A program made the position numbers and the translations under genes. Shown here one piece after another: positions 1-64,000 of a stretch of DNA of 64,000 nucleotides; within the stretch, counting starts at the first letter, position 1; every line of letters starts with the position of its first letter. Below the pieces are notes generated by a model. The model did not search any database and was not told the DNA's origin. It saw only the letters and a list, made by a program, of their open reading frames with translations. The stretch lies in NCBI GenBank assembly GCA_003349915.1, contig QFXE01000001.1:287155-351154 (forward strand), given 5' to 3'. Origin of the DNA: an endosymbiont of Escarpia spicata. GTDB taxonomy: Bacteria; Pseudomonadota; Gammaproteobacteria; Chromatiales; Chromatiaceae.

Positions 1-43
1 CGGTGCGACCAAATAGCGTTTGAGTGTATCTGGCCGGACTCAC
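1..43 (-). CDS. Start of a sensor histidine kinase (partial)
   Basis: The stop codon of the response regulator overlaps a GTG in a GTGA junction, and the new frame stays open to the window edge. The 14 residues read MSPARYTQTLFGRT. The LFGRT stretch just before the first membrane helix is common in EnvZ-type kinases. A kinase directly downstream of an OmpR-type regulator, translationally coupled to it, is the usual arrangement. Only the start is visible, so the identity rests on context. Confidence 0.5.
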   Translation of the reverse strand, partial: MSPARYTQTLFGRT

Positions 44-777
44 GAGCTTGGCACGTTACCCTTTGGCGTAAAGATATAGCCCTTACCCCAGATGGTACGG
101 ATATATCTTGGGTTGGTGGGATCTGCTTCGATTTTCTTGCGCAGGCGTGTTACGCGCACATCAATACTTCGATCATAGGGCAGGCGCTCGTATCCCTTCA
201 GCGTTTCCACCAGGTAGTCTCGTGTCAGCACCCTGTTCGGACTCCTGGCCAAAACTTCAAGCAGCGTATACTCACCACCGGTGAGGGGTATCTCATCTCC
301 GCCTTTGCTGAAGACATGGGTCTGAAAATCGATGGTAAAGTCCCCAAAACTGAACGACTCTGTTGTCTCTGCAGCTTGATCGGATTGTCCAGGCAATTGC
401 CGGCGCCTCAAAACCGCACGGATCCTGGCCAGCAGTTCCCGTGGATTGAAAGGTTTTGGCAGGTAGTCATCGGCACCCATTTCCAGCCCAATGATCCTGT
501 CGATGTCCCCCCCTCGTGCCGTTAACATGATGATCGGGATTTCGCCGTCACTTCTCAGACGACGTGCTATCGACAGGCCGTCCTCTCCTGGCATCATCAG
601 ATCGAGAATGATCAGGTCAACCTGGCTTCTCTCAAGATACTCATCCATCGCCACACTACCTTCCACTCCGTGGACGGCAAAATCCTCCTGCCCCAAGTAA
701 CGAATGAGAAGCTCCCTTAACTTCCGGTCATCGTCCACCACCAACAGACTAGGGCTGGCTTCAACGGAATTGTTCAT
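40..777 (-). CDS. ompR: OmpR-family two-component response regulator
   Basis: This 245-residue protein has a receiver domain at about residues 10-125: an acidic cluster VVDDD near residues 13-17, the phospho-acceptor Asp59 in ILDLMMP, and the conserved Lys in DDYLPKPF. A winged-helix DNA-binding domain of OmpR type follows (about 145-240), with GGEYTLLEVLARSPNRV and the wing ending TIWGKGYIF. Family members are phosphorylated by a membrane histidine kinase and then bind promoters as dimers. The probable kinase gene begins at its stop codon. The closest fit is OmpR of the EnvZ/OmpR pair, but the regulated genes cannot be told from here. Confidence is high for the family and moderate for the symbol. 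Confidence 0.85.
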   Translation of the reverse strand: MNNSVEASPSLLVVDDDRKLRELLIRYLGQEDFAVHGVEGSVAMDEYLERSQVDLIILDLMMPGEDGLSIARRLRSDGEIPIIMLTARGGDIDRIIGLEMGADDYLPKPFNPRELLARIRAVLRRRQLPGQSDQAAETTESFSFGDFTIDFQTHVFSKGGDEIPLTGGEYTLLEVLARSPNRVLTRDYLVETLKGYERLPYDRSIDVRVTRLRKKIEADPTNPRYIRTIWGKGYIFTPKGNVPSS

Positions 778-1032
778 TTAGCGGTTCCTGAAACTACTGT
801 GAGATCGACTACCATGAAACAACCTGTAACAATTTTCGTCCATTCAGAAATGAAGGAGATACAAGCATTGGTTAATATATCCCTATATAGAGAGGCCGTT
901 AAGATATTGGCCTACTGTGGTAAATTATAGGTGAACATCGTAGGTTACACGCATACAATTTCGATTGTAGCCGTAGGCTGGTTTACCTGGAAATGGTTTT
1001 TGAGATATATCTGATGTTGTTTGGATTCGGCA

Positions 1033-1353
1033 ATGCTTCGATTGACTAACAGACTGGCTTGTTTGCTGGCGCTAATGCTGGCGACCAACGCCTATGCGCT
1101 AGAGAGTGGTAACGTCTTGAGGAAAGACGAGGTCGGCACACTCAAAGCTGTTACTGAGCAAGAGGGCCTGAAAATGCCGGAGAAGGGTGCTTCCTGGACT
1201 TGGTTTGGTATGGGGTATGAGTCTCGCAGGGCAGCCCGTGAGCATGCCTCCCATTCAAAGACAGGTGGTGCTGCAGCCAACTTGAGACAGCAATCAGAGG
1301 GCAGGCAAATGCTTCAGCAAAGCAATGGTCGTGGAAAAGGGCGTGACCGCTAA
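1033..1353 (+). CDS. Small secreted protein of unknown function
   Basis: About 106 residues if the ATG at 1033 is used; a TTG four codons upstream is the alternative. Residues 1-22 look like a Sec signal peptide (RLTNR, then the hydrophobic LACLLALMLA, with a likely cut after NAYA). The mature part is short, basic at its end and rich in Gly, Ser and Gln, with no cysteines. I do not recognise a family. It stands alone between the divergent response regulator and the cytochrome c gene. Confidence 0.5.
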   Translation: MLRLTNRLACLLALMLATNAYALESGNVLRKDEVGTLKAVTEQEGLKMPEKGASWTWFGMGYESRRAAREHASHSKTGGAAANLRQQSEGRQMLQQSNGRGKGRDR

Positions 1354-1680
1354 AGCGCTTCTGGTCAATTCAACGGTTTTTTAACCATTCAGTTATCACT
1401 GCAGGTTGCTCGGCCCGTAACAGACAATCTGGACTCTTGCGCTTCAGCAAGCCTTTTATTCAAAAAATTATGAGAAAGAGCAAATAATAAATATTTGCAT
1501 TAACATCAAAGCAATTTGAAACATATTGAGTAACAATTGAATTGTTTTGAAACACTTTAATGTGAACCGCTACCTCAACTTCTCCCCGTAATAGACGATA
1601 TAACTATTAACACGAAGATTGATGCCAGCGAACTCAATCAATATGCATCGCCTTAAAGGGCATTTTTCGGAGAAGTTACT
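1354..1680. other. AT-rich intergenic gap
   Basis: This is 327 bases without a convincing gene. It is AT-rich in the middle (about 1455-1560), and the last 15 bases before the cytochrome start include TCGGAGAAG, which serves as its ribosome binding site. I see no clear hairpin terminator or named operator. Confidence 0.5.
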
Positions 1681-2019
1681 ATGAAGTCTTTTGTAATTGC
1701 ATCTATTCTGGCGCTCTATAGCGTATTTAACGTGGCCCTCGCCGGTGACATTCTGGCCGGTAAGGATAGAGCCCAGGTCTGTACCGCATGCCATGGGCAG
1801 AAGGGCATTAGCTCACAGCCTATATTCCCTAACCTGGCGGGACAGAAAGCGGCCTATCTGAAGAAACAGTTGACCGCTTACAAAAACGGCAAGAGAGTGG
1901 ATCCAATCATGCAGCCCATCGTGACCTCGCTCACCGAGATCGACATCGATAATATTGCGGCCTACTACGAGAGCCTGATCGACAATCCGATATTTACTGC
2001 GTTACTGGGGCAAAAATAA
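1681..2019 (+). CDS. Monohaem cytochrome c, class I (c553-like)
   Basis: A 112-residue protein with a signal peptide ([21 protein letters not shown], cut after ALA) and one haem c attachment motif, CTACH. A Met-containing stretch, VDPIMQPIV, probably gives the axial methionine. The motifs [14 protein letters not shown] and IAAYY are typical of cytochrome c553/c5-like domains that carry electrons in the periplasm. It is monocistronic, with a good ribosome site (GGAG) before the ATG. The redox partner cannot be inferred. Confidence 0.85.
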
Positions 2020-2220
2020 CTTCGGATTTCCTGCAATCCGTAACTTCTATTTTCAACCCCGATGGCCGCTTAATATTTGGCGGTCTTTGGGGGCTGAACA
2101 TGGAATCGATCGTCTTAAGAGACAGGACGCTTGATCTCCAAGCCACAAGACTCACGCCAAACTATCGGGTATCTCTCCGACCAGCCTGATCATTCCACCC
2201 ACCCGTGGTGAGAAAGAGAA

Positions 2221-3921
2221 TCAGGCCTTGAATATCAGAAACAGATTGAGCAGAAGCAACAGGCCGCAGAGAATCTGCCAGAAACGCAGTGGGTTTCGCT
2301 CCAGAAGAGGTAGCTGAGCGAGATTGCCGAATGCCGGATTGGGGTGTTCCAGGTCGTATTGAAACTCGGACAAAGACTGATAGCGTTTTGCAGGCTGAGG
2401 GTGTACCGCTTTCTCCAGCGCGCCATCAACCCAGGTGGGAATCTCCGGATTATAGTGGTGTGCTGGCCGATAGTTCAGGCGTTTTTTCGGGTTTGGCGCG
2501 TCGTTCTCCCCATAGGGGAGTTTTTTTGTCAGCATCTCGTAGAGGATGACGCCGACTGAATAGAGGTCTGATGCGTGGGTGCAGGCTTCACCCCGGAGGC
2601 ATTCCGGCGCCGCATAATCCAGGGTTCCCTGGGGTGCAGTATGGTCAATTTCACTGTCGATTTCGTCCATGCCGGCAACCCGGATTGAGCCAAAATCGAT
2701 CAGTTTTACGGTGCCGTGATTGTCTATCAGTATGTTGTCTGGCTTCAGGTCCTGATGAAACATCTCCATCCGGTGTAGAGCCCTCAGACCACTGATGATC
2801 TGTTCCGCCAGAGTGCGGGTCTGGTGTAGATCAGCGGGGCCATTGTCCTGGATCCACTGACCCAGGCTGCGACCCTCTATATATTCGCTGATGTTGTAAA
2901 GGAAACGGCGATTGCGGGGTTCGAGAATGCGCAGGATATGGGCATTGCGGATACGCCGTCCCACCCACTCCTCGTGTAGAAAACCTTCAAGATAGTCTGC
3001 ATCATCCCGGTAGTTGACCGAAGGGGTCTTCAACACCACCTTGTCTCCCGACTCGATATCCAGCGCCAGAAACACCTCGCTACGTTTGCCAGCGTGCATC
3101 TCACGCAGGATCTCGTAGCCGTCAATCTTCATTCCAGGTTGGAGGTCGGGTGGGAAGGGCAGATCTGAGACCCGTTGAAATATATCGGCCTCGGTCTCCT
3201 GCGGGAGTTTCAATACCTGAATGATCTGGCAACTGGCATTGTCGTTGCTGCCGTTTTCCAGAGCCGTCTCTACCAGCGCATTGGCGCAGGCCTGCAGGTT
3301 GGAGTTATGGCAGTTGAGAATTTTCAATAATTCCCGGCGGGTGAAAAAGTCATGCACACCGTCGGTGGTAAAGATAAAGCTATCGTTCTCTTCCACGGCT
3401 ACGGCATGGTAGTCGATGTCGATGTGAGGATCAGCTCCCATGGCGCGGGAAAGAAACTCCTTCTCCTTGGAAACCCAGACCCGATGGTCGCGGGTGATCT
3501 GTTCCAGATCGCCATTGCGATAACGGTAGATACGCGAGTCACCGATATGCACGATATGGGCGGTGGTCGACTTGAGGATCAATCCGCTGAAGGTAGTGAG
3601 CATACCCCGTGCAGAATCGTATTCTGACTGTCCCTGACCACAAAGCCAGCGGTTCAGAGCACCCAGCACCTTTCCGGCTGCAGTCTTGACGGTCCAGGAT
3701 TCAGGCGTACTGAAATAGTCGGAGAGAAACCCCGATACACAGATCCGACTGGCTCGTCCTCCACCTTCACTGGAACTGACTCCGTCTGCGATGGCCGCAG
3801 ACACGCCTTTGGTCAGGAGCAAGTTGTCCTCAGGGACGCAGACGTTGCAGGTGTCGTCATTATCCGCTTTGACACCCGCCTCGCTGCGAAAGGCGTAATC
3901 AATTTCGAGTTTTGTGCGCAT
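2221..3921 (-). CDS. Fused PP2C phosphatase and Ser/Thr protein kinase, membrane-anchored
   Basis: About 566 residues from the ATG at 3921; another ATG nine codons upstream has no ribosome site. The N-terminal half is a PP2C phosphatase: AIADGVSSSEGG, HIGDSRIYRYRNG, TTDGVHDFF and GSNDNASCQII supply the metal-binding Asp residues. The C-terminal half is a Hanks-type kinase: VVLKTP (ATP Lys), HQDLKPDN (catalytic loop with HQD in place of HRD), DFG, and AAPE. The protein ends in one hydrophobic helix (LLLLLNLFLIF), which would place both enzymes on the cytoplasmic face of the membrane. It lies 81 bases downstream of narK on the same strand. A similar fusion sits beside nitrate-assimilation genes in Pseudomonas aeruginosa, so a role in controlling nitrate uptake or reduction is plausible but inferred. 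Confidence 0.88.
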   Translation of the reverse strand: MRTKLEIDYAFRSEAGVKADNDDTCNVCVPEDNLLLTKGVSAAIADGVSSSEGGGRASRICVSGFLSDYFSTPESWTVKTAAGKVLGALNRWLCGQGQSEYDSARGMLTTFSGLILKSTTAHIVHIGDSRIYRYRNGDLEQITRDHRVWVSKEKEFLSRAMGADPHIDIDYHAVAVEENDSFIFTTDGVHDFFTRRELLKILNCHNSNLQACANALVETALENGSNDNASCQIIQVLKLPQETEADIFQRVSDLPFPPDLQPGMKIDGYEILREMHAGKRSEVFLALDIESGDKVVLKTPSVNYRDDADYLEGFLHEEWVGRRIRNAHILRILEPRNRRFLYNISEYIEGRSLGQWIQDNGPADLHQTRTLAEQIISGLRALHRMEMFHQDLKPDNILIDNHGTVKLIDFGSIRVAGMDEIDSEIDHTAPQGTLDYAAPECLRGEACTHASDLYSVGVILYEMLTKKLPYGENDAPNPKKRLNYRPAHHYNPEIPTWVDGALEKAVHPQPAKRYQSLSEFQYDLEHPNPAFGNLAQLPLLERNPLRFWQILCGLLLLLNLFLIFKA

Positions 3922-3950
3922 TCTTTTTCGTATGCCGCCTAAGATCATGC

Positions 3951-3985
3951 TGGTCGGGTTAACGCTTACGCTAACCCAACCTACA
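3951..3985. repeat. Dispersed palindromic repeat (GGGTTAnCG...CGCTAACCC)
   Basis: The arms GGGTTAACG and CGCTAACCCAACCTAC form an imperfect palindrome between the kinase and narK genes. Related sequence recurs at 10981-11015 and 41963-42050. It may fold as a hairpin in the transcript between two co-directional genes. Confidence 0.55.
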
Positions 3986-4002
3986 GACTCAGTCGAATCG
4001 GC

Positions 4003-5469
4003 TTAACTCACTTCGATCATCTGCACACTGCCATCCTCCATAACCTCGGCAGTATGACCCTCGGGCTCATCCAGAAACTGAACAGCGACCAGACAGACAA
4101 TCGCCGCCCCAGCAATCACCAGAAAAAATATCTGAGGTGATACGAAGGAGAAGACGGTAAGAAAAGTAACCGCACCCACGTTGCCGTAAGCACCAGCCAT
4201 ACCGGCTACCTGACCGGTCATGCGTCGCTTGACCAGAGGCACCATGGCAAATACTGCGCCTTCACCCGCCTGCACAAAGAAAGAGCAGGCCATAGTGGCG
4301 ATCACAGCCAGTGCCAGCGGCCAGCCAGAGGTGATCTGGGCCAGGATAAAGTAACCAACGGCCAGACCGGCGATGAGCAGGCTGAGCATCTTGCGGCGAC
4401 CGAACCTGTCGCTGAAGAGACCGCCGCTGGGACGAGCCACCAGATTCATGAAGGCAAAACCCGATGCCAACAGACCCGCCTGCACAATGCTCAGGTCGAA
4501 GGTATCTTTGAAGAAGAGAGGCAGCATTGAAACCACGGCCAGCTCGGAGCCAAAGGTCACAAAGTAGGCGAGATCAAGGATCGCCACCTGCTTGAACTTA
4601 TAGCGATGGATCTCCGGTACCTCTTCCTTGAAGACATGTTTATTGATACGCCATACCTGTGAGGTCTGATAGGCATAGAGCACAGCTAGGCCGATATAGA
4701 TGGCGTTGGCAGCAGTTGCACTCAGGATCTTCAGATTTTCAGGACCCAGTTTCCAGGCCAGAACTGCCAGCGCTGCATACATGGGGATGTTCATCACCAG
4801 GTAGAAGAAGAAGTCACCCTTGCTGGTCACTTCCATGGCGCCTGTTTTCTTTGGCTTGAAGTAGGTGGAACCCTTAGGCGTGTTGCGTGCCAGCTTGTAG
4901 TAGATGAAGGAGTAGATCAGGGTGATCACGCCGGTGGAAGCGACAGCATAGCGCCAGCCATCATCTCCGCCGAATATCAGCGCAACAGTGGGCAGGCTCA
5001 TTGCAGCAGCGGCGGAGCCGAAGTTGCCCCAGCCACCATAGATGCCTTCCGCGACGCCCACCTGCTTGGCGGGGAACCATTCACCGATCATGCGGATGCC
5101 GATGACAAAACCTGCACCGACGAAGCCCAAGGCAAAACGGCTTGCCAGCAGTGCGGTATAAGAGTCTGCAATAGCAAACAAAAAGCAGATGAAGCTGGAG
5201 GAGAATAGCAGGGATGAAAAAACAATCCTCGGCCCGAAGCGGTCCACCAACATACCGACGATGATACGTGCCGGAATGGTCAAGGCCACATTGATGATCA
5301 GCAGCGCCTTCACCTCCTGATTGCTCAGATTGAATGCCTCCTGGATCGAAGCCATCAGCGGCGCATGGTTGAACCAGACCATGAAGGTCAGGAAAAAGGC
5401 GAACCAGGTGAGGTGAAGTGTCTTTATCTTTCCTGTGAATGATAAAAGACCGAGTTTGTTTTCCGACAT
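4003..5469 (-). CDS. narK: NarK-family nitrate/nitrite transporter (MFS)
   Basis: A 488-residue major-facilitator protein with about 12 hydrophobic helices. Two glycine-rich segments, [16 protein letters not shown] and [15 protein letters not shown], are the nitrate/nitrite signature motifs of the NarK/NasA group. [14 protein letters not shown] is the loop 2-3 MFS motif. The start has a good ribosome site (AAGGAG). It is divergent from nirB and upstream of the kinase/phosphatase gene. With NirBD and NasA alongside, nitrate import for assimilation is the natural reading, although nitrite export cannot be excluded. Confidence 0.93.
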
Positions 5470-5949
5470 GCGTTACTCCTTGTGGAAAATGAAATATTTC
5501 AAACTCACAAGCGATATTCGTGCCAAATTTGTATCATATTGTTTTTGCGAATGAATTTTGTATATCAACCCATTAAAACATCATAAAAAGGCCCGAAGCC
5601 GGTGCGTGTCAGGCCAGCTCCGTTCGATTTTGGCGCAGTGCCAAATTCTCGGTCTTCGGAGCGTATTTTCAATGACCCAGCAGGTTCTCAAAGCACCATA
5701 AGGGAGATGAATGGGCAGGAGACACGACCCATATATCGAGTAGGGTTTATTGAGGGGCAGCGAGTAGATGGGCGCACCAAAATAGAGCGTGATAGTGCGA
5801 AATAGCCTTCGGTCGCCAACGCTATGAAATAAGGATCACCCTTAAACAAGAGGATAGCCTGGCATTTTTGTTTCTGGCATAGCCTTTGCATTAGGGAACC
5901 GAAACAGAGCGGCGAAACCCCGCTTCAGGATCAGATGTAGAGGGCAACC
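5470..5949. promoter_or_regulatory. Divergent control region between narK and nirB
   Basis: These 480 bases hold no convincing gene. The narK side is AT-rich. The nirB side carries a sigma-54-type promoter at 5875-5890, described separately. One short open frame at 5602-5805 has neither recognisable sequence nor a ribosome site. I do not see a certain FNR or NarL site. Confidence 0.6.
5875..5890 (+). promoter_or_regulatory. Probable sigma-54 (RpoN) promoter for nirB operon
   Basis: TGGCAT-AGCCT-TTGCA fits the sigma-54 consensus TGGCAC-N5-TTGC with the invariant GG and GC at the right spacing. It points towards nirB and would start transcription near 5902, about 48 bases before the start codon. 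Sigma-54 control with NtrC is usual for nitrate assimilation genes and supports an assimilatory role. Confidence 0.6.
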
Positions 5950-8388
5950 ATGAAAGAGAAGTTGGTATTAATTGGTAACGGCATGGCCGGTATCCGTACG
6001 CTGGAGGAGCTGTTCAAGCTCGAAGAGGCGGACAAATACGAGATCACCGTTTTCGGCGACGAGCCCCACCCCAATTACAACCGGATCATGCTCTCGCCGG
6101 TGTTGGCCGGCGAGAAGACAATCGACGATATCATCCTCAACAGCCGTGAGTGGTACGCGGAGAACGACATCACCCTGCACACTGGCGATCCAGTAGTGGA
6201 GATTGACCGGGTCGGACGTCAGGTGAAGAGCGAGTCGGGCAAGTCGGTTGCCTATGATCGGCTGCTGATCGCCACTGGTTCCAGCCCCTTCATTATCCCA
6301 ATACCTGGCGCTGATCTGGATGGCGTTATCGGTTTCCGCGATATCAAGGATGTGGACACCATGCTGGAGGCAGCCTCCAACTATAAGAAGGCGGTGGTGA
6401 TCGGCGGTGGTCTACTCGGTCTGGAAGCAGCCAACGGCCTGATGAAAAACGGCATGGATGTCACTGTAGTGCATCTGATGGATATTCTCATGGAACGCCA
6501 GCTCGACAAGCCGGCAGCCAATCTGCTGAAGGCATCCCTTGAACAGAAAGGCATGCAGTTTCTGATGGAGGCGCAGACCGCATCCATCGTTGGAGAAAAA
6601 CGCGTCACTGGTGTGGAGTTCGCCGACGGCTCCAGCGTCGAGGCTGATCTGGTTGTGATGGCTGTAGGTATTCGCCCCAATTTCATGCTGGCGGAGCAGG
6701 CGGGTATCCACTGCGAACGTGGCATCGTGGTCAACGATACCATGCAGACTTTCGATCCAAAGATCTACGCTGTGGGTGAGTGCGTACAGCACCGGGACCA
6801 ATGTTACGGTCTGGTGGCGCCTCTATTTGAGCAGGCCAAGGTCTGCGCCAACCATCTGGCCCATCTCGGTTATGGCCGTTATGAAGGCTCAGTCACATCA
6901 ACCAAGCTGAAGGTGACCGGTATCGATCTCTTCTCCGCCGGTGAGTTCAACGAGGAGGAGGACGATGAGATCCTGGTGATGCAGGATCCGGCACTGGGTG
7001 TCTATAAAAAGCTGGTGATCCGCGATAACCAAATCAAAGGTGCGGTGATGTATGGCGACACCATGGACGGTACTTGGTATTTCCAATTGCTGCGTGAGGG
7101 TACCGACATCTCGGCCTTTCGCAGTACGATTCTTTTTGGTCAGCACGACCTCGGTGATGCCGGTCACGGTGACGAGGCAAGGGTTGCCAATCTTTCAGAC
7201 GATGCCGAGATCTGCGGCTGTAACGGCGTCTGCAAAGGCGACATCGTCAATGCCATAACCACCAAGGAGCTTTTTACACTCGATGATGTGCGAATCCACA
7301 CCAAGGCATCCGCCTCCTGCTGTTCCTGTACCGGTCTGGTGGAGTCGATCCTGGCCAGCACTGTAGGTGAAGGTTACTCTGCCGTGCCGAGCAAGAAACC
7401 CATGTGCAGTTGCACCGAGCACAGCCACGATGAGGTGGTAGAGGCGATACAAAAAGAAGAGCTCAAATCGATGCGGCAGTTATTCGATTATCTTAACTGG
7501 AAGACCCCGGATGGCTGCGCCAGTTGCCGCCCGGCATTGAATTACTACTTGCTGGCACGTTGGCCGGAGGAGTACCAGGATGACGCCCAGTCACGCTTCA
7601 TCAACGAGCGCGCCCACGGAAACATCCAGAAGGATGGTACCTATTCTGTAGTCCCGCGTATGTTTGGCGGCCTCTGCACACCCAAGGATCTGCGTGCCAT
7701 CGCCGATGTCTGTGACAAGTTCGACGTGCCCGAGATGAAGGTCACTGGCGGTCAGCGTATCGACCTCTTCGGAGTGAAAAAAGAGGATCTTCCACCGATG
7801 TGGAAGGATCTCTCTGATGCCGGTTTTGTCTCCGGCCATGCCTATGGCAAAGCGATGCGCACCGTAAAGACCTGTGCAGGCAAGACCTGGTGCCGCTTCG
7901 GTACTCAGAACTCAACCGGTCTGGGCGTGAAACTTGAGGAACTCACCTGGGGCTCATGGATGCCGCACAAGTTCAAGCTGGCGGTCTCAGGTTGTCCGCG
8001 TAACTGCGCCGAGGCGACCATCAAGGATTTCGGCGTGGTCTGTGTCGACTCGGGATATGAATTACATATCGGCGGTAACGGGGGTATCAAGGTGCGTGTT
8101 ACCGACCTGCTCTGCAGAGTAGAGACTGAAGAAGAGGTGCTGGAATGTTGCGGTGCCTTTACCCAACTCTATCGTGAAGAGGCCCACTATCTGGAGCGTA
8201 CCGCCCCTTGGGTCGAGCGTGTGGGACTGGGCCACATCAAGCAGTGCATCCTTGATGATGAAGCCGGGCGAAAGGCGCTTAATGAACGTTTCAAAGTAGG
8301 TCAGCAGTATGCCCAGATCGATCCTTGGAAAGCGCGGGCCGATGGTGCGCATACGAATGAATTCACCCCAATCGAATTGGCAGTATGA
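5950..8388 (+). CDS. nirB: Assimilatory nitrite reductase, large subunit
   Basis: This 812-residue cytoplasmic enzyme reduces nitrite to ammonium with NAD(P)H. The N-terminal half is a pyridine-nucleotide oxidoreductase fold (GNGMAGIRTLEEL for FAD, VIGGGLLGLEAANGL for NAD). A BFD-type [2Fe-2S] region follows: CGCNGVCKGD with SCCSCTG, and then CSCTEH with GCASCRP. The C-terminal third has the sirohaem/[4Fe-4S] ligands TCAGKTWCRFG and SGCPRNCAEA. All expected cofactor cysteines are present and the length is normal. nirD follows after 11 bases and nasA after that, so it heads the operon driven from the sigma-54-type site. Confidence 0.96.
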   Translation: MKEKLVLIGNGMAGIRTLEELFKLEEADKYEITVFGDEPHPNYNRIMLSPVLAGEKTIDDIILNSREWYAENDITLHTGDPVVEIDRVGRQVKSESGKSVAYDRLLIATGSSPFIIPIPGADLDGVIGFRDIKDVDTMLEAASNYKKAVVIGGGLLGLEAANGLMKNGMDVTVVHLMDILMERQLDKPAANLLKASLEQKGMQFLMEAQTASIVGEKRVTGVEFADGSSVEADLVVMAVGIRPNFMLAEQAGIHCERGIVVNDTMQTFDPKIYAVGECVQHRDQCYGLVAPLFEQAKVCANHLAHLGYGRYEGSVTSTKLKVTGIDLFSAGEFNEEEDDEILVMQDPALGVYKKLVIRDNQIKGAVMYGDTMDGTWYFQLLREGTDISAFRSTILFGQHDLGDAGHGDEARVANLSDDAEICGCNGVCKGDIVNAITTKELFTLDDVRIHTKASASCCSCTGLVESILASTVGEGYSAVPSKKPMCSCTEHSHDEVVEAIQKEELKSMRQLFDYLNWKTPDGCASCRPALNYYLLARWPEEYQDDAQSRFINERAHGNIQKDGTYSVVPRMFGGLCTPKDLRAIADVCDKFDVPEMKVTGGQRIDLFGVKKEDLPPMWKDLSDAGFVSGHAYGKAMRTVKTCAGKTWCRFGTQNSTGLGVKLEELTWGSWMPHKFKLAVSGCPRNCAEATIKDFGVVCVDSGYELHIGGNGGIKVRVTDLLCRVETEEEVLECCGAFTQLYREEAHYLERTAPWVERVGLGHIKQCILDDEAGRKALNERFKVGQQYAQIDPWKARADGAHTNEFTPIELAV

Positions 8389-8399
8389 GGAGTAAGAGA

Positions 8400-8729
8400 A
8401 TGAGTGAATGGATTGAAGTGGTAGAGCTGACGCAGATTCCGGTTCTCGGCTCCCGCGTGATCAAGACCCAGGAGATGGATATTGCAGTATTCCGGGGTTC
8501 CGACGATCAGGTCTACGCCATCCGCGATGCCTGCCCTCACAAGAATGGACCCTTGTCACAGGGCATCATGCACGGTTCTTCCGTCACCTGCCCACTGCAC
8601 AATTGGAAGATTGATCTGAACAGTGGTGAAGCGCTGGGACCGGATGAGGGCTGTGCCAATGTCTTCCCGGCCAAGGTCGAGGGTGGACGGGTTTACCTGC
8701 AACTAAAACTTGCTGAAGCGGTGGCTTAG
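8400..8729 (+). CDS. nirD: Nitrite reductase small subunit (Rieske-type)
   Basis: A 109-residue Rieske-like subunit of the NADH-nitrite reductase. Unlike many NirD proteins that have lost their ligands, this one keeps CPHKNGPLSQG and CPLHNWKIDL, so it could bind a [2Fe-2S] cluster. The ATG at 8400 is preferred because GAGGAG lies at the right distance; an in-frame ATG at 8385 overlaps nirB. It sits between nirB and nasA. Confidence 0.93.
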   Translation: MSEWIEVVELTQIPVLGSRVIKTQEMDIAVFRGSDDQVYAIRDACPHKNGPLSQGIMHGSSVTCPLHNWKIDLNSGEALGPDEGCANVFPAKVEGGRVYLQLKLAEAVA

Positions 8730-8768
8730 CCCCTCACTGCCCGCCACTCTACTGATGAGAGATATTTC

Positions 8769-10973
8769 ATGCTATTTGGACGTTCAATAAAGAACCCCAT
8801 AAAGATCGCCGACAAAGGTGTGGTCGAATGGAAGTATGCCGCTTGCGGCTACTGCTCCACAGGCTGTTCCATCGAGGTGGGGCTGAATACCCAGGGCAAG
8901 CCGGTGGCGTCCCGTGGTGTGGCCGAGGCTGATGTCAATCGGGGCAAGCTCTGCCTGAAGGGCATCTTCGAGCATGAGCTGTTTGACTCCGCCGGGCGTG
9001 GTTTGGAGCCCAAGATGCGCGACCACTGGCACCAGCCGTGGCAGCCTACCGATTGGGATACAGCCCTGGATAAGACGCACGACGAAATCCGGCGAATCCA
9101 GGAGAAATATGGACGTGACGCTTTCGCCATCATCTCCACCGGGCAGATGCTTACTGAGGAGTTTTACACTCTCGGCAAGCTCACCCGTGGGTTGATCGGC
9201 ACCAACAACTACGACGGCAACACAACCCTCTGTATGGCCTCAGCGGTCTCTGGATATAAACGCTCCTTTGGCTCCGATGGCCCCCCCGGGTGTTACGAGG
9301 ACTTTGAGCACACCGATTGCTTGATCGCCTGGGGATCCAATTTGCCGGAGCAGCACCCGATTATCTACAGGCGCATGAAAGAGGCTCAGGAGAAACGTGG
9401 ATTTCCGCTCATCGTGGTTGACCCCCGCGTCACCATGCTGGCACAGAATGCGCATATACATCTGCCGATTACCCCAGGCACCGACGTTGTTCTGCAGAAC
9501 GCCTTGATGCACGTAATCCTCGAAGAGGGTCTTGAAGATGCGTCTTACATTGAGGCCAATACCAACGGCATCGAAGCACTTCGGGCAGAAGTGGCAAACC
9601 ATGATCCAGTAACTGCCTCCAGAATCTGTGGTATCGACGAAGATACCATCCGCCATGTGGCGCGTCTTTTTGCAAATGCAGGCGCTGCAATGCAGATCTG
9701 GACCATGGGTATCAACCAGTCCACCCATGGCTCTGACGGCGTGGTGGGTATCAACAATCTGGCGTTGCTCACCGGCAACATCGGCAAGCCAGGCGGCACC
9801 AGCCTTTCGATTACCGGGCAGTGCAACGCCATGGGTACACGCGAGTGGTCCTCCTGCTCCGGTCTGCCCAATTATCGTTACCTGGAGAACCCGGAAGACA
9901 GGGAAGAGATCGCCAGGGCCTGGAACGTCGATCCCGAATTCTTTCCCAAGAAGCGCGGTATGTTTCAGACCGATATCTATCACGCCATCGAGTCGGGCCA
10001 GATCAAGGGATTGTGGCTGATTGCCACTAATCCCATGTCCTCTCTACCCAACACTTCACGTGTTCGCAAGGCGATGGAGAAGCTGGAGTTCTGCGTGGTG
10101 CAGGACTGCTATGAAGATTCAGAGAGCACCCAGTATGCTCACGCTTACCTGCCCGCTGGTACTTGGGCGGAGAAGGAGGGCGTGATGACGAATACCGAGC
10201 GGCGGATCAATCTGATCAACCCCATCAGTCGACCTCCAGGCCAGGCAATGCCCGATCTGTGGATCTTCAACCGCATGGCCGAACGCTTTAACCGCGACGG
10301 CAAGGTCAATTTTCCGGAACGAGCGCCCGACATTTTTCTGGAGATGGGTAAGCTGTCCAAAGGTCGATTGTCAGACATCTCCGGCATGAATCATGAGCTG
10401 ATCGAAAAAAACCGTGGTATCCAGTGGCCCTACACCCAGGAACAGGTGGAGATGGGTGAGGCACCGCCCAAAGGTGGCAAGCGCCTGTATACCGAAGATG
10501 CGACATTCCGTTATGCCGACGGCAAGGCCAAGCTGATCCCGCTGCCATTTATCGACAACAACGAGGTACCGGATGAGAAGTTTCCCATCTGGCTCAATAC
10601 CGGGCGTCTGATCGAGCATTGGCATGGTCGCACCAAGACCGGCAAGATCGGCAACAACAACAAATACAGTCCAATTCCGTTTATCGAGATCAGCCCGGAT
10701 CTGTGTGCAGAGTTGGGTATCCTGCGGGGCGAGTATGTACGTTTGGTATCACGCCGTTCCGACGCGGTGGTGATGGCCCAGCCTACCCAGCGGGTGCCGA
10801 AAAATATGGTCTTCCTGCCCTTCCATTTCCACGACTGCGCCAACCGCCTGACCCTGGGTTTGTTGGATCCGCACTCACGTCAGCCTGCTTACAAACAGTC
10901 CGCCATACGCATCGAACGTATCGCCGACCAGGATGCTGCAGCCAGGTTGAGCATGGAAATGCGCAAGTTTTAA
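8769..10973 (+). CDS. nasA: Assimilatory-type nitrate reductase, molybdopterin catalytic subunit
   Basis: A 734-residue Mo-bisMGD oxidoreductase. The N-terminal [4Fe-4S] motif is CGYCSTGCSIEVG followed by GKLCLKG. Pterin-binding features include NTGRLIEHWHGRTKTG in the C-terminal domain. There is no Tat signal, so it acts in the cytoplasm and converts nitrate to nitrite for NirBD. It lacks the extra C-terminal [2Fe-2S] domain of Klebsiella NasA, so electrons must come from a partner. The next gene, a fused FeS/membrane subunit, is the likely donor. Nitrate reductase is inferred from the operon as much as from the fold. Confidence 0.9.
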   Translation: MLFGRSIKNPIKIADKGVVEWKYAACGYCSTGCSIEVGLNTQGKPVASRGVAEADVNRGKLCLKGIFEHELFDSAGRGLEPKMRDHWHQPWQPTDWDTALDKTHDEIRRIQEKYGRDAFAIISTGQMLTEEFYTLGKLTRGLIGTNNYDGNTTLCMASAVSGYKRSFGSDGPPGCYEDFEHTDCLIAWGSNLPEQHPIIYRRMKEAQEKRGFPLIVVDPRVTMLAQNAHIHLPITPGTDVVLQNALMHVILEEGLEDASYIEANTNGIEALRAEVANHDPVTASRICGIDEDTIRHVARLFANAGAAMQIWTMGINQSTHGSDGVVGINNLALLTGNIGKPGGTSLSITGQCNAMGTREWSSCSGLPNYRYLENPEDREEIARAWNVDPEFFPKKRGMFQTDIYHAIESGQIKGLWLIATNPMSSLPNTSRVRKAMEKLEFCVVQDCYEDSESTQYAHAYLPAGTWAEKEGVMTNTERRINLINPISRPPGQAMPDLWIFNRMAERFNRDGKVNFPERAPDIFLEMGKLSKGRLSDISGMNHELIEKNRGIQWPYTQEQVEMGEAPPKGGKRLYTEDATFRYADGKAKLIPLPFIDNNEVPDEKFPIWLNTGRLIEHWHGRTKTGKIGNNNKYSPIPFIEISPDLCAELGILRGEYVRLVSRRSDAVVMAQPTQRVPKNMVFLPFHFHDCANRLTLGLLDPHSRQPAYKQSAIRIERIADQDAAARLSMEMRKF

Positions 10974-10980
10974 GGATTCA

Positions 10981-11015
10981 CGTAGGTTGGTTGGGTTATC
11001 GCAGCGTAACCTAAC
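10981..11015. repeat. Dispersed intergenic repeat (GTAGGTTGGTTGGGTTA)
   Basis: The gap between nasA and the next gene contains GTAGGTTGG, TTGGGTTATCGC and GCGTAACCTAAC, a second copy of the repeat seen at 3951-3985 and 41963-42050. Its arms can pair loosely. It occupies most of the gap inside the operon. Confidence 0.5.
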
Positions 11016-11037
11016 AAATTACCCCAAAGGTTTAGTA

Positions 11038-12927
11038 ATGTTTCAAGTACGCGAAAACGAACCCGACTACGCTCTACTCAATGACCCAATCTGTCAGAGT
11101 CAGAATCGTTACGGCAAGTCTATTGAAACCGTAAGCGAAGATGACCCTCGTCACGGCATGAGCCTCAATATCAACGATGACGACGGCATCGGCGAAAACA
11201 CCAATCGCTACAAGCAGCACGGCTTCTATTTTAATGCCGACAACTGCATCGCCTGTCACGCTTGCGAAGCTGCTTGCAGTGAGAAGAACGACAATCCGGC
11301 GCACATCGCTTTCCGTTCGGTAGGTTTTGTGGAGGGAGGGACCTATCCAGCCTACCAGCGCCTCAACATCTCCATGGCTTGCAACCATTGCGACGATCCG
11401 GTCTGCCTCAAAGGCTGCCCGACTCGCGCTTACACCAAGTTCACCGAGTATGGTGCCGTGCTGCAGGATCCGGACATTTGCTTTGGCTGTGGTTACTGCA
11501 CTTGGGTTTGTCCCTACAACGCGCCCCAACTTGATCCGGTGAAAGGCCAGGTAACCAAGTGCAACATGTGTGTGGACCGTCTCGAAGTGGGCCTCAAGCC
11601 TGCCTGCGTCTCAGCCTGCCTGGGCAAGGCGTTGGACTTCGGGGTCGTAGAGAATATTCCTGAGGGACGTACCCAGGCGAAGACTGAAATACCCGGCTTT
11701 CCGCGCACCGATATTACCCATCCCAACATCCGCTTCCAGCAGACCCGTACCACCCAGCGGGACATGGCGCGTGTGGATAGTACCGCGCTGAAATACCATC
11801 GCGATGATGCTGACGGCAGTTTCCGTCCAGCACTCGATCCCAAACACGGATTCAAACGGGAGTGGAATCTGGGCAAGCTACTCGGCTCCCATGAGAATGC
11901 CCACATCGCCTTCACCCTCAGCATACAGATGGTGATGGGCGCCTTCGCTTTGCTGACAATCGGTCCCTGGTCCGGGTTGGACGCGGTGGTTGGTTTCACT
12001 GCCAGTGATGCTTTCCTGCCCGCCCTGTTGATCATGCTGCTATTCTCAACCATCGGCCTGTTCAAACTCAATATGCATCTGGGCAAACCGCATCGCTTCT
12101 ACAGAGGGTTCTATAACCTGCGGCTCTCCCCGGTCAGTCGCGAGATCGCCGGGGTTTCAGCCTTCTTTGGCGGATTGGCGGGTTACACCCTGTTCAGTTT
12201 TTTTGATGGTCAACTGGCCACAGTTCTGCAGACCATCTTCGCTGGACTTGGTCTACTGGGTATTGGCTTCGGTGGTTATTTTATGTACAAGCTCTACCGT
12301 ATCGAGGCCCGCCCTTTCTGGAATCACTGGCATACCGGTGCAAGCTTCATCGGCACTGGTCTTAGTCTCGGTTCCTTGCTGCTGGCGCTTGTATCACTGC
12401 TGTTCGGCAGTCTGACATCCGAATTGGCCCAGACGCTGGCGCTGGTGGCAACGGTGGGATTAAGTGTGGAAGGGGTCGGCCTAATGGCTCATGCCCATGA
12501 TCTCAAATTCCATGAGAGCGAGGGCGCTGCCTCTTTTTACGAGCAGAGCACTACCTATGGCTATGCTTACTGGCTGCGCAACGGCTTGCTTGTGGGTGCT
12601 CTGTTGCTGGGTTTGAGCATCATATTGCTCGGAACTGCCAGCGTCTTGGTATTCATCCTGCTGGCACTTTTGGCTCTCAGCGCTTCAATTATCGGCAGGG
12701 CGCTCTTTTACGTATTGGTTATCCCAACCACTATGCCTGGTGCCTTCTTCTGGAAGAACAAAGGGTTTGTTGAGCACGCCCGTGAATCAGGACTGGCTGA
12801 TATGCCGCAGATGGGCGTGGTCTATGAGCGCCATCACCATTTCAAACTGGGTGAGCTGCTGGAGACGATTCGCTCGACGTCCCTGAGTGAGAAGATCGCT
12901 CAGGCGCGACGTATCGTGACAGGGTAA
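11038..12927 (+). CDS. Fused ferredoxin-type FeS subunit and DmsC-like membrane anchor
   Basis: About 629 residues from the ATG at 11038. The first 260 residues resemble DmsB/NrfC subunits, with four cysteine groups: CIACHACEAAC, CNHCDDPVCLKGC, CFGCGYCTWVC and CNMCVDRL...CVSAC. The rest has about eight hydrophobic helices and matches DMSO reductase anchor subunits of DmsC type. In the DMSO reductase family these parts are separate proteins that pass electrons from quinol to the molybdenum subunit. Placed right after nasA, the fusion would feed quinol electrons to the cytoplasmic nitrate reductase. The functional link is inferred from position. Confidence 0.85.
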   Translation: MFQVRENEPDYALLNDPICQSQNRYGKSIETVSEDDPRHGMSLNINDDDGIGENTNRYKQHGFYFNADNCIACHACEAACSEKNDNPAHIAFRSVGFVEGGTYPAYQRLNISMACNHCDDPVCLKGCPTRAYTKFTEYGAVLQDPDICFGCGYCTWVCPYNAPQLDPVKGQVTKCNMCVDRLEVGLKPACVSACLGKALDFGVVENIPEGRTQAKTEIPGFPRTDITHPNIRFQQTRTTQRDMARVDSTALKYHRDDADGSFRPALDPKHGFKREWNLGKLLGSHENAHIAFTLSIQMVMGAFALLTIGPWSGLDAVVGFTASDAFLPALLIMLLFSTIGLFKLNMHLGKPHRFYRGFYNLRLSPVSREIAGVSAFFGGLAGYTLFSFFDGQLATVLQTIFAGLGLLGIGFGGYFMYKLYRIEARPFWNHWHTGASFIGTGLSLGSLLLALVSLLFGSLTSELAQTLALVATVGLSVEGVGLMAHAHDLKFHESEGAASFYEQSTTYGYAYWLRNGLLVGALLLGLSIILLGTASVLVFILLALLALSASIIGRALFYVLVIPTTMPGAFFWKNKGFVEHARESGLADMPQMGVVYERHHHFKLGELLETIRSTSLSEKIAQARRIVTG

Positions 12928-12940
12928 GAATATGGTTCAA

Positions 12941-13032
12941 GATGTAGGCACGATCAAGCGTAGCGGATCGGGCGATTGAGTTGGCAGAAAGATAAGGCTG
13001 CCGGTTCCGCTGCGCTTGAATCGGCCTACATC
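12941..13032. repeat. 92-bp imperfect inverted repeat at the Wadjet boundary
   Basis: The 27-base left arm starts GATGTAGGC and ends CAAGCGTAGCGGA. The right arm is its reverse complement with about five mismatches and ends GGCCTACATC. The centre can form a smaller hairpin (GGCAG...CTGCC). It lies between the nitrate genes and jetA and could act as a terminator for the first operon or be a mobile repeat of REP/MITE kind. Confidence 0.7.
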
Positions 13033-13163
13033 AATTCGAAAGTTCAGGGTTGATAACTCGTATGTCGTGATGAGCAAATCAAAGGTAGGCTGAATAGTTA
13101 CGCGCGCTGTTTTAATATAGGAGGCTGGCTTCCGACCTCTATTTTGATTCAGGGCATTTTCGC

Positions 13164-14657
13164 GTGACAGAAAACACAAAATCCAACGCCCGGTTTCTGC
13201 TCAACCTCAAGAAGCACCACCCTGCATGGCAACTGTTGGTAGCCCATACCGGGCCACTGGTCATCAGTTCGCTTAAATCACTTTTTGATGAAAACCTGAA
13301 CGGTATCGATCTTGACAGCGCTATTCAGGTATTGAGCGAGGTGCTGCAACTCTCCCACGAGATGGGTGAGATCGAAAGTAGTAACGACTACCTGCTGGAG
13401 GCGCGGCGTGAGATTCGCCAATGGATTCGGCGCGGTCTGGTGGTGGAGCGTGAAGGGCGTCTGATCGCAACCGATGCGCTGGAGTCGGCTTTCCGTTTCG
13501 TGGATGGCCTGGATAACCGCATCATGACCTCCACCGCCTCGCGTCTCTCCATCGTGCAGCGTGAAATCGAAAATCTTGAATCCAGCATCAACCCAGATCC
13601 AAAGAGCCGCGAGTCACTGATACGCCATAAAATAGCTGCCTTGGAGACTGAGCTTGCCTCCGTACAGAAGGGCGAAGTCAAAGTATTGCCAGAGCAGTCT
13701 GCAATAGAGTCGATCCGTGAGGTCTATAATCTGTCGATGAGTCTGCGTAACGATTTTCGCCGGGTGGAGGACTCATACCGGGAGGCGGATCAGCGCCTGC
13801 GCCAGTCAATCATCAGTGAACAGAGCCACCGCGGCAATGTCGTCGATAGCCTGCTGGTGAGCCATGAGCAGTTGTTGCAAACCGATGAGGGAAAGGTATT
13901 TGACGCCTTTCAGCGGCAACTGGCGCGCAAACTGGAACTGGATAATATGAAACTGCGTATTCGCTCATTGGTGAGGAGACCAGTGGTGCATAAGGCGCTG
14001 ACCCGGGAGCAGCAAACCGAACTGAGTCGACTGATCATCCGGTTGGTGGGTGAAAGCGGAATCGTGATCCGCGCCCGTGCTCGCAGTGAACGTGACGTAA
14101 AAGGTTTCCTTAAAACCGGTTTGGCTTCCGAACACCACAGGGTCGGCCAGCTGTTGAATGATATCTTTGCCCAGGCCGCTACAATCGACTGGAGCCGTCA
14201 GGCCGTGCGGCGAACCCCCGGCCCTCTGCCACCCATTGGGGTCGCCAACAGCAGCCTGCCTGTATTGGAGCGTCTGCGTTTTAAAGATCTTGCTGAAGGT
14301 ATCGAACCCATTCTCGACCTGGTGGAACAGACTACCAGTCTGGACGAGGTGGATGATGAGTTCTGGTCATCTTTCGATGCCCTGGACAGGCAGGCCCTGG
14401 TGGAGGAGACGCAAGCGTTATTGGCTGTCGAAGGTCGTGGTCTGACCATCAAAGAAATCGCCGGAAAGATCCCGCCAACCCATGATCTTGAGTCGCTGGC
14501 GCTTTGGTTGTCCATGGCGTTGGAGGCCGATATCCCGTTCGACGATAAACAAGAACATATCGATCTGAGCAACCCGGATGGTGTCTACTACCGCTTTACC
14601 TTGCCGAAGGTAGAACTGAGCAGCGAAAACCTTGCCGATATCGAACTGGAATTATGA
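13164..14657 (+). CDS. jetA: Wadjet anti-plasmid system protein JetA (DUF3375)
   Basis: A 497-residue protein, GTG start, first of four overlapping genes. Length, position and sequence fit DUF3375, the kleisin-like subunit JetA of type I Wadjet. It is alpha-helical, with a winged-helix-like N-terminus (about 1-110), a predicted coiled-coil centre (about 120-300, many Arg, Glu and Gln) and a C-terminal wing-like part. In Wadjet, JetA bridges the heads of the JetC motor, and the complex senses small circular DNA by loop extrusion. The stop codon overlaps the jetB start (ATGA). No damage is visible. Confidence 0.93.
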   Translation: MTENTKSNARFLLNLKKHHPAWQLLVAHTGPLVISSLKSLFDENLNGIDLDSAIQVLSEVLQLSHEMGEIESSNDYLLEARREIRQWIRRGLVVEREGRLIATDALESAFRFVDGLDNRIMTSTASRLSIVQREIENLESSINPDPKSRESLIRHKIAALETELASVQKGEVKVLPEQSAIESIREVYNLSMSLRNDFRRVEDSYREADQRLRQSIISEQSHRGNVVDSLLVSHEQLLQTDEGKVFDAFQRQLARKLELDNMKLRIRSLVRRPVVHKALTREQQTELSRLIIRLVGESGIVIRARARSERDVKGFLKTGLASEHHRVGQLLNDIFAQAATIDWSRQAVRRTPGPLPPIGVANSSLPVLERLRFKDLAEGIEPILDLVEQTTSLDEVDDEFWSSFDALDRQALVEETQALLAVEGRGLTIKEIAGKIPPTHDLESLALWLSMALEADIPFDDKQEHIDLSNPDGVYYRFTLPKVELSSENLADIELEL

Positions 14658-15322
14658 TGAGTGAAGAACAACAGACTCTCCAAGCCGAAGGGACAAACGA
14701 CGAAACAATTTCCCCTGACTTGCAGGAGATCACTCCGCAATCGTTAAAAAGTGTCGCGCAGGAGCTGCTCAAATATGGTGTTTTGGAAGCAGAGCACAAA
14801 CCCAATCTCTATCGTATTGCGCTGACCTCTTTTCCGGCGGTCAACGCCATTCTTGAACCATTGGATCTGGCGCTGAAGGTCGATGACATCCGCGGCATCG
14901 CATATCTTGCCATCATTGAAAACTACGCTGATAGCGAAAAAGACGAGTGGAGCCACCCACTGGTGCGCCGTCAACGGCTCAATCTGGAGCAGTCACTTCT
15001 GGTTGCGATCCTTCGCCGGATTTTTATAGCCCATGAGATGGAGGCGGGTATCGGGACCAAAACGGCGCTGGCCCATCTCGATGAGCTGATGCCAGAGCTG
15101 AACCAGTTTCTGGGCGAGACAGGCAGCGATAGCCGTAATGACAAACGCCTACGCCAGCTACTGGAGCAGTTGCGGGGCCACGGCCTGGTCTCGGAAGTGG
15201 ATAAAAACGACCAGCTCACCATCCGCCCACTGATCGTGCACATCGCCAATCCCGAAAATCTGCAGAATCTGTTGGCTGCCTTTAAGCAACAGGTCAAAGC
15301 GCAGCAGGAGTTTGGTGAATGA
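14654..15322 (+). CDS. jetB: Wadjet protein JetB (DUF4194)
   Basis: 222 residues, fitting DUF4194, the MukE-like (KITE) subunit of Wadjet. The first 35 residues are acidic and probably disordered. Two winged-helix-like segments follow; VRRQRLNLEQSLLVAILRR and LRQLLEQLRGHGLVSEV are the clearest helix-turn parts. It overlaps jetA by four bases at the start and jetC by four at the end, so the three are translationally coupled. KITE subunits bind the kleisin and DNA beside the motor heads. Confidence 0.92.
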   Translation: MMSEEQQTLQAEGTNDETISPDLQEITPQSLKSVAQELLKYGVLEAEHKPNLYRIALTSFPAVNAILEPLDLALKVDDIRGIAYLAIIENYADSEKDEWSHPLVRRQRLNLEQSLLVAILRRIFIAHEMEAGIGTKTALAHLDELMPELNQFLGETGSDSRNDKRLRQLLEQLRGHGLVSEVDKNDQLTIRPLIVHIANPENLQNLLAAFKQQVKAQQEFGE

Positions 15323-18300
15323 GCCGTTCCGCAAGAACAGGGCAGGGGGTGATGTTTGAGGAATTGCACAGCCGCACCCCCTATATCATCGAACAACTGG
15401 AGATCTATAACTGGGGTCCCTTCAATGGCCTGCACCGGGCCGAGATCGACCCGCACGGCAGCGCCATCATCGGACAGACAGGCAGCGGCAAGACCACCCT
15501 GGTAGACGCCTTGATGACCTTGGTCGCTGCCCGCCCGCTCTACAATCTCGCCTCAACCGGAGGGCACGAAAGTGATCGTGACCTGATCTCCTATATTCGC
15601 GGAGTCTCCGGCGAAGGCAACGAGAGCGGCGACAATGCGCATATATCCAGAGGCGGTACAACCGTCACCGCCGTCGGCGCCCGTTTTACAGACGGTGAGA
15701 AGCATGTCTCACTGACCGGACTCTTCTGGCTCGATGGCAGCAGTTCATCCATGAGTGACCTCAAACGGCTCTGGATATTCAGCCGTAACAGTGAGCTGAG
15801 CATTAGCGACTGGCTGGAACTGCATCGCGAGGGTGGCGCAAGGGCGGTAAAACGGTTTGGCAAGGAACAGAGCAACCTTCATCCCCACGACAGCAAAAAG
15901 GCCTACTTGGCCCAGCTTAGGCGTTTTTTTGAGGTGGGCGAGAATGCCTTCTCCCTGCTCAATCGCGCTGCCGGACTCAAACAGCTCAACAGCATCGACG
16001 CGCTGTTTCGCGAACTGGTCCTGGAGGATAAGTCGGCCTTTAAACGCGCCGCCGATGTAGTGGATGAATTTGATGTACTCAAGGAGATCCACAGCGAACT
16101 GGAGATCGCCCGCACCCAGCAAAAATCGCTATTGCCAATCGAAGCGGAAGAGCGGGTTCGTTTGCGCAAGAGTGAAGAGGTCGAGCGCCTTTTTCGCTTG
16201 AAACAGATTCTACCGGTCTGGTTTGCCACTCAGGGACATACCTTATGGCAACAAAAGCACTCTAGTCTGAGTGACGAACTTACACAGAGTGAACGCCTCT
16301 CTAGTGACCTGACAAACCGCCAGCACCAGCAGGAACAGGAGGCGGATGATCTTCATCGTCTCTATATCGAACAGGGTGGCGGCAACATCGAGTTGTTGGA
16401 ACAGCAGATCACGACCCAGGAAACCAATCTTCGTAATTGTCAACGTGAGGTCCACGACTATCTGCAACTGGCAAAGGCGCTTGATCTCGATGTAACCCTC
16501 TCGGAGGCTGCACTTGCCGACAACCAGCAGCAGAGTAAGGCGGTGTGTAGAGAGAATGAACCCAAGCTGGCAGAACTGGATCAGCAGCGGGATCAACAGG
16601 GTGGATCACTCTTTTCCACGAAAGAGCGTGAAGCGAGTTTAAGAACAGCGTTACAGGAGGCGCGCAGTCATAGCGGCTCCAACATCGACAGTCGTTATCT
16701 CAAGTTCAAACTGGATCTGACCGAAGCACTCGGTATAAACATCAATGCAGTGGCCTATATCGCCGAACTGGTTGAGATCAAAGCGGAGGAGAAGGCGTGG
16801 CGCGGGGCGATCGAACGTGCCATCGGCAGTCACCGCTTGCGCCTGATCGTGCCGGGCGAACAGATGAAACAGGCGCTGGCATGGGTCAACCAGCGCGACA
16901 ATCGTCTGCATGTGCGACTGCTCGATGCGACAGAGTATTCAGGCCGGGCCAGTTTTCTCAATGACGGTTTCACCCACAAGCTCAACTTCGGAAAACATCC
17001 ACTGCGTGAAGTGGCAAAAACCTTCCTTGCCGACATAGACCGTCACTGCGTCGAGAGTAGTGAGGTGCTGCATAGAACTCCCCACGCAATGACTGTTGAG
17101 GGGATGATGTCGGGTAAACATGGCCAGTTCGACAAACAGGATCAGCGGCACCTCAATGCCGACTGGATGACAGGCTTCAGTAACCGTGACCGGCTGCGCG
17201 AACTGGAGCATGAACTGTCTCAAGTAGGCCATGAAGTCGTAGAGAAGGAGAAGCTGTTTACCAGCACAAAAGAACAGCACGAACAGCTTGGTCAACAGAT
17301 TCAACTGCTTTCCAGATTGGAAAACCTGCAATTCAACGACATCGATACAGCATCAGCCAAGGCGCTGTTGCTACGTTTGCGGAAACAGCTTGAGCAGTTA
17401 CAGGATCCCGATTCCGACACCACCCACGCCAAAGAGCAGTGGCAGCAGGCAAAGCAGAAACTGCACCAGTGCCAACAGAAACTGTTGGAAAACGAGCAGC
17501 AGAAAAAAATATTTCAGGCAGAGATGAAGCGGGCGAAGGAAAAAATCAGCCTGCTTTTCAAACGGATGAGCAATGTGCTGTCAGCAGAACAACAGTCAAT
17601 AGAAGACAGCCAATTTGGAAAAATATCGATTGCAGAGATTGAACAGCTGGATGAGAAAGAACGTGAAGCGAGCGATAAATCCCAGAATCAGCTGACCAAG
17701 GCTGAAAGTACACTCTCCGCTACTGAAAAGAGACTGATTTCATTGATGGGAAATGCGAAGACCAAGGATGCCGGCGCACTTGCAGAGGCGGGTACAGATA
17801 TCTGTGATATTCCCAACTACCTTCAACAACTGGAACTGCTGACCAAAGAGGCGCTACCTGAGAAGGTAGAACGTTTTCTGGCGTACCTCAATAAATCCTC
17901 GGATGAGGGTGTGACCCAACTGCTGGCCTATATCGATAACGAGACAACGGTCATCAAGGAGCGGATCGATGAGCTCAACCAGACCATGGTCAAGGTCGAT
18001 TTTCAGCCGGGATGCTATCTGCAACTGCAACCACGGCGGGTGATCCATGAGACTCTGACGACAATCCAGAAAGCACAGCGACATCTACGTAGTGCCGAGT
18101 TGAAAGAGGATCAGGGGGAGTCCCACTATCGCGCCCTGGTAGAGATGGTTCGTCTGTTACGCGATGCGGTGGAGCGCAATAAGACTGTGGGCGCAAAGGC
18201 GCTGCTCGATCCGCGTTACCGTCTGCAATTCTACGTTTCGGTCATAGAGCGCGACGGCGAGCGGGTGATCGAGGTTCGCACGGGATCACAAGGGGGCAGT

Positions 18301-18648
18301 GGTGGTGAAAAGGAGATCATCACCAGCTATATCCTCACCGCCTCATTGAGTTATGCGCTCTGCCCTGACGGCATGGGCCATCCCCTGTTCGGCACGGTGG
18401 TGCTCGACGAGGCCTTCTCCAAGAGTTCTCAGGCCGTCGCTGCACGCATCATTGAAGCATTGCGCCAGTTCGGACTGCATCCCCTGTTCATCACCCCCAA
18501 CAAAGAGATGCGGTTGCTGCGTTCACACACCCGCTCGGCGATACTGGTACACCGGCGTGGACAGCGCGCCACCACTACATCACTCAGTTGGGAAGAGCTG
18601 GACCAGCAGGCCAGGAAACGGCTGGAACGTTCCAATGAAAAAGCCTGA
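15319..18648 (+). CDS. jetC: Wadjet SMC-like ATPase JetC
   Basis: A 1109-residue MukB/SbcC-like ATPase. Walker A is GQTGSGKT (residues 52-59), the ABC signature region is GGSGGEK (about 992-998) and Walker B is VVLDEAFS (about 1027-1034). Between them are two long coiled coils with abundant Gln, Glu and Leu, flanking a hinge-like region near 460-560. This is the motor that extrudes DNA loops in Wadjet and related condensins. All ATPase motifs look intact. The gene overlaps jetB by 4 bases and jetD by 14. Confidence 0.95.
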   Translation: MSRSARTGQGVMFEELHSRTPYIIEQLEIYNWGPFNGLHRAEIDPHGSAIIGQTGSGKTTLVDALMTLVAARPLYNLASTGGHESDRDLISYIRGVSGEGNESGDNAHISRGGTTVTAVGARFTDGEKHVSLTGLFWLDGSSSSMSDLKRLWIFSRNSELSISDWLELHREGGARAVKRFGKEQSNLHPHDSKKAYLAQLRRFFEVGENAFSLLNRAAGLKQLNSIDALFRELVLEDKSAFKRAADVVDEFDVLKEIHSELEIARTQQKSLLPIEAEERVRLRKSEEVERLFRLKQILPVWFATQGHTLWQQKHSSLSDELTQSERLSSDLTNRQHQQEQEADDLHRLYIEQGGGNIELLEQQITTQETNLRNCQREVHDYLQLAKALDLDVTLSEAALADNQQQSKAVCRENEPKLAELDQQRDQQGGSLFSTKEREASLRTALQEARSHSGSNIDSRYLKFKLDLTEALGININAVAYIAELVEIKAEEKAWRGAIERAIGSHRLRLIVPGEQMKQALAWVNQRDNRLHVRLLDATEYSGRASFLNDGFTHKLNFGKHPLREVAKTFLADIDRHCVESSEVLHRTPHAMTVEGMMSGKHGQFDKQDQRHLNADWMTGFSNRDRLRELEHELSQVGHEVVEKEKLFTSTKEQHEQLGQQIQLLSRLENLQFNDIDTASAKALLLRLRKQLEQLQDPDSDTTHAKEQWQQAKQKLHQCQQKLLENEQQKKIFQAEMKRAKEKISLLFKRMSNVLSAEQQSIEDSQFGKISIAEIEQLDEKEREASDKSQNQLTKAESTLSATEKRLISLMGNAKTKDAGALAEAGTDICDIPNYLQQLELLTKEALPEKVERFLAYLNKSSDEGVTQLLAYIDNETTVIKERIDELNQTMVKVDFQPGCYLQLQPRRVIHETLTTIQKAQRHLRSAELKEDQGESHYRALVEMVRLLRDAVERNKTVGAKALLDPRYRLQFYVSVIERDGERVIEVRTGSQGGSGGEKEIITSYILTASLSYALCPDGMGHPLFGTVVLDEAFSKSSQAVAARIIEALRQFGLHPLFITPNKEMRLLRSHTRSAILVHRRGQRATTTSLSWEELDQQARKRLERSNEKA

Positions 18649-19783
18649 GGCCCTACGCCATAAACTCAGGCGTCAATGGCAAAACGGCAAGCTGCGCGAA
18701 CAGCGGTTGCTCGACCACAATGCCTGGCCCGTAACACTGCCTATCGGAAAGCCCTCTCCCGCACTGATCAGCAGAGAAATATCTGCCGTCAGAAAACATA
18801 TAGAACTCTGGCGCAAAGTAACAGCAGGAGCAATCGACTGGCAGTTGGTCAACTACCGCAGCACTGCGGAAGCGGTCCAACTCCCGCTGAACTGGGTACT
18901 GAAATCGGCTGACGAATGGATAGAGGCAATGGCCGATGAGACGATCCGGCAGGAGTACCTGTTGTTATCCACAATTTTGGCTGACGTCGACCCTCTGTTT
19001 CACTCCCTTCTCATCCACCAGCGGCAACAGGTATTGTCCAGAGAAGCTGAAGAGACCATCAAGGCCTGTGAGGTGGCGCTGCTACTTGAATCCGGATGCG
19101 CAGAAGGCAAACCCTTGCGGACACTCTCTATCGCCGGTTGCGACAGCAAGTTTTTCGAGCGTAATCGCACCTTAGTGGGAAAACTGCTTGAGATGCGATT
19201 CGGCCAACAGGTCATAGAGCAGGGCCTTGAGCATTTTCTTGGGGCGCTCGATGAGAGTGAACACTGGCTGCTGGTTGCTCCTCTGGAGGTGGGACTGTTG
19301 CCCTTCAAACAACAACGAGTGAGAAGCAGTGAACTCGCGCAGACACCACTTCCCGGCAGTCATCTGCTGATTGTCGAGAACGAGCGTTCCCTCTATCAAC
19401 TGCCTTCACTGCCCAACACCATCGCCATACTCGGGGCGGGACTTAACCTGAGCTGGATGCAAGCTGCCTGGATCAGCAATAAAAGCATCGCCTATTGGGG
19501 GGATATCGACACTTGGGGCCTCTCCATGCTCGCCACGGCCCGCTCCTACCAGGTGGCCCTGACGCCGTTATTGATGGACGAGGAGACCTTCGAATATTGT
19601 AACGAAGAGAAGGCTGTTGCCGAACCCGTAACGGCAGGTGAATCCACGCCCTCCAAACTCACCGAACAGGAGGGAGCGCTTTATCAGCAGCTTTGCCAAC
19701 TGGATAGAGGCCGGCTGGAACAGGAGTTTCTCCCTGACGACCTGGTGAAAAATGAGATTACCCGTTGGCATTCGCTTGCCTGA
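18635..19783 (+). CDS. jetD: Wadjet nuclease JetD (DUF3322/DUF2220, Toprim)
   Basis: 382 residues from the ATG at 18635, which lies inside the end of jetC; the longer open frame upstream is only overlap. The N-terminal part fits DUF3322 (a CAP-like arm). The C-terminal DUF2220 part is a Toprim nuclease: the acidic pair lies in LLIVENERS and the DxD motif in YWGDIDTWGL. JetD cleaves plasmid DNA that the JetABC motor has fully reeled in. The catalytic acids are all present, so the system should be active. It ends six bases before the convergent ybiT. Confidence 0.93.
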   Translation: MKKPEALRHKLRRQWQNGKLREQRLLDHNAWPVTLPIGKPSPALISREISAVRKHIELWRKVTAGAIDWQLVNYRSTAEAVQLPLNWVLKSADEWIEAMADETIRQEYLLLSTILADVDPLFHSLLIHQRQQVLSREAEETIKACEVALLLESGCAEGKPLRTLSIAGCDSKFFERNRTLVGKLLEMRFGQQVIEQGLEHFLGALDESEHWLLVAPLEVGLLPFKQQRVRSSELAQTPLPGSHLLIVENERSLYQLPSLPNTIAILGAGLNLSWMQAAWISNKSIAYWGDIDTWGLSMLATARSYQVALTPLLMDEETFEYCNEEKAVAEPVTAGESTPSKLTEQEGALYQQLCQLDRGRLEQEFLPDDLVKNEITRWHSLA

Positions 19784-19789
19784 GAGACG

Positions 19790-21394
19790 TCAAACCACGT
19801 CCTGGCTGCTCAGGTACTCCTCGTAATTGCCATTGAAGGTGACTACACCCTCGGGGGTGAGTTCGATAATTCGGGTGGCCAGTGAGGAGACGATCTCCCG
19901 GTCATGACTGACGAAGATCAGGGTGCCGGGGTAGTTCTCCAGCGCCGTGTTGAGTGACTCGATGGATTCCATATCCAGGTGGTTGGTCGGCTCGTCCATT
20001 ACCAATACGTTGGGTTTGTGCATCATAATCTTGCCGAAGAGCATGCGCCCCTGTTCTCCACCAGAGATCACCTTTACGGATTTTTCGATCTCCTTCTGAG
20101 AGAAGAGCATGCGGCCGAGGTAGCTGCGTATCACCTGTTCATCGTCGCCCTCCTGCTGCCACTGGCTCATCCATTCCAGCAGGTTTATATCATCCTCAAA
20201 GTCGACGGCGTGGTCCTGGGCGTAGTAGCCGATAGTGACATTCTCCGACCATTTTACCGTGCCACTGTCGGGACTCAGGCCTCTGTGCCCGGAGCCGACC
20301 AAGGTGCGAAGCAGTGTGGTTTTCCCTATGCCGTTAGGGCCGATGATGGCGATGCGTTCGCCAACCTCGACCATCAGATCCAGACCGTTGAACAGTGGTT
20401 TTTCATCATAGCCTTTGCTGAGTCCTTCAACCTCCAGGGCCAGACGGTAGAGTTTCTTCTCCTGGTCGAAGCGGATGAAAGGGTTCTGACGGCTGGAGGG
20501 TTTGATCTCATCAAGCTGGATCTTGTCGACCTGCCTGGCGCGTGAGGTGGCCTGCTTGGCCTTTGAGGCGTTGGCGGAGAAACGGCTGACAAAGGTCTGC
20601 AGCTCGGCGATCTGTGCCTTTTTCTTGGCATTATTGGTCAACTGACGTTCACGAACCTGGCTGGCAGCCGTCATGTACTCATCGTAGTTGCCCGGATAGA
20701 CACGCAGCTCACCGTAATCCAGGTCGGCCATGTGGGTGCAGACGCTATTCAGAAAGTGGCGGTCATGGGAGATGATGATCATGGTGGAGTTGCGTTCGTT
20801 GAGCACATCCTCCAGCCAGCGGATGGTGTTGATGTCGAGGTTGTTGGTGGGTTCGTCGAGCAACATGATGTCTGGCTCGGCGAATAGCGTCTGGGCCAGC
20901 AGGACACGCAGTTTCCAGCCGGGGGCCACCGCACTCATCGGGCCGTTGTGCTGCTCCAGCGGGATATCCAGGCCCAGCAACAGCTCTCCTGCGCGCGACT
21001 CGGCGGTGTAGCCGTCGAACTCGGCAAATTCCACCTCCAGCTCGGCCACCTGCATCCCTTCCTCTTCACTCATCTCCGGGAGTGCGTAGATACGGTCTCG
21101 TTCCTGCTTCACCTTCCACAGCTCGGCGTGTCCCATGATCACTGTGTCTAGCACCGTCTGCGTTTCATAGGCGAACTGATCCTGGCGCAGCTTGCCCAAC
21201 CGTTCATTGGGGTCGACGGCGACGTTGCCGGCAGTCGGCTCCAGATCTCCACCGAGGATTTTCATCAGGGTTGACTTGCCGCAACCGTTGGCGCCGATCA
21301 GGCCGTAGCGGTTGCCGCTGCCGAACTTGACCGAGATGTTTTCAAACAGGGGCTTCGCCCCGAACTGCATGGTGATATTGGCTGTTGAAATCAA
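19790..21394 (-). CDS. ybiT: ABC-F family ATPase YbiT
   Basis: 534 residues if the TTG at 21394 is the start; this gives an N-terminus ([11 protein letters not shown]) that matches Escherichia coli YbiT, whereas the longer frame adds 17 unrelated residues. There are two ABC domains without membrane helices: Walker [10 protein letters not shown] and GPNGIGKTT, Walker [11 protein letters not shown] and [10 protein letters not shown], and a linker rich in Lys and Arg. ABC-F proteins act on ribosomes and ease stalled or slow translation. It is convergent with jetD with no room for a separate terminator. Confidence 0.93.
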
Positions 21395-21578
21395 AATATT
21401 TTCCGGGAAAAAGCAAGATGTTTGTGGGTTACAGGACAGGCGCAAAAGCGGCGCATTATGGCACAGCTTGGGGCAGGGCGCGCAACACTGGACAGAAATA
21501 GACGTAGAGAGACATTCCGCAAGCCATTCAATAGCTCAAATTTCGGAGTCCGTGGTGGAGGGGTATGGCTGACGAATG

Positions 21579-21600
21579 TAGGGTGCGCCGTGCGCACCAT
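21579..21600. repeat. Short palindromic repeat GGTGCGC-CGT-GCGCACC
   Basis: A near-perfect palindrome in the gap before ybiT. A related element with the same core lies at 50547-50585. It is GC-rich compared with its surroundings and may be a dispersed repeat. Confidence 0.5.
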
Positions 21601-21611
21601 GATTGCTTGAG

Positions 21612-22301
21612 TTAATAGTTCACATTCACTGCACTACACAGGTAGCGCATGAACGGATCTGCCTGCTTGAAGCTGTTGGTCACGAACTGGGCAAAGGATG
21701 GTGCTGTTACCTTTCCGCAATCGAAGTATTTACAGGCGATGAAGTCCTTGCGTTTGAGATCGTCCATCAACTCATGATCTTGGGGGAAACCCCGAGGAGG
21801 ACGTTTGAGTGAGTCACCCTCAAGCGTGAAATGCCTGCGGAAGGTTTTGTCATCCCTGGCGGCTTTCCATGATGCCGGATTGTCCACGATGAAATCACGA
21901 ATCTTCCCCAGAAGGGGGTTCTCCGGATGCCAGATGCCGGCGCCGACAAAACAGAATTCCGGCTCAATGTGAACATAAAAACCCGGTGCATGGACATCCT
22001 TTCCCAGTTCGTGTCGGAATTGAATGCCGATGTTGGTTTTGTAGGGTGTTTTGTCTTTCGAGAAACGGGTGTCCCGGTAGACCCGCATCAGGGAGCCACC
22101 GGATTTTTTTGCGATGGCGCGGAATCGTGGGGAGATCTTCTGCAGCCTGGGCTGCATATGCTCGATGAATGCCAGCGCGGGTTCACGTATCTGCTGTTCG
22201 TAAGCGGTTTTATTCTCGCTAAACCAGGCTCTGTTATTGTTGTTTGACAAGGTCTCCAGAAAAGGGAGACAGGTCTCGGGAAACCCTTTGAAAGCATTCA
22301 T
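21612..22301 (-). CDS. DUF2461 family protein
   Basis: 229 residues, full length for DUF2461 (TIGR02453). Conserved stretches include FPETCLPFLETLSNNNNRAW, a basic patch around RVYRDTRFSKDKTPYKTNIG and the glycine-rich core APGFYVHIEPE. A strong ribosome site (GGAGGG) precedes the ATG. The family has no established biochemical role. It is cytoplasmic, with no signal or membrane segment. Confidence 0.85.
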   Translation of the reverse strand: MNAFKGFPETCLPFLETLSNNNNRAWFSENKTAYEQQIREPALAFIEHMQPRLQKISPRFRAIAKKSGGSLMRVYRDTRFSKDKTPYKTNIGIQFRHELGKDVHAPGFYVHIEPEFCFVGAGIWHPENPLLGKIRDFIVDNPASWKAARDDKTFRRHFTLEGDSLKRPPRGFPQDHELMDDLKRKDFIACKYFDCGKVTAPSFAQFVTNSFKQADPFMRYLCSAVNVNY

Positions 22302-22360
22302 GATTCCCTCCGTTCATCGTTATCAGGTTTATCTTGATGGTAGGCTAAAACCTCAAGGAT

Positions 22361-23425
<1,065 letters not shown>

Positions 23426-23452
23426 TTACGGTGGAAGGGGACTGGTATCAGT

Positions 23453-23776
23453 TCAACGATTGACGTCCAGATAACCACGTTCTATGGCCGTTTCCAGCGA
23501 TTGTGCGCCCTTGACCAGTTCCTCGAAGTTCTCACGCAGCTTCTTCAATCGTCCTATCTGATCCTGGGATGGCATTTTATCTCCTGTAATCTCAGTTACC
23601 TCAAACAACTCTTTCAGATAGAACCCCCTTGCACGGGCGACCAATTCCATGACCGGGCAGAGATCATTCAGGGTGAGCTCAGGTATCATGGGGTTGATGG
23701 TGTTACGGTTGAGGTCACGGATCGTGCGATCGATCTCCAGCAGCATGCGGTTGTGATCGAGTGATTCTGGTGCCAT
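23453..23776 (-). CDS. Conserved-looking small helical protein, unknown
   Basis: 107 residues, no signal peptide, predicted all-helical (IDRTIRDLNRNTINPMIPEL and a charged C-terminal coiled coil). An ideal ribosome site (AAGGAG) precedes the ATG, so it is likely a real gene. It lies between the FHA protein and hemF on the same strand. I do not recognise the family. Codon use resembles its neighbours. Confidence 0.65.
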   Translation of the reverse strand: MAPESLDHNRMLLEIDRTIRDLNRNTINPMIPELTLNDLCPVMELVARARGFYLKELFEVTEITGDKMPSQDQIGRLKKLRENFEELVKGAQSLETAIERGYLDVNR

Positions 23777-23887
23777 GGTCTGTTACTCCTTAACGGCTGG
23801 TCTTGTGCTTGACGTCAATGATTGGGGATCTATTGATTGATACGGCAGAGAGTGGGGGAACTTTAATCGACTTCCCACGAATGCAGA

Positions 23888-24547
23888 TCAACTTCCTGTA
23901 AGGAACTCTAACTGGCGTTCACCAAATACGATTTGATCGCCATGTGTGAGCTCGACGCCTCCTGCGCGTACAGATTTGCCGTTAACCGAGGGGATTGTGT
24001 GTCCGCCAAGCTTCAGCAGATAGTAACCTTGATGACGTTTGGTGATCAGCGCAAGATCGCCGCCTGTCTCCCCGATAGTGAAGAAGGCGCGGTTGAGTTT
24101 TGCTTCCTGATCTTTCTCCGGCCCTGCCAGATAGTGGACAAAGGCTAAGCCAGGTTTGGAGGTTAGAGGTTTTTTGGCCGGTTTTTCCCGTGATACACGC
24201 TGTGGGACTGACGCCTGTATGACGACCGTTTTGTCGAGGTCGTTCTCGTCGCTCTTCTCCTGTTGTTTCTGGAATTTAAGCCGATACTTTCCGATCTCGA
24301 TGACGTCACCGTTTTTCAGCATATGTTTTTTGATATCATGGCCATTCAACCGGGTACCATTGGTGCTGCGATGGTCTTCCAGATAGTACTCGGTGTAGAT
24401 TCGCACCAGACTGGCGTGATGGCGACTGACTGACTGGTCACCAAGACAGAGGTCGCTGGTTGGATCCCGCCCCAGTTCAACGCGTCTCTGCTCCAAAGGA
24501 AACTCCTCAAGCGTATCGTTGTTGTTTAAAACGACGAGTTTTTCCAT
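23888..24547 (-). CDS. FHA-domain protein
   Basis: 219 residues. A typical forkhead-associated domain covers about residues 20-95: VELGRDPTSDL, SVSRHHASL and DHRSTNGTRLNG give the phosphothreonine-binding Arg, Ser-Arg-x-x-His and Asn. After a basic linker (about 110-130) a second, degenerate FHA-like fold runs to the end; it lacks the SRxxH core but keeps HGDQIVFGERQLEF. FHA domains dock phosphorylated partners. It shares strand and proximity (60 bases) with a PP2C phosphatase gene upstream, so the two probably serve one Ser/Thr phosphosignalling circuit. Confidence 0.9.
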   Translation of the reverse strand: MEKLVVLNNNDTLEEFPLEQRRVELGRDPTSDLCLGDQSVSRHHASLVRIYTEYYLEDHRSTNGTRLNGHDIKKHMLKNGDVIEIGKYRLKFQKQQEKSDENDLDKTVVIQASVPQRVSREKPAKKPLTSKPGLAFVHYLAGPEKDQEAKLNRAFFTIGETGGDLALITKRHQGYYLLKLGGHTIPSVNGKSVRAGGVELTHGDQIVFGERQLEFLTGS

Positions 24548-24607
24548 GATTCAACTACCCCAATACTGTAATAAATCTTCGCATTCATAACCCAGTCTGA
24601 TTTTCAC

Positions 24608-25363
24608 TCAAGCCGCCTTATCAATGCTTACCAGCACAATAGAAATATTATCGGTACCGCCATTGTTGCAGGCGTTTTCAATTAGATCATCGACCTGTTT
24701 AATCAAATTCTTGTCTGTGCTGAGCAACTCATCCTCTATCTTTTTATTGGAAACGATGCTGGTCAGTCCGTCAGAACAGAACAGATAGATATCTCCCGCC
24801 ATGATATCGGTCTTGGAGATCTCAGCTTTGACATTCGGTGCGGTGCCGAAGGCCTTGGATAGGATGTTGCGTGGTACACCGGCTTCAATAGCTTCCAGTG
24901 GCGAGGAGAATACTTGCTTATCGATCATATCCTCGATCAGACTATGATCACGGGTCAGGGGGGTCAGTTTGCCGTTACGCAGACGGTAGAGTCGGGAGTC
25001 TCCAACGTGTGCGTAGCGTAGGTGGTTCTCATCGAACATGCCCAATACCAGTGTGGTACCCATCCCTTGTAGTTCCGGCATCTGCTCTGCAGCTTCCAGG
25101 ATGGCATTGTTGATTACCGAAAGGCTCTCCTGGAGTTCGTGGTCGGATTCAGTGACTGGGTTACGTTCGTCGTCAGCGAAATATTGCATCAACAGATCAA
25201 CTGCCAGTTGACTGGCGATCTCACCGCCATTCGCGCCACCCATGCCGTCAGCAACGATTACGATACCGGCAGCCGCATCTGTGCCAATCGTATCCTGGTT
25301 ACTCTTGCGCACGGGCCCCGTTTCGGAGCGATATGCCAGATCCAGTTTATGGGCCTGCACCAT
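24608..25363 (-). CDS. PP2C-family Ser/Thr protein phosphatase
   Basis: 251 residues, a single-domain Stp1/PrpC-type metal-dependent phosphatase. The motifs are complete: SNQDTIGTD, VADGMGGANGGE, AHVGDSRLYRLRNG, LFCSDGLT and GGTDNISIVL. No membrane helix. The FHA gene follows it. It is a separate enzyme from the phosphatase fused to the kinase at 2.2-3.9 kb. The kinase it counteracts is not next to it. Confidence 0.93.
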   Translation of the reverse strand: MVQAHKLDLAYRSETGPVRKSNQDTIGTDAAAGIVIVADGMGGANGGEIASQLAVDLLMQYFADDERNPVTESDHELQESLSVINNAILEAAEQMPELQGMGTTLVLGMFDENHLRYAHVGDSRLYRLRNGKLTPLTRDHSLIEDMIDKQVFSSPLEAIEAGVPRNILSKAFGTAPNVKAEISKTDIMAGDIYLFCSDGLTSIVSNKKIEDELLSTDKNLIKQVDDLIENACNNGGTDNISIVLVSIDKAA

Positions 25364-25476
25364 CTGTTCCCCTAATGTCTAATGTTGCTTGAGAAGGCTA
25401 GCGGCAGTTGTTCCAATTTATTGACCCATTGGGCTCGCAATTATGCTGATTGTGAGTCGTATCACGAAAATTAGGC

Positions 25477-25502
25477 AAAAAAATGGGGAGCAAAAGCTCC
25501 CC
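25477..25502 (-). terminator. Rho-independent terminator of dsbC
   Basis: On the minus strand GGGGAG, a six-base loop and CTCCCC are followed by a run of seven T. It lies 27 bases past the dsbC stop and ends the yajQ/dsbC transcript before the PP2C gene. Confidence 0.85.
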
Positions 25503-25528
25503 GTTTGCTGTTTCTCAAGAGGGTCGAA

Positions 25529-26290
25529 CTATTGGTTGGTCCGTCCATTCAGGTAGGCCGACATCTTGGCCGCCGGGACGTAACCGGGCAGGAGTTCCCC
25601 ATCGGAAAGAAAGACCGCCGGCGTACCTGTAACGCCGAGCAGTTCGCCCAGTTTCATATGATCCACGATTGGATTGTCGCACAGCTTCTCATCGATGGGC
25701 TTACCGGACTTGGAAAGGGTCATGGCGGCTTTCTGGTCATCGGCACACCAGACAGAGACGGCCTTTGTGTAGGAGGCGCTACCGACGCCGGCGCGTGGAT
25801 ACATCATATAGCGGACTCGGATGCCGAGATCGTTGTATTGCGTGATCTCACTGTGCAGTTTGCGGCAATAACCACAGTCGATGTCGGTAAAAACAGTGAT
25901 GGTGTGTTTGGAATCTTCAGGGCCGAAGATGACCATGTTCCCCTCTCCAGCCTTGGTGATGGCATCCGCCTTGGCCAGGGAGATCTTAGGCGTTGAGAGG
26001 TCCTCTCTTGTTGCGATCTCAAAAAGTTTGCCGTTGAAGAGATATTTTCCATCACCGCTGACATAGAACAGACGTGGCCCGATCATCACTTCATACAGGC
26101 CTGGGACCATCGACTCAGTGATGCTGTCTGGTTTCTCTCCGGGAATCAGCTTGGCGATCCCATCCTGGACTCGTTTGATCGTTGCGGCATCTTCAGCAGC
26201 CTGGCTGTTGCCGAAGGAGAGCAGGGCAACTAGGGCTGCCGCTGAAAGGATGCCTGCTTGCTTACGGCGGATATTAAAATTTTTCTTCAT
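25529..26290 (-). CDS. dsbC: Thiol:disulfide isomerase DsbC
   Basis: 253 residues with a signal peptide (basic KKNFNIRRKQ, hydrophobic ILSAAALVALLSF, cut near SQA). The N-terminal dimerisation domain (about 35-100) is followed by a thioredoxin fold with the active site CGYC in DIDCGYCRKLH, and a cis-Pro loop at TGTPAV. DsbC reshuffles wrong disulfides in the periplasm. It starts three bases after the yajQ stop and ends at a strong terminator. Confidence 0.93.
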   Translation of the reverse strand: MKKNFNIRRKQAGILSAAALVALLSFGNSQAAEDAATIKRVQDGIAKLIPGEKPDSITESMVPGLYEVMIGPRLFYVSGDGKYLFNGKLFEIATREDLSTPKISLAKADAITKAGEGNMVIFGPEDSKHTITVFTDIDCGYCRKLHSEITQYNDLGIRVRYMMYPRAGVGSASYTKAVSVWCADDQKAAMTLSKSGKPIDEKLCDNPIVDHMKLGELLGVTGTPAVFLSDGELLPGYVPAAKMSAYLNGRTNQ

Positions 26291-26293
26291 TAA

Positions 26294-26776
26294 TCAGTCC
26301 CGAAAATTCTGATATTGCAGTGGCAGGCCGTAGTCAGCCTCCCGTAACATGGCGATGATCTGCTGCAGATCATCCCGTTTCTTGCCGGTTACCCGAACCT
26401 GTTCACCCTGGATCTGGGCTTGAACCTTAATCTTGCCTGCCTTGATCGCCTTGACCATCTTCCGTGCGGTATCGGTATCTATGCCCTGTTTAATGATGAC
26501 CTGCTGCCGTGCGGCGCTGAGCGTGGTTTCCGGATCCTTGATATCCATACAGGTGATATCGACTTTTCGTTTGACAAGTTTTTGCCGCAAAATATCCATC
26601 ATCTGCTGCAGTTGGAACTCTTGCTCGGCGCGCAGGGTGATTTCGCTCTCATTCTGTTCGAATTTTGCGTCCACACCTTTGAAGTCAAAGCGGGTGCCGA
26701 TCTCACGGTTCGCCTGATCCGCGGCGTTCCTTACCTCCTGGATGTCGACTTCTGACACAATATCGAATGACGGCAT
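26294..26776 (-). CDS. yajQ: YajQ family nucleotide-binding protein
   Basis: 160 residues, standard length for YajQ/UPF0234. It begins [18 protein letters not shown], the family signature, and contains [11 protein letters not shown] and [12 protein letters not shown]. Two RNP-like ferredoxin folds. Members bind nucleic acid or cyclic di-GMP. It is probably co-transcribed with dsbC, three bases apart. Confidence 0.95.
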
Positions 26777-26875
26777 TAATAACTCCTGATTTGCCCGGTC
26801 AACCTAAACTGCCCGGAATGTAGCACAATGTGAGGTTGGCTTCATAACTCGTAAAGCCGGGATGACAAGCTATTC

Positions 26876-27790
26876 TCAACCTCTGGGATGGTGGGTGGCG
26901 TGCAGGTTTTTCAGCCGTTCCCTCGCCACATGAGTATAGATTTGTGTGGTGGACAGGTCGCTATGACCGAGTAACAGTTGTACAACCCGCAGGTCTGCTC
27001 CGTGGTTCAACAGGTGAGTGGCAAAGGCGTGTCGCAGGGTGTGTGGGGAGAGATGCTTGCTGATACCTGCAGTGATCGCATGTTTTTTGATCAGATACCA
27101 GAAGGCCTGACGGGTCATTCCGCTGCCACGGCGTGTGGGGAAGAGATCCGGACAGAGCCGGGCGCCCAGAATCTCTCGCCGGGGGCCTTTCAGGAAACGT
27201 ATCAGCCAGGTTTGAGCCTCATCACCCAGTGGCACCAGCCGCTCTTTACCGCCTTTGCCGATGACCCTTACCACGCCCTGAGTCAGGCTGATCTGCTCCG
27301 GACGCAGGCTGATCAGTTCCGACACCCGCAGGCCGGAGGCATAGAGCACTTCCAGCATGGTGCGATCCCGAAACCCTTGTGCATCCGCCAGATTCGGAGC
27401 GTCGAGCAAGGCCTCGACCTCCGCTTCGGTCAGGGCGCCGGGCAGGGGGCGTCCGATCTTGGGCGCGTCGATGAGGGCGCTGGGATCGTGTTCGATCCAG
27501 CCTTCACGCAGGGCATATTGATAGAATTGGCGCAGGCAGGAGAGCCTTCGTGCGGTTGACCGGGGTTTGAGACCCTGCCGGGCAAGTTCGGCCAGATAGA
27601 GCAGCAGATCACTGCGGTCAGCATTCAGCAGGTCGGTTTCCCGTTGCTGCAGCAGCCAGATCGAAACCTTATTTAGATCGCTTTGATAGGCACTGAGGGT
27701 ATTGCGGCTCAGTCCCCGCTCCATCCAAAGGGCGTCGGCAAAACTTTCGATGCGTCCCTGAACCTCCGCCGGTAACGCCATCAGTTGCAA
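26876..27790 (-). CDS. xerD: Site-specific tyrosine recombinase XerD
   Basis: 304 residues, full length. The N-terminal SAM-like domain (about 5-95) binds core DNA. The catalytic domain has Arg in ASGLRVSEL, His-x-x-Arg in LSPHTLRHAFATHL, a second His in LLGHSDLST and Tyr in TQIYTHV. With XerC it resolves chromosome dimers at dif. It overlaps the ogt end by ten bases. XerC-like enzymes share most of these residues, but the N-terminus and context favour XerD. Confidence 0.93.
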   Translation of the reverse strand: MQLMALPAEVQGRIESFADALWMERGLSRNTLSAYQSDLNKVSIWLLQQRETDLLNADRSDLLLYLAELARQGLKPRSTARRLSCLRQFYQYALREGWIEHDPSALIDAPKIGRPLPGALTEAEVEALLDAPNLADAQGFRDRTMLEVLYASGLRVSELISLRPEQISLTQGVVRVIGKGGKERLVPLGDEAQTWLIRFLKGPRREILGARLCPDLFPTRRGSGMTRQAFWYLIKKHAITAGISKHLSPHTLRHAFATHLLNHGADLRVVQLLLGHSDLSTTQIYTHVARERLKNLHATHHPRG

Positions 27791-28269
27791 CCGGACCAGC
27801 CTTCGTTATTCAGCAACCAGCGTTTGATCGCCAACGGCCCACCCTCCCGCTTACCCGAAAATCCACCGATGCCGTTGGCACCCACGACTTTGTGGCAGGG
27901 TACTACGACAGGACAGGGATTGGCGCGACAGGCATTGCCGACGGCACGGGGGCTACTGTTGAGTCGTTTGGCAACCTCTCCGTAAGTGCGGACCTCACCG
28001 GATGGTATCGTTTGAAGCTCAGCCCAGACTTTCTGCTGGAAATCGGTGCCATGCAGTTGCAGTGGCAGAGTGAACAGGCGCTTACCATCAACTAGATAGC
28101 ATTGAATCTGGGAAACTACGTTCCTGGTTACATCATCTGATGGGGTTTTGGATGAAGTATTCTGGGGCAGAAAGTCGATCTGATGCAGTGTTTCACCCCG
28201 CATTACAACTCCTAACGCACCAAATGGAACCGGGAAAATTGCTTGAAATTCTCTGTCTTGCTGACTCAT
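27781..28269 (-). CDS. ogt: Methylated-DNA-protein-cysteine methyltransferase
   Basis: 162 residues. The acceptor cysteine lies in VVPCHKVVGANGIGGFSG, and FQQKVWAELQTIPSGEVRTYGEVAK is the DNA-binding helix block. It removes methyl groups from O6-methylguanine, one turnover per protein. It precedes xerD and overlaps its start, so the two are coupled. The length fits Ogt rather than the two-domain Ada. Confidence 0.94.
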   Translation of the reverse strand: MSQQDREFQAIFPVPFGALGVVMRGETLHQIDFLPQNTSSKTPSDDVTRNVVSQIQCYLVDGKRLFTLPLQLHGTDFQQKVWAELQTIPSGEVRTYGEVAKRLNSSPRAVGNACRANPCPVVVPCHKVVGANGIGGFSGKREGGPLAIKRWLLNNEGWSGCN

Positions 28270-28793
28270 TATCTATCTTTGCCAGTGTGCATGGATCCTA
28301 CCGTCCAAGTTATTTCGTTACCTTACCTCTGCGGAGCTTTGCTGAATACCCCATAAGCGGGTTATTGCTAAAAGGAGACTCGATGCCAGTCATTACGCTG
28401 GAAAAGCGCAGTTGGAGGTTGTTGGATCGGTAAATTTCAACACTGAAATCTTTCCACAGATCCTGTGGATAACTTTGTGGGTAAGGTGATTAAGTTTGCC
28501 CCCAGCCCTTGCTGTTCCAGTATTGTCATTAAATTGTTTAATTTTTGCACAATGAAATTAAATATATATTTATCAACTAGATATGGCAAATTTGATATGT
28601 ATTTTCACAAGAATAAAATGTAAGCCAATAACCTGGAGCCTTCGTTTCACAAATGTGCATAAAGAGATTGACAAGCTGTTTCTCCAATGCCCTGTGTTGG
28701 ATTAGGAAAAATACTTAGTTTAAATAGGGGAATTTCACTTTTCGTGAGAAAATTTCATTGCCTGATTGACGCTGAAACCGGAGAATTGCGCGG
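28270..28793. other. Non-coding gap where gene direction changes
   Basis: 524 bases between ogt (minus) and ycgN (plus). It contains a 16-codon frame at 28383-28433 with a strong ribosome site (AAAGGAG), three DnaA-box-like sites at 28450-28484 and then about 150 bases of AT-rich sequence. No other gene is supported. Confidence 0.6.
28450..28484. promoter_or_regulatory. Cluster of DnaA-box-like sequences
   Basis: TGTGGATAA at 28464-28472 is a perfect DnaA box on the minus strand (TTATCCACA). TGTGGGTAA at 28476-28484 has one mismatch and CTTTCCACA at 28450-28458 has two. AT-rich DNA follows. This is suggestive of DnaA binding but not proof of an origin. Confidence 0.4.
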
Positions 28794-29258
28794 ATGAAAA
28801 AAAAGGGGCCAATGGTTGAGAAAAATAGAAAATTCTGGCGGGAAGTAAAACTGTCTGAGATGAGCGCGTTACAGTGGGAATCTCTCTGCGATGGCTGTGC
28901 CAAATGCTGTCTGCAAAAACTGGAAGACGAAGATACCCGCGAGATCTATTTCACCAATGTGGTCTGTGATCTACTGGATCTCGAAGGTTGCCGCTGCACC
29001 TGTTATACAGATCGATCCGTGCTGGTTCCCAGCTGTATCACATTGACGCCGCAGGATCTGGAAGAACTCTACTGGCTTCCCGCCACTTGCGCCTATCGTT
29101 TGCTGGTGGAAGGCAGGGATCTGCCGGAGTGGCACCCACTGGTTTCCGGAAGGCAGGAGTCGGTGGAGGAGAGTGGTAACTCGATTCAGGGTCGTGTGGT
29201 TCGCGAAGCGGAGGCTGATGACTTGGTTTTTCACTTGATCGATTGGGTTGAAACATGA
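28794..29258 (+). CDS. ycgN: YcgN/YkgJ-type cysteine cluster protein
   Basis: 154 residues, matching YcgN (UPF0260). Conserved parts are WESLCDGCAKCCLQKL, EIYFTNVVCDLLD, the C-x-C pair in GCRCTCY, and LPATCAYRLLVEGRDLPEWHPL. The cysteines probably bind zinc or an iron-sulfur cluster. Its function is not settled in any organism I know. A later ATG at 28812 is possible. The stop overlaps the next start (ATGA). Confidence 0.9.
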   Translation: MKKKGPMVEKNRKFWREVKLSEMSALQWESLCDGCAKCCLQKLEDEDTREIYFTNVVCDLLDLEGCRCTCYTDRSVLVPSCITLTPQDLEELYWLPATCAYRLLVEGRDLPEWHPLVSGRQESVEESGNSIQGRVVREAEADDLVFHLIDWVET

Positions 29259-30319
29259 GCGGGATAGCCAGCCTGACGGAGTTTCTCGAAACGGCCGGTG
29301 GACGTCTGCGTTTCTTCGACATGGGACGCCGTGTCAGCAAAATCCCCCACGATGATTTTCTCAAGTTTGAAAGAACCGAGCTTCCCTACCCACAGCCATT
29401 ACAACAGCAGGCCTGGTTTGCCCTGGTCTTTCATGACCGTGAAAGTCAGGAGGAACCATTTATCTGGTTCCTGCGTTTCCCTCTGGACGAGCAGGGCCAG
29501 CTGGTGCTGGCCGCGCGGGACGATTTCATGCATCGACTGGTGGAGAGCCTGGGGGAAAAACTCAAGGCGGAAAGCAATGGAGAACAGTTCCAGGCGGCGT
29601 TGGAGGATAATCCCTACGCTTTTCAACCGAAACAGGAACGCTTGGCTGTTCTGCACGCCAAGCTTACTCTGCTGCTGAAACAGCCTGCGTCCCGCTACTA
29701 TGATCACGCGGTCGGCTATTTTCAGGGTAAGCTCGGCTGGGATCAGTGGTCTTTTCTCGGCTATCAGGGCATTGCCGATCTGGCTGCCCGCTGTGCCGAG
29801 CCGGAGATGGCCAGGCAAATCGCCGAGGCGATTCCACATCTACCCCCATCCCCGTTGGAGGCGCTCTGTCATTGTCTGGAAAATGAAGCGGTGCCGGTGG
29901 CGATTGCCGAAGCGCTCTGTAAAAGGGTGGAAGTGACTCTTGCAGAGGACGAACCTGATCCCCAAATTGTCACTGCCGGCATTCGTGGCATCTCCAACAA
30001 CATCTCCCTGACCTATAGGGATCGGCTGATCGACAGTGTGCTGAATCATCCGATCGCCTCCCGCAGCGATGTGCTCACGGCGATTGGGGGACGGGCCTGG
30101 GAGACGCTGGAGGACGAAGGGCTGCGCTGCCGCTATCTTGAATGTCTGGCGGCATCTGATGAGTCGCAGGATTTTTTCAACCGGGTGCTGGCCGACTTGC
30201 TGTTTCTTCCCGGTACCCGCAGCTTCATGTTGGCCAGCTTGCGCGATCCCAAGCGATCCGAGACACTGTCGGCAGCCATCGGTGAGTTTTTTTCCAGCAT
30301 TCGGTCGCCAGTAACCTGA
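29255..30319 (+). CDS. DUF3549 family protein
   Basis: 354 residues, soluble, helical in the C-terminal two thirds with HEAT-like stretches. It begins SGIASLTEFLETAGGRLRFF, typical of DUF3549, found in gammaproteobacteria without a known role. Four-base overlap with ycgN means the pair is probably co-translated. No catalytic motif is visible. Confidence 0.78.
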   Translation: MSGIASLTEFLETAGGRLRFFDMGRRVSKIPHDDFLKFERTELPYPQPLQQQAWFALVFHDRESQEEPFIWFLRFPLDEQGQLVLAARDDFMHRLVESLGEKLKAESNGEQFQAALEDNPYAFQPKQERLAVLHAKLTLLLKQPASRYYDHAVGYFQGKLGWDQWSFLGYQGIADLAARCAEPEMARQIAEAIPHLPPSPLEALCHCLENEAVPVAIAEALCKRVEVTLAEDEPDPQIVTAGIRGISNNISLTYRDRLIDSVLNHPIASRSDVLTAIGGRAWETLEDEGLRCRYLECLAASDESQDFFNRVLADLLFLPGTRSFMLASLRDPKRSETLSAAIGEFFSSIRSPVT

Positions 30320-30606
30320 AAGCTGCGTTTGAATTCCGGGAACGGAGCCAATCCGGTCCGCCAAGTGTTGCTTAACTATCCGCTATTGCACGGATTGATA
30401 TCGACCCTTCATGTGCACTTGTGAAAACCAATGCCTATATCCCAGTGCGACGCGAGCCCTCCAGGTATTCCGAATGTTAGGCGCTATACTGTATTAGAGA
30501 GGAGGATCACAACGCATAATTGATGTCTGGCGATGCGGCGTTTCCCCAAGCCTTACATTACCTACCTGTGATCAAGCTGTAACCTCGTTGAAGATGGATC
30601 AGGGCC

Positions 30607-31416
30607 ATGCGCCTGGGTATTGACTTCGGTACTTGTTATTCCAGTTCCGCGGACGCGAACTTCCCGACAGAGAGTATTTCTTACGGAGAAGGATACTGGG
30701 CCATTGAATTGTCCGATGCGAAATCATTAATCACCGCCAACGTTCAGCCTGAGGATGTCATCGGTGATCCATGGGCTCATCTGCAGTACTGGCGAATGCA
30801 GCCCGAGCCTGGAGCCGGTACGACGACCTGTCAGAATTTCATTCTGTCCGAGCAAATTGTCGCGGGGATATCGGACGAACAGCTAAGTGCCATGGCGATT
30901 GACGCGGGGTGGCAGATTGTTGGAGCCGGAACCCCGTTTGCTGATATCGGCAATCTACTCGAATTCGGTGGCTTGGAGATCGAATACGACCAATCCGCCA
31001 CCCTCGATGACTTGGCACAACCGTTGGCGGAAGGGCGAACGGTTATTGCGTCCGTAAGTACAACCAGATTATGGGCCCCGTCCGCCGATGATGACAATCT
31101 GTGCGACTATCCGGGCATTCCCGGCCAGCAAGCCTTGGGCGTGGTTCAGGTCATTGGCATCGACCGGGCCGATGCACAGAACCCGGTTGTCATACTGAAC
31201 GATCCGGGTTTGCAAAATGGTTCGGGCATCATGATTCCAGCAGATGATTTTTTTAACGCATGGAATGAGAGCGGCTGTTATACGGCATCGGTGACCGGGA
31301 CAATTTCAGAATCCTCACCCCTGTTGGCGGGCGGCTACAACAAATGGGGATATTGGCAGTATGACGATGGTACTTGGGAGGAGGATTTCAAATGGGGTCA
31401 TTATTACAACTATTGA
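30607..31416 (+). CDS. C39-like pseudopeptidase with an Hsp70-type N-terminal motif
   Basis: 269 residues. Residues 1-15 (MRLGIDFGTCYSSSA) match the phosphate-1 motif that opens Hsp70/DnaK-type ATPases, but no other Hsp70 part follows. From about residue 50 the protein is a papain-fold C39-like domain related to the next gene: Cys75 is kept, the oxyanion Gln is shifted, and the catalytic His is replaced (Gly178 in GQQALGVVQVIGID where the paralogue has GQDANHAVQVIGID); Asp199 remains. It is therefore probably inactive as a peptidase. The tail is rich in Trp and Tyr. No signal peptide. It may be a fusion left by deletion of an Hsp70 gene. Function unknown. Confidence 0.75.
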   Translation: MRLGIDFGTCYSSSADANFPTESISYGEGYWAIELSDAKSLITANVQPEDVIGDPWAHLQYWRMQPEPGAGTTTCQNFILSEQIVAGISDEQLSAMAIDAGWQIVGAGTPFADIGNLLEFGGLEIEYDQSATLDDLAQPLAEGRTVIASVSTTRLWAPSADDDNLCDYPGIPGQQALGVVQVIGIDRADAQNPVVILNDPGLQNGSGIMIPADDFFNAWNESGCYTASVTGTISESSPLLAGGYNKWGYWQYDDGTWEEDFKWGHYYNY

Positions 31417-31506
31417 TGTGCCGGACAGATTCACGAGGAAACAGTTGCGCGGAATGATCGGGTGTATCTGCGCAAGGTACAGACCAATACTGGTATGGAG
31501 AGGATG

Positions 31507-32472
31507 ATGAATGAGCTATTCGATCAGTTTGACGAATTCGAAGACGACCTTTGGGGTCCAATTGCTGACGATGCAGTGGAACCCGTAGCTGATTTATCGG
31601 CCGGTTCAGCCTATCAAGCTCCGGTCGAGTGGAATGGCATCTTTATCTCCTCAAGTGAAGAGAATGATGAGTATTTACCTGATGTTGAGCCTATGGATCA
31701 GACTGATCTATCCGCAATCCAGTCACTTGACTCTGGCGAACTGCAGCCGGAAAACACGGCGGGGTCCTCCTTTATCGAGTATCCCGTTTTCGATCCGGAG
31801 AACGCCGATCTGGAGCAAATCGTAGGCGATCCGGCCCAGGACATGGAGAACTGGCACCTGCAGTCGACCCAGTCTTCTTGCGCATTGGTCTCTCAGGAAT
31901 TTATTCTGGATAAGGTGCTTGGGCGCGATGTCACCGAAGAGGAACTGACCAGTGTTGCAACTGATGCGGGTTGGTACACCCCCGGTGGAGGAACGCCGAT
32001 GAATGAGATGGGACGCGTTCTCGAACATTTCGAATGCCCGGTCGACTATGACATTAATTGCACCATGGATGATCTATCGGCAAAGCTTGAGCAGGGAGAA
32101 TCGATTTTAGTCGCGTTGGACTCTGATGAAATATGGAACACAGGGGCCGATCCTGACGACATGCTTTTCGAGTATTTCGGCATGCCTGGTCAGGATGCCA
32201 ACCATGCGGTTCAGGTTATCGGTATCGATTACAGTGATCTGGACAGCCCAAAGGTAATTCTGAATGATCCCGGTTCCCCAGATGGTAGTGGGGTCATGAT
32301 TCCAGCCGATAAATTTATGGACGCCTGGGAAGACAGTAATCATTTCATGGTATCCAGTGGTGCATCCCAAGTGTCGGACCAGATGATCGGCAACTACTAT
32401 GATCGCTATGGAAACTGGTATTACGATGATGGTACGCCAGAAAGATATAACTGGGACACGGGCTATTACTGA
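31507..32472 (+). CDS. C39-like cysteine peptidase domain protein
   Basis: 321 residues from the ATG at 31507, chosen because GGAGAGG stands just before it; a GTG 15 codons upstream is possible. The first 105 residues are very acidic and probably disordered. The C39-like domain has Gln119, Cys125 in QSTQSSCALVSQEF, His233 in GQDANHAVQVIGID and Asp254 in ILNDPGSPDG, a complete papain-type set. The tail (GNYYDRYGNWYYDDGT) mirrors that of the upstream paralogue. There is no signal peptide or ABC transporter nearby, so this is not a standard bacteriocin-processing enzyme. The substrate is unknown; one candidate is a product of the same island. Confidence 0.75.
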   Translation: MNELFDQFDEFEDDLWGPIADDAVEPVADLSAGSAYQAPVEWNGIFISSSEENDEYLPDVEPMDQTDLSAIQSLDSGELQPENTAGSSFIEYPVFDPENADLEQIVGDPAQDMENWHLQSTQSSCALVSQEFILDKVLGRDVTEEELTSVATDAGWYTPGGGTPMNEMGRVLEHFECPVDYDINCTMDDLSAKLEQGESILVALDSDEIWNTGADPDDMLFEYFGMPGQDANHAVQVIGIDYSDLDSPKVILNDPGSPDGSGVMIPADKFMDAWEDSNHFMVSSGASQVSDQMIGNYYDRYGNWYYDDGTPERYNWDTGYY

Positions 32473-32525
32473 TTTGACCACCGTATAAATTGCAATCATG
32501 AGCTTATTCAGCAGGAGAATCGATC

Positions 32526-33119
32526 ATGTCGCACTTAAGTGAACAGACTCAGGAAACTCATTCAAACAGGTCAACACAGCAGTCGGTCCGCAGGACATCC
32601 GCGCTACTGGAAAGACTCAGAAAAACCCCCTGGTTTCAGCAACTGATTCCTGCGGAAGCGGGCATAGGATGGCCGATCCCCTTGCGCAGGAACGGAAAGG
32701 TCTATATACGAATCCCGTTTTTTGGATTCTCGCCCACGAGCGAGAAGGGAAAAACCGCCCTGTTTCCTCCTTTCGCCCTGGTTACCCTGGATTGGGCCAG
32801 CTTGGTTCCGGTTGAATATGTAAACCTGCAGTTTCGTAATCCTTGGCCTGATGTGGAGTGGGGGAAGCCTGTCGGACACTTTCCTCACGAGTCAGTCGCC
32901 TCCCTTGCCGTCGGTGAGTACAAAGAAAAGCGTAAGGAACTGCTTGAGCTATACAATGAGCTGTTCGACAAGCTGTCGCAGGGATCTGATTTCTCTGAAG
33001 AATGGAATCACAGATTTTCTACAGCACTAAATATGCTGATGGAGCCGTCACTGGAGCCCTACTACAGGACACTCGGCAAAAAGTTTTTTGATCACTATCT
33101 CCCGTCGAAAACGCGCTAA
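32526..33119 (+). CDS. Unrecognised protein of the dynamin island
   Basis: 197 residues, no signal peptide or membrane helix. The first 25 residues are Ser/Thr/Gln-rich. A beta-rich centre (IGWPIPLRRNGKVYIRIPFF, then ALVTLDWASLVPVEYVNL) is followed by a helical C-terminus. A ribosome site (CAGGAG) precedes the ATG. It lies 53 bases after the peptidase-like gene and 62 before the first dynamin gene, on the same strand, so a shared operon is likely. I cannot name a family. Confidence 0.65.
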   Translation: MSHLSEQTQETHSNRSTQQSVRRTSALLERLRKTPWFQQLIPAEAGIGWPIPLRRNGKVYIRIPFFGFSPTSEKGKTALFPPFALVTLDWASLVPVEYVNLQFRNPWPDVEWGKPVGHFPHESVASLAVGEYKEKRKELLELYNELFDKLSQGSDFSEEWNHRFSTALNMLMEPSLEPYYRTLGKKFFDHYLPSKTR

Positions 33120-33181
33120 TGGTTAAGGCAAACATTGTCCGCATTGAGGATTGAAAAAACCGAATTACGAGAGATCATCCC

Positions 33182-35194
33182 ATGCTTGCGTTTACACAAT
33201 ACAAAAACAGCGCGCTGCTGTTGATTCGCAGCGCAATCGATCTGGTGCAATCCCAAGGCGAGGATTCGATAGCCGGGGAGTTGGAGGAAGCGGCCAAGCA
33301 CCTGACAGAAGAGAAGATATACATCGTCGCATGCGGTGAATTCAAGCAGGGTAAATCATTGTTCATCAATGCATTACTCGACGAGCCTAATCTGTTTCCT
33401 GTCGACATTGATATCACCACGAATCTGGTCTCCACCATCAGTTACGGCCCCCACGAAGTGATTGAGGTACTGGCTGGTGAGACAGGGAATATAGCCTCCA
33501 AGGCGATCAGCCGCGATGAAATAGCGACATTCGCTACCGAACAGAAGAACAAGGACAATGTAAGAAACGCACGCTTGTTGACGATCATAAGTCCGAACGA
33601 ATTGCTGAAAGACGGACTTGTGTTTGTGGACACGCCGGGAATTGGCGGCCTGAATGAACGGCATACGGAGGTGACCCAGACATTTATCCCGAATGCGGAT
33701 GCCGCAATTTTTGTCAGCGATGCTCATGCACCACTATCCACCTCCGAGCTGAACTTTATCTCCAGCATCGCGCACCACTGTCCCCATATTATCCAGGTCG
33801 TGACAAAGATCGATTCTGTTCAGGACTATGCAAAGATCGTCGAAAGCAACCGCACTAAACTGGCCGATATACTGGGTGATGGCAAAGAGCAGATCGCTGT
33901 TGTTCCGGTATCGAGTCTCGCAAAACTGGATTATCTTGAATCCCAGGATGAGGAGGATTTGGCGGACAGTAACTTTGATGTTTTCAGCGAACAGTTGTGG
34001 AGGCTGATCGGCAATAACAGGGTAGCAACATTGACGCTGCATGCATTGAACAGGCTATCACTTGCCATGGCAAGACTGAGCGAACCGCTGCAGGTTGAAC
34101 TGAGTGCAATCGAGCAAAGCAGTAAACAAAAACTTGAAGCGCTGGAACAGCAGTACCGTGACTCGAGGAGCCGGCTGCAGGAGATGTTGGACAGCAACAC
34201 CCAGTGGAGGACTATGCTGAGTGATGGACTTCAGGATATACGCATGGAGGCACTGGCGGAATTCCAAGACGGCTTCGTCGGGATAAATCGCCATAACAAC
34301 GTTAGTCTGGATGATGAAGCCCTACTGCGAAATCCACAGCAGATCGTGGGTCTGCTTGAGTTAAACATTGACTCCCTCATGACGGATCTGTGGGCATCGC
34401 TGAACAAACGGGCGAGCGACCTGTTCGGACAGATGGAATCGGTCACTGGATTGAGCATGGGAGTGGTTGGCATGAACAAAGGGGGCATCCTCAAGGCAGA
34501 AATCTCTGCGGATGAAATGGAAACGCAGGACTCCGACTGGTTCGCGAAATCCCGTTCCGTGGCGCGTGGCGGGATTTTCAATATCTATGCGGGCAGTGTT
34601 GTCGGCGGCGTGTTAGGCCTCGTGGTCGGCGGTGCCCTCGGCGCAGTGACTGGAGGTGCAGGGTTCCTCCCTGGCGTCGAGCTCGGGCTTATGGCGGGTG
34701 CTGCTCTGGGTGGAGTTGCCGGAATTGCATCTGGTGCCAAGGAAGGATTGGCGCAGATCACAGAAAAAGACAGGAAAGCAAGAAAGGTCCAGATCGTAAA
34801 GATCATCAGGCCTTATCTTGAAGACAGCCAGCGGTTGTGCCAAAAGAAGCTTACGGAGGCGACATCAAAACTCGAACGCATTATGCGGGATGAACTCGTC
34901 AATCAACTCAGAGAGGAGAAACAACGATGTGAGCGCACGCTCGCTTCGATTTCCAGCGGGGGCAAATTGTCGCAGAAAGCGAGCGAGGAGAGATCGCTCA
35001 CGATCAAGCGGGAAATCCAAAGAATTGCCCGGATCAGCACAGCAGCTCGGGAGTCGACGAGAACCATCCTCTCTAGAATCACAGCCGAAAGCACACATGC
35101 GGGCCGGGACGGGGAGATGAGTCGCATCGATAATCAAGCAACGCATGATCAGAAGCCGGAAATTACTGATAAGGGCGACTGGGCTGACGGATAG
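33182..35194 (+). CDS. Dynamin-like GTPase with a glycine-rich membrane segment
   Basis: 670 residues. GTPase motifs: G1 GEFKQGKS (52-59), G2 Thr near 79-80, G3 DTPG (150-153), G4 TKID (208-211). A helical stalk-like region follows. Residues about 463-521 are hydrophobic with many glycines (SVVGGVLGLVVGGALGAVTG and beyond), a glycine-zipper-like stretch that could insert in a bilayer. The C-terminus is a charged coiled coil. Bacterial dynamin-like proteins fuse, cut or repair membranes and often come as unequal pairs, as here. It is followed at once by the second GTPase. Confidence 0.85.
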   Translation: MLAFTQYKNSALLLIRSAIDLVQSQGEDSIAGELEEAAKHLTEEKIYIVACGEFKQGKSLFINALLDEPNLFPVDIDITTNLVSTISYGPHEVIEVLAGETGNIASKAISRDEIATFATEQKNKDNVRNARLLTIISPNELLKDGLVFVDTPGIGGLNERHTEVTQTFIPNADAAIFVSDAHAPLSTSELNFISSIAHHCPHIIQVVTKIDSVQDYAKIVESNRTKLADILGDGKEQIAVVPVSSLAKLDYLESQDEEDLADSNFDVFSEQLWRLIGNNRVATLTLHALNRLSLAMARLSEPLQVELSAIEQSSKQKLEALEQQYRDSRSRLQEMLDSNTQWRTMLSDGLQDIRMEALAEFQDGFVGINRHNNVSLDDEALLRNPQQIVGLLELNIDSLMTDLWASLNKRASDLFGQMESVTGLSMGVVGMNKGGILKAEISADEMETQDSDWFAKSRSVARGGIFNIYAGSVVGGVLGLVVGGALGAVTGGAGFLPGVELGLMAGAALGGVAGIASGAKEGLAQITEKDRKARKVQIVKIIRPYLEDSQRLCQKKLTEATSKLERIMRDELVNQLREEKQRCERTLASISSGGKLSQKASEERSLTIKREIQRIARISTAARESTRTILSRITAESTHAGRDGEMSRIDNQATHDQKPEITDKGDWADG

Positions 35195-35195
35195 C

Positions 35196-36761
35196 GTGAA
35201 TATCCAGCAAAATGCCAGAGAACTGTTCGAGTCAGTTCTTGCCATGACGCGAGGCTACCCCTCCCTACAGGAACTGCATTGTGAACTGCAGTCTCATTAC
35301 CAGCGGCTTCACCAGCCCATGCAGGTTGCCATTGTCGGGAAAATCAAGGCGGGTAAATCGACCATGATGAATGCGCTGCTCGGTGAGCAGATGGTGGCCA
35401 CTGGTGCGGAGGAACTCACCTTCAATGTCAACTGGCTGAGATATGCTTTGGAACCGTTTCTGCTGGTCCACTACAAGGATGGCCGTCCAGTCGAGGAGAA
35501 GTCCCTCAAAGAGCTGGAATCGCTGACCCGGCGACGGGGTTTCGATGTGGAACAATTGAAACAGATCAAGTATGTCGAGGTCGGTTACCCAAACGATATG
35601 CTAAAAAACTTCAACCTTATCGATACCCCCGGTCTTGGATCTGCCTATCTGGACGACAGCCGCAATACCCTTGATTTTCTCGGCCTGGATGCGCACAAGC
35701 TCACTGAGCGAACCGAGGCTGAGGCTTCGGGTGCGGACGCTATCCTCTATCTGTTCAGCCAGAGCATAGGCCAGTCGGACAAAAGCATTCTTGAAGAGTT
35801 TCAGGGTGCATCCATCGGAGAGGCGTCGCCGATAAACACCATTGGTGTGCTTACACGAATCGACGCTTATTGGCCGACAGAGGAGAACCCGCTGGCCGGA
35901 GGACAAAATGTCATTAACCGACTCCGCTCAGAGCATAACGAGGTCAATGGTGTTTTTTATAATATTTTCCCGGTTTCCGGGCTGTTGGCATTTGGCGCAA
36001 AGACACTTACCAGGGAAGAGCATGGGACGCTTCTGCAATTGGCCAGGTTGCCGCAAGCGCGTTTTCAACGACTGGTCCGGAACGTCAATCGCTTTGCTCA
36101 ACGTGAATACGACGATATCGACGTCTCCCCTCAGCGTCGGCAATCACTTCTGATGCGGCTGGGGCAATTTGGTATAGGGGAGGCATATTCAGCAATATCC
36201 GACGGCATTGGCGAAAAGGATGCTCTTTCTCAGGCGTTGGTCAACCGGAGTGGTCTGCCCCAACTCACTGATTGTGTCATGTCTCATTTTGGCAACCGCG
36301 CTTTTTTGATCAAGCTGAGTACCGGATTGCACAAGACTGCTGTGAGTTGTTTTGTTGCAGAGAGAAGACTCTCCGGATTGGAGCGCGGAATCGTCTCGCA
36401 GATCAGGGCGAAGTTCGAGGCCTTTGAAGCACAGCAGCATGAATTCACCGAATTGCGAATACTACGCAGCTATTACGAAGGCGGGTTGGAGATTGCCCCG
36501 GATGAAGCGCAACACCTGCTGCAGATAACCGGCGAGTATGGCGTGTCCATAGGCGAAAGACTGGGAGCTGAACAGCAAGCAGATCCCGTGACTCTCCTTG
36601 CTGCCTGCCGTGAGCGAAAGAGGTATTGGTACCAAAGGGCGAATGACGTAATGGGTGCCGGCAGGGCTACTATTTCAGCTGCAAATGCACTCGCACGATC
36701 CTACGAGAGGATCGAGTACAATCTTAGTCGGGGCCCCGGATCTGCAGATCGCCAAAATTGA
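35196..36761 (+). CDS. Second dynamin-like GTPase of the pair
   Basis: 521 residues if the GTG at 35196 is the start, one base after the previous stop; an ATG at 35145 would overlap by 50 bases and has no ribosome site. Motifs: G1 GKIKAGKS (48-55), G3 DTPG (143-146), G4 as TRID in GVLTRIDAYWP, an Arg for the usual Lys. The rest is helical. It has no strongly hydrophobic segment, in contrast to its partner, so it may depend on the first GTPase for membrane contact. Tight coupling suggests a hetero-oligomer. Confidence 0.83.
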   Translation: MNIQQNARELFESVLAMTRGYPSLQELHCELQSHYQRLHQPMQVAIVGKIKAGKSTMMNALLGEQMVATGAEELTFNVNWLRYALEPFLLVHYKDGRPVEEKSLKELESLTRRRGFDVEQLKQIKYVEVGYPNDMLKNFNLIDTPGLGSAYLDDSRNTLDFLGLDAHKLTERTEAEASGADAILYLFSQSIGQSDKSILEEFQGASIGEASPINTIGVLTRIDAYWPTEENPLAGGQNVINRLRSEHNEVNGVFYNIFPVSGLLAFGAKTLTREEHGTLLQLARLPQARFQRLVRNVNRFAQREYDDIDVSPQRRQSLLMRLGQFGIGEAYSAISDGIGEKDALSQALVNRSGLPQLTDCVMSHFGNRAFLIKLSTGLHKTAVSCFVAERRLSGLERGIVSQIRAKFEAFEAQQHEFTELRILRSYYEGGLEIAPDEAQHLLQITGEYGVSIGERLGAEQQADPVTLLAACRERKRYWYQRANDVMGAGRATISAANALARSYERIEYNLSRGPGSADRQN

Positions 36762-36794
36762 ATCGGTCAGCCTGATCATCGGGGGAGCGTTTTT

Positions 36795-36854
36795 TTATTG
36801 GTTCAGGCGAAAACCGAACTTCATGATGACCTGCCAGTGAGACACCTTGTCCTG
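36795..36854 (-). pseudogene. 3' fragment of a dodecin gene
   Basis: On the minus strand this reads QDKVSHWQVIMKFGFRLNQ then stop, nearly the C-terminus of the complete dodecin at 42721-42930 (QDGKVAHWQVTVKIGFRLDD). About 45 of 51 aligned bases agree, with one missing codon. No upstream part is recognisable. It marks a duplication or recombination scar just after the second GTPase gene. Confidence 0.75.
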
Positions 36855-36943
36855 CGAAAAAGGGGCTCTGTCGATGGGTATCCGCATAGTGTTAACAGGC
36901 ACTAGGAGCATCCGGCGATTAGTAAGTATGCATCGAGAGTGGT

Positions 36944-36949
36944 TATAAT
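36944..36949 (+). promoter_or_regulatory. Possible -10 element before the large exported protein
   Basis: A perfect TATAAT lies 123 bases before the start codon of the 1215-residue protein. The -35 region is weak. The call rests on the -10 match and on the 310-base gap after the GTPase genes. Confidence 0.25.
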
Positions 36950-37071
36950 TTATTCAGATGGATAATCACACATGCTGAGGGATCAGATTTCCCAATCAGC
37001 AACCGGTGGCGTCCCATCAACCGGGGAACAATACCGGCGTTCCCCGAATGCCTGATTATTGGGAGGTGGAC

Positions 37072-40000
37072 ATGGGCAGCGTAAAAAAACCTTTTCATCC
37101 GTCCCTGCAGAGCTTAGCAAAGGCCTGCATAGTCCTCTGTCTTTTCCTAGGGTATCTTAACCCGACATTCTCTGAAACCGCTATTCAGGACGGCGCCATC
37201 CCCATCGGGCAGTTGAGAGCAGCCCAGCAGAAGGAATTGGATGCCCTGCGGGAAGGTTATCGAAATCAGGCCAATCAATCCGGCGCTGATCAGGATGCAC
37301 TCTTTGACCGCTACCTATCGGATCGAAAACGGGTCCAGGACAAATACAACCGGCTGGATACCCGTAACCAACGCGTAGATGAGATGATCAATCGGACCGG
37401 CGCCGCCCAGACCGGGAGCAATACCAAGGACGTGCGGGCCGATGTCGATACGGCGGGCAACACGGACCAGATCGATGAGAGGATGGTCGATGAGTTGAAA
37501 CGCCGCGGTCACGATGTCGACACCAGTAATCCCAGTAAGGTGGTCGATCACACGGATGACCATGTCTACTGGCGCAAGGAGACCGCTGCGGGGAACAAGG
37601 CCAAGGAGACCGATTTTGACTCCTTCAAGACCCCCGGCGGGCGCGATGCCACCGGCAACCTCGGGGAGGTGAAGGATGCACGAGGTGAAGGGATCGACCA
37701 CTCATCCAAATATCACCACGGTCGCGCGGACGGTGACCTGAAGACCATGGGCAAGTCGGTGTCGAAGATGGACAAGGCGTCGGACCGGATCAGGTATGAC
37801 GAGGGCAAAGGCGCTTTTGTCAAAGATCAGGGGGAGTTCAGACGTTCGCTGGCACAGCATCCTGATCCAGAGATGAGGGAACTGGCTAAGATCGACCCGA
37901 AAACCGGAAAATCCCAGGCTGACACGCTGGTCGACCAGGCAAAGGCATTTCAGAAATATGGTGATCCGGTGACCGCGGGCATCGCCGATCTTGGCGATTC
38001 GCCGGAGGTTCAGGCGCAAAAGGTGAAAGAGTGGCAAAAGAGATCCAACAAGTACATGGATGCAGCGGAGCAGAGGGCGAATCGTCGTGGAGATGTCCGG
38101 GACAAGGTGAGGGAAAACTTCGAGCAGTCCTATCGCAACGCAAACAGTGCCGATCCGGCAGAAAGTGAGTGGAATAGAAACGCTGCCGATGACATCGATA
38201 ACAATCGGCGGCGTGTGCGGGAGGGCAACGAGGTCGGCGATAGATTTCTCAGTGGCGAGAAACGCAGGAAGACTGCTGATGAGACCTACAGTGGCGGCTG
38301 GAAAGACCAGGGAGAGCCGGTCAAGGGCGCGGTCCCGGATGATGAGTTGCAGCGGCGGCTCGGCTCGGCGGAACAGAGTGCCAACGCGAAGCGGTCGGGG
38401 GGGATCGATGGACCGGATGGAGCTGCCCCGAGAACGGGGATCTCAAGTGATGGTGATTTGCCTGCGAGTGGAACAGGCACAAGAAGAGGGCAGGGCATTC
38501 CAGACCCGGATCTTCCCTCTGCCGGCAGACGGCCGTCCTGGGCTGACAGTCCGACCGATGTGGTGGTTGTGGGCAAGAGAGGCAAGGCCAAGGTGACCGC
38601 CATTGATGGTCGCAGGCCCAAGCCAAAAACCAACGTTGTGGGCGCCGTCGGTGCGGGTGTGGAAGCGGGCCTGCAGATGGGCGAGGCCACGGCGCGAAAG
38701 CTGGGTGAGGTACTGGATCGCTCTGACCAGACTGTCACCGGGAAGGATATGGCTGACATCGTCAAAGAGGGCTCTGGATATGAGCCGATGCGCAAGGCGG
38801 TGGAAGATACCCGGATGCGGCAGCGCATCAAAAAGATCGAGCTGGAAAACAAGATTCGTGATCTGGAGAAGAAGCCTGGGTCGTTGACCGCTGCTGAACA
38901 GAGTGAACTGGGTCGGCTGAAACAGCAGGCCGCCAATACCGACACGACCACCTCGAATATACAGGATCTGGGCCAGCAGATGCTGGTCGACCCTAACAAG
39001 GAGATCATCGGCCGCCGGATGGGTGAAATGGAGGCGCAGGCCAAGGCGGAGGGACGCAAGTCGGAATTTCTGCGGGATGGCCTACCGGCCATGGGGAAGG
39101 CCGGGGCCGAAGTGGTTGGAAACGCTGTCGGAATCGGGGCGGCGGCGAATATGGCGGCCGAGATGGAGACCTTCAACGAGCGCTCCGACTGGTCGGCACA
39201 GAAAAATGCCATGGTGCAACACCTTAACGACAAAGCGCGCTGGGCGGACAAGCGAAATCGCAAGGCAACGGCAGAGCTGGAAGGCATCCTCTTCTCTGGC
39301 AACGCAAACAGCCCCGAGAACCAGCAACGTGTCGAACAGTTGCTGGATGATATCGCAGCCAACCAGGCGGAGATGGACAAAATCGTCGCCATCGCCAACG
39401 GCAACCTGAGCGAAGTCGAGCCGAAAAAGCTCGCTACGATCCGGGGCTTGGCTGGTAGCCAACCCGATCCCGATGCCATGCGTGACTATGCCCGGCAGAT
39501 GTCCGAAGGTGCAAGGCAAAAGGCGGAAGAGGAAGAGTCCTGGCTCGACAAGGAGAAAAAACGGAAGCAGGCTCGCCGTGCCGAGGAGGAAAAGCAGAGG
39601 AAGGTAGAGGAGGAGAAGGCCCGTCTGGCCGAGCAGAATAAGCAGAAAGAGGCGGAGGCCGATGACGGATGGGGCAGCGCCGAGAGCGGCTACGGTGAAG
39701 AGGCGCCAAAGACGGCAGCCTCCGGCGAAGAGGCACTCACTGACAAGATCACCGAGATCATGCTCACCGAGCCGGACCCTGAACGTCGAAAGGAACTCAT
39801 CCGACAGGCCATCCGGAAACATGCCGGTGGTGGGCAACAGGGTGGTGGTGCAGATGACGGTGCATGGGGCGACGGCGGATACGAACAGGCCAGCCCCGCG
39901 GAGCAGTATGTCAGTGCCATCAGAGCCGCCAATGCCGATGGTGACTTCCAGCGGGCAATGCGTCTGGCCAACCAGGCCCGAGACGCAGACCCGGAGCATG

Positions 40001-40719
40001 CATGGCTGAATCAGAACTACGGTACCATCCAGCTGCTTGCGGAACGTGATAAACGCTATCGGGAAGCTATCCAAAACGCGATCAGCAATCTGGAACGCGG
40101 CAATGTCAATGAGAGTATCGAAGCGCTCAAGAGGGCAATGCAGAACGCTTCGACCCAGCTTGGCCAGGACAAGACGGCTCGCTCCTTGCTGGAGGATGCC
40201 AAACGAATCGCCGAGATGAAGCGCGAGGAGGCCATAGAGCGGGCGCGTCTGGAAGGGGAGCGGAGCGCTTATGAGCGGGACCGCGAACGGGCGCGTTATG
40301 AACGGCGCCGGGAAGAGAACAGACGTTCAGCTCAGGCCTTGAGGGGAGCCCTGATGGGTGTCCTGGGGGCGGTCAGTCAGGCCAAGGCCGCACGTAGCAC
40401 CAGTACAACAGTAAATCCGGGCGCCTATTCCGACGACATCATCCAGCGTAAGGTGCGGGAGAACGAACGCAAGTATGGCGATTTGATGAAAAAGTATGAG
40501 CAGAGCCATCGCCAAAATCTCCATACAGCGCCCAAGACATCCAGGCGGAAACCCGTCAACAACGCAAATGCGGGGTGGGCAACCAAGTCGTCACAGCCCG
40601 CAGCCAAGACCAAGTCTTCGGGGTTCGATAAATGGGAAGGCGACTTCAGCAGTCAATGCGATGGCAAGGCGCCAGGTATCTACGAGTTTGGAGAGTGTTT
40701 CGAACATACCGAATTTTAA
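37072..40719 (+). CDS. Large exported coiled-coil protein with TPR-like region
   Basis: 1215 residues from the ATG at 37072, which has a strong ribosome site (GGGAGG); a GTG 22 codons upstream is less likely. Residues 1-37 form a Sec signal peptide (VKK, then CIVLCLFLGYL). The mature protein is highly charged and low in complexity, with coiled coil near the N-terminus, two Gly/Ala-rich patches (about 520-540 and 675-700), a Lys/Glu-rich coil near 820-880, TPR-like helices (about 950-1060) and an Arg-rich stretch. The final 22 residues carry the only obvious cysteine pair. I know no family for the whole. It would lie in the periplasm or outside the cell. It is convergent with a lipoprotein gene. 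Confidence 0.75.
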   Translation: MGSVKKPFHPSLQSLAKACIVLCLFLGYLNPTFSETAIQDGAIPIGQLRAAQQKELDALREGYRNQANQSGADQDALFDRYLSDRKRVQDKYNRLDTRNQRVDEMINRTGAAQTGSNTKDVRADVDTAGNTDQIDERMVDELKRRGHDVDTSNPSKVVDHTDDHVYWRKETAAGNKAKETDFDSFKTPGGRDATGNLGEVKDARGEGIDHSSKYHHGRADGDLKTMGKSVSKMDKASDRIRYDEGKGAFVKDQGEFRRSLAQHPDPEMRELAKIDPKTGKSQADTLVDQAKAFQKYGDPVTAGIADLGDSPEVQAQKVKEWQKRSNKYMDAAEQRANRRGDVRDKVRENFEQSYRNANSADPAESEWNRNAADDIDNNRRRVREGNEVGDRFLSGEKRRKTADETYSGGWKDQGEPVKGAVPDDELQRRLGSAEQSANAKRSGGIDGPDGAAPRTGISSDGDLPASGTGTRRGQGIPDPDLPSAGRRPSWADSPTDVVVVGKRGKAKVTAIDGRRPKPKTNVVGAVGAGVEAGLQMGEATARKLGEVLDRSDQTVTGKDMADIVKEGSGYEPMRKAVEDTRMRQRIKKIELENKIRDLEKKPGSLTAAEQSELGRLKQQAANTDTTTSNIQDLGQQMLVDPNKEIIGRRMGEMEAQAKAEGRKSEFLRDGLPAMGKAGAEVVGNAVGIGAAANMAAEMETFNERSDWSAQKNAMVQHLNDKARWADKRNRKATAELEGILFSGNANSPENQQRVEQLLDDIAANQAEMDKIVAIANGNLSEVEPKKLATIRGLAGSQPDPDAMRDYARQMSEGARQKAEEEESWLDKEKKRKQARRAEEEKQRKVEEEKARLAEQNKQKEAEADDGWGSAESGYGEEAPKTAASGEEALTDKITEIMLTEPDPERRKELIRQAIRKHAGGGQQGGGADDGAWGDGGYEQASPAEQYVSAIRAANADGDFQRAMRLANQARDADPEHAWLNQNYGTIQLLAERDKRYREAIQNAISNLERGNVNESIEALKRAMQNASTQLGQDKTARSLLEDAKRIAEMKREEAIERARLEGERSAYERDRERARYERRREENRRSAQALRGALMGVLGAVSQAKAARSTSTTVNPGAYSDDIIQRKVRENERKYGDLMKKYEQSHRQNLHTAPKTSRRKPVNNANAGWATKSSQPAAKTKSSGFDKWEGDFSSQCDGKAPGIYEFGECFEHTEF

Positions 40720-40760
40720 TCAGACAAAACGTCAGCCGTCACTCCTGAATAGTCGAATTG

Positions 40761-41744
40761 TCAGGGTTCGATTGTGAACCTCACCAGCCGGCTGGTACAA
40801 CCGGTCTGGATGCAGACCTCGCCTTTGTAAGTATAGATACCTGGTGTTGCTCGCGACGGGATCTTCTGGCGGAAGCTGGTCGCATGCTTCCCGCTACTGC
40901 GGGTTTCCTGTCGTTCTTTGGGATATCCCGGCAGAGCCTTGCTGTTGAAGACCAGGTTGCGCGATTCGGTCACCTGTACCGGCTTCCCGTCGGCCGCGTC
41001 GATGGTGTAGTCGAGTTGCAGTTTCAAGACCTCTCCGTGCCTGACACGGGATTGTGTTGCGGTTACGGTGAGGCGGGAAATCGATGGTTCAGCCATCTGT
41101 ACCGGGGCTGGTGCGACGGGCGCAACAGGGGTCAGTTCCGGCTGGGTCGGTGGTGTCGGCAGCGCAGCGGGGATTTCAGTGGTGCCCGTTTCCGTCTTAT
41201 CAAGGAACTTGATGGTTGCGTTAGTGAGCTGATCTTCGATCCAGTCCACGGTAGCTGTTTGGTTTGTCATGTCTTCATAGAATTCGCTACCCCAAGAATC
41301 TTTGTTGGGTGTGCTTATTCTGAGGAGGCCTCTATTGCCTTGCTGATTTTTGAAATAGAGCGCCAGTGCATGGTGTGTCCACGGCCTGACATTTGTGAAG
41401 GTGGCAATGTCTCCTCCACGCGCCTGAAACTTGCCGAGCTTCTGCTGCTCTTTCTTATCATGTGGGGATTGGTTGTAATGGGTGGCATACCAGTGAACCG
41501 GCTTGCCTTTGTAAATAACCATTTTGGAGTGCCAATCCGTTCGAAAAACAAACTCCCGCCCGACAAAGGCGAGCCTGAGTTTGTCCATGTGCCCATTCGT
41601 CAGTTTGATCTTTGATGCGCCTGCGCCACAGGCACTCAGCAGCAAGCTGGAGAGAATAATTGCCAAGGCGTTGAGGAAGCTACGTTGAAAACCGCGTCTG
41701 TCAGACAGGATGTTGGTGCTGGGTTGGGAGACAGTTCCTTTCAT
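40761..41744 (-). CDS. Putative outer-membrane lipoprotein
   Basis: 327 residues. A hydrophobic segment ends in the lipobox LLSAC (Cys39), with Gly at +2, which does not signal inner-membrane retention. A globular domain (about 45-185) is followed by a Pro-rich linker (about 190-220) and a C-terminal beta-rich domain with SISRLTVTATQSRV and a late cysteine pair in VCIQTGCTS. A ribosome site (AAGGA) precedes the ATG. It ends 41 bases from the large exported protein on the other strand; both would be in the envelope. Function unknown. Confidence 0.75.
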   Translation of the reverse strand: MKGTVSQPSTNILSDRRGFQRSFLNALAIILSSLLLSACGAGASKIKLTNGHMDKLRLAFVGREFVFRTDWHSKMVIYKGKPVHWYATHYNQSPHDKKEQQKLGKFQARGGDIATFTNVRPWTHHALALYFKNQQGNRGLLRISTPNKDSWGSEFYEDMTNQTATVDWIEDQLTNATIKFLDKTETGTTEIPAALPTPPTQPELTPVAPVAPAPVQMAEPSISRLTVTATQSRVRHGEVLKLQLDYTIDAADGKPVQVTESRNLVFNSKALPGYPKERQETRSSGKHATSFRQKIPSRATPGIYTYKGEVCIQTGCTSRLVRFTIEP

Positions 41745-41962
41745 TTTCCGTCCTTTCGGCTTGGCTGGTGGTTATTTTGGATGGATGCACAGGCGATGCT
41801 GGGGAAACTATACCATCTGTGGAACGTAACGGCAGGTGGAAGAATCGTCTCCCACTCCTTCTTCAAGAAGCGAAAGATAGTGGAATAGGGTATTGCGGAT
41901 GTCTTGCTTAAGGCCATAATGTTCATATTGCCAAAGGCTTGAAATCACCTGCCTCGACAAAC

Positions 41963-42050
41963 AGTAGGTCATGTTAGCGTAGTGTAACACGACAATATTG
42001 GCGCAAATTGTTGGGTTACGGCCAAAAAGACGGCCTAACCCAACCTACTC
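41963..42050. repeat. Dispersed repeat with palindromic core
   Basis: The gap 41745-42109 has no gene. It holds GTAGGTCATGTTAGCG and then the palindrome GTTGGGTTACGGCC...GGCCTAACCCAACCTAC, a third and the longest copy of the repeat family at 3951 and 10981. It could fold as a strong hairpin in either transcript. Confidence 0.6.
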
Positions 42051-42109
42051 AAACGTTCGAGTATTGGCGCGTTGTGCTTTGAGTGAGTGACACTCATCTC
42101 TGCCCTCTT

Positions 42110-42502
42110 TTAAGTATGGGTTCTGCGACTCAGCATAATCCTGCCACCAATAGCCGAAAAAACGCCGCACATCAACAGATATACCAGGCTCATCAACTTC
42201 AGATGGCTGTAATCAAGTGAGGTCATCAGAGAGACCAGGCCAGCCAATGTACAGGCCACTATGGGGTTGATCAGATGTGTGGAGCGGGCGAAAGCGATTG
42301 TAATGGCGCCCCCTATCAGCATGGCGATAATGAAAGCCAGTGCCGCACCGCCAAGCCAGAGTACCTCCTTGTATTCTGATAGCCACGGCGATTGAAATCC
42401 ATAGGCACCAACCAGCGCCGCAACCAAAACATAAACCAGTTGTATTATCAGCCCAATAATGACAGTCGAGACAAAACCTATGGTGATGGCTTTCCAGTCC
42501 AT
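42110..42502 (-). CDS. Small integral membrane protein, unknown
   Basis: 130 residues with four hydrophobic helices (IGFVSTVIIGLIIQLVYVLV, then AALAFIIAMLIGG, a third near IVACTLAGLVSLMTS and a fourth near LVYLLMCGVFSAIGG). The C-terminus is basic (RRTHT), so it likely faces the cytoplasm. The ribosome site (AGGAG) is good. It resembles uncharacterised four-helix membrane proteins; no motif gives a function. Confidence 0.65.
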   Translation of the reverse strand: MDWKAITIGFVSTVIIGLIIQLVYVLVAALVGAYGFQSPWLSEYKEVLWLGGAALAFIIAMLIGGAITIAFARSTHLINPIVACTLAGLVSLMTSLDYSHLKLMSLVYLLMCGVFSAIGGRIMLSRRTHT

Positions 42503-42720
42503 TTCATCTCCTGTGTCATCTGGAAAAAAGCAGAGGATATTTTTCGATGTGATTCTCTCCTACCCATTGCCGGCTGTACCTGATCAGGATCAGTTCCTGC
42601 GGTATATATGGCCCACTTGTATTGACCAATCCAGTGGTCCTGCCACTATCTCAGATCCCAATGGAATCGATTCCTTACGTTTTCAGTGACGCTGTAAGAC
42701 GAATGCTAAACAGGATCGTC

Positions 42721-42930
42721 TCAGTCATCCAGGCGAAATCCGATCTTCACAGTGACCTGCCAGTGAGCCACCTTGCCGTCCTGGATATGACCACGGGACT
42801 CGGCCACTTCGAACCAGTTCATGTGGTGGACAGATTTGCCGGCACGCTCAACAGCGTTGCGGATTGCGTCATCACTGCTTTCGGTGGAAGAACCCACCAC
42901 TTCGATCTTTTTGTAGACATGGTCACTCAT
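42721..42930 (-). CDS. Dodecin, flavin-storage protein
   Basis: 69 residues, the usual dodecin length. It starts MSDHVYKKIEVVGSSTES and contains the flavin-contacting HHMNWFEVAESRGHI, where the Trp stacks on bound flavin. Dodecins form hollow dodecamers that buffer flavins. An AAGGAG ribosome site precedes it. A fragment of a second copy lies at 36795-36854. Confidence 0.95.
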   Translation of the reverse strand: MSDHVYKKIEVVGSSTESSDDAIRNAVERAGKSVHHMNWFEVAESRGHIQDGKVAHWQVTVKIGFRLDD

Positions 42931-43147
42931 TGTGTTACTCCTTTATGAAGGTTTGTTGAAATATCCCAGCCGCATTCGGTTTAGGGTATCTCTGATTAAT
43001 TGGGTCTTTGTCATCTCGACCGAAGGGAGAGATCTCAAGCTACACGGCGCATAGCAGGTAATGAGGTATGAGATTTCTCACTATGTTCAAAATGACAGTT
43101 GATCAGGGATTGATTCGTAAATAACAGTCCATTTTATAGAGTTAAAT

Positions 43148-45712
43148 CTATTTTTGTTCCAGCTCTTTTTTCAGCAGGTAGAGCTGTTCCAGAGCCTTTC
43201 TGGGTGACAGGTCATCGGGATCGATCTCGCGCAGCATATCAAGTGCGGGAGACTCCTGAGGTTCCGCCGCAAACAGAGGCAGTTGGTTCTGCTGCTGGTC
43301 CGCGTGTTGCTGGGTTGCCTGTTCCAACTCCCCTAATCGCTGCCGGGCACGTTTTATTACGTCCTTGGGAACCCCCGCCAGCGCGGCAACCTGCAGGCCG
43401 TAACTCTGATTTGCGGGACCCTCCCGCACAGCGTGCAGAAAGACGATGGAGTCTCCATGTTCCACCGCATCGAGGTGTACATTGGCAATGCCGGGATACT
43501 CATCGGGCAGGGTGGTCAGCTCAAAGTAGTGGGTGGCGAAAAGGGTAAAGGCGCGGATGCGCGTTGCCAACTCGACACCGCAGGCCCAGGCGAGGGAGAG
43601 CCCGTCGAAGGTTGATGTGCCGCGTCCGATCTCATCCATCAACACCAGACTCTGCTCGGAGGCGTTGTGCAGGATGTTTGCGGTCTCCTCCATCTCCACC
43701 ATAAAGGTGGAACGTCCACCGGCAAGATCGTCCGACGCGCCGATGCGGGAGAAGATGCGGTCGATAGGGCCCAGGCTGGCCGCCTTTGCCGGTATGAAAC
43801 TGCCCGCATAGGCCAGCAGCGTGATGATTGCGATCTGCCGCATGTAGGTCGATTTGCCGCCCATGTTGGGGCCGGTGATGATCAGGATGCGGCGTTTCTC
43901 ATCGAAGCGCACGTTGTTGGCAACGAAAGGTGTGCTGCTGACCTGCTCAACGACAGGGTGGCGGCCATCGAGGATCTCGAGACCAGGCTCTCGTTTCAGC
44001 TCAGGCTGACGCAGGTCGAGGGTCTCGGCCCGTTCCGCCAGATTACAGAGAACATCCAGAGCGGCAAGACCCTCTGCACAGTTTTGTAGGGGTTGGAGGT
44101 GCTCGGCTAGATGATCCAGCAGTTTGGTGTAGAGCGACTTCTCTCTCGCCAGGGATCGCTCTCTGGCACTGAGTACCTGATCCTCGAACTTCTTCAACTC
44201 CGGGGTGATGAAGCGTTCTGCCCCCTTCAATGTCTGGCGGCGGACGTAGTCCTCCGGTGCCTTGACCGATTGAAGACGACTGATCTCGATGTAGTAACCA
44301 TGCACTCGGTTGTAGCTGACCTTGAGATTGCTGATGCCGGTGCGCTGCCGCTCCCGCTGCTCCAGGTCGAGCAGAAACTGGTCGGCATTCTGCGACAGGT
44401 TGCGCAGTCTGTCGAGCTCTTCATCATAACCTTCCGCCAATACGCCGCCGTCGCGGATCAGCATCGGCGGCTGTTCGATGATGGCGCGTTGCAGCAGGTC
44501 GTGAACCTCCGGATGTTTGCCGATCTTTTCCGACAGGACGCCAGGCAAGGGCGAGGTGAGTGGTGTCAATTGCTGCTGCAGCTCGGGCAGGGTTCCGAGG
44601 GCGCCCCGCAGCACACTGAGATCCCGTGGGCGCGCGCTCTTCAGTGCAACCCTGGCGAGGATTCGTTCGATGTCGCCGATGCCCTGCAGCGTCTCCTGCA
44701 GGGCGGGGAAGGCGCGTTGGTTGAGCAATTCGTCGATTGTGGCATGGCGCTCGGAGACTGCGCCGGCATCGCGTAGTGGTCGGTTGAGCCAGCGCCTCAG
44801 CATGCGGCTGCCCATCGGCGTGGCGGTGCGGTCCATGATGCCCGCCAAAGTGTGTTGGGGCTGGTTCGACAGGGAGTGATCCAGTTCGAGATTGCGGCGG
44901 GTGGCGGCATCGATGATGATGGCGTCCTCACGCCGTTCTACCCGCAGGCTACGGATGTGGGGCAGGGCGCTGTGCTGGGTCTCCTCCACATACTGCAGCA
45001 GGCAACCGGCAGCACCGACTGCAAGGGGCTGATCCTGGCAGCCGAAGCCGGTGAGTTCACGGGTGCCGAACTGGCGTGTCAGCAGTTGGGTGGTTGCATC
45101 CAGATCGAAATGCCAGACAGGGCGGCGGGTGATGCCGCACTGCAGGTCGAGACGTTCCGGTAGGCCGGAGTCCTCATCCAGCAGCAGTTCAGCCGGGTGC
45201 AGTCGTTCGAGTTCGCTGGTTAGCGCTTCATCTGTGTCGAGCTGTTGGACTGTGAAACGGCCGCTACCAAGGTCAAGCACCGCGAGGCCGAAACCCGTCT
45301 CCGTTTCATAAAGTGCAGCCAGTAGATTTTCCCGCCGTTCCTCCAGCAGTGCCTCGTCAGTCACCGTGCCGGGTGTGACGATACGAACTACCTTGCGATC
45401 CACCGGACCTTTACTGGTCGCCGGATCGCCGATCTGTTCACAGATAGCGACTGATTCCCCCAAACGCACCAGCTTCGCCAGATAGCCCTCGGCAGCGTGA
45501 TAGGGGACACCGGCCATCGGGATCGGTTTACCTGCGGACTGGCCCCGCTTGGTCAGGGTGATATCGAGCAGACGAGAGGCCTTCTCCGCGTCAGTGAAAA
45601 AGAGTTCGTAAAAATCCCCCATGCGATAAAACACCAGCATACCGGGGTGTTCCCCTTTGATGCGAAGATATTGTTGCATCATTGGGGTGTGATTCGGAGT
45701 GTTTTTCGTCAT
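43148..45712 (-). CDS. mutS: DNA mismatch repair protein MutS
   Basis: 854 residues, full length. The mismatch-binding N-terminus has GDFYELFF (the Phe-x-Glu wedge). The ATPase has Walker [11 protein letters not shown], Walker [16 protein letters not shown] and a late HxxR/HY motif in [10 protein letters not shown]. The C-terminus is the usual tetramer-type helical tail. It binds mispaired bases and recruits MutL, which is not in this window. Confidence 0.97.
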
Positions 45713-45735
45713 CTAGGCGCCGGGATTCAAAGGCT

Positions 45736-45811
45736 ATTAAGGTTAAAGGTGAAAGGCGAAAGGTGAAAGGCGATCCAGCGGCACGGACATCTTTAACCTT
45801 TAACCTTTTAC
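45736..45811. repeat. Purine-rich short repeats forming an inverted repeat
   Basis: Between mutS and the cupin gene, AAAGGTGAAAGGCG-type heptamers repeat on one side and CTTTAACCTTTAACC on the other, so the two sides can pair. This may be a terminator-like hairpin or simple-sequence expansion. Confidence 0.4.
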
Positions 45812-46089
45812 CCAAAGCTATAATGCTTCTCTACGTCCTTGAGAATCTGCCAGGTGCACTTCATTCCGGCAGGAAAGGTTACCAGGTCACCGCGTCCAAA
45901 CTCCTGGGGCTCACCGCCCTCCGGCGTCACTATGACCTTGCCGCGCAGGAAATAGCAGGTTTCGCTCTTGTCATAGGACCACTCGAATGTGGACACCTCT
46001 TTTTCCCAAGTTGGCCAGTCAAATACACCGGTAATTTCCAACTTCATCGCAGAGGGTCGGTGTTCATAATGAATTGCGTGTTGTGTCAT
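45808..46089 (-). CDS. Small cupin-domain protein
   Basis: 93 residues, one cupin barrel of the EutQ/DUF861 type: ETCYFLRGKVIVTPEGG and FGRGDLVTFPAGMKCTWQI are the two cupin motifs. The usual metal-binding histidines are mostly missing, so it may bind a ligand without a metal. It lies upstream of mutS on the same strand. No substrate can be given. Confidence 0.85.
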   Translation of the reverse strand: MTQHAIHYEHRPSAMKLEITGVFDWPTWEKEVSTFEWSYDKSETCYFLRGKVIVTPEGGEPQEFGRGDLVTFPAGMKCTWQILKDVEKHYSFG

Positions 46090-46251
46090 ATTTAGTATCT
46101 GTTCGGGATCTACGTCGGGAGAGTCTAACCTGAATTGAGGGGTGCCGTCAGGTGGCTCCCTCTATTATTCATGCACCATTTCGTGATGATCTGATTTGAT
46201 TGGTTTATGATCACCGGGAATGCCAGACCCCCATCCGGCTCGGAAAACACC

Positions 46252-46788
46252 ATGAATGTTTTTATCCTCAATACTGGTCGCTGCGGCTCCACCACCTGGA
46301 TCGAGGCCTGCAAGAACATCCGCAACTACACTGCGGCCCATGAATCCCGAAGTCATCTTATCGGCGAGCAGCGGCTGGCGTATCCATCCCGGCATATCGA
46401 GGCGGACAACCGCCTCTCCTGGTATCTGGGTCGACTGGATGCGCTGTATGGGGATGATGCGTTCTATGTGCATCTGAGTCGCAATCGGGATGAGACAGCG
46501 CAAAGTTTTTCCAGGCGTATCGATTTCGGCATCATGCGCGCCTATCGAGAGGGCATCCTGCAGAACATGGAGCCTGACTATAGTGCCGAAGCATTGGCGC
46601 ATGATTACATCGAAACGGTGGAGAGCAATATTGCGCTATTTCTCAAGGATAAACACAATAAGATAAATGTTCGGCTCGAATCGGCCAAAGCTGATTTCTC
46701 TCTCTTCTGGAAAGCCATTGGTGCTGAAGGGGAATTGGAGAAAGCACTGGCTGAATTCGATGTGCGACACAACCCGTCCACCCGCTGA
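46252..46788 (+). CDS. Sulfotransferase-like protein
   Basis: 178 residues from the ATG at 46252; an upstream ATG at 46207 adds 15 residues without similarity. The N-terminus MNVFILNTGRCGSTTW matches the 5' phosphosulfate-binding loop of sulfotransferases. FYVHLSRNRDETAQSFSRR resembles the 3' phosphate motif. It is short for the family and the acceptor is unknown. It is divergent from the cupin gene. Confidence 0.75.
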   Translation: MNVFILNTGRCGSTTWIEACKNIRNYTAAHESRSHLIGEQRLAYPSRHIEADNRLSWYLGRLDALYGDDAFYVHLSRNRDETAQSFSRRIDFGIMRAYREGILQNMEPDYSAEALAHDYIETVESNIALFLKDKHNKINVRLESAKADFSLFWKAIGAEGELEKALAEFDVRHNPSTR

Positions 46789-46826
46789 ATGCTGCTGAAG
46801 TGGGGCAGCATCCGGTTCTGGTAACT

Positions 46827-47498
46827 CTATCGTTTGTCGATAGACAGCTGGGAGCAGCCACGCTCCGTTTCAATAAAACTGTGCTGGGCAGACGGGTAAT
46901 CCGCCTGCCACTGAGTGACCAGTTCCCGCTCATCCACCCGCGCCGCATCGTCCAGATAGACGGTGCAATGGCTATTCAGTCTTTCCATCAACAACGGCAG
47001 TGCCGGGTAACGGGAGTGCTTCTGGATAAAGCCTGGAGGACCATCGATCACAAGCATATCGATCTCTGGTACGGATAGATCGGAGAGCATGTACCATTGA
47101 AATTCCCGATCACCAATTTTGGTGGCTACCAGTGGCGCGTGCAGAACTGTCGCCATGTTATCCAGGCCGTAGAAGGCTAGGGCAGCTTGCGTGGCCTGTG
47201 CGTATTCGCCGCCATTTTCAAGGCTCCAGACATGGCTGTTACCATTTAACTGGCAGCAGCGTGCCAGCAGCAGCGTGCTCAAGCCACTGCTGCACTCCAA
47301 CACAACTGAAGGTTTCTCCCGCAGACAGTGCTCAACGACCAAGTCCAAAAAGTCAGCGCCGGCCGACCAATGTTCGGTGTAGGGTAAGCCTTGATTGAGA
47401 CCCAGACGGTCGCATAGGGGTTGATACTCATTCGGGTAAGAAAAAGTGAGTGATGCCTGGATATGAGTCATATTGTAATCTGCACCTTTTGCGGTCAT
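46827..47498 (-). CDS. Class I SAM-dependent methyltransferase-like protein
   Basis: 223 residues. VVLECSSGLSTLLLARC is a motif I variant (ExxSG) of small-molecule methyltransferases, HVWSLENG gives the acidic residue for the ribose and DMLVIDGPPG a later core strand. The substrate is not evident. A second ATG at residue 10 could be the true start. It is convergent with the sulfotransferase-like gene, 38 bases apart. Confidence 0.75.
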   Translation of the reverse strand: MTAKGADYNMTHIQASLTFSYPNEYQPLCDRLGLNQGLPYTEHWSAGADFLDLVVEHCLREKPSVVLECSSGLSTLLLARCCQLNGNSHVWSLENGGEYAQATQAALAFYGLDNMATVLHAPLVATKIGDREFQWYMLSDLSVPEIDMLVIDGPPGFIQKHSRYPALPLLMERLNSHCTVYLDDAARVDERELVTQWQADYPSAQHSFIETERGCSQLSIDKR

Positions 47499-47663
47499 AC
47501 ATGTACCAGTATTCGTTACTGCGCCACTATATAGATGAGTGCATAGTTTACTATTAAACCGGTAATCGAATATCCTGCGTCACTCCTTTTTCGACGCATC
47601 TGCTCCAAGCAGGTTACGATATCTGTGTTGTTGTGATTCGACGGCTGAACTTGCAGGAAAAAA

Positions 47664-48170
47664 ATGACTTCTGAGAGCGATCTGAAACTGGTATCACTTG
47701 CCGGTGGTGTTGGCATGCGACTGCAGCAGGATGGTTTAACCCTGGTTCTGGCAGAATCTTGCACAGGAGGCTGGGTGGCGAAGGCGCTGACCGATATTCC
47801 TGGAAGCAGTGCCTGGTTCGATCGTGGTTTTGTTACCTACAGCAATGCAGCCAAGCAGGAGATGCTTGGTGTCGATACGACTACCATCGGACAGTGGGGT
47901 GCCGTGAGTGAACAGGTTGTCGCTGCCATGACGAACGGGGCGCTTGTTCGTAGCCGCGCAGACGTTGCGATTGCCATCAGTGGCATCGCGGGGCCGGGCG
48001 GTGGGTCTGCAGAAAAGCCTGTGGGCACTGTCTGTTTCTCCTGGCAACTGCGTTCGCAGGAGCCGGCTGTGAGGCGTGAACACTTTTCCGGGGATCGGGA
48101 GGCGGTGCGTCTCCAATCGGTGTTTTATGCCCTTGAACAGTTGCTTGAGGTACTTGCGGCGAATGGCTGA
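47664..48170 (+). CDS. pncC: Nicotinamide-nucleotide amidase (CinA C-terminal type)
   Basis: 168 residues, the stand-alone C-terminal domain of CinA. Conserved parts are LAESCTGGWVAKALTD, FDRGFVTYSNAAKQEMLGV and ISGIAGPGGGSAEKPVGTVC. It deamidates NMN to recycle NAD. Its end overlaps the thpR start by eight bases, a common order before recA in gammaproteobacteria. Confidence 0.95.
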   Translation: MTSESDLKLVSLAGGVGMRLQQDGLTLVLAESCTGGWVAKALTDIPGSSAWFDRGFVTYSNAAKQEMLGVDTTTIGQWGAVSEQVVAAMTNGALVRSRADVAIAISGIAGPGGGSAEKPVGTVCFSWQLRSQEPAVRREHFSGDREAVRLQSVFYALEQLLEVLAANG

Positions 48171-48709
48171 TCAACGGCTTTTCTTCGGACTTTGGCCGGA
48201 TCGAAAGGTGCGGGACCGGTTGGCACGGGTCGGCCGCCAGTTTGGTGAAGCGGGGGGGGCGACAGCACCATCCTGATGACCTGCATATGACCTTGGTATT
48301 TTTGGGGAAAGTGACGGAGCAGCAACTGCCTTGTGTAAAATCGGTGGCGGATTCAGTCGATGTCGAGGGCTTCTCCCTGGCGCTGAATCGAATGGGTTAT
48401 TGGTCCCGGCCGCGGATTCTCTGGTGTGGGCCGGAGACGGTACCGGATGCTTTGAGTGATCTGGTCGCTGAACTCAAACAGAGATTACAAACCTGTGGCT
48501 TTGAAGTTGAACGGCGAACCTACAAACCTCATGTCACCCTGCTGCGCAAGATGCGCGGTGGCGAGTCAGGCTTGCTTGAGCCAATCATCGAATGGGAGGC
48601 GCGGGAGTTTGTGCTGGCGGTATCCGGCAGTGGTCCCGATACACCACCCCGCTATCGGATCATCGGACGCTGGCCGATGGAAGCGATGAACCCGGCAGAC
48701 TCTGGATGA
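48163..48709 (+). pseudogene. thpR: RNA 2',3'-cyclic phosphodiesterase ThpR, frameshifted
   Basis: The gene starts at ATG 48163 (MADQRLFFGLWPDRKVRDRL) and is read to a run of eight G at 48252-48259, after which the frame shifts by +1. With seven G the protein is continuous (EAGGRQHHPDDLHMTLVFLG) and about 181 residues long. Both HxT motifs of the 2H phosphoesterase family are present: HMTL and HVTL. ThpR (LigT) opens 2',3'-cyclic phosphates. The shift may be slippage-prone variation, real decay or a sequencing error. All else is intact. Confidence 0.85.
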
Positions 48710-48825
48710 AAGAGTTTATTTCATCTCTCTAGCAGAGAGGGATTTAAATCCCTTGAGAGGCACTTATCCCACGGACTCACGATCTGAGCCTGCACCTGTG
48801 TGATAATTTTTACTTCCAAAAAGCA

Positions 48826-48841
48826 CTGTATGAATGTACAG
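48826..48841 (+). promoter_or_regulatory. LexA-binding SOS box of recA
   Basis: CTGTATGAATGTACAG fits the LexA consensus CTGT-N8-ACAG exactly at its conserved ends. It lies 35 bases before the recA start, the expected place for SOS repression. Confidence 0.9.
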
Positions 48842-48875
48842 TATTTAAAGAATAACACTACAGAGGTTAATCCGG

Positions 48876-49907
48876 ATGGACGACAATCGCACAAAAGCAC
48901 TCAGCGCAGCCTTGGGGCAGATCGAGAAACAGTTTGGCAAAGGCTCTGTCATGCGTATGGGGGATGCCAGCGCTATTCGTGACATTGGTGTGATTTCCAC
49001 AGGTTCAATCAATCTGGATATCGCATTGGGCGTGGGTGGGCTGCCAAAGGGGCGAGTGGTCGAGATCTACGGCCCGGAATCCTCCGGTAAGACCACTCTG
49101 ACCTTGCATGTGGTGGCGGAGGCCCAGAAACAGGGCGGAACCTGCGCCTTTATTGATGCCGAGCACGCCCTCGACCCGGCCTATGCGGAAAAACTGGGTG
49201 TCAATGTGGACGAACTTCTGGTCTCCCAGCCCGATACTGGCGAGCAGGCGTTGGAGATCACCGATATGTTGGTGCGTTCCGGTGCCGTCGATATGGTGGT
49301 GATAGACTCGGTGGCTGCTTTGACCCCGAAGGCGGAGATCGAAGGTGAGATGGGTGATACCCACGTCGGTCTGCAGGCCCGTTTGATGTCCCAGGCTCTG
49401 CGAAAGCTGACCGCCAATATCAAGCGTACCAACTGCCTGGTGGTTTTCATCAATCAGATCCGCATGAAGATCGGAGTCATGTTTGGTTCTCCAGAGACCA
49501 CTACCGGTGGCAACGCCCTCAAGTTCTACTCGTCGGTGCGTCTCGATATCCGTCGCATCGGCGCCATCAAGAAGGGTGACGAGATAGTCGGCAACGACAC
49601 CAAGGTCAAGGTGGTGAAAAATAAGGTGGCGCCCCCCTTCAAACTGGCAAATTTCGAGATCCTCTATGGTGAAGGTATCTCCCGCGAAGGGGAGATCATC
49701 GATTTGGGAGTCAAGCAGAACATCATTGACAAGGCAGGAGCCTGGTACAGCTATAACGGGGATCGCATTGGTCAGGGCAAGGAGAATGTGCGGCAGTTTC
49801 TGAAAGACAACCCGGACATTGCCGAGCATATTGAGGAACGCATCCGCAACGAGCTGCTGCCGCAAGAGCAGGAAACAGAAATTAAAGTGGTTGAGGCCAA
49901 AGCCTGA
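48876..49907 (+). CDS. recA: Recombinase RecA
   Basis: 343 residues. Walker A is GPESSGKT, Walker [12 protein letters not shown]. The DNA-binding loops L1 ([13 protein letters not shown]) and L2 ([24 protein letters not shown]) are typical. It forms filaments on single-stranded DNA for strand exchange and triggers LexA cleavage. A LexA box stands in front. recX follows with an overlap. Confidence 0.98.
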
Positions 49908-50359
49908 ACGACCCTTCGGACAGTGGCGAGGTTGAGGCGGTAGCGGTCCGCCTGCTGACTGCGCGAGAGCACTCCCGTCGACAATTACGCAATAAACTGC
50001 GTGGGCGTGGCTTTGATGGTGACGTTATCGAAGTTGTGCTCGACGGTTTAGAGAGTACCGGGCTGCTGAGTGATGCACGATTTACTGAGTCCTACATCGA
50101 ATGGCGTGTCGGCCGTGGCAGCGGACCGGTGCGCATTCGTCGTGAACTGAGGGAACGGGGCATTGATGGTGCCATGATTTCTGGCTTTTTGGAGATCTAT
50201 TCTGGTGAGTGGCAGGAACGGCTGAAAGTAGTGCACGACCGCAAATATGGTTCTGAGCCGGCTCAGGATAGAAAGGAGCTGTCCCGACGCGCGCGCTTTC
50301 TGGAATACCGGGGTTTTCCAGGTGAGCTGATTCGACAGTTCCTATTTGATTTTGATTGA
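49904..50359 (+). CDS. recX: RecA regulator RecX, probable CTG start
   Basis: The frame is open from a TGA at 49892 to 50359 and encodes a full Rec[36 protein letters not shown] and the RELRERGI repeat. No ATG, GTG or TTG occurs in frame before 50036, where a GTG would remove the first 44 residues with the first RecX repeat. The CTG at 49904, in a CTGA overlap with the recA stop, gives 151 residues, the usual length. Starting there by coupling to recA is the simplest reading. RecX inhibits RecA filaments. Confidence 0.82.
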
Positions 50360-53415
<3,056 letters not shown>

Positions 53416-53521
53416 TTTCTGTGGGTTTTCACCCAGGGGATTTTCGTGTTTAATTACGCCCTTTCCTGTTGCGGGTACCACCTGTAACGCCAACTCCACC
53501 AAGTATACTCTTTGAAAAGAT

Positions 53522-54751
53522 ATGGCGCTGATTGTCCAGAAATATGGCGGTACCTCTGTCGGTACAATCGAAAGAATCCAGGCTGTAGCCGGAAAGATCC
53601 AGACCAAAGCTGAGCGCGGTGATCAGATTGTAGTTGTGGTCTCTGCAATGTCTGGAGAAACCAATCGCCTGATTGGTTTGGCAGATGAGATCGAAGAAGC
53701 ACCCTCACCCCGCGAGATGGATGTCCTTGTCTCCACTGGTGAACAGGTGACCATCGCACTGCTCTGCATGGCACTGCATAAAATGGGTTGTCAGGCCCGA
53801 TCCTACACCGGCGGACAGGTTCAAATCCTTACGGACAAGGCACACAGCAAGGCTCGAATCAAGGATATTGATGGCGCCCGTGTGAAAGCGGATCTTGATA
53901 CCGGTCATGTGGTCGTGATTGCAGGATTTCAGGGTGTGGATGATCACGGTAATATCACGACATTGGGTCGTGGTGGGTCCGACACCACCGCAGTTGCGAT
54001 GGCTGCTGCACTTAAGGCCGATGAGTGCCAGATCTACACTGATGTTGACGGCGTCTATACGACTGATCCAAGAATTGAACCCAAGGCCCGCCGACTGGAA
54101 CGTATTACTTTTGAAGAGATGCTGGAGATGGCCAGTCTGGGTTCGAAGGTACTGCAGATCCGTGCGGTTGAGTTTGCTGGAAAATACAATGTACCCTTGC
54201 GGGTCCTTTCCAGCTTTGATGAGGGTGAAGGCACCCTGATAACCTTTGAGGAAGATAACGTGGAAGCGGCAAAGATCTCTGGCATTGCGTTTAATCGCGA
54301 CGAGGCAAAGCTGACGGTTCTGGGCGTACCCGACCAGCCCGGTGTGGCCCATAAAATACTGGGTCCGATTTCAGATGCCAATATCGAAGTCGATATGATC
54401 GTGCAGAATATTGCAGCGGATGAAGCGACAACTGACTTCACATTCACAGTCCACCGAAATGATTTCACTCAAGCCAAAGAGATCCTGCAGGGAGTGGCTG
54501 AGTCTTTGCAGGCGCAGGACGTATTGAACGATGACTCCGTAGTCAAGATTTCACTGGTCGGCGTGGGCATGCGGTCTCACGCAGGTATTGCCAGTGAAAT
54601 GTTCGGGGCACTGGCTAAAGAAGGTATCAACATACGAATGATCTCTACATCCGAAATCAAGATTTCAGTTGTGATAGATGAGAAATACCTCGAACTTGGG
54701 GTAAGGACGCTACATGAGGCATTCGGTTTGGAGTCGGAGGGCGCGGCATAA
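53522..54751 (+). CDS. lysC: Aspartate kinase
   Basis: 409 residues. The kinase domain has KYGGTSVG at the start and [16 protein letters not shown] in the middle. Two ACT domains in the C-terminal third bind lysine and/or threonine for feedback control. It makes aspartyl phosphate for lysine, threonine and methionine synthesis. It is the single-function form, without a homoserine dehydrogenase domain. The alaS-lysC-csrA order is known in Pseudomonas and relatives. Confidence 0.96.
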
Positions 54752-54946
54752 TCACTACATTCCTAAAGCCTTGTTGATCTCCAACTATAAGGATCTATTA
54801 GACTTTTTTCTGGTCTAACCTATTGTTAGTATAGGTGCGCCAGTTACATCATAGTCGCTGGCTTGGTTGGTAAGCGCTGTCGGCAGTTTCGGACACATTT
54901 AGGTTAGTCTGGCAGCAGGTAAGAAGGAAAACAGGGAGATTGGATT

Positions 54947-55141
54947 ATGTTGATCTTGACTCGCCGTGTCGGCGAAACTCTTATGATTGGCGATGAAGTA
55001 ACGGTTACCGTGTTGGGTGTAAAAGGTAACCAGGTTCGTATTGGCGTAAATGCTCCGCGTGATGTGACTGTGCATCGTGAAGAGATTTACGAGCGGATCA
55101 AACGCGAGCAGGCTGAACAGCAGGGTACTGCAGAAGAGTAA
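54947..55141 (+). CDS. csrA: Carbon storage regulator CsrA
   Basis: 64 residues, [20 protein letters not shown] with the RNA-binding [10 protein letters not shown]. The dimer binds GGA motifs in leader RNAs and controls translation widely. Its ribosome site CAGGGAG itself contains GGA, which allows autoregulation. A strong terminator follows. Confidence 0.98.
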
Positions 55142-55172
55142 AGCTGGTTTGCGGGGCGGTTTTAATATCGCG

Positions 55173-55206
55173 CAAAAAACTTCGGCAAATGCCGAAGTTT
55201 TTTTTG
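55173..55206 (+). terminator. Rho-independent terminator of csrA
   Basis: AAAAACTTCGGC, a four-base loop and GCCGAAGTTTTTTTT form a perfect hairpin with a T run 30 bases after the csrA stop. The A run on the other side would also let it work in reverse. Confidence 0.92.
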
Positions 55207-55348
55207 TTTGTGGGAAGAGAAATCGGTACAATCCGTTTCGGTTTTGCGGGATGCCTAAATAGCACCGACCCTAAGGGGTGGGGGACGTTAGTCCCGCACA
55301 GCGTGCTCCCTTATGGCCCTAGGGCCACTGAGAAAATGCACGGAATTT

Positions 55349-55441
55349 GGAGAGATGGCCGAGCGGCTGAAGGCGCTCCCCTGCTAAGGGAGTATGGGGT
55401 TTATAGCTCCATCGAGGGTTCAAATCCCTCTCTCTCCGCCA
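55349..55441 (+). tRNA. tRNA-Ser (anticodon GCU)
   Basis: Acceptor GGAGAGA pairs with TCTCTCC; G discriminator and encoded CCA. The anticodon GCT is at 55383-55385 and a long variable arm is present, as in class II tRNAs. T arm GAGGGTTCAAATCCCTC. It reads AGC and AGU. Confidence 0.97.
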
Positions 55442-55523
55442 TATAACGAATGCTGACTGAAAAGTCGGTTTTATGTTGACAAAAGAGCACGAATTCAGCA
55501 GAATTCGCGCTCCAAAAAGCTAC

Positions 55524-55600
55524 GCGCCCGTAGCTCAGCTGGATAGAGTACCTGGCTACGAACCAGGTGGTCGGAGGTTCGAATCCTTCCGGGCGCGCCA
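55524..55600 (+). tRNA. tRNA-Arg (anticodon ACG)
   Basis: Acceptor GCGCCCG pairs with CGGGCGC; encoded CCA at 55598-55600. The anticodon ACG is at 55558-55560 and would be edited to ICG by TadA. It reads CGU, CGC and CGA. A terminator follows and transposase genes lie beyond it, a frequent site for accessory DNA. Confidence 0.97.
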
Positions 55601-55608
55601 TAAAAATC

Positions 55609-55640
55609 AAGGGCTTACGAGAAATCGTAGGCCCTTTTTT
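55609..55640 (+). terminator. Terminator after tRNA-Arg
   Basis: AAGGGC-T-TACGA, a GAAA loop and TCGTA-G-GCCCTT, followed by a T run. One mismatch in the stem. Confidence 0.85.
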
Positions 55641-55787
55641 ATTGCCCGGGGTATCGTGTGGTCAAAAAACTCATCCGTATTGAGATATCAACAACTTAAC
55701 ATCTGTTGTCCGTGTCACAATGCCTTTGTATCTTGCCTCAAATGAGACTTACAATTGGCTGATTAGTAATCGGCTGTGGGTATTTTT

Positions 55788-56858
55788 ATGGATTGGGCGC
55801 GTATTCTGGCCTACATTACCGGGACAGTGGAACAGGAACTCCTTTTGCGTAATGAGTATCTTGCTGCCGAAAATCGAATCCTCAAAGCTCAGTTCAAGAC
55901 CCCGTTGCGACTTACTGACGCGGAGCGGGTTACACTTGCAGAAATCGCGTACCGCCTGGGCCGCAAAGCGCTTGAAGATGTTGCCAATGTCGCAAAGCCT
56001 GACACCATTCTGGGTTGGTACCGGAGGCTCGTAGCCCGTAAGTTCGATGTTTCGAAGTCGCGCCAGTATCCGGGCCGCCCTAGAATTGATGGTGAAATCG
56101 AACAATTAGTAGTGCGCATGGCCAAAGAGAATACCGATTGGGGCTATGATCGCATTGTGGGCGCGATGGCCAACCTTGGCTACACGCTATCCGATCAAAC
56201 GGTTGGCAATATTTTACAACGCCACGGCATCCTGCCCGCGCCGGAGCGGAAGCGTACGACAACGTGGGCAGACTTCATCCGCACGCACATGGCTGTCCTT
56301 GCGGGGACTGACTTTTTCTCGGTGGAGGTACTGACGCTGCGCGGGTTGGCCACTTACTATGTACTGTTCTTTATTCATCTTGAGAGCCGCAAGGTTGAAA
56401 TCGCCGGCATCACCCCGCATCCGAATGAGCGATGGATGAAACAAATCGCCAGAAACGTGACGATGGACGGCTGGGGATTTCTTGATAATTGCCGGTATCT
56501 CATTCATGACCGAGACACCAAGTACTGTGAGTCATTTCGGAATATTATCGAATCCGGAGATGTCAAAACGCTGCCGCTCCCAGCACGCAGTCCGAATTTG
56601 AATGCGTTTGCGGAGCGTTGGGTGAAATCGGTCAAGGACGATTGTTTATCGAAGTTGATTTTGTTTGGCGAAACGTCGTTACGACGTGCACTGCGTGAGT
56701 ACCTCGTCCATTATCATGCTGAACGAAATCATCAAGGTAAAAGCAACGTCCTGCTATTTCCAACCGCCAGGCAAACAGTGGGCCATGTTGACGGACCAGT
56801 TGATTGTAAAGAACGCTTGGGCGGGTTGTTGAAATATTACCATCGAGAAGCCGCTTGA
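55788..56858 (+). CDS. DDE transposase (integrase-core type)
   Basis: About 356 residues from ATG 55788 (a GTG lies four codons upstream). An N-terminal helix-turn-helix region (TLAEIAYRLGRKALEDV) precedes an integrase-core fold with the catalytic Asp in GTDFFSVE, Asp in IHDRDTKY and Glu in NAFAERWVKS. It looks intact. IS3/IS481 superfamily is my best placing. I could not see clear terminal inverted repeats. It lies 188 bases after tRNA-Arg. Confidence 0.85.
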   Translation: MDWARILAYITGTVEQELLLRNEYLAAENRILKAQFKTPLRLTDAERVTLAEIAYRLGRKALEDVANVAKPDTILGWYRRLVARKFDVSKSRQYPGRPRIDGEIEQLVVRMAKENTDWGYDRIVGAMANLGYTLSDQTVGNILQRHGILPAPERKRTTTWADFIRTHMAVLAGTDFFSVEVLTLRGLATYYVLFFIHLESRKVEIAGITPHPNERWMKQIARNVTMDGWGFLDNCRYLIHDRDTKYCESFRNIIESGDVKTLPLPARSPNLNAFAERWVKSVKDDCLSKLILFGETSLRRALREYLVHYHAERNHQGKSNVLLFPTARQTVGHVDGPVDCKERLGGLLKYYHREAA

Positions 56859-56905
56859 GTGTGATGCCTACATGGTCGCGGCAACTCTGAAACTGTCTGT
56901 GGAAG

Positions 56906-57514
56906 ATGATGGCCGACCTGTTCCCCACCGATCCTAAGCGCATTCGCGAGCGAATCCGCCGCTATGAGCGCGCCCTGAGAAAGGAGCTGGATGAGGGAAA
57001 CGGTGGAGACGGTCACGGGAAGCGGTATTTGCTTGGACCACTCTACATGTTGATGGGTGATGTCGACGGTGCTCTGGTTTCATTCGACTGGTACGAAGAT
57101 GCCTATCCCGACGATGGTGGAGAACCGTACCAATATCTGACCTGGGCACTGGCACTATTCCGCGGTGGTCGCAGGCAAGAGGCGTTCAACAGGCTCTACC
57201 AAGCTATGCTCGAGAACCTCTATCTCGTACCCTTCCTACTCGGACGAAATCCTCAGCCACTTGATATATGGCACGGTAGCAACCTCGCATGGATTGAGTA
57301 CGCTGTTGAGTTGCCTCAAGAGTTGCTGAATCTATGGGAGGACGTTGCCCTTCAGTGGGCCCGAGAAGTTTTGGAACACCCAACTGTGGTCAAAAAGATT
57401 GCGCGTTATGTCGCCATCCATCGGGAGTTGAAAAGCGAACCACTTGGGCCACGACGATCTGCCTTGGTACATGAATTTTTCGCCTTGAAGAAGGACGCTA
57501 TTCCGTTACACTGA
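56906..57514 (+). CDS. TPR-like protein, unknown
   Basis: 202 residues, soluble. DPKRIRERIRRYERALRKEL is a helical start; YMLMGDVDGALVSFDWYEDA and YLTWALALFRGGRRQEAFNRL look like a pair of TPR units. It lies 47 bases after the transposase gene and may have come with it. I know no specific role. Confidence 0.6.
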   Translation: MMADLFPTDPKRIRERIRRYERALRKELDEGNGGDGHGKRYLLGPLYMLMGDVDGALVSFDWYEDAYPDDGGEPYQYLTWALALFRGGRRQEAFNRLYQAMLENLYLVPFLLGRNPQPLDIWHGSNLAWIEYAVELPQELLNLWEDVALQWAREVLEHPTVVKKIARYVAIHRELKSEPLGPRRSALVHEFFALKKDAIPLH

Positions 57515-57661
57515 CGGTGACGTGTGGACAGCTACGCTAGGGCGCTTCACATCTTGCGTACTGTCTTGGCACCGAAGAATTTGAAAGTAGTCGCAGGAGT
57601 ATCTGGGGCACACGCCCATTTCTTGTCGGAAGCAGCTCGGCGTCTTGTTCAAATCCTGCTA

Positions 57662-58030
57662 TCAACAAGCCGCAATAAGTTTTTTGACCATACGAGCTTT
57701 GCAGTGTTGCAGTGTTGCCCGCTTTGGCGTCCATGCCATCGTTAAACGTGCGAAGGTTTGGCAGGAGGCGGAGTCCATCAAACAGAAGACCAATTCTTCA
57801 TAACTCAACTGCCGGTACTGTTTCAGGATCGCACATCGCAGTACCGATTCAATGGGTAAACCCTTTCTTCCGGTCTCCTCTACATTGCGCCGTTTGACAT
57901 CAGCCGCTACCCAATCGAGCGGGCCAAGCTGGGTGTCCAACCAATCGGACATTGCCTTCAATTCCCGCCCGATCTCGTGTTCTGCATAACCTTCGAATAT
58001 ACTGGCTTGGATGGTGCGTTTTTCTCGCAT
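57662..58030 (-). pseudogene. N-terminal fragment of a transposase
   Basis: 122 residues with HEIGRELKAMSDWLDTQLG and GLPIESVLRCAILKQYRQLSYEELVF, typical of the start of ISNCY (ISDol1-like) transposases of about 450 residues. The catalytic part is missing; the frame ends at a stop with no continuation in the next 150 bases. It is a decayed insertion. Confidence 0.75.
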
Positions 58031-58156
58031 TGTCAGCTCCGGTGTTTTAAGGTTTTTCTTTTAAATCAGTCGCTTGAATTAAAAGGATGCCTCATTTCAC
58101 CGGGGCTTTCACTGACCTGGATCGGGTTTTATCAATAATAATCAGGGCTTTAGCGT

Positions 58157-59188
58157 TTATGGACGGACACTAGCTAGATCCATGGTCACCTTTGCGAGCC
58201 CATTGACTACCCGCGCTGTCCTAGGATAATCAATCTTATCCGGAGTGTCTTGTGACCTATGATAGTAAGGATAACGGAACAAAGCTGTGTCCGTGATCAT
58301 AATTGCGGCATAACCCGCCTTCCAGAATGACCACTGGTCCGACCAGCTTATGCCGGGAATCCAACCCGGCGCCGCCAATCCCTCTGACGGAAATTCTGTA
58401 TGTTGGCGAAAAGAAGCGATTGCCTTGCGCATCAAGGCTCGTGATCCAAGGTTGCTGACGAAACCGATGAAGTTTCCCTCTTTGGGGTAAAAAAAGCTGA
58501 AAGGAAAAGGGTATTGTTGACTGCCCGGTTCATCTGCATAGTAACCAATGGTTTCAAGGGAGAGCATGGCTACAATTCGTTCTCCACGCTCCTGTGAACG
58601 GATGGCATAAACATGGCTTCCCATTTTTTCCGTGTAGAAAAAAGGCGGCTCTTCGTTAACGAAGGCGACAAGCCGCACTGTGCGGGCCGGTTTCTCTTGT
58701 CTTACTAGCCGCGCTATTTCCAACAGTGCAGCCACTCCCGAACCGTTGTCATTTGCCCCTGGAGATCCACTCACCGAATCGTAGTGGGCTCCTACAATGA
58801 TGATCTCTTCTGGTGCCGAACTGCCTGGTAGTTCTACCGAGAGGTTTTTTACCTCTCTGCCCTCTGAATCGAAGGCCTGCTTCTCTACGCTATACCCCAT
58901 TTTTACGAAGGTGTCTGCGATGTAATTCTCTGCAGCCTTTAGCTCTGTGTAATGCCATATGTTTCTCTCACCGATAGTGCCTGCAAGTGTTGATACATGG
59001 GATTGCAGCTGATTGCGGATGATGGTCTCATCTGCGGTAAGCGGGCGAAAGGGGCCGGTATATGAATGATTTGGCATGTTGGTAATAAACATGAGTCCCG
59101 CCAGTAAAAGACCCAGAATCAAAGCCCAGCGTAGCGCTAAGCGCTTCCATGACCTGGCATCAGTTGGTTTTACCGCAATCTGTTTCAT
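58157..59188 (-). CDS. M28-family zinc aminopeptidase-like, membrane-anchored
   Basis: 343 residues. One N-terminal helix (RWALILGLLLAGLMFITNM) would anchor it with the catalytic domain in the periplasm. Zinc ligands and catalytic acid: His in VGAHYDSVSG, Asp in PGANDNGSGVAA, the Glu pair in FVNEEPPF, and His in YYHRSQDTPDKIDY. Family members remove N-terminal residues from peptides. It is the only non-mobile enzyme between the two decayed transposases. Confidence 0.85.
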   Translation of the reverse strand: MKQIAVKPTDARSWKRLALRWALILGLLLAGLMFITNMPNHSYTGPFRPLTADETIIRNQLQSHVSTLAGTIGERNIWHYTELKAAENYIADTFVKMGYSVEKQAFDSEGREVKNLSVELPGSSAPEEIIIVGAHYDSVSGSPGANDNGSGVAALLEIARLVRQEKPARTVRLVAFVNEEPPFFYTEKMGSHVYAIRSQERGERIVAMLSLETIGYYADEPGSQQYPFPFSFFYPKEGNFIGFVSNLGSRALMRKAIASFRQHTEFPSEGLAAPGWIPGISWSDQWSFWKAGYAAIMITDTALFRYPYYHRSQDTPDKIDYPRTARVVNGLAKVTMDLASVRP

Positions 59189-59305
59189 CGGAATGGATTG
59201 CCTGATTCGAAGCCTTTTTTCATTATTGAATTAATTCACAGAAAAAGCAGCTGTGCTGTTCAACCCAGTCGATGCAAGCCATGCTTGTGCGTGGCGAATT
59301 GCTAC

Positions 59306-60300
59306 TCAAGCTGCTATTGGGAGCTGATAAATCCCACGGCAGTGAGTCTGCCAGCGGAATTTATTCAACTTGATTGGCAATTTGGTCACGATGCCAGCAA
59401 CTTCAGTCGGCGTATCACCGTCAAGTGATCTATGGGTGCGATGAAGATTGTAATAGGCTTGATAATCCGTGAGCTTTCTCTCCAAATCAACGGCGCTCCA
59501 GAATAACGTTTGATCAAGAAAATCACGGCGAACGGTTCCGATGAGACGTTCAATGAAGGGGTGCGAGCAGGGCGTATAGGGAATACTTTTGACTTCGTAG
59601 ACATCCAGAATGCGAAGGTTAGCTGCCCATTGATGTTAGGTGAACAAAGGATCATGGTCAGAGCTGAGGTACTTCGGAGTGTACCCATAGTAGAGATAGC
59701 GCTATTGAACATTCGACACAAGGCAATACCGTCCACATCACCGGCATGCACGCCAAAGCCAATAATGCGCCGCGTGAATTGATCCATGATCACGAGCACC
59801 CAGTGTGTCTTAAGCAGAATAGACTCACACTGAAACAGATCCACACTCCAGAGACTATCTTTCATATGGCCGATGAAAGTCAGCCATGAAGGACCGCCAC
59901 CGGTATCGGGGGCCGGGTAGTAGTACTTGGCCAGAATTCGTCGGACAATGTCCTTGTTAATGTTGATGCCAAATAACTTTGAAATTTGCTCTGCGATCTT
60001 TGGGCAGCCGTACCCTGGATTACGGTACTTCATTCCAACGATGACCCGGATGAGTTCCTGGGATGGCCCCTTGGGTCCTGGCTTGCCTTTTTGACGAGAG
60101 GTATAAAGCAACCGATATTTCCGTTTCTTGAGTGCTTCGTGGAATCTCAGCAGGGTCGATGGCCTGATAATAATCGCGGATCGCCGGATATGGTGCGGCT
60201 TGAGGAAAAGCGACCAGAATCCCAGTAGGAAACGATCGATCACCGAAAGATTGGGTGCGCGTTTCCGGGAGCGATTGATGACAAGAAGTTGCTGCTTCAT
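59306..60300 (-). pseudogene. IS481/IS3-like transposase, frameshifted
   Basis: The first two thirds is a normal integrase core (GPKGPSQELIRVIVGMKYRN, SLWSVDLFQCES, VIMDQFTRRIIGFGVHAGDV). It then shifts frame near 59650: the true C-terminus (IERLIGTVRRDFLDQTLFW, YNLHRTHRSLDGDTP) continues in another frame that also holds a stop, and ends at 59306. The catalytic Glu is in the shifted part, so the element is inactive. Confidence 0.8.
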
Positions 60301-60498
60301 AAGCAGGCTGTCGGCAACAATGGCTTTTGCGCCACCCGGACCTCAGAGCTTGGCGAGAGTGGTCATCAGATGTATGAGCAAAAAGACCAGATCCTTCATG
60401 GTCCAACAGGGTAGGGCAGACGGCTATCGGGTGCAAGATCTGTCAATTGTTTGTTTTTACGCGCGAAGTTACAATTCGCCACCCACACCCTCCCGGTC

Positions 60499-61770
60499 CT
60501 ACTGTTCCAGCCGGAAACCGGGGTAAACAAAAGCGCTGCTGATTTTTTCACAGTCCTGTTCTGAGACGCCTTCGCGCCGAGCGGTCTCATACCAGATGTT
60601 TGCCACGCGGCTTTCCATCTCGGCAATGACGGTCTGTGCCTCGTACTTTTTCAGGTAGAAACGTTCACTCTGGGAGAGGAGGTTTTCCGCATGGGCATAA
60701 CGACCCCAGTCGCCGCAAATCATGGCGAGATCCCGTCTGTCCCGGCTTATCGGCATTGACGGTGTCAAGTCATAAGCCGGTGAGAGCTTCCAGTTCTTGT
60801 CTTTGGCAATCAGCGCATGATTGCGCGGGTGATCGTCGGTGTTTGATATCAGCGCGTTAAAACACATGCGGCGGAATAGTTCCCCTGCATCTTCTTTCGG
60901 GTCGGTGCAAACCCGCCGCAGCTCTTCCACCATCAGGACATAGGACCAGTGGTCCCGGCTCTGGTGAGTGTCCTCGGTGCGCAACAGAGTCAAGCCGCTG
61001 ATCATGCGCGCGCGTAGGTAGCCCGTGTCCGTTTTTTCTCGGTCAAATCGCTTGACGAGAAGAACGTCCCGGTCACCGATATTCAAAACTTTGCTTTCAG
61101 CACTCTGGATGCCGCAGGCCCGAGCCAGTACCAGCATGGCATGTTCGGCGCGTGCATGGTTCCATTTGTCGTCCGGTCGGTTGAATTTTGCGATCCATAG
61201 CCCATCCTCACCTTCGACTACCGCTTTTGGTCTTGCGCCGCCCATGGATGTACCGATCAACATCAAGTCCTGAACCTGCTCAGCATCCGAGCCCTGTAGC
61301 GTGTCATTATCGGCAATGAGCGCATCGGCCAGCCCTTGAAGTTTTTCCAAATCCAGAGTCTTATTGAATAGGTTGCGCGGGGCAGGGGGTGTGGGGTTCA
61401 GGCCGAATCCTAATGCCCCCGCACGATCATCGGGAGAGGAAAGCAGGTAATCTAGCTCATTAAGTTGTGCCTTTCCGGCATGCTTTTCGATGACGCGCCG
61501 CCCCCAATAGTCGGGTCCGGAATCACGCAGTGCACCGAATACCCCTTTGAGCGCTGTCGTGTGGTAGGTGGGCTTGCCGAGTTTCAGCTCGACCGGATCG
61601 ATCGGAACAGCGTTTTGGCGTGCCAGATAGCTTTTACCGTAAATAAACCGTCCGAACGGTGCACCGGTTCGATCTGTCTCCAGCACGAACTTCCCGGCGG
61701 TCACAAACGTGGTTGTGCCGGGCGGGGTGATATAGACGAAGCATTCCTGTGAGGGTGAACTAGAAATCAT
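60499..61770 (-). CDS. hipA: HipA-type serine/threonine kinase toxin
   Basis: 423 residues, close to the length of E. coli HipA. The ATP-binding part has GTSMGGARPKAVV and WIAKF (Lys); the catalytic loop is SNTDDHPRNHALI and the metal site LSPAYDLTPS. HipA kinases phosphorylate aminoacyl-tRNA synthetases or related targets and slow growth. All core residues are present. It overlaps its antitoxin gene by 11 bases. Confidence 0.92.
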   Translation of the reverse strand: MISSSPSQECFVYITPPGTTTFVTAGKFVLETDRTGAPFGRFIYGKSYLARQNAVPIDPVELKLGKPTYHTTALKGVFGALRDSGPDYWGRRVIEKHAGKAQLNELDYLLSSPDDRAGALGFGLNPTPPAPRNLFNKTLDLEKLQGLADALIADNDTLQGSDAEQVQDLMLIGTSMGGARPKAVVEGEDGLWIAKFNRPDDKWNHARAEHAMLVLARACGIQSAESKVLNIGDRDVLLVKRFDREKTDTGYLRARMISGLTLLRTEDTHQSRDHWSYVLMVEELRRVCTDPKEDAGELFRRMCFNALISNTDDHPRNHALIAKDKNWKLSPAYDLTPSMPISRDRRDLAMICGDWGRYAHAENLLSQSERFYLKKYEAQTVIAEMESRVANIWYETARREGVSEQDCEKISSAFVYPGFRLEQ

Positions 61771-62101
61771 TGTCCAGTTCCTTCCTTGGCCTTGCGCGGA
61801 CGCGCCCGCTCGTGAGTTCCAGTGTCAACCCTTCCTCATCTGCAGCTGGGTCTGCTAGTTCAGAGAATGATTCCAAAAGACCATAGGTCCAAAGCAATGC
61901 CGTATACACTACAATTCCTGTTGAAGGCTTGCCTTTCTCGGCATCCATCACGGCACGTGGTCCAGTCCCGATCTTCTCTGCAATCTCCTTGATCGTCAGG
62001 TTACGGCGCAGCCGTGCCGTGCGCAGATTTGTGCCCAAGCGCTTGAGGGCATGTTCGACGGGATAGGGCGGTACTGCGGTCAATGTGTTTCTAGCGGCCA
62101 T
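61760..62101 (-). CDS. hipB: HipB-type antitoxin, XRE helix-turn-helix
   Basis: 113 residues. The helix-turn-helix spans about residues 25-75: LGTNLRTARLRRNLTIKEIA and GTGPRAVMDAEKGKPS. An acidic stretch then a basic tail (RVRARPRK) follow. It should bind HipA and repress the operon. Direct repeats in the upstream gap may be its operators. Confidence 0.88.
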   Translation of the reverse strand: MAARNTLTAVPPYPVEHALKRLGTNLRTARLRRNLTIKEIAEKIGTGPRAVMDAEKGKPSTGIVVYTALLWTYGLLESFSELADPAADEEGLTLELTSGRVRARPRKELDNDF

Positions 62102-62137
62102 ATGTGCTCAAGTGTTGTTTAATGGTATTAAATAGCC

Positions 62138-62230
62138 CTTTAAAGCATATTGCGCTGCCCCTGCCGATGTCAAGTAAAAGTAAATTCAAGAGCGCTTTAA
62201 GTTATTCTGAATGCGCTTAAGAGCATATTG
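62138..62230. promoter_or_regulatory. Possible antitoxin operators (direct repeat)
   Basis: CTTTAAAGCATATTG at 62138-62152 and CTTAAGAGCATATTG at 62216-62230 agree in 13 of 15 bases. They lie in the divergent gap between hipB and the next toxin gene. HipB or the second antitoxin could bind here; no assignment is possible. Confidence 0.4.
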
Positions 62231-62354
62231 ATAACGGTTGCTGCATCAGTAAGAGTATTTCGTTGTGGCCGCTGTGAATGTTTTCGAGAAGAAAGAGCTG
62301 CTTACTAACGTGTGATATGAGCTTTTTGGAAGGACGAGGGGGCTGTTGAGATAG

Positions 62355-62684
62355 GTGCAGAATAATGAGAAAAAAGTGAAGCTAGTATTTTTTGATACCC
62401 TTGTATTTACTCGCCTACTCTCCGGCTATTTGAATGACGAGGCTTATCGAGCATTACAACAGGCACTCATGGCGAATCCCGATTTGGGTGATGAAATGTC
62501 AGGCACCGGTGGATTTCGGAAAGCCCGCTGGGAAGACTCCCGTCGTGGAAAAGGCAAACGAAGCGGCCTGAAAGTGATCTATTACTATCTGAAGGCTGAC
62601 CACCAGATTTGGTTTTTTACCCTCTATGACAAGAGCGAGGCAACAGATCTGATCTCTGACGAGAAAAATATACAAAAATACTGA
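62355..62684 (+). CDS. RelE/HigB-type toxin
   Basis: 109 residues with GTG start at 62355; a GTG at 62376 (MKLVFFDTLVFTRLL) may be the real start, giving 102 residues. The fold fits RelE/HigB: LNDEAYRALQQALMANPDLG, GTGGFRKARWEDSRRGKGKR and IWFFTLYDKSEA. Toxins of this kind cleave ribosome-bound mRNA. Its partner gene just downstream is frameshifted. Confidence 0.85.
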   Translation: MQNNEKKVKLVFFDTLVFTRLLSGYLNDEAYRALQQALMANPDLGDEMSGTGGFRKARWEDSRRGKGKRSGLKVIYYYLKADHQIWFFTLYDKSEATDLISDEKNIQKY

Positions 62685-62727
62685 AAAGTGCAATCCAAAC
62701 TGAATTGGAGGCCAGGAGGCGAAAACG

Positions 62728-63058
62728 ATGACAAAGAAACGCAAATTGTTTGGGGAGTTGATGGAAGGGGTCGACGCGATGCAGCAACAGCGCAAGGTCA
62801 CCCTGCGTTCGCATGAAGTTGAAGACCTTCCTTCACTTGAAGTGGATGCTGACCTGATTCGTGATACCCGAGAGGGTATGCACGTTTCTCGAGCCGTTTT
62901 TTGCCCGACGCCTGTGCATATCCACTCGTACTGTGGAAAACTGGGAGCAGGACCGCGCCAAACCGAATGCCCAGGCTGCTGCGCTAATTCTAATGGTGCG
63001 GAAATTTCCCGATACACTTGAAAAACTGAGTGCTTTAGGTAATCAAACAGCTTCCTGA
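62728..63058 (+). pseudogene. HigA-type antitoxin, frameshifted at a T6 run
   Basis: The frame MTKKRKLFGELMEGVDAMQQ is read to VSRAVF, then shifts at six T (62897-62902). With five T it continues as ARRLCISTRTVENWEQDRA, a typical XRE helix-turn-helix, to the stop at 63058 (about 109 residues). As written the DNA-binding half is lost. This could be real inactivation or a homopolymer error; a toxin next door with no working antitoxin makes an error or a trans-acting antitoxin worth considering. Confidence 0.8.
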
Positions 63059-64000
63059 TTACCCCCGAGCCTCAGCCATGCTGAGCAGGTGTTGAGGCAT
63101 AGGTGGCGTGTGCACGGCAGCGTAGCCGAGGCGCGGAATCATCTCTTCAAGCTTGAACCGGCGATTGAAACGATAGCAGAATTCAGCCAAATAACGCGGC
63201 AGGTGTCTGTTGCTAATAGCATGGTAAGAGCCATGCATGGAATTCTTTACATTACCGATCACCGTGTTCACCCAGTTAAAGGCCTCAATCTTTACGCTGT
63301 CAGGACCGCCGCCTGTAACAATCGCTTGGTGTGGACAACCCGCCTCCGTCACACCACTAAAACACCTCAAGCCATCGGATACAACGAGACTGGATGCGAT
63401 CAAGTGTCGTTTCGCCCATTGAGCAATTTCCGTCTTGCGGAATCCTTTCAATTCGGTAAAGCGCATAGCAATTGGGCGTCCGTCTTCGCTGGTTTGTACT
63501 GCCGCAATGAAGGGTGTCTTGCCTTCAGCGCCGCGTCCACGCTTTCCGCCGTTGTGTTCGCCACCCCAATAGGCATCATCCACCTGAACAAACCCGGATA
63601 GTGGCTTGCTATCATCTCGTTCCTTCATCACTTGCAGCAGTTTATGTTTCAGACGCCAAGCGGCATTGTAGCCAATACCCAGTTGCCGCTTCAGTTCCAA
63701 CGCCGAAATGCCATTCTTTGGCTGTGTCAGGAGATATATCCCCAGAAACCATGTTGTCAGCGGTAGTTTTGTATATTCGAATATCGTGCCACTGGTCACT
63801 GATGTCTGACGATGACAACGGTGGCATTGATAAACGCTACGGCCCTTGATTTCACAGTGGCCAGTGTGTCCACAGTCCGGGCAAATGAAACCATTAGGCC
63901 ATCGCCAGTGGAACAATGCGCTATGGCACTGATTTTCTGTGCCGTATTGTTTGAGAAACTCTGGCAAACTGAGCCCTTGCGTATTCTGGTGATTCCGATC
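63059..64000 (-). CDS. IS1595-family (ISXO2-like) transposase, runs off the window
   Basis: At least 302 residues. Zinc ribbon FICPDCGHTGHCEIKG...YQCHRCHRQTSVTSGT, then the DDE core with VQVDDAYWGGEHNGGKRG, VVSDGLRCFSG and the later NSMHGSYHAI. Family proteins usually start a dozen residues further upstream, and the frame is open to 64000, so the start lies outside. Its stop abuts the antitoxin stop with no gap. Confidence 0.9.
   Translation of the reverse strand, partial: DRNHQNTQGLSLPEFLKQYGTENQCHSALFHWRWPNGFICPDCGHTGHCEIKGRSVYQCHRCHRQTSVTSGTIFEYTKLPLTTWFLGIYLLTQPKNGISALELKRQLGIGYNAAWRLKHKLLQVMKERDDSKPLSGFVQVDDAYWGGEHNGGKRGRGAEGKTPFIAAVQTSEDGRPIAMRFTELKGFRKTEIAQWAKRHLIASSLVVSDGLRCFSGVTEAGCPHQAIVTGGGPDSVKIEAFNWVNTVIGNVKNSMHGSYHAISNRHLPRYLAEFCYRFNRRFKLEEMIPRLGYAAVHTPPMPQHLLSMAEARG

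Follow-up and report, generated by a model that had tools for sequence, protein, structure and literature searches.

A conserved cassette of a predicted C39-type peptidase, a dynamin-associated protein and paired dynamin-like GTPases, with its Hsp70 gene deleted, in an endosymbiont of Escarpia spicata

The locus presented here bears on what paired bacterial dynamins do and on what turns them on. The cyanobacterial "chaperone" and tandem clades of Jilly et al. 2018 (PMC5827413), in the part of that article considered here, likewise place dynamin-like genes in tandem or beside DnaK/Hsp70. There, DnaK lies downstream of the dynamin, whereas in the loci presented below the Hsp70 is upstream and a peptidase and an orphan protein are constant; in section 7 of the article, neither a C39 peptidase nor an orphan domain nor GrpE is mentioned. 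Gene order speaks against an assignment to the chaperone clade, since the Hsp70 stands upstream in the sister copy and in the cyanobacterial copies and is deleted in the window, the 64,000-nucleotide stretch of DNA that was analysed. The GTPase-centric conflict systems of Kaur et al. 2020 (PMC7159879) also combine GTPases with Hsp70 and GrpE. In contrast, the GTPases here are dynamins and the peptidase is of the C39 type, and the word "dynamin" is absent from the text of PMC7159879. A DO-GTPase/GAP1 conflict system was rejected as well: no DO-GTPase or GAP1 gene was found among the window proteins scanned with Pfam, and a DO-GTPase1-type gene (2.7e-15) is carried only by the Dolichospermum L009 variant. 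The Campylobacter proteins Cj-DLP1/Cj-DLP2 form a similarly adjacent, heterotypic dynamin pair, in an operon that, as described in the relevant part of PMC6104087, lacks a peptidase, an orphan and an Hsp70.

In mycobacteria, IniA and IniC are paired GTPases too, and IniA is the best solved relative of the first dynamin-like protein of our locus, DLP1 (6j72, residues 30-573, E 1.1e-30). The iniBAC operon contains IniB and is not known to include a C39, Hsp70 or orphan gene. The neighbours of the DLP pair in the window encode a C39-like protein, C39b, and the orphan. The LeoA/LeoBC systems of PADLOC, like other dynamin-based defence candidates, likewise contain dynamin-like GTPases, and the second protein of the pair, DLP2, weakly matches LeoA (3.3e-10) and LeoBC (1.8e-8). 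Identity with these systems was rejected, as the scores of 17.4 and 11.1 bits fall far under the NCBIfam LeoA cut-off of 325. Leo systems are not known to include a peptidase or an Hsp70. The set was found under no system name, in agreement with the original prediction, which was made from the sequence of the window.

All seven open reading frames of that prediction were found at their positions among the window ORFs, including five same-strand genes with short gaps or none. These five form a real block on the + strand, which constitutes a conserved cassette, with spacers of 45, 53 and 62 bp followed by a 50-bp overlap. The block begins with a chimeric gene 1 holding the body of a second C39-like protein, C39a (30607..31416, 269 aa), and continues with C39b (31462..32472, 336 aa from the GTG at 31462), a papain-like (C39-type) putative peptidase, and the orphan (32526..33119, 197 aa), which has a dynamin-associated domain. 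It ends with DLP1 (33182..35194, 670 aa), an IniA-like dynamin-like GTPase, and DLP2 (35145..36761, 538 aa). The block lies in a variable island (30320..36916, + strand, approximate limits) that was delimited by comparing the flanks in the window with those in G001 and G002, two same-genus genomes without the block. Its left limit is the stop of DUF3549, and the sequence common with G001 and G002 resumes at 36917 (GATTAGTAAG); no target-site duplication or terminal repeat was recognised by eye at the island ends. The island is present at this site in 4/6 genomes of the genus, and the remaining 2/6 (G001, G002) have the site without it. DUF3549 and mutS are the immediate neighbours of the block; neither is a known defence gene, which counts against the explanation that we favour below.

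The first part of gene 1, 14 codons at 30607-30650, derives from the beginning of an Hsp70 gene and continues in frame into the C39a body. The deletion spans 3,420 bp, a multiple of three, relative to positions 3030-6449 of the related locus L007 from a Lamellibrachia symbiont. Two relatives keep a 1,068-aa Hsp70-beta-helix protein at this place, and in G005 the Hsp70 is split by an IS3-type insert. The Hsp70 heading the block in close relatives likely encodes the trigger sensor, missing in the window through this deletion.

Both dynamin-like GTPases were borne out by Pfam Dynamin_N matches (2e-22 for DLP1, 2.1e-13 for DLP2) and by G1, G3 and G4 motifs in each protein; the two adjacent genes thus belong to the paired-DLP class. 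The best solved relative of DLP2 is 5owv_C (E 7.5e-15), which we take to be the Campylobacter Cj-DLP1/Cj-DLP2 pair. DLP1 contains a glycine-rich hydrophobic segment (34571..34669, + strand, residues about 464-496), a predicted membrane-inserting hairpin that would act at the membrane. In this segment, Kyte-Doolittle averages over 19 residues exceed 1.6 for stretches beginning at residues 464-478, and no such stretch of DLP2 exceeds 1.31. Heterotypic assembly and inner-membrane remodelling by DLP1 and DLP2 are predicted. DLP1 ends in a conserved C-terminal tail (GDWADG, 35174..35191, + strand), and a GDWADE-like tail is common to many homologues. The strict form, [WF]A[DNE] plus 0-3 residues, ends 68 of the 114 listed homologues longer than 600 aa, compared with 0.24% of shuffled tails; these were drawn from 120 listed of 180 homologues, with 6 of 600 aa or shorter left out. 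Its absence from the other 46 counts against the favoured explanation. A looser pattern was found in 7/7 DLP1 proteins on orphan contigs, 15/19 on C39 contigs and 50/97 others, where contigs of equal length were treated as the same contig, a proxy for linkage.

The prediction of two C39-like proteins held for the fold, which is supported through homologues and the C39b model, but gene 1 proved to be a chimera that lacks the catalytic Cys and His. Neither window protein matched in the Pfam scan, and PF13529 is present in some C39 homologues. The C39b model aligns to papain-like/C39 structures, with Cys140, His248 and Asn268-Asp269 as catalytic residues (numbered from the GTG; an ATG at 31495 corresponds to the start of the L007 copy). 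With this modelled fold and these residues, C39b is a predicted peptidase. In the alignment, both C39a and its intact counterpart in L007 have Gly where C39b has Cys140 and His248. C39 domains of PCAT/ComA-type exporters are fused to an ABC transporter, whereas C39b is a stand-alone ORF with no such fusion. A strict three-motif pattern fitted 104 of the 120 listed C39 homologues (287 were found), with 15 failing at His and one at Cys. Some of these 15 are among the 64 listed homologues used in the alignment, all of which have the His; the strict His pattern is therefore too narrow. No PADLOC profile matched the C39 proteins or the orphan, a further point against the favoured explanation.

For the orphan, 60 homologues were found. 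Its model is confident (pLDDT 89.6, pTM 0.82) and had no Foldseek match in the PDB at E 0.001 or better. A homologous domain is fused to dynamins elsewhere (profile comparison probability 95.8, E 7e-9). Co-occurrence of the orphan with the GTPases, a check suggested in advance, was confirmed: orphan and DLP1 matches fall in the same 8/388 Cyanobacteriales genomes, with three candidates per genome taken in one scoring step. The set is conserved in other genomes, and the cassette recurs in cyanobacteria in the typical order Hsp70-C39-orphan-DLP1-DLP2-(GrpE). Across the loci of these eight genomes, DLP1 and DLP2 lie beside the orphan in 8/8, with a C39 upstream in 7/8, an Hsp70 in 6/8 and a GrpE (Pfam) in 5/8. 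The Hsp70 tails vary: TPR in two, beta-helix in one plus L007, kinase with WD40 in one, a second actin-like part in one (cut by the contig end) and a short tail in one.

We regard it as modestly probable that the block is a sensor-less copy of this cassette, which would unite a predicted C39 peptidase, a dynamin-associated protein and a DLP pair for triggered membrane remodelling. The orphan may be a dedicated GTPase adaptor that holds the DLPs inactive at rest. In intact copies, the Hsp70 has no domain of its own kind beyond the nucleotide-binding one, and a beta-helix, a TPR array or a kinase-WD40 part takes the place of the substrate-binding domain. This Hsp70 would sense an insult and switch state, aided by an exchange factor of the GrpE type in loci that carry its gene. 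The C39 peptidase would next cut a partner. Its most likely target is DLP1, at the loose linker that precedes the conserved tail, with the orphan as the alternative. Finally, DLP1/DLP2 would assemble on the membrane via the DLP1 hydrophobic segment. In the window, the Hsp70 is gone and C39a is fused to its former start, with C39b, the orphan, DLP1 and DLP2 still open. The recurring peptidase, the adaptor-like domain (separate or fused), the DLP1 tail and the swappable Hsp70-borne module offer handles on activation. We predict that the block acts as a machine for triggered membrane remodelling, possibly against viruses; the envelope-remodelling or defence function suggested originally and the antiviral or stress role proposed here are both inferred.

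The deletion itself is known from the assembled sequence of a 23-contig genome, and an assembly error hiding a real Hsp70 would explain it. We consider this very improbable: the two sides meet exactly and in frame, sharing about 1 bp of microhomology, and the assembly contains no second Hsp70 of the deleted class, only three that are 28-35% identical to the deleted one. If the deletion is real, the remaining genes may be idle and on their way out. The IS3-type insert in G005, a fragmented copy in G823 and the C39a dN between window and relatives (0.06-0.07, against 0-0.04 among relatives) are consistent with such a dying remnant. We nevertheless judge it unlikely, though of appreciable weight: C39b, the orphan, DLP1 and DLP2 are intact, 94-98% identical to relatives, with dN/dS of 0.09-0.35 in a comparison that is pairwise and therefore cannot date the deletion. 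With the core of the cassette kept and the likely sensor deleted, the window offers a natural experiment.

The original prediction had joined the block with an exported coiled-coil protein (37006..40719, + strand) and a lipoprotein (40761..41744, - strand) in one membrane system, and all seven genes do adjoin in the window, G003, G004 and G005. However, the latter two occur in 6/6 same-genus genomes, and in G001 and G002 they come directly after DUF3549 with no block between. Their partnership with the block is not supported because both stand without it there; they are a separate pair outside the cassette, and these empty sites already refute the single system, which is barely credible. A more serious challenge is membrane maintenance, in which the DLP pair would repair or remodel membranes when the envelope is stressed, and quality control of the GTPases would fall to Hsp70, GrpE and the peptidase. 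DLP1 is closest to IniA, reported in the part of PMC6715688 considered here for membrane fission and drug induction; PMC6104087 and PMC5827413 propose a role for DynA in membrane repair during stress from antibiotics or phages; and pairwise purifying selection would fit as well. We still think maintenance without a defence role doubtful. The distribution is very patchy (8/388 Cyanobacteriales, 4/6 in the genus), Anabaena sp. 90 has a plasmid copy, the Hsp70 tails are exchangeable and the copies in G823 and G005 are broken, and for these reasons a conflict system looks likelier. Tentatively, such a system may represent a new class of immune machine, in which DLP pairs are licensed by a papain-like peptidase and a dynamin-specific adaptor, with interchangeable sensors on an Hsp70 ATPase without substrate-binding domain. 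Its core would span cyanobacteria, actinobacterial plasmids and animal symbionts, persisting in one symbiont relative after sensor loss. The cassette content also indicates which genes to co-express in defence assays of dynamin systems.

C39 homologues were additionally considered outside the module. Among 35 C39 places, 7 lie in the module and 28 elsewhere, and 15 of the latter were taken, the best-scoring ones apart from one in G660 that lies 10 kb away from the module. Ten of these 15 loci hold two to four dynamins, and in five of the ten a dynamin is fused to the orphan domain; the other five have no dynamin, and one match there was Era. None of the 15 extra loci matched Hsp70 (0/15); Hsp70 is thus not an invariant partner. 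The Rhodococcus versions lack the orphan and the DLP1 tail, which, like the loci without dynamin or Hsp70, speaks against the favoured explanation. As a weak control for dynamin density, about 80 kb of sequence from the window and the flanks in G001/G002 gave no dynamin match. A DLP1 homologue is likewise present, at a distance of 0.9 to 11 kb, in all 27 C39-positive plasmid records (27/27), which stem from few lineages.

Seven open reading frames were found where the original prediction had placed them, five of which form a plus-strand block encoding gene 1, the C39-like protein C39b, a 197-aa orphan and the dynamin-like GTPases DLP1 and DLP2 (gaps of 45, 53 and 62 bp, then a 50-bp overlap). 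The nearest named relatives found live in the tubeworm Lamellibrachia anaximandri as endosymbionts, with DLP1 94% identical. Both GTPases matched Dynamin_N (DLP1, 2e-22; DLP2, 2.1e-13) and carry G1, G3 and G4 motifs; one hydrophobic glycine-rich stretch was found in DLP1 and none in DLP2. The closest solved relatives are IniA for DLP1 and 5owv_C for DLP2. C39b possesses Cys140, His248 and Asn268-Asp269, invariant in a 65-sequence alignment (C39b and 64 of the homologues listed), and its model is papain-like (mean pLDDT 75.6, core above 90). The orphan is confidently predicted (pLDDT 89.6), and no close solved-structure match was found for it. Many DLP1 homologues end in a conserved tail, e.g. 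GDWADE, behind an unconserved linker; the strict pattern occurs in 68 of 114 DLP1 homologues among those listed, compared with 0.24% of shuffled tails. One homologue is a 960-aa DLP1-DLP2 fusion in which the C-terminal portion of DLP1 is missing; it may have arisen by deletion.

Judged by sequence comparison, gene 1 is a deletion chimera of an Hsp70 start and another C39-like protein, C39a. Its N-terminal start, MRLGIDFGTCYSSS, resembles an Hsp70 phosphate-binding start. In the corresponding locus of a same-genus Lamellibrachia symbiont (L007, genome G003), the shared upstream DNA precedes two genes. The first encodes 1,068 aa and combines an Hsp70 nucleotide-binding domain (PF00012, 2.5e-49, profile positions 2-376 of 599) with a right-handed beta-helix (PF13229, 3.2e-75); the second is C39a at its complete length of 326 aa. 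Relative to L007, the window lacks 3,420 bp, from within Hsp70 codon 15 to about residue 67 of C39a, in frame and with about 1 bp of microhomology at the joint, by eye. The same-genus genome G004 retains a full-length Hsp70 (99% identical), and in G005 IS3-like transposase reading frames separate the nucleotide-binding domain from the beta-helix. These frames (L033, about 2095-3340, reverse complement) represent a second disruption of the Hsp70 gene within the genus. A search of the window's own assembly gave no further Hsp70 of this class. C39a has Gly at both the Cys and His positions, including in the intact relative's copy, so it was not a normal peptidase even before the deletion. Without its Hsp70, the window's system would be unregulated, otherwise regulated, or dead; pairwise dN/dS values of 0.09-0.35 for C39b, the orphan, DLP1 and DLP2 argue against long decay of these four genes but cannot date the deletion.

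The neighbouring exported protein and lipoprotein, proposed earlier as partners in the system, proved separate from it: both occur in all 6 same-genus genomes searched (as two separate matches in G005), and in G001 and G002 the exported-protein gene directly follows a DUF3549 gene, with the block absent from this site. The orphan is absent from the whole genomes of G001 and G002. Extra copies adjoin the lipoprotein gene, degenerate in G001 (L031) and divergent (47% identical) in G005 (L033). Among 190 genomes searched, the orphan was present in four, the window's own included, all in this genus, and, apart from the Lamellibrachia symbiont, the three homologues that carry an organism name are cyanobacterial; horizontal acquisition is therefore likely.

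Within 388 Cyanobacteriales genomes, the orphan was identified in eight, the same eight that encode DLP1 (E 1e-30 or better), an overlap with a chance of about 8e-17 under independence, though the genomes are related. In each of the eight loci (L009, L010 and L045-L050) the orphan has DLP1 and DLP2 as neighbours, fragmented in L050, and all eight DLP1 proteins end in the conserved tail, one with W-V-D. C39 lies upstream in seven, with one small ORF between in L049; the eighth, L010, starts inside the orphan. Hsp70 was observed in six: in L048 it lies on the other strand, separated by intervening genes, and in L049 the contig start truncates it. Its absence from L010 and L050 can be explained by contig ends, at which both loci begin. 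A GrpE gene follows the block in five of the eight (Pfam) and is missing from L009. The Hsp70 tails comprise TPR arrays (L045, L046), a beta-helix (L047), a kinase with WD40 (L048), a short tail (L009) and, in L049, a second actin-like part recognised by reading the sequence and from a weak match to FtsA.

Of the 388 genomes, 30 contained C39 homologues at E 1e-10 or better, including seven of the eight with the orphan. Among 15 loci fetched from 28 places outside the module, ten contained two to four dynamins and five none, against a weakly controlled dynamin background; the single match in L096 is Era, as its KH domain shows. Five of the ten encode an approximately 800-aa dynamin whose N-terminal domain, ahead of Dynamin_N, matched the profile of the orphan at E values from 1.4e-7 to 2.1e-4, and profile-profile comparison of the orphan with this fused domain gave a probability of 95.8 (E 7e-9, 162 columns, five sequences on one side). 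No Hsp70 match at 1e-5 was found in any of the 15. By gene neighbourhood, the peptidase is linked to dynamins more widely than in the cassette, and Hsp70, GrpE and the orphan are each absent from some versions. L088-L093, L097-L099 and L101 display a sister arrangement in cyanobacteria, in which C39 and two to four dynamins occur with no Hsp70 match, five of these loci having the fused orphan domain. L096, L100 and L102, with C39 and no dynamins, share as neighbours a protein of about 180 aa (start MSEQITIEDIYKLF or similar) and one of about 720-940 aa.

All 27 plasmid records with a C39b homologue were among the 43 with a DLP1 homologue, 0.9 to 11 kb apart. Anabaena contributes 1 of the 27, Rhodococcus 14 and Prescottella 12; many of them are near-identical, so few are independent. 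On the Anabaena sp. 90 plasmid the genes follow the cyanobacterial order. Two of three Rhodococcus plasmids opened carry an annotated DLP pair, Hsp70 and C39; in the third, a GTPase, Hsp70 and C39 adjoin a region that matches DLP1 and is not annotated as a single gene. In one of the three, GrpE matched weakly, under the curated cut-off, and the orphan profile matched none. DxDGDG-type repeats, calcium-binding-like by eye, were observed in a Rhodococcus protein beside C39 (L055, 13606-14475) and towards the N-terminus of several C39 proteins from cyanobacteria.

The cassette encodes a peptidase-like protein, an adaptor-like domain and two dynamins side by side, and many copies also include an Hsp70. 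In the proposed mechanism, the Hsp70 tail would sense, its ATPase cycle would relay the signal, helped by GrpE where encoded, and the peptidase would license the dynamin pair to act on the inner membrane. Our first guess for a docking or cleavage site is the DLP1 tail region, because of its conserved tail, loose linker and occurrence with the orphan: the tail was observed in company with the orphan and is absent from the two Rhodococcus DLP1 proteins read, whose plasmids lack it. Because the cassette is patchy, can sit on plasmids, varies in its putative sensor tail and occurs in broken copies, we tentatively favour a conflict (antiphage) role, judged slightly less than even, over housekeeping, judged somewhat less likely still.

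Jilly et al. 2018 (PMC5827413) already note DnaK beside some cyanobacterial dynamins, and Kaur et al. 2020 (PMC7159879) describe Hsp70 and GrpE with other GTPases. Since these neighbours are published, what is new comprises the peptidase, the orphan domain together with its fusions, and the interchangeable tails of the Hsp70, for which our searches of open-access papers found no description.

In the variant shared by the Anabaena sp. 90 plasmid (L054, 5924-12008) and L009 (1140-7236), four different proteins all end in Trp-Phe: the Hsp70, two similar proteins (family not assigned) and one GTPase (NDWF, DNWF, FNWF, PEWF). These ends suggest a shared C-terminal docking motif, as for the DLP1 tail.
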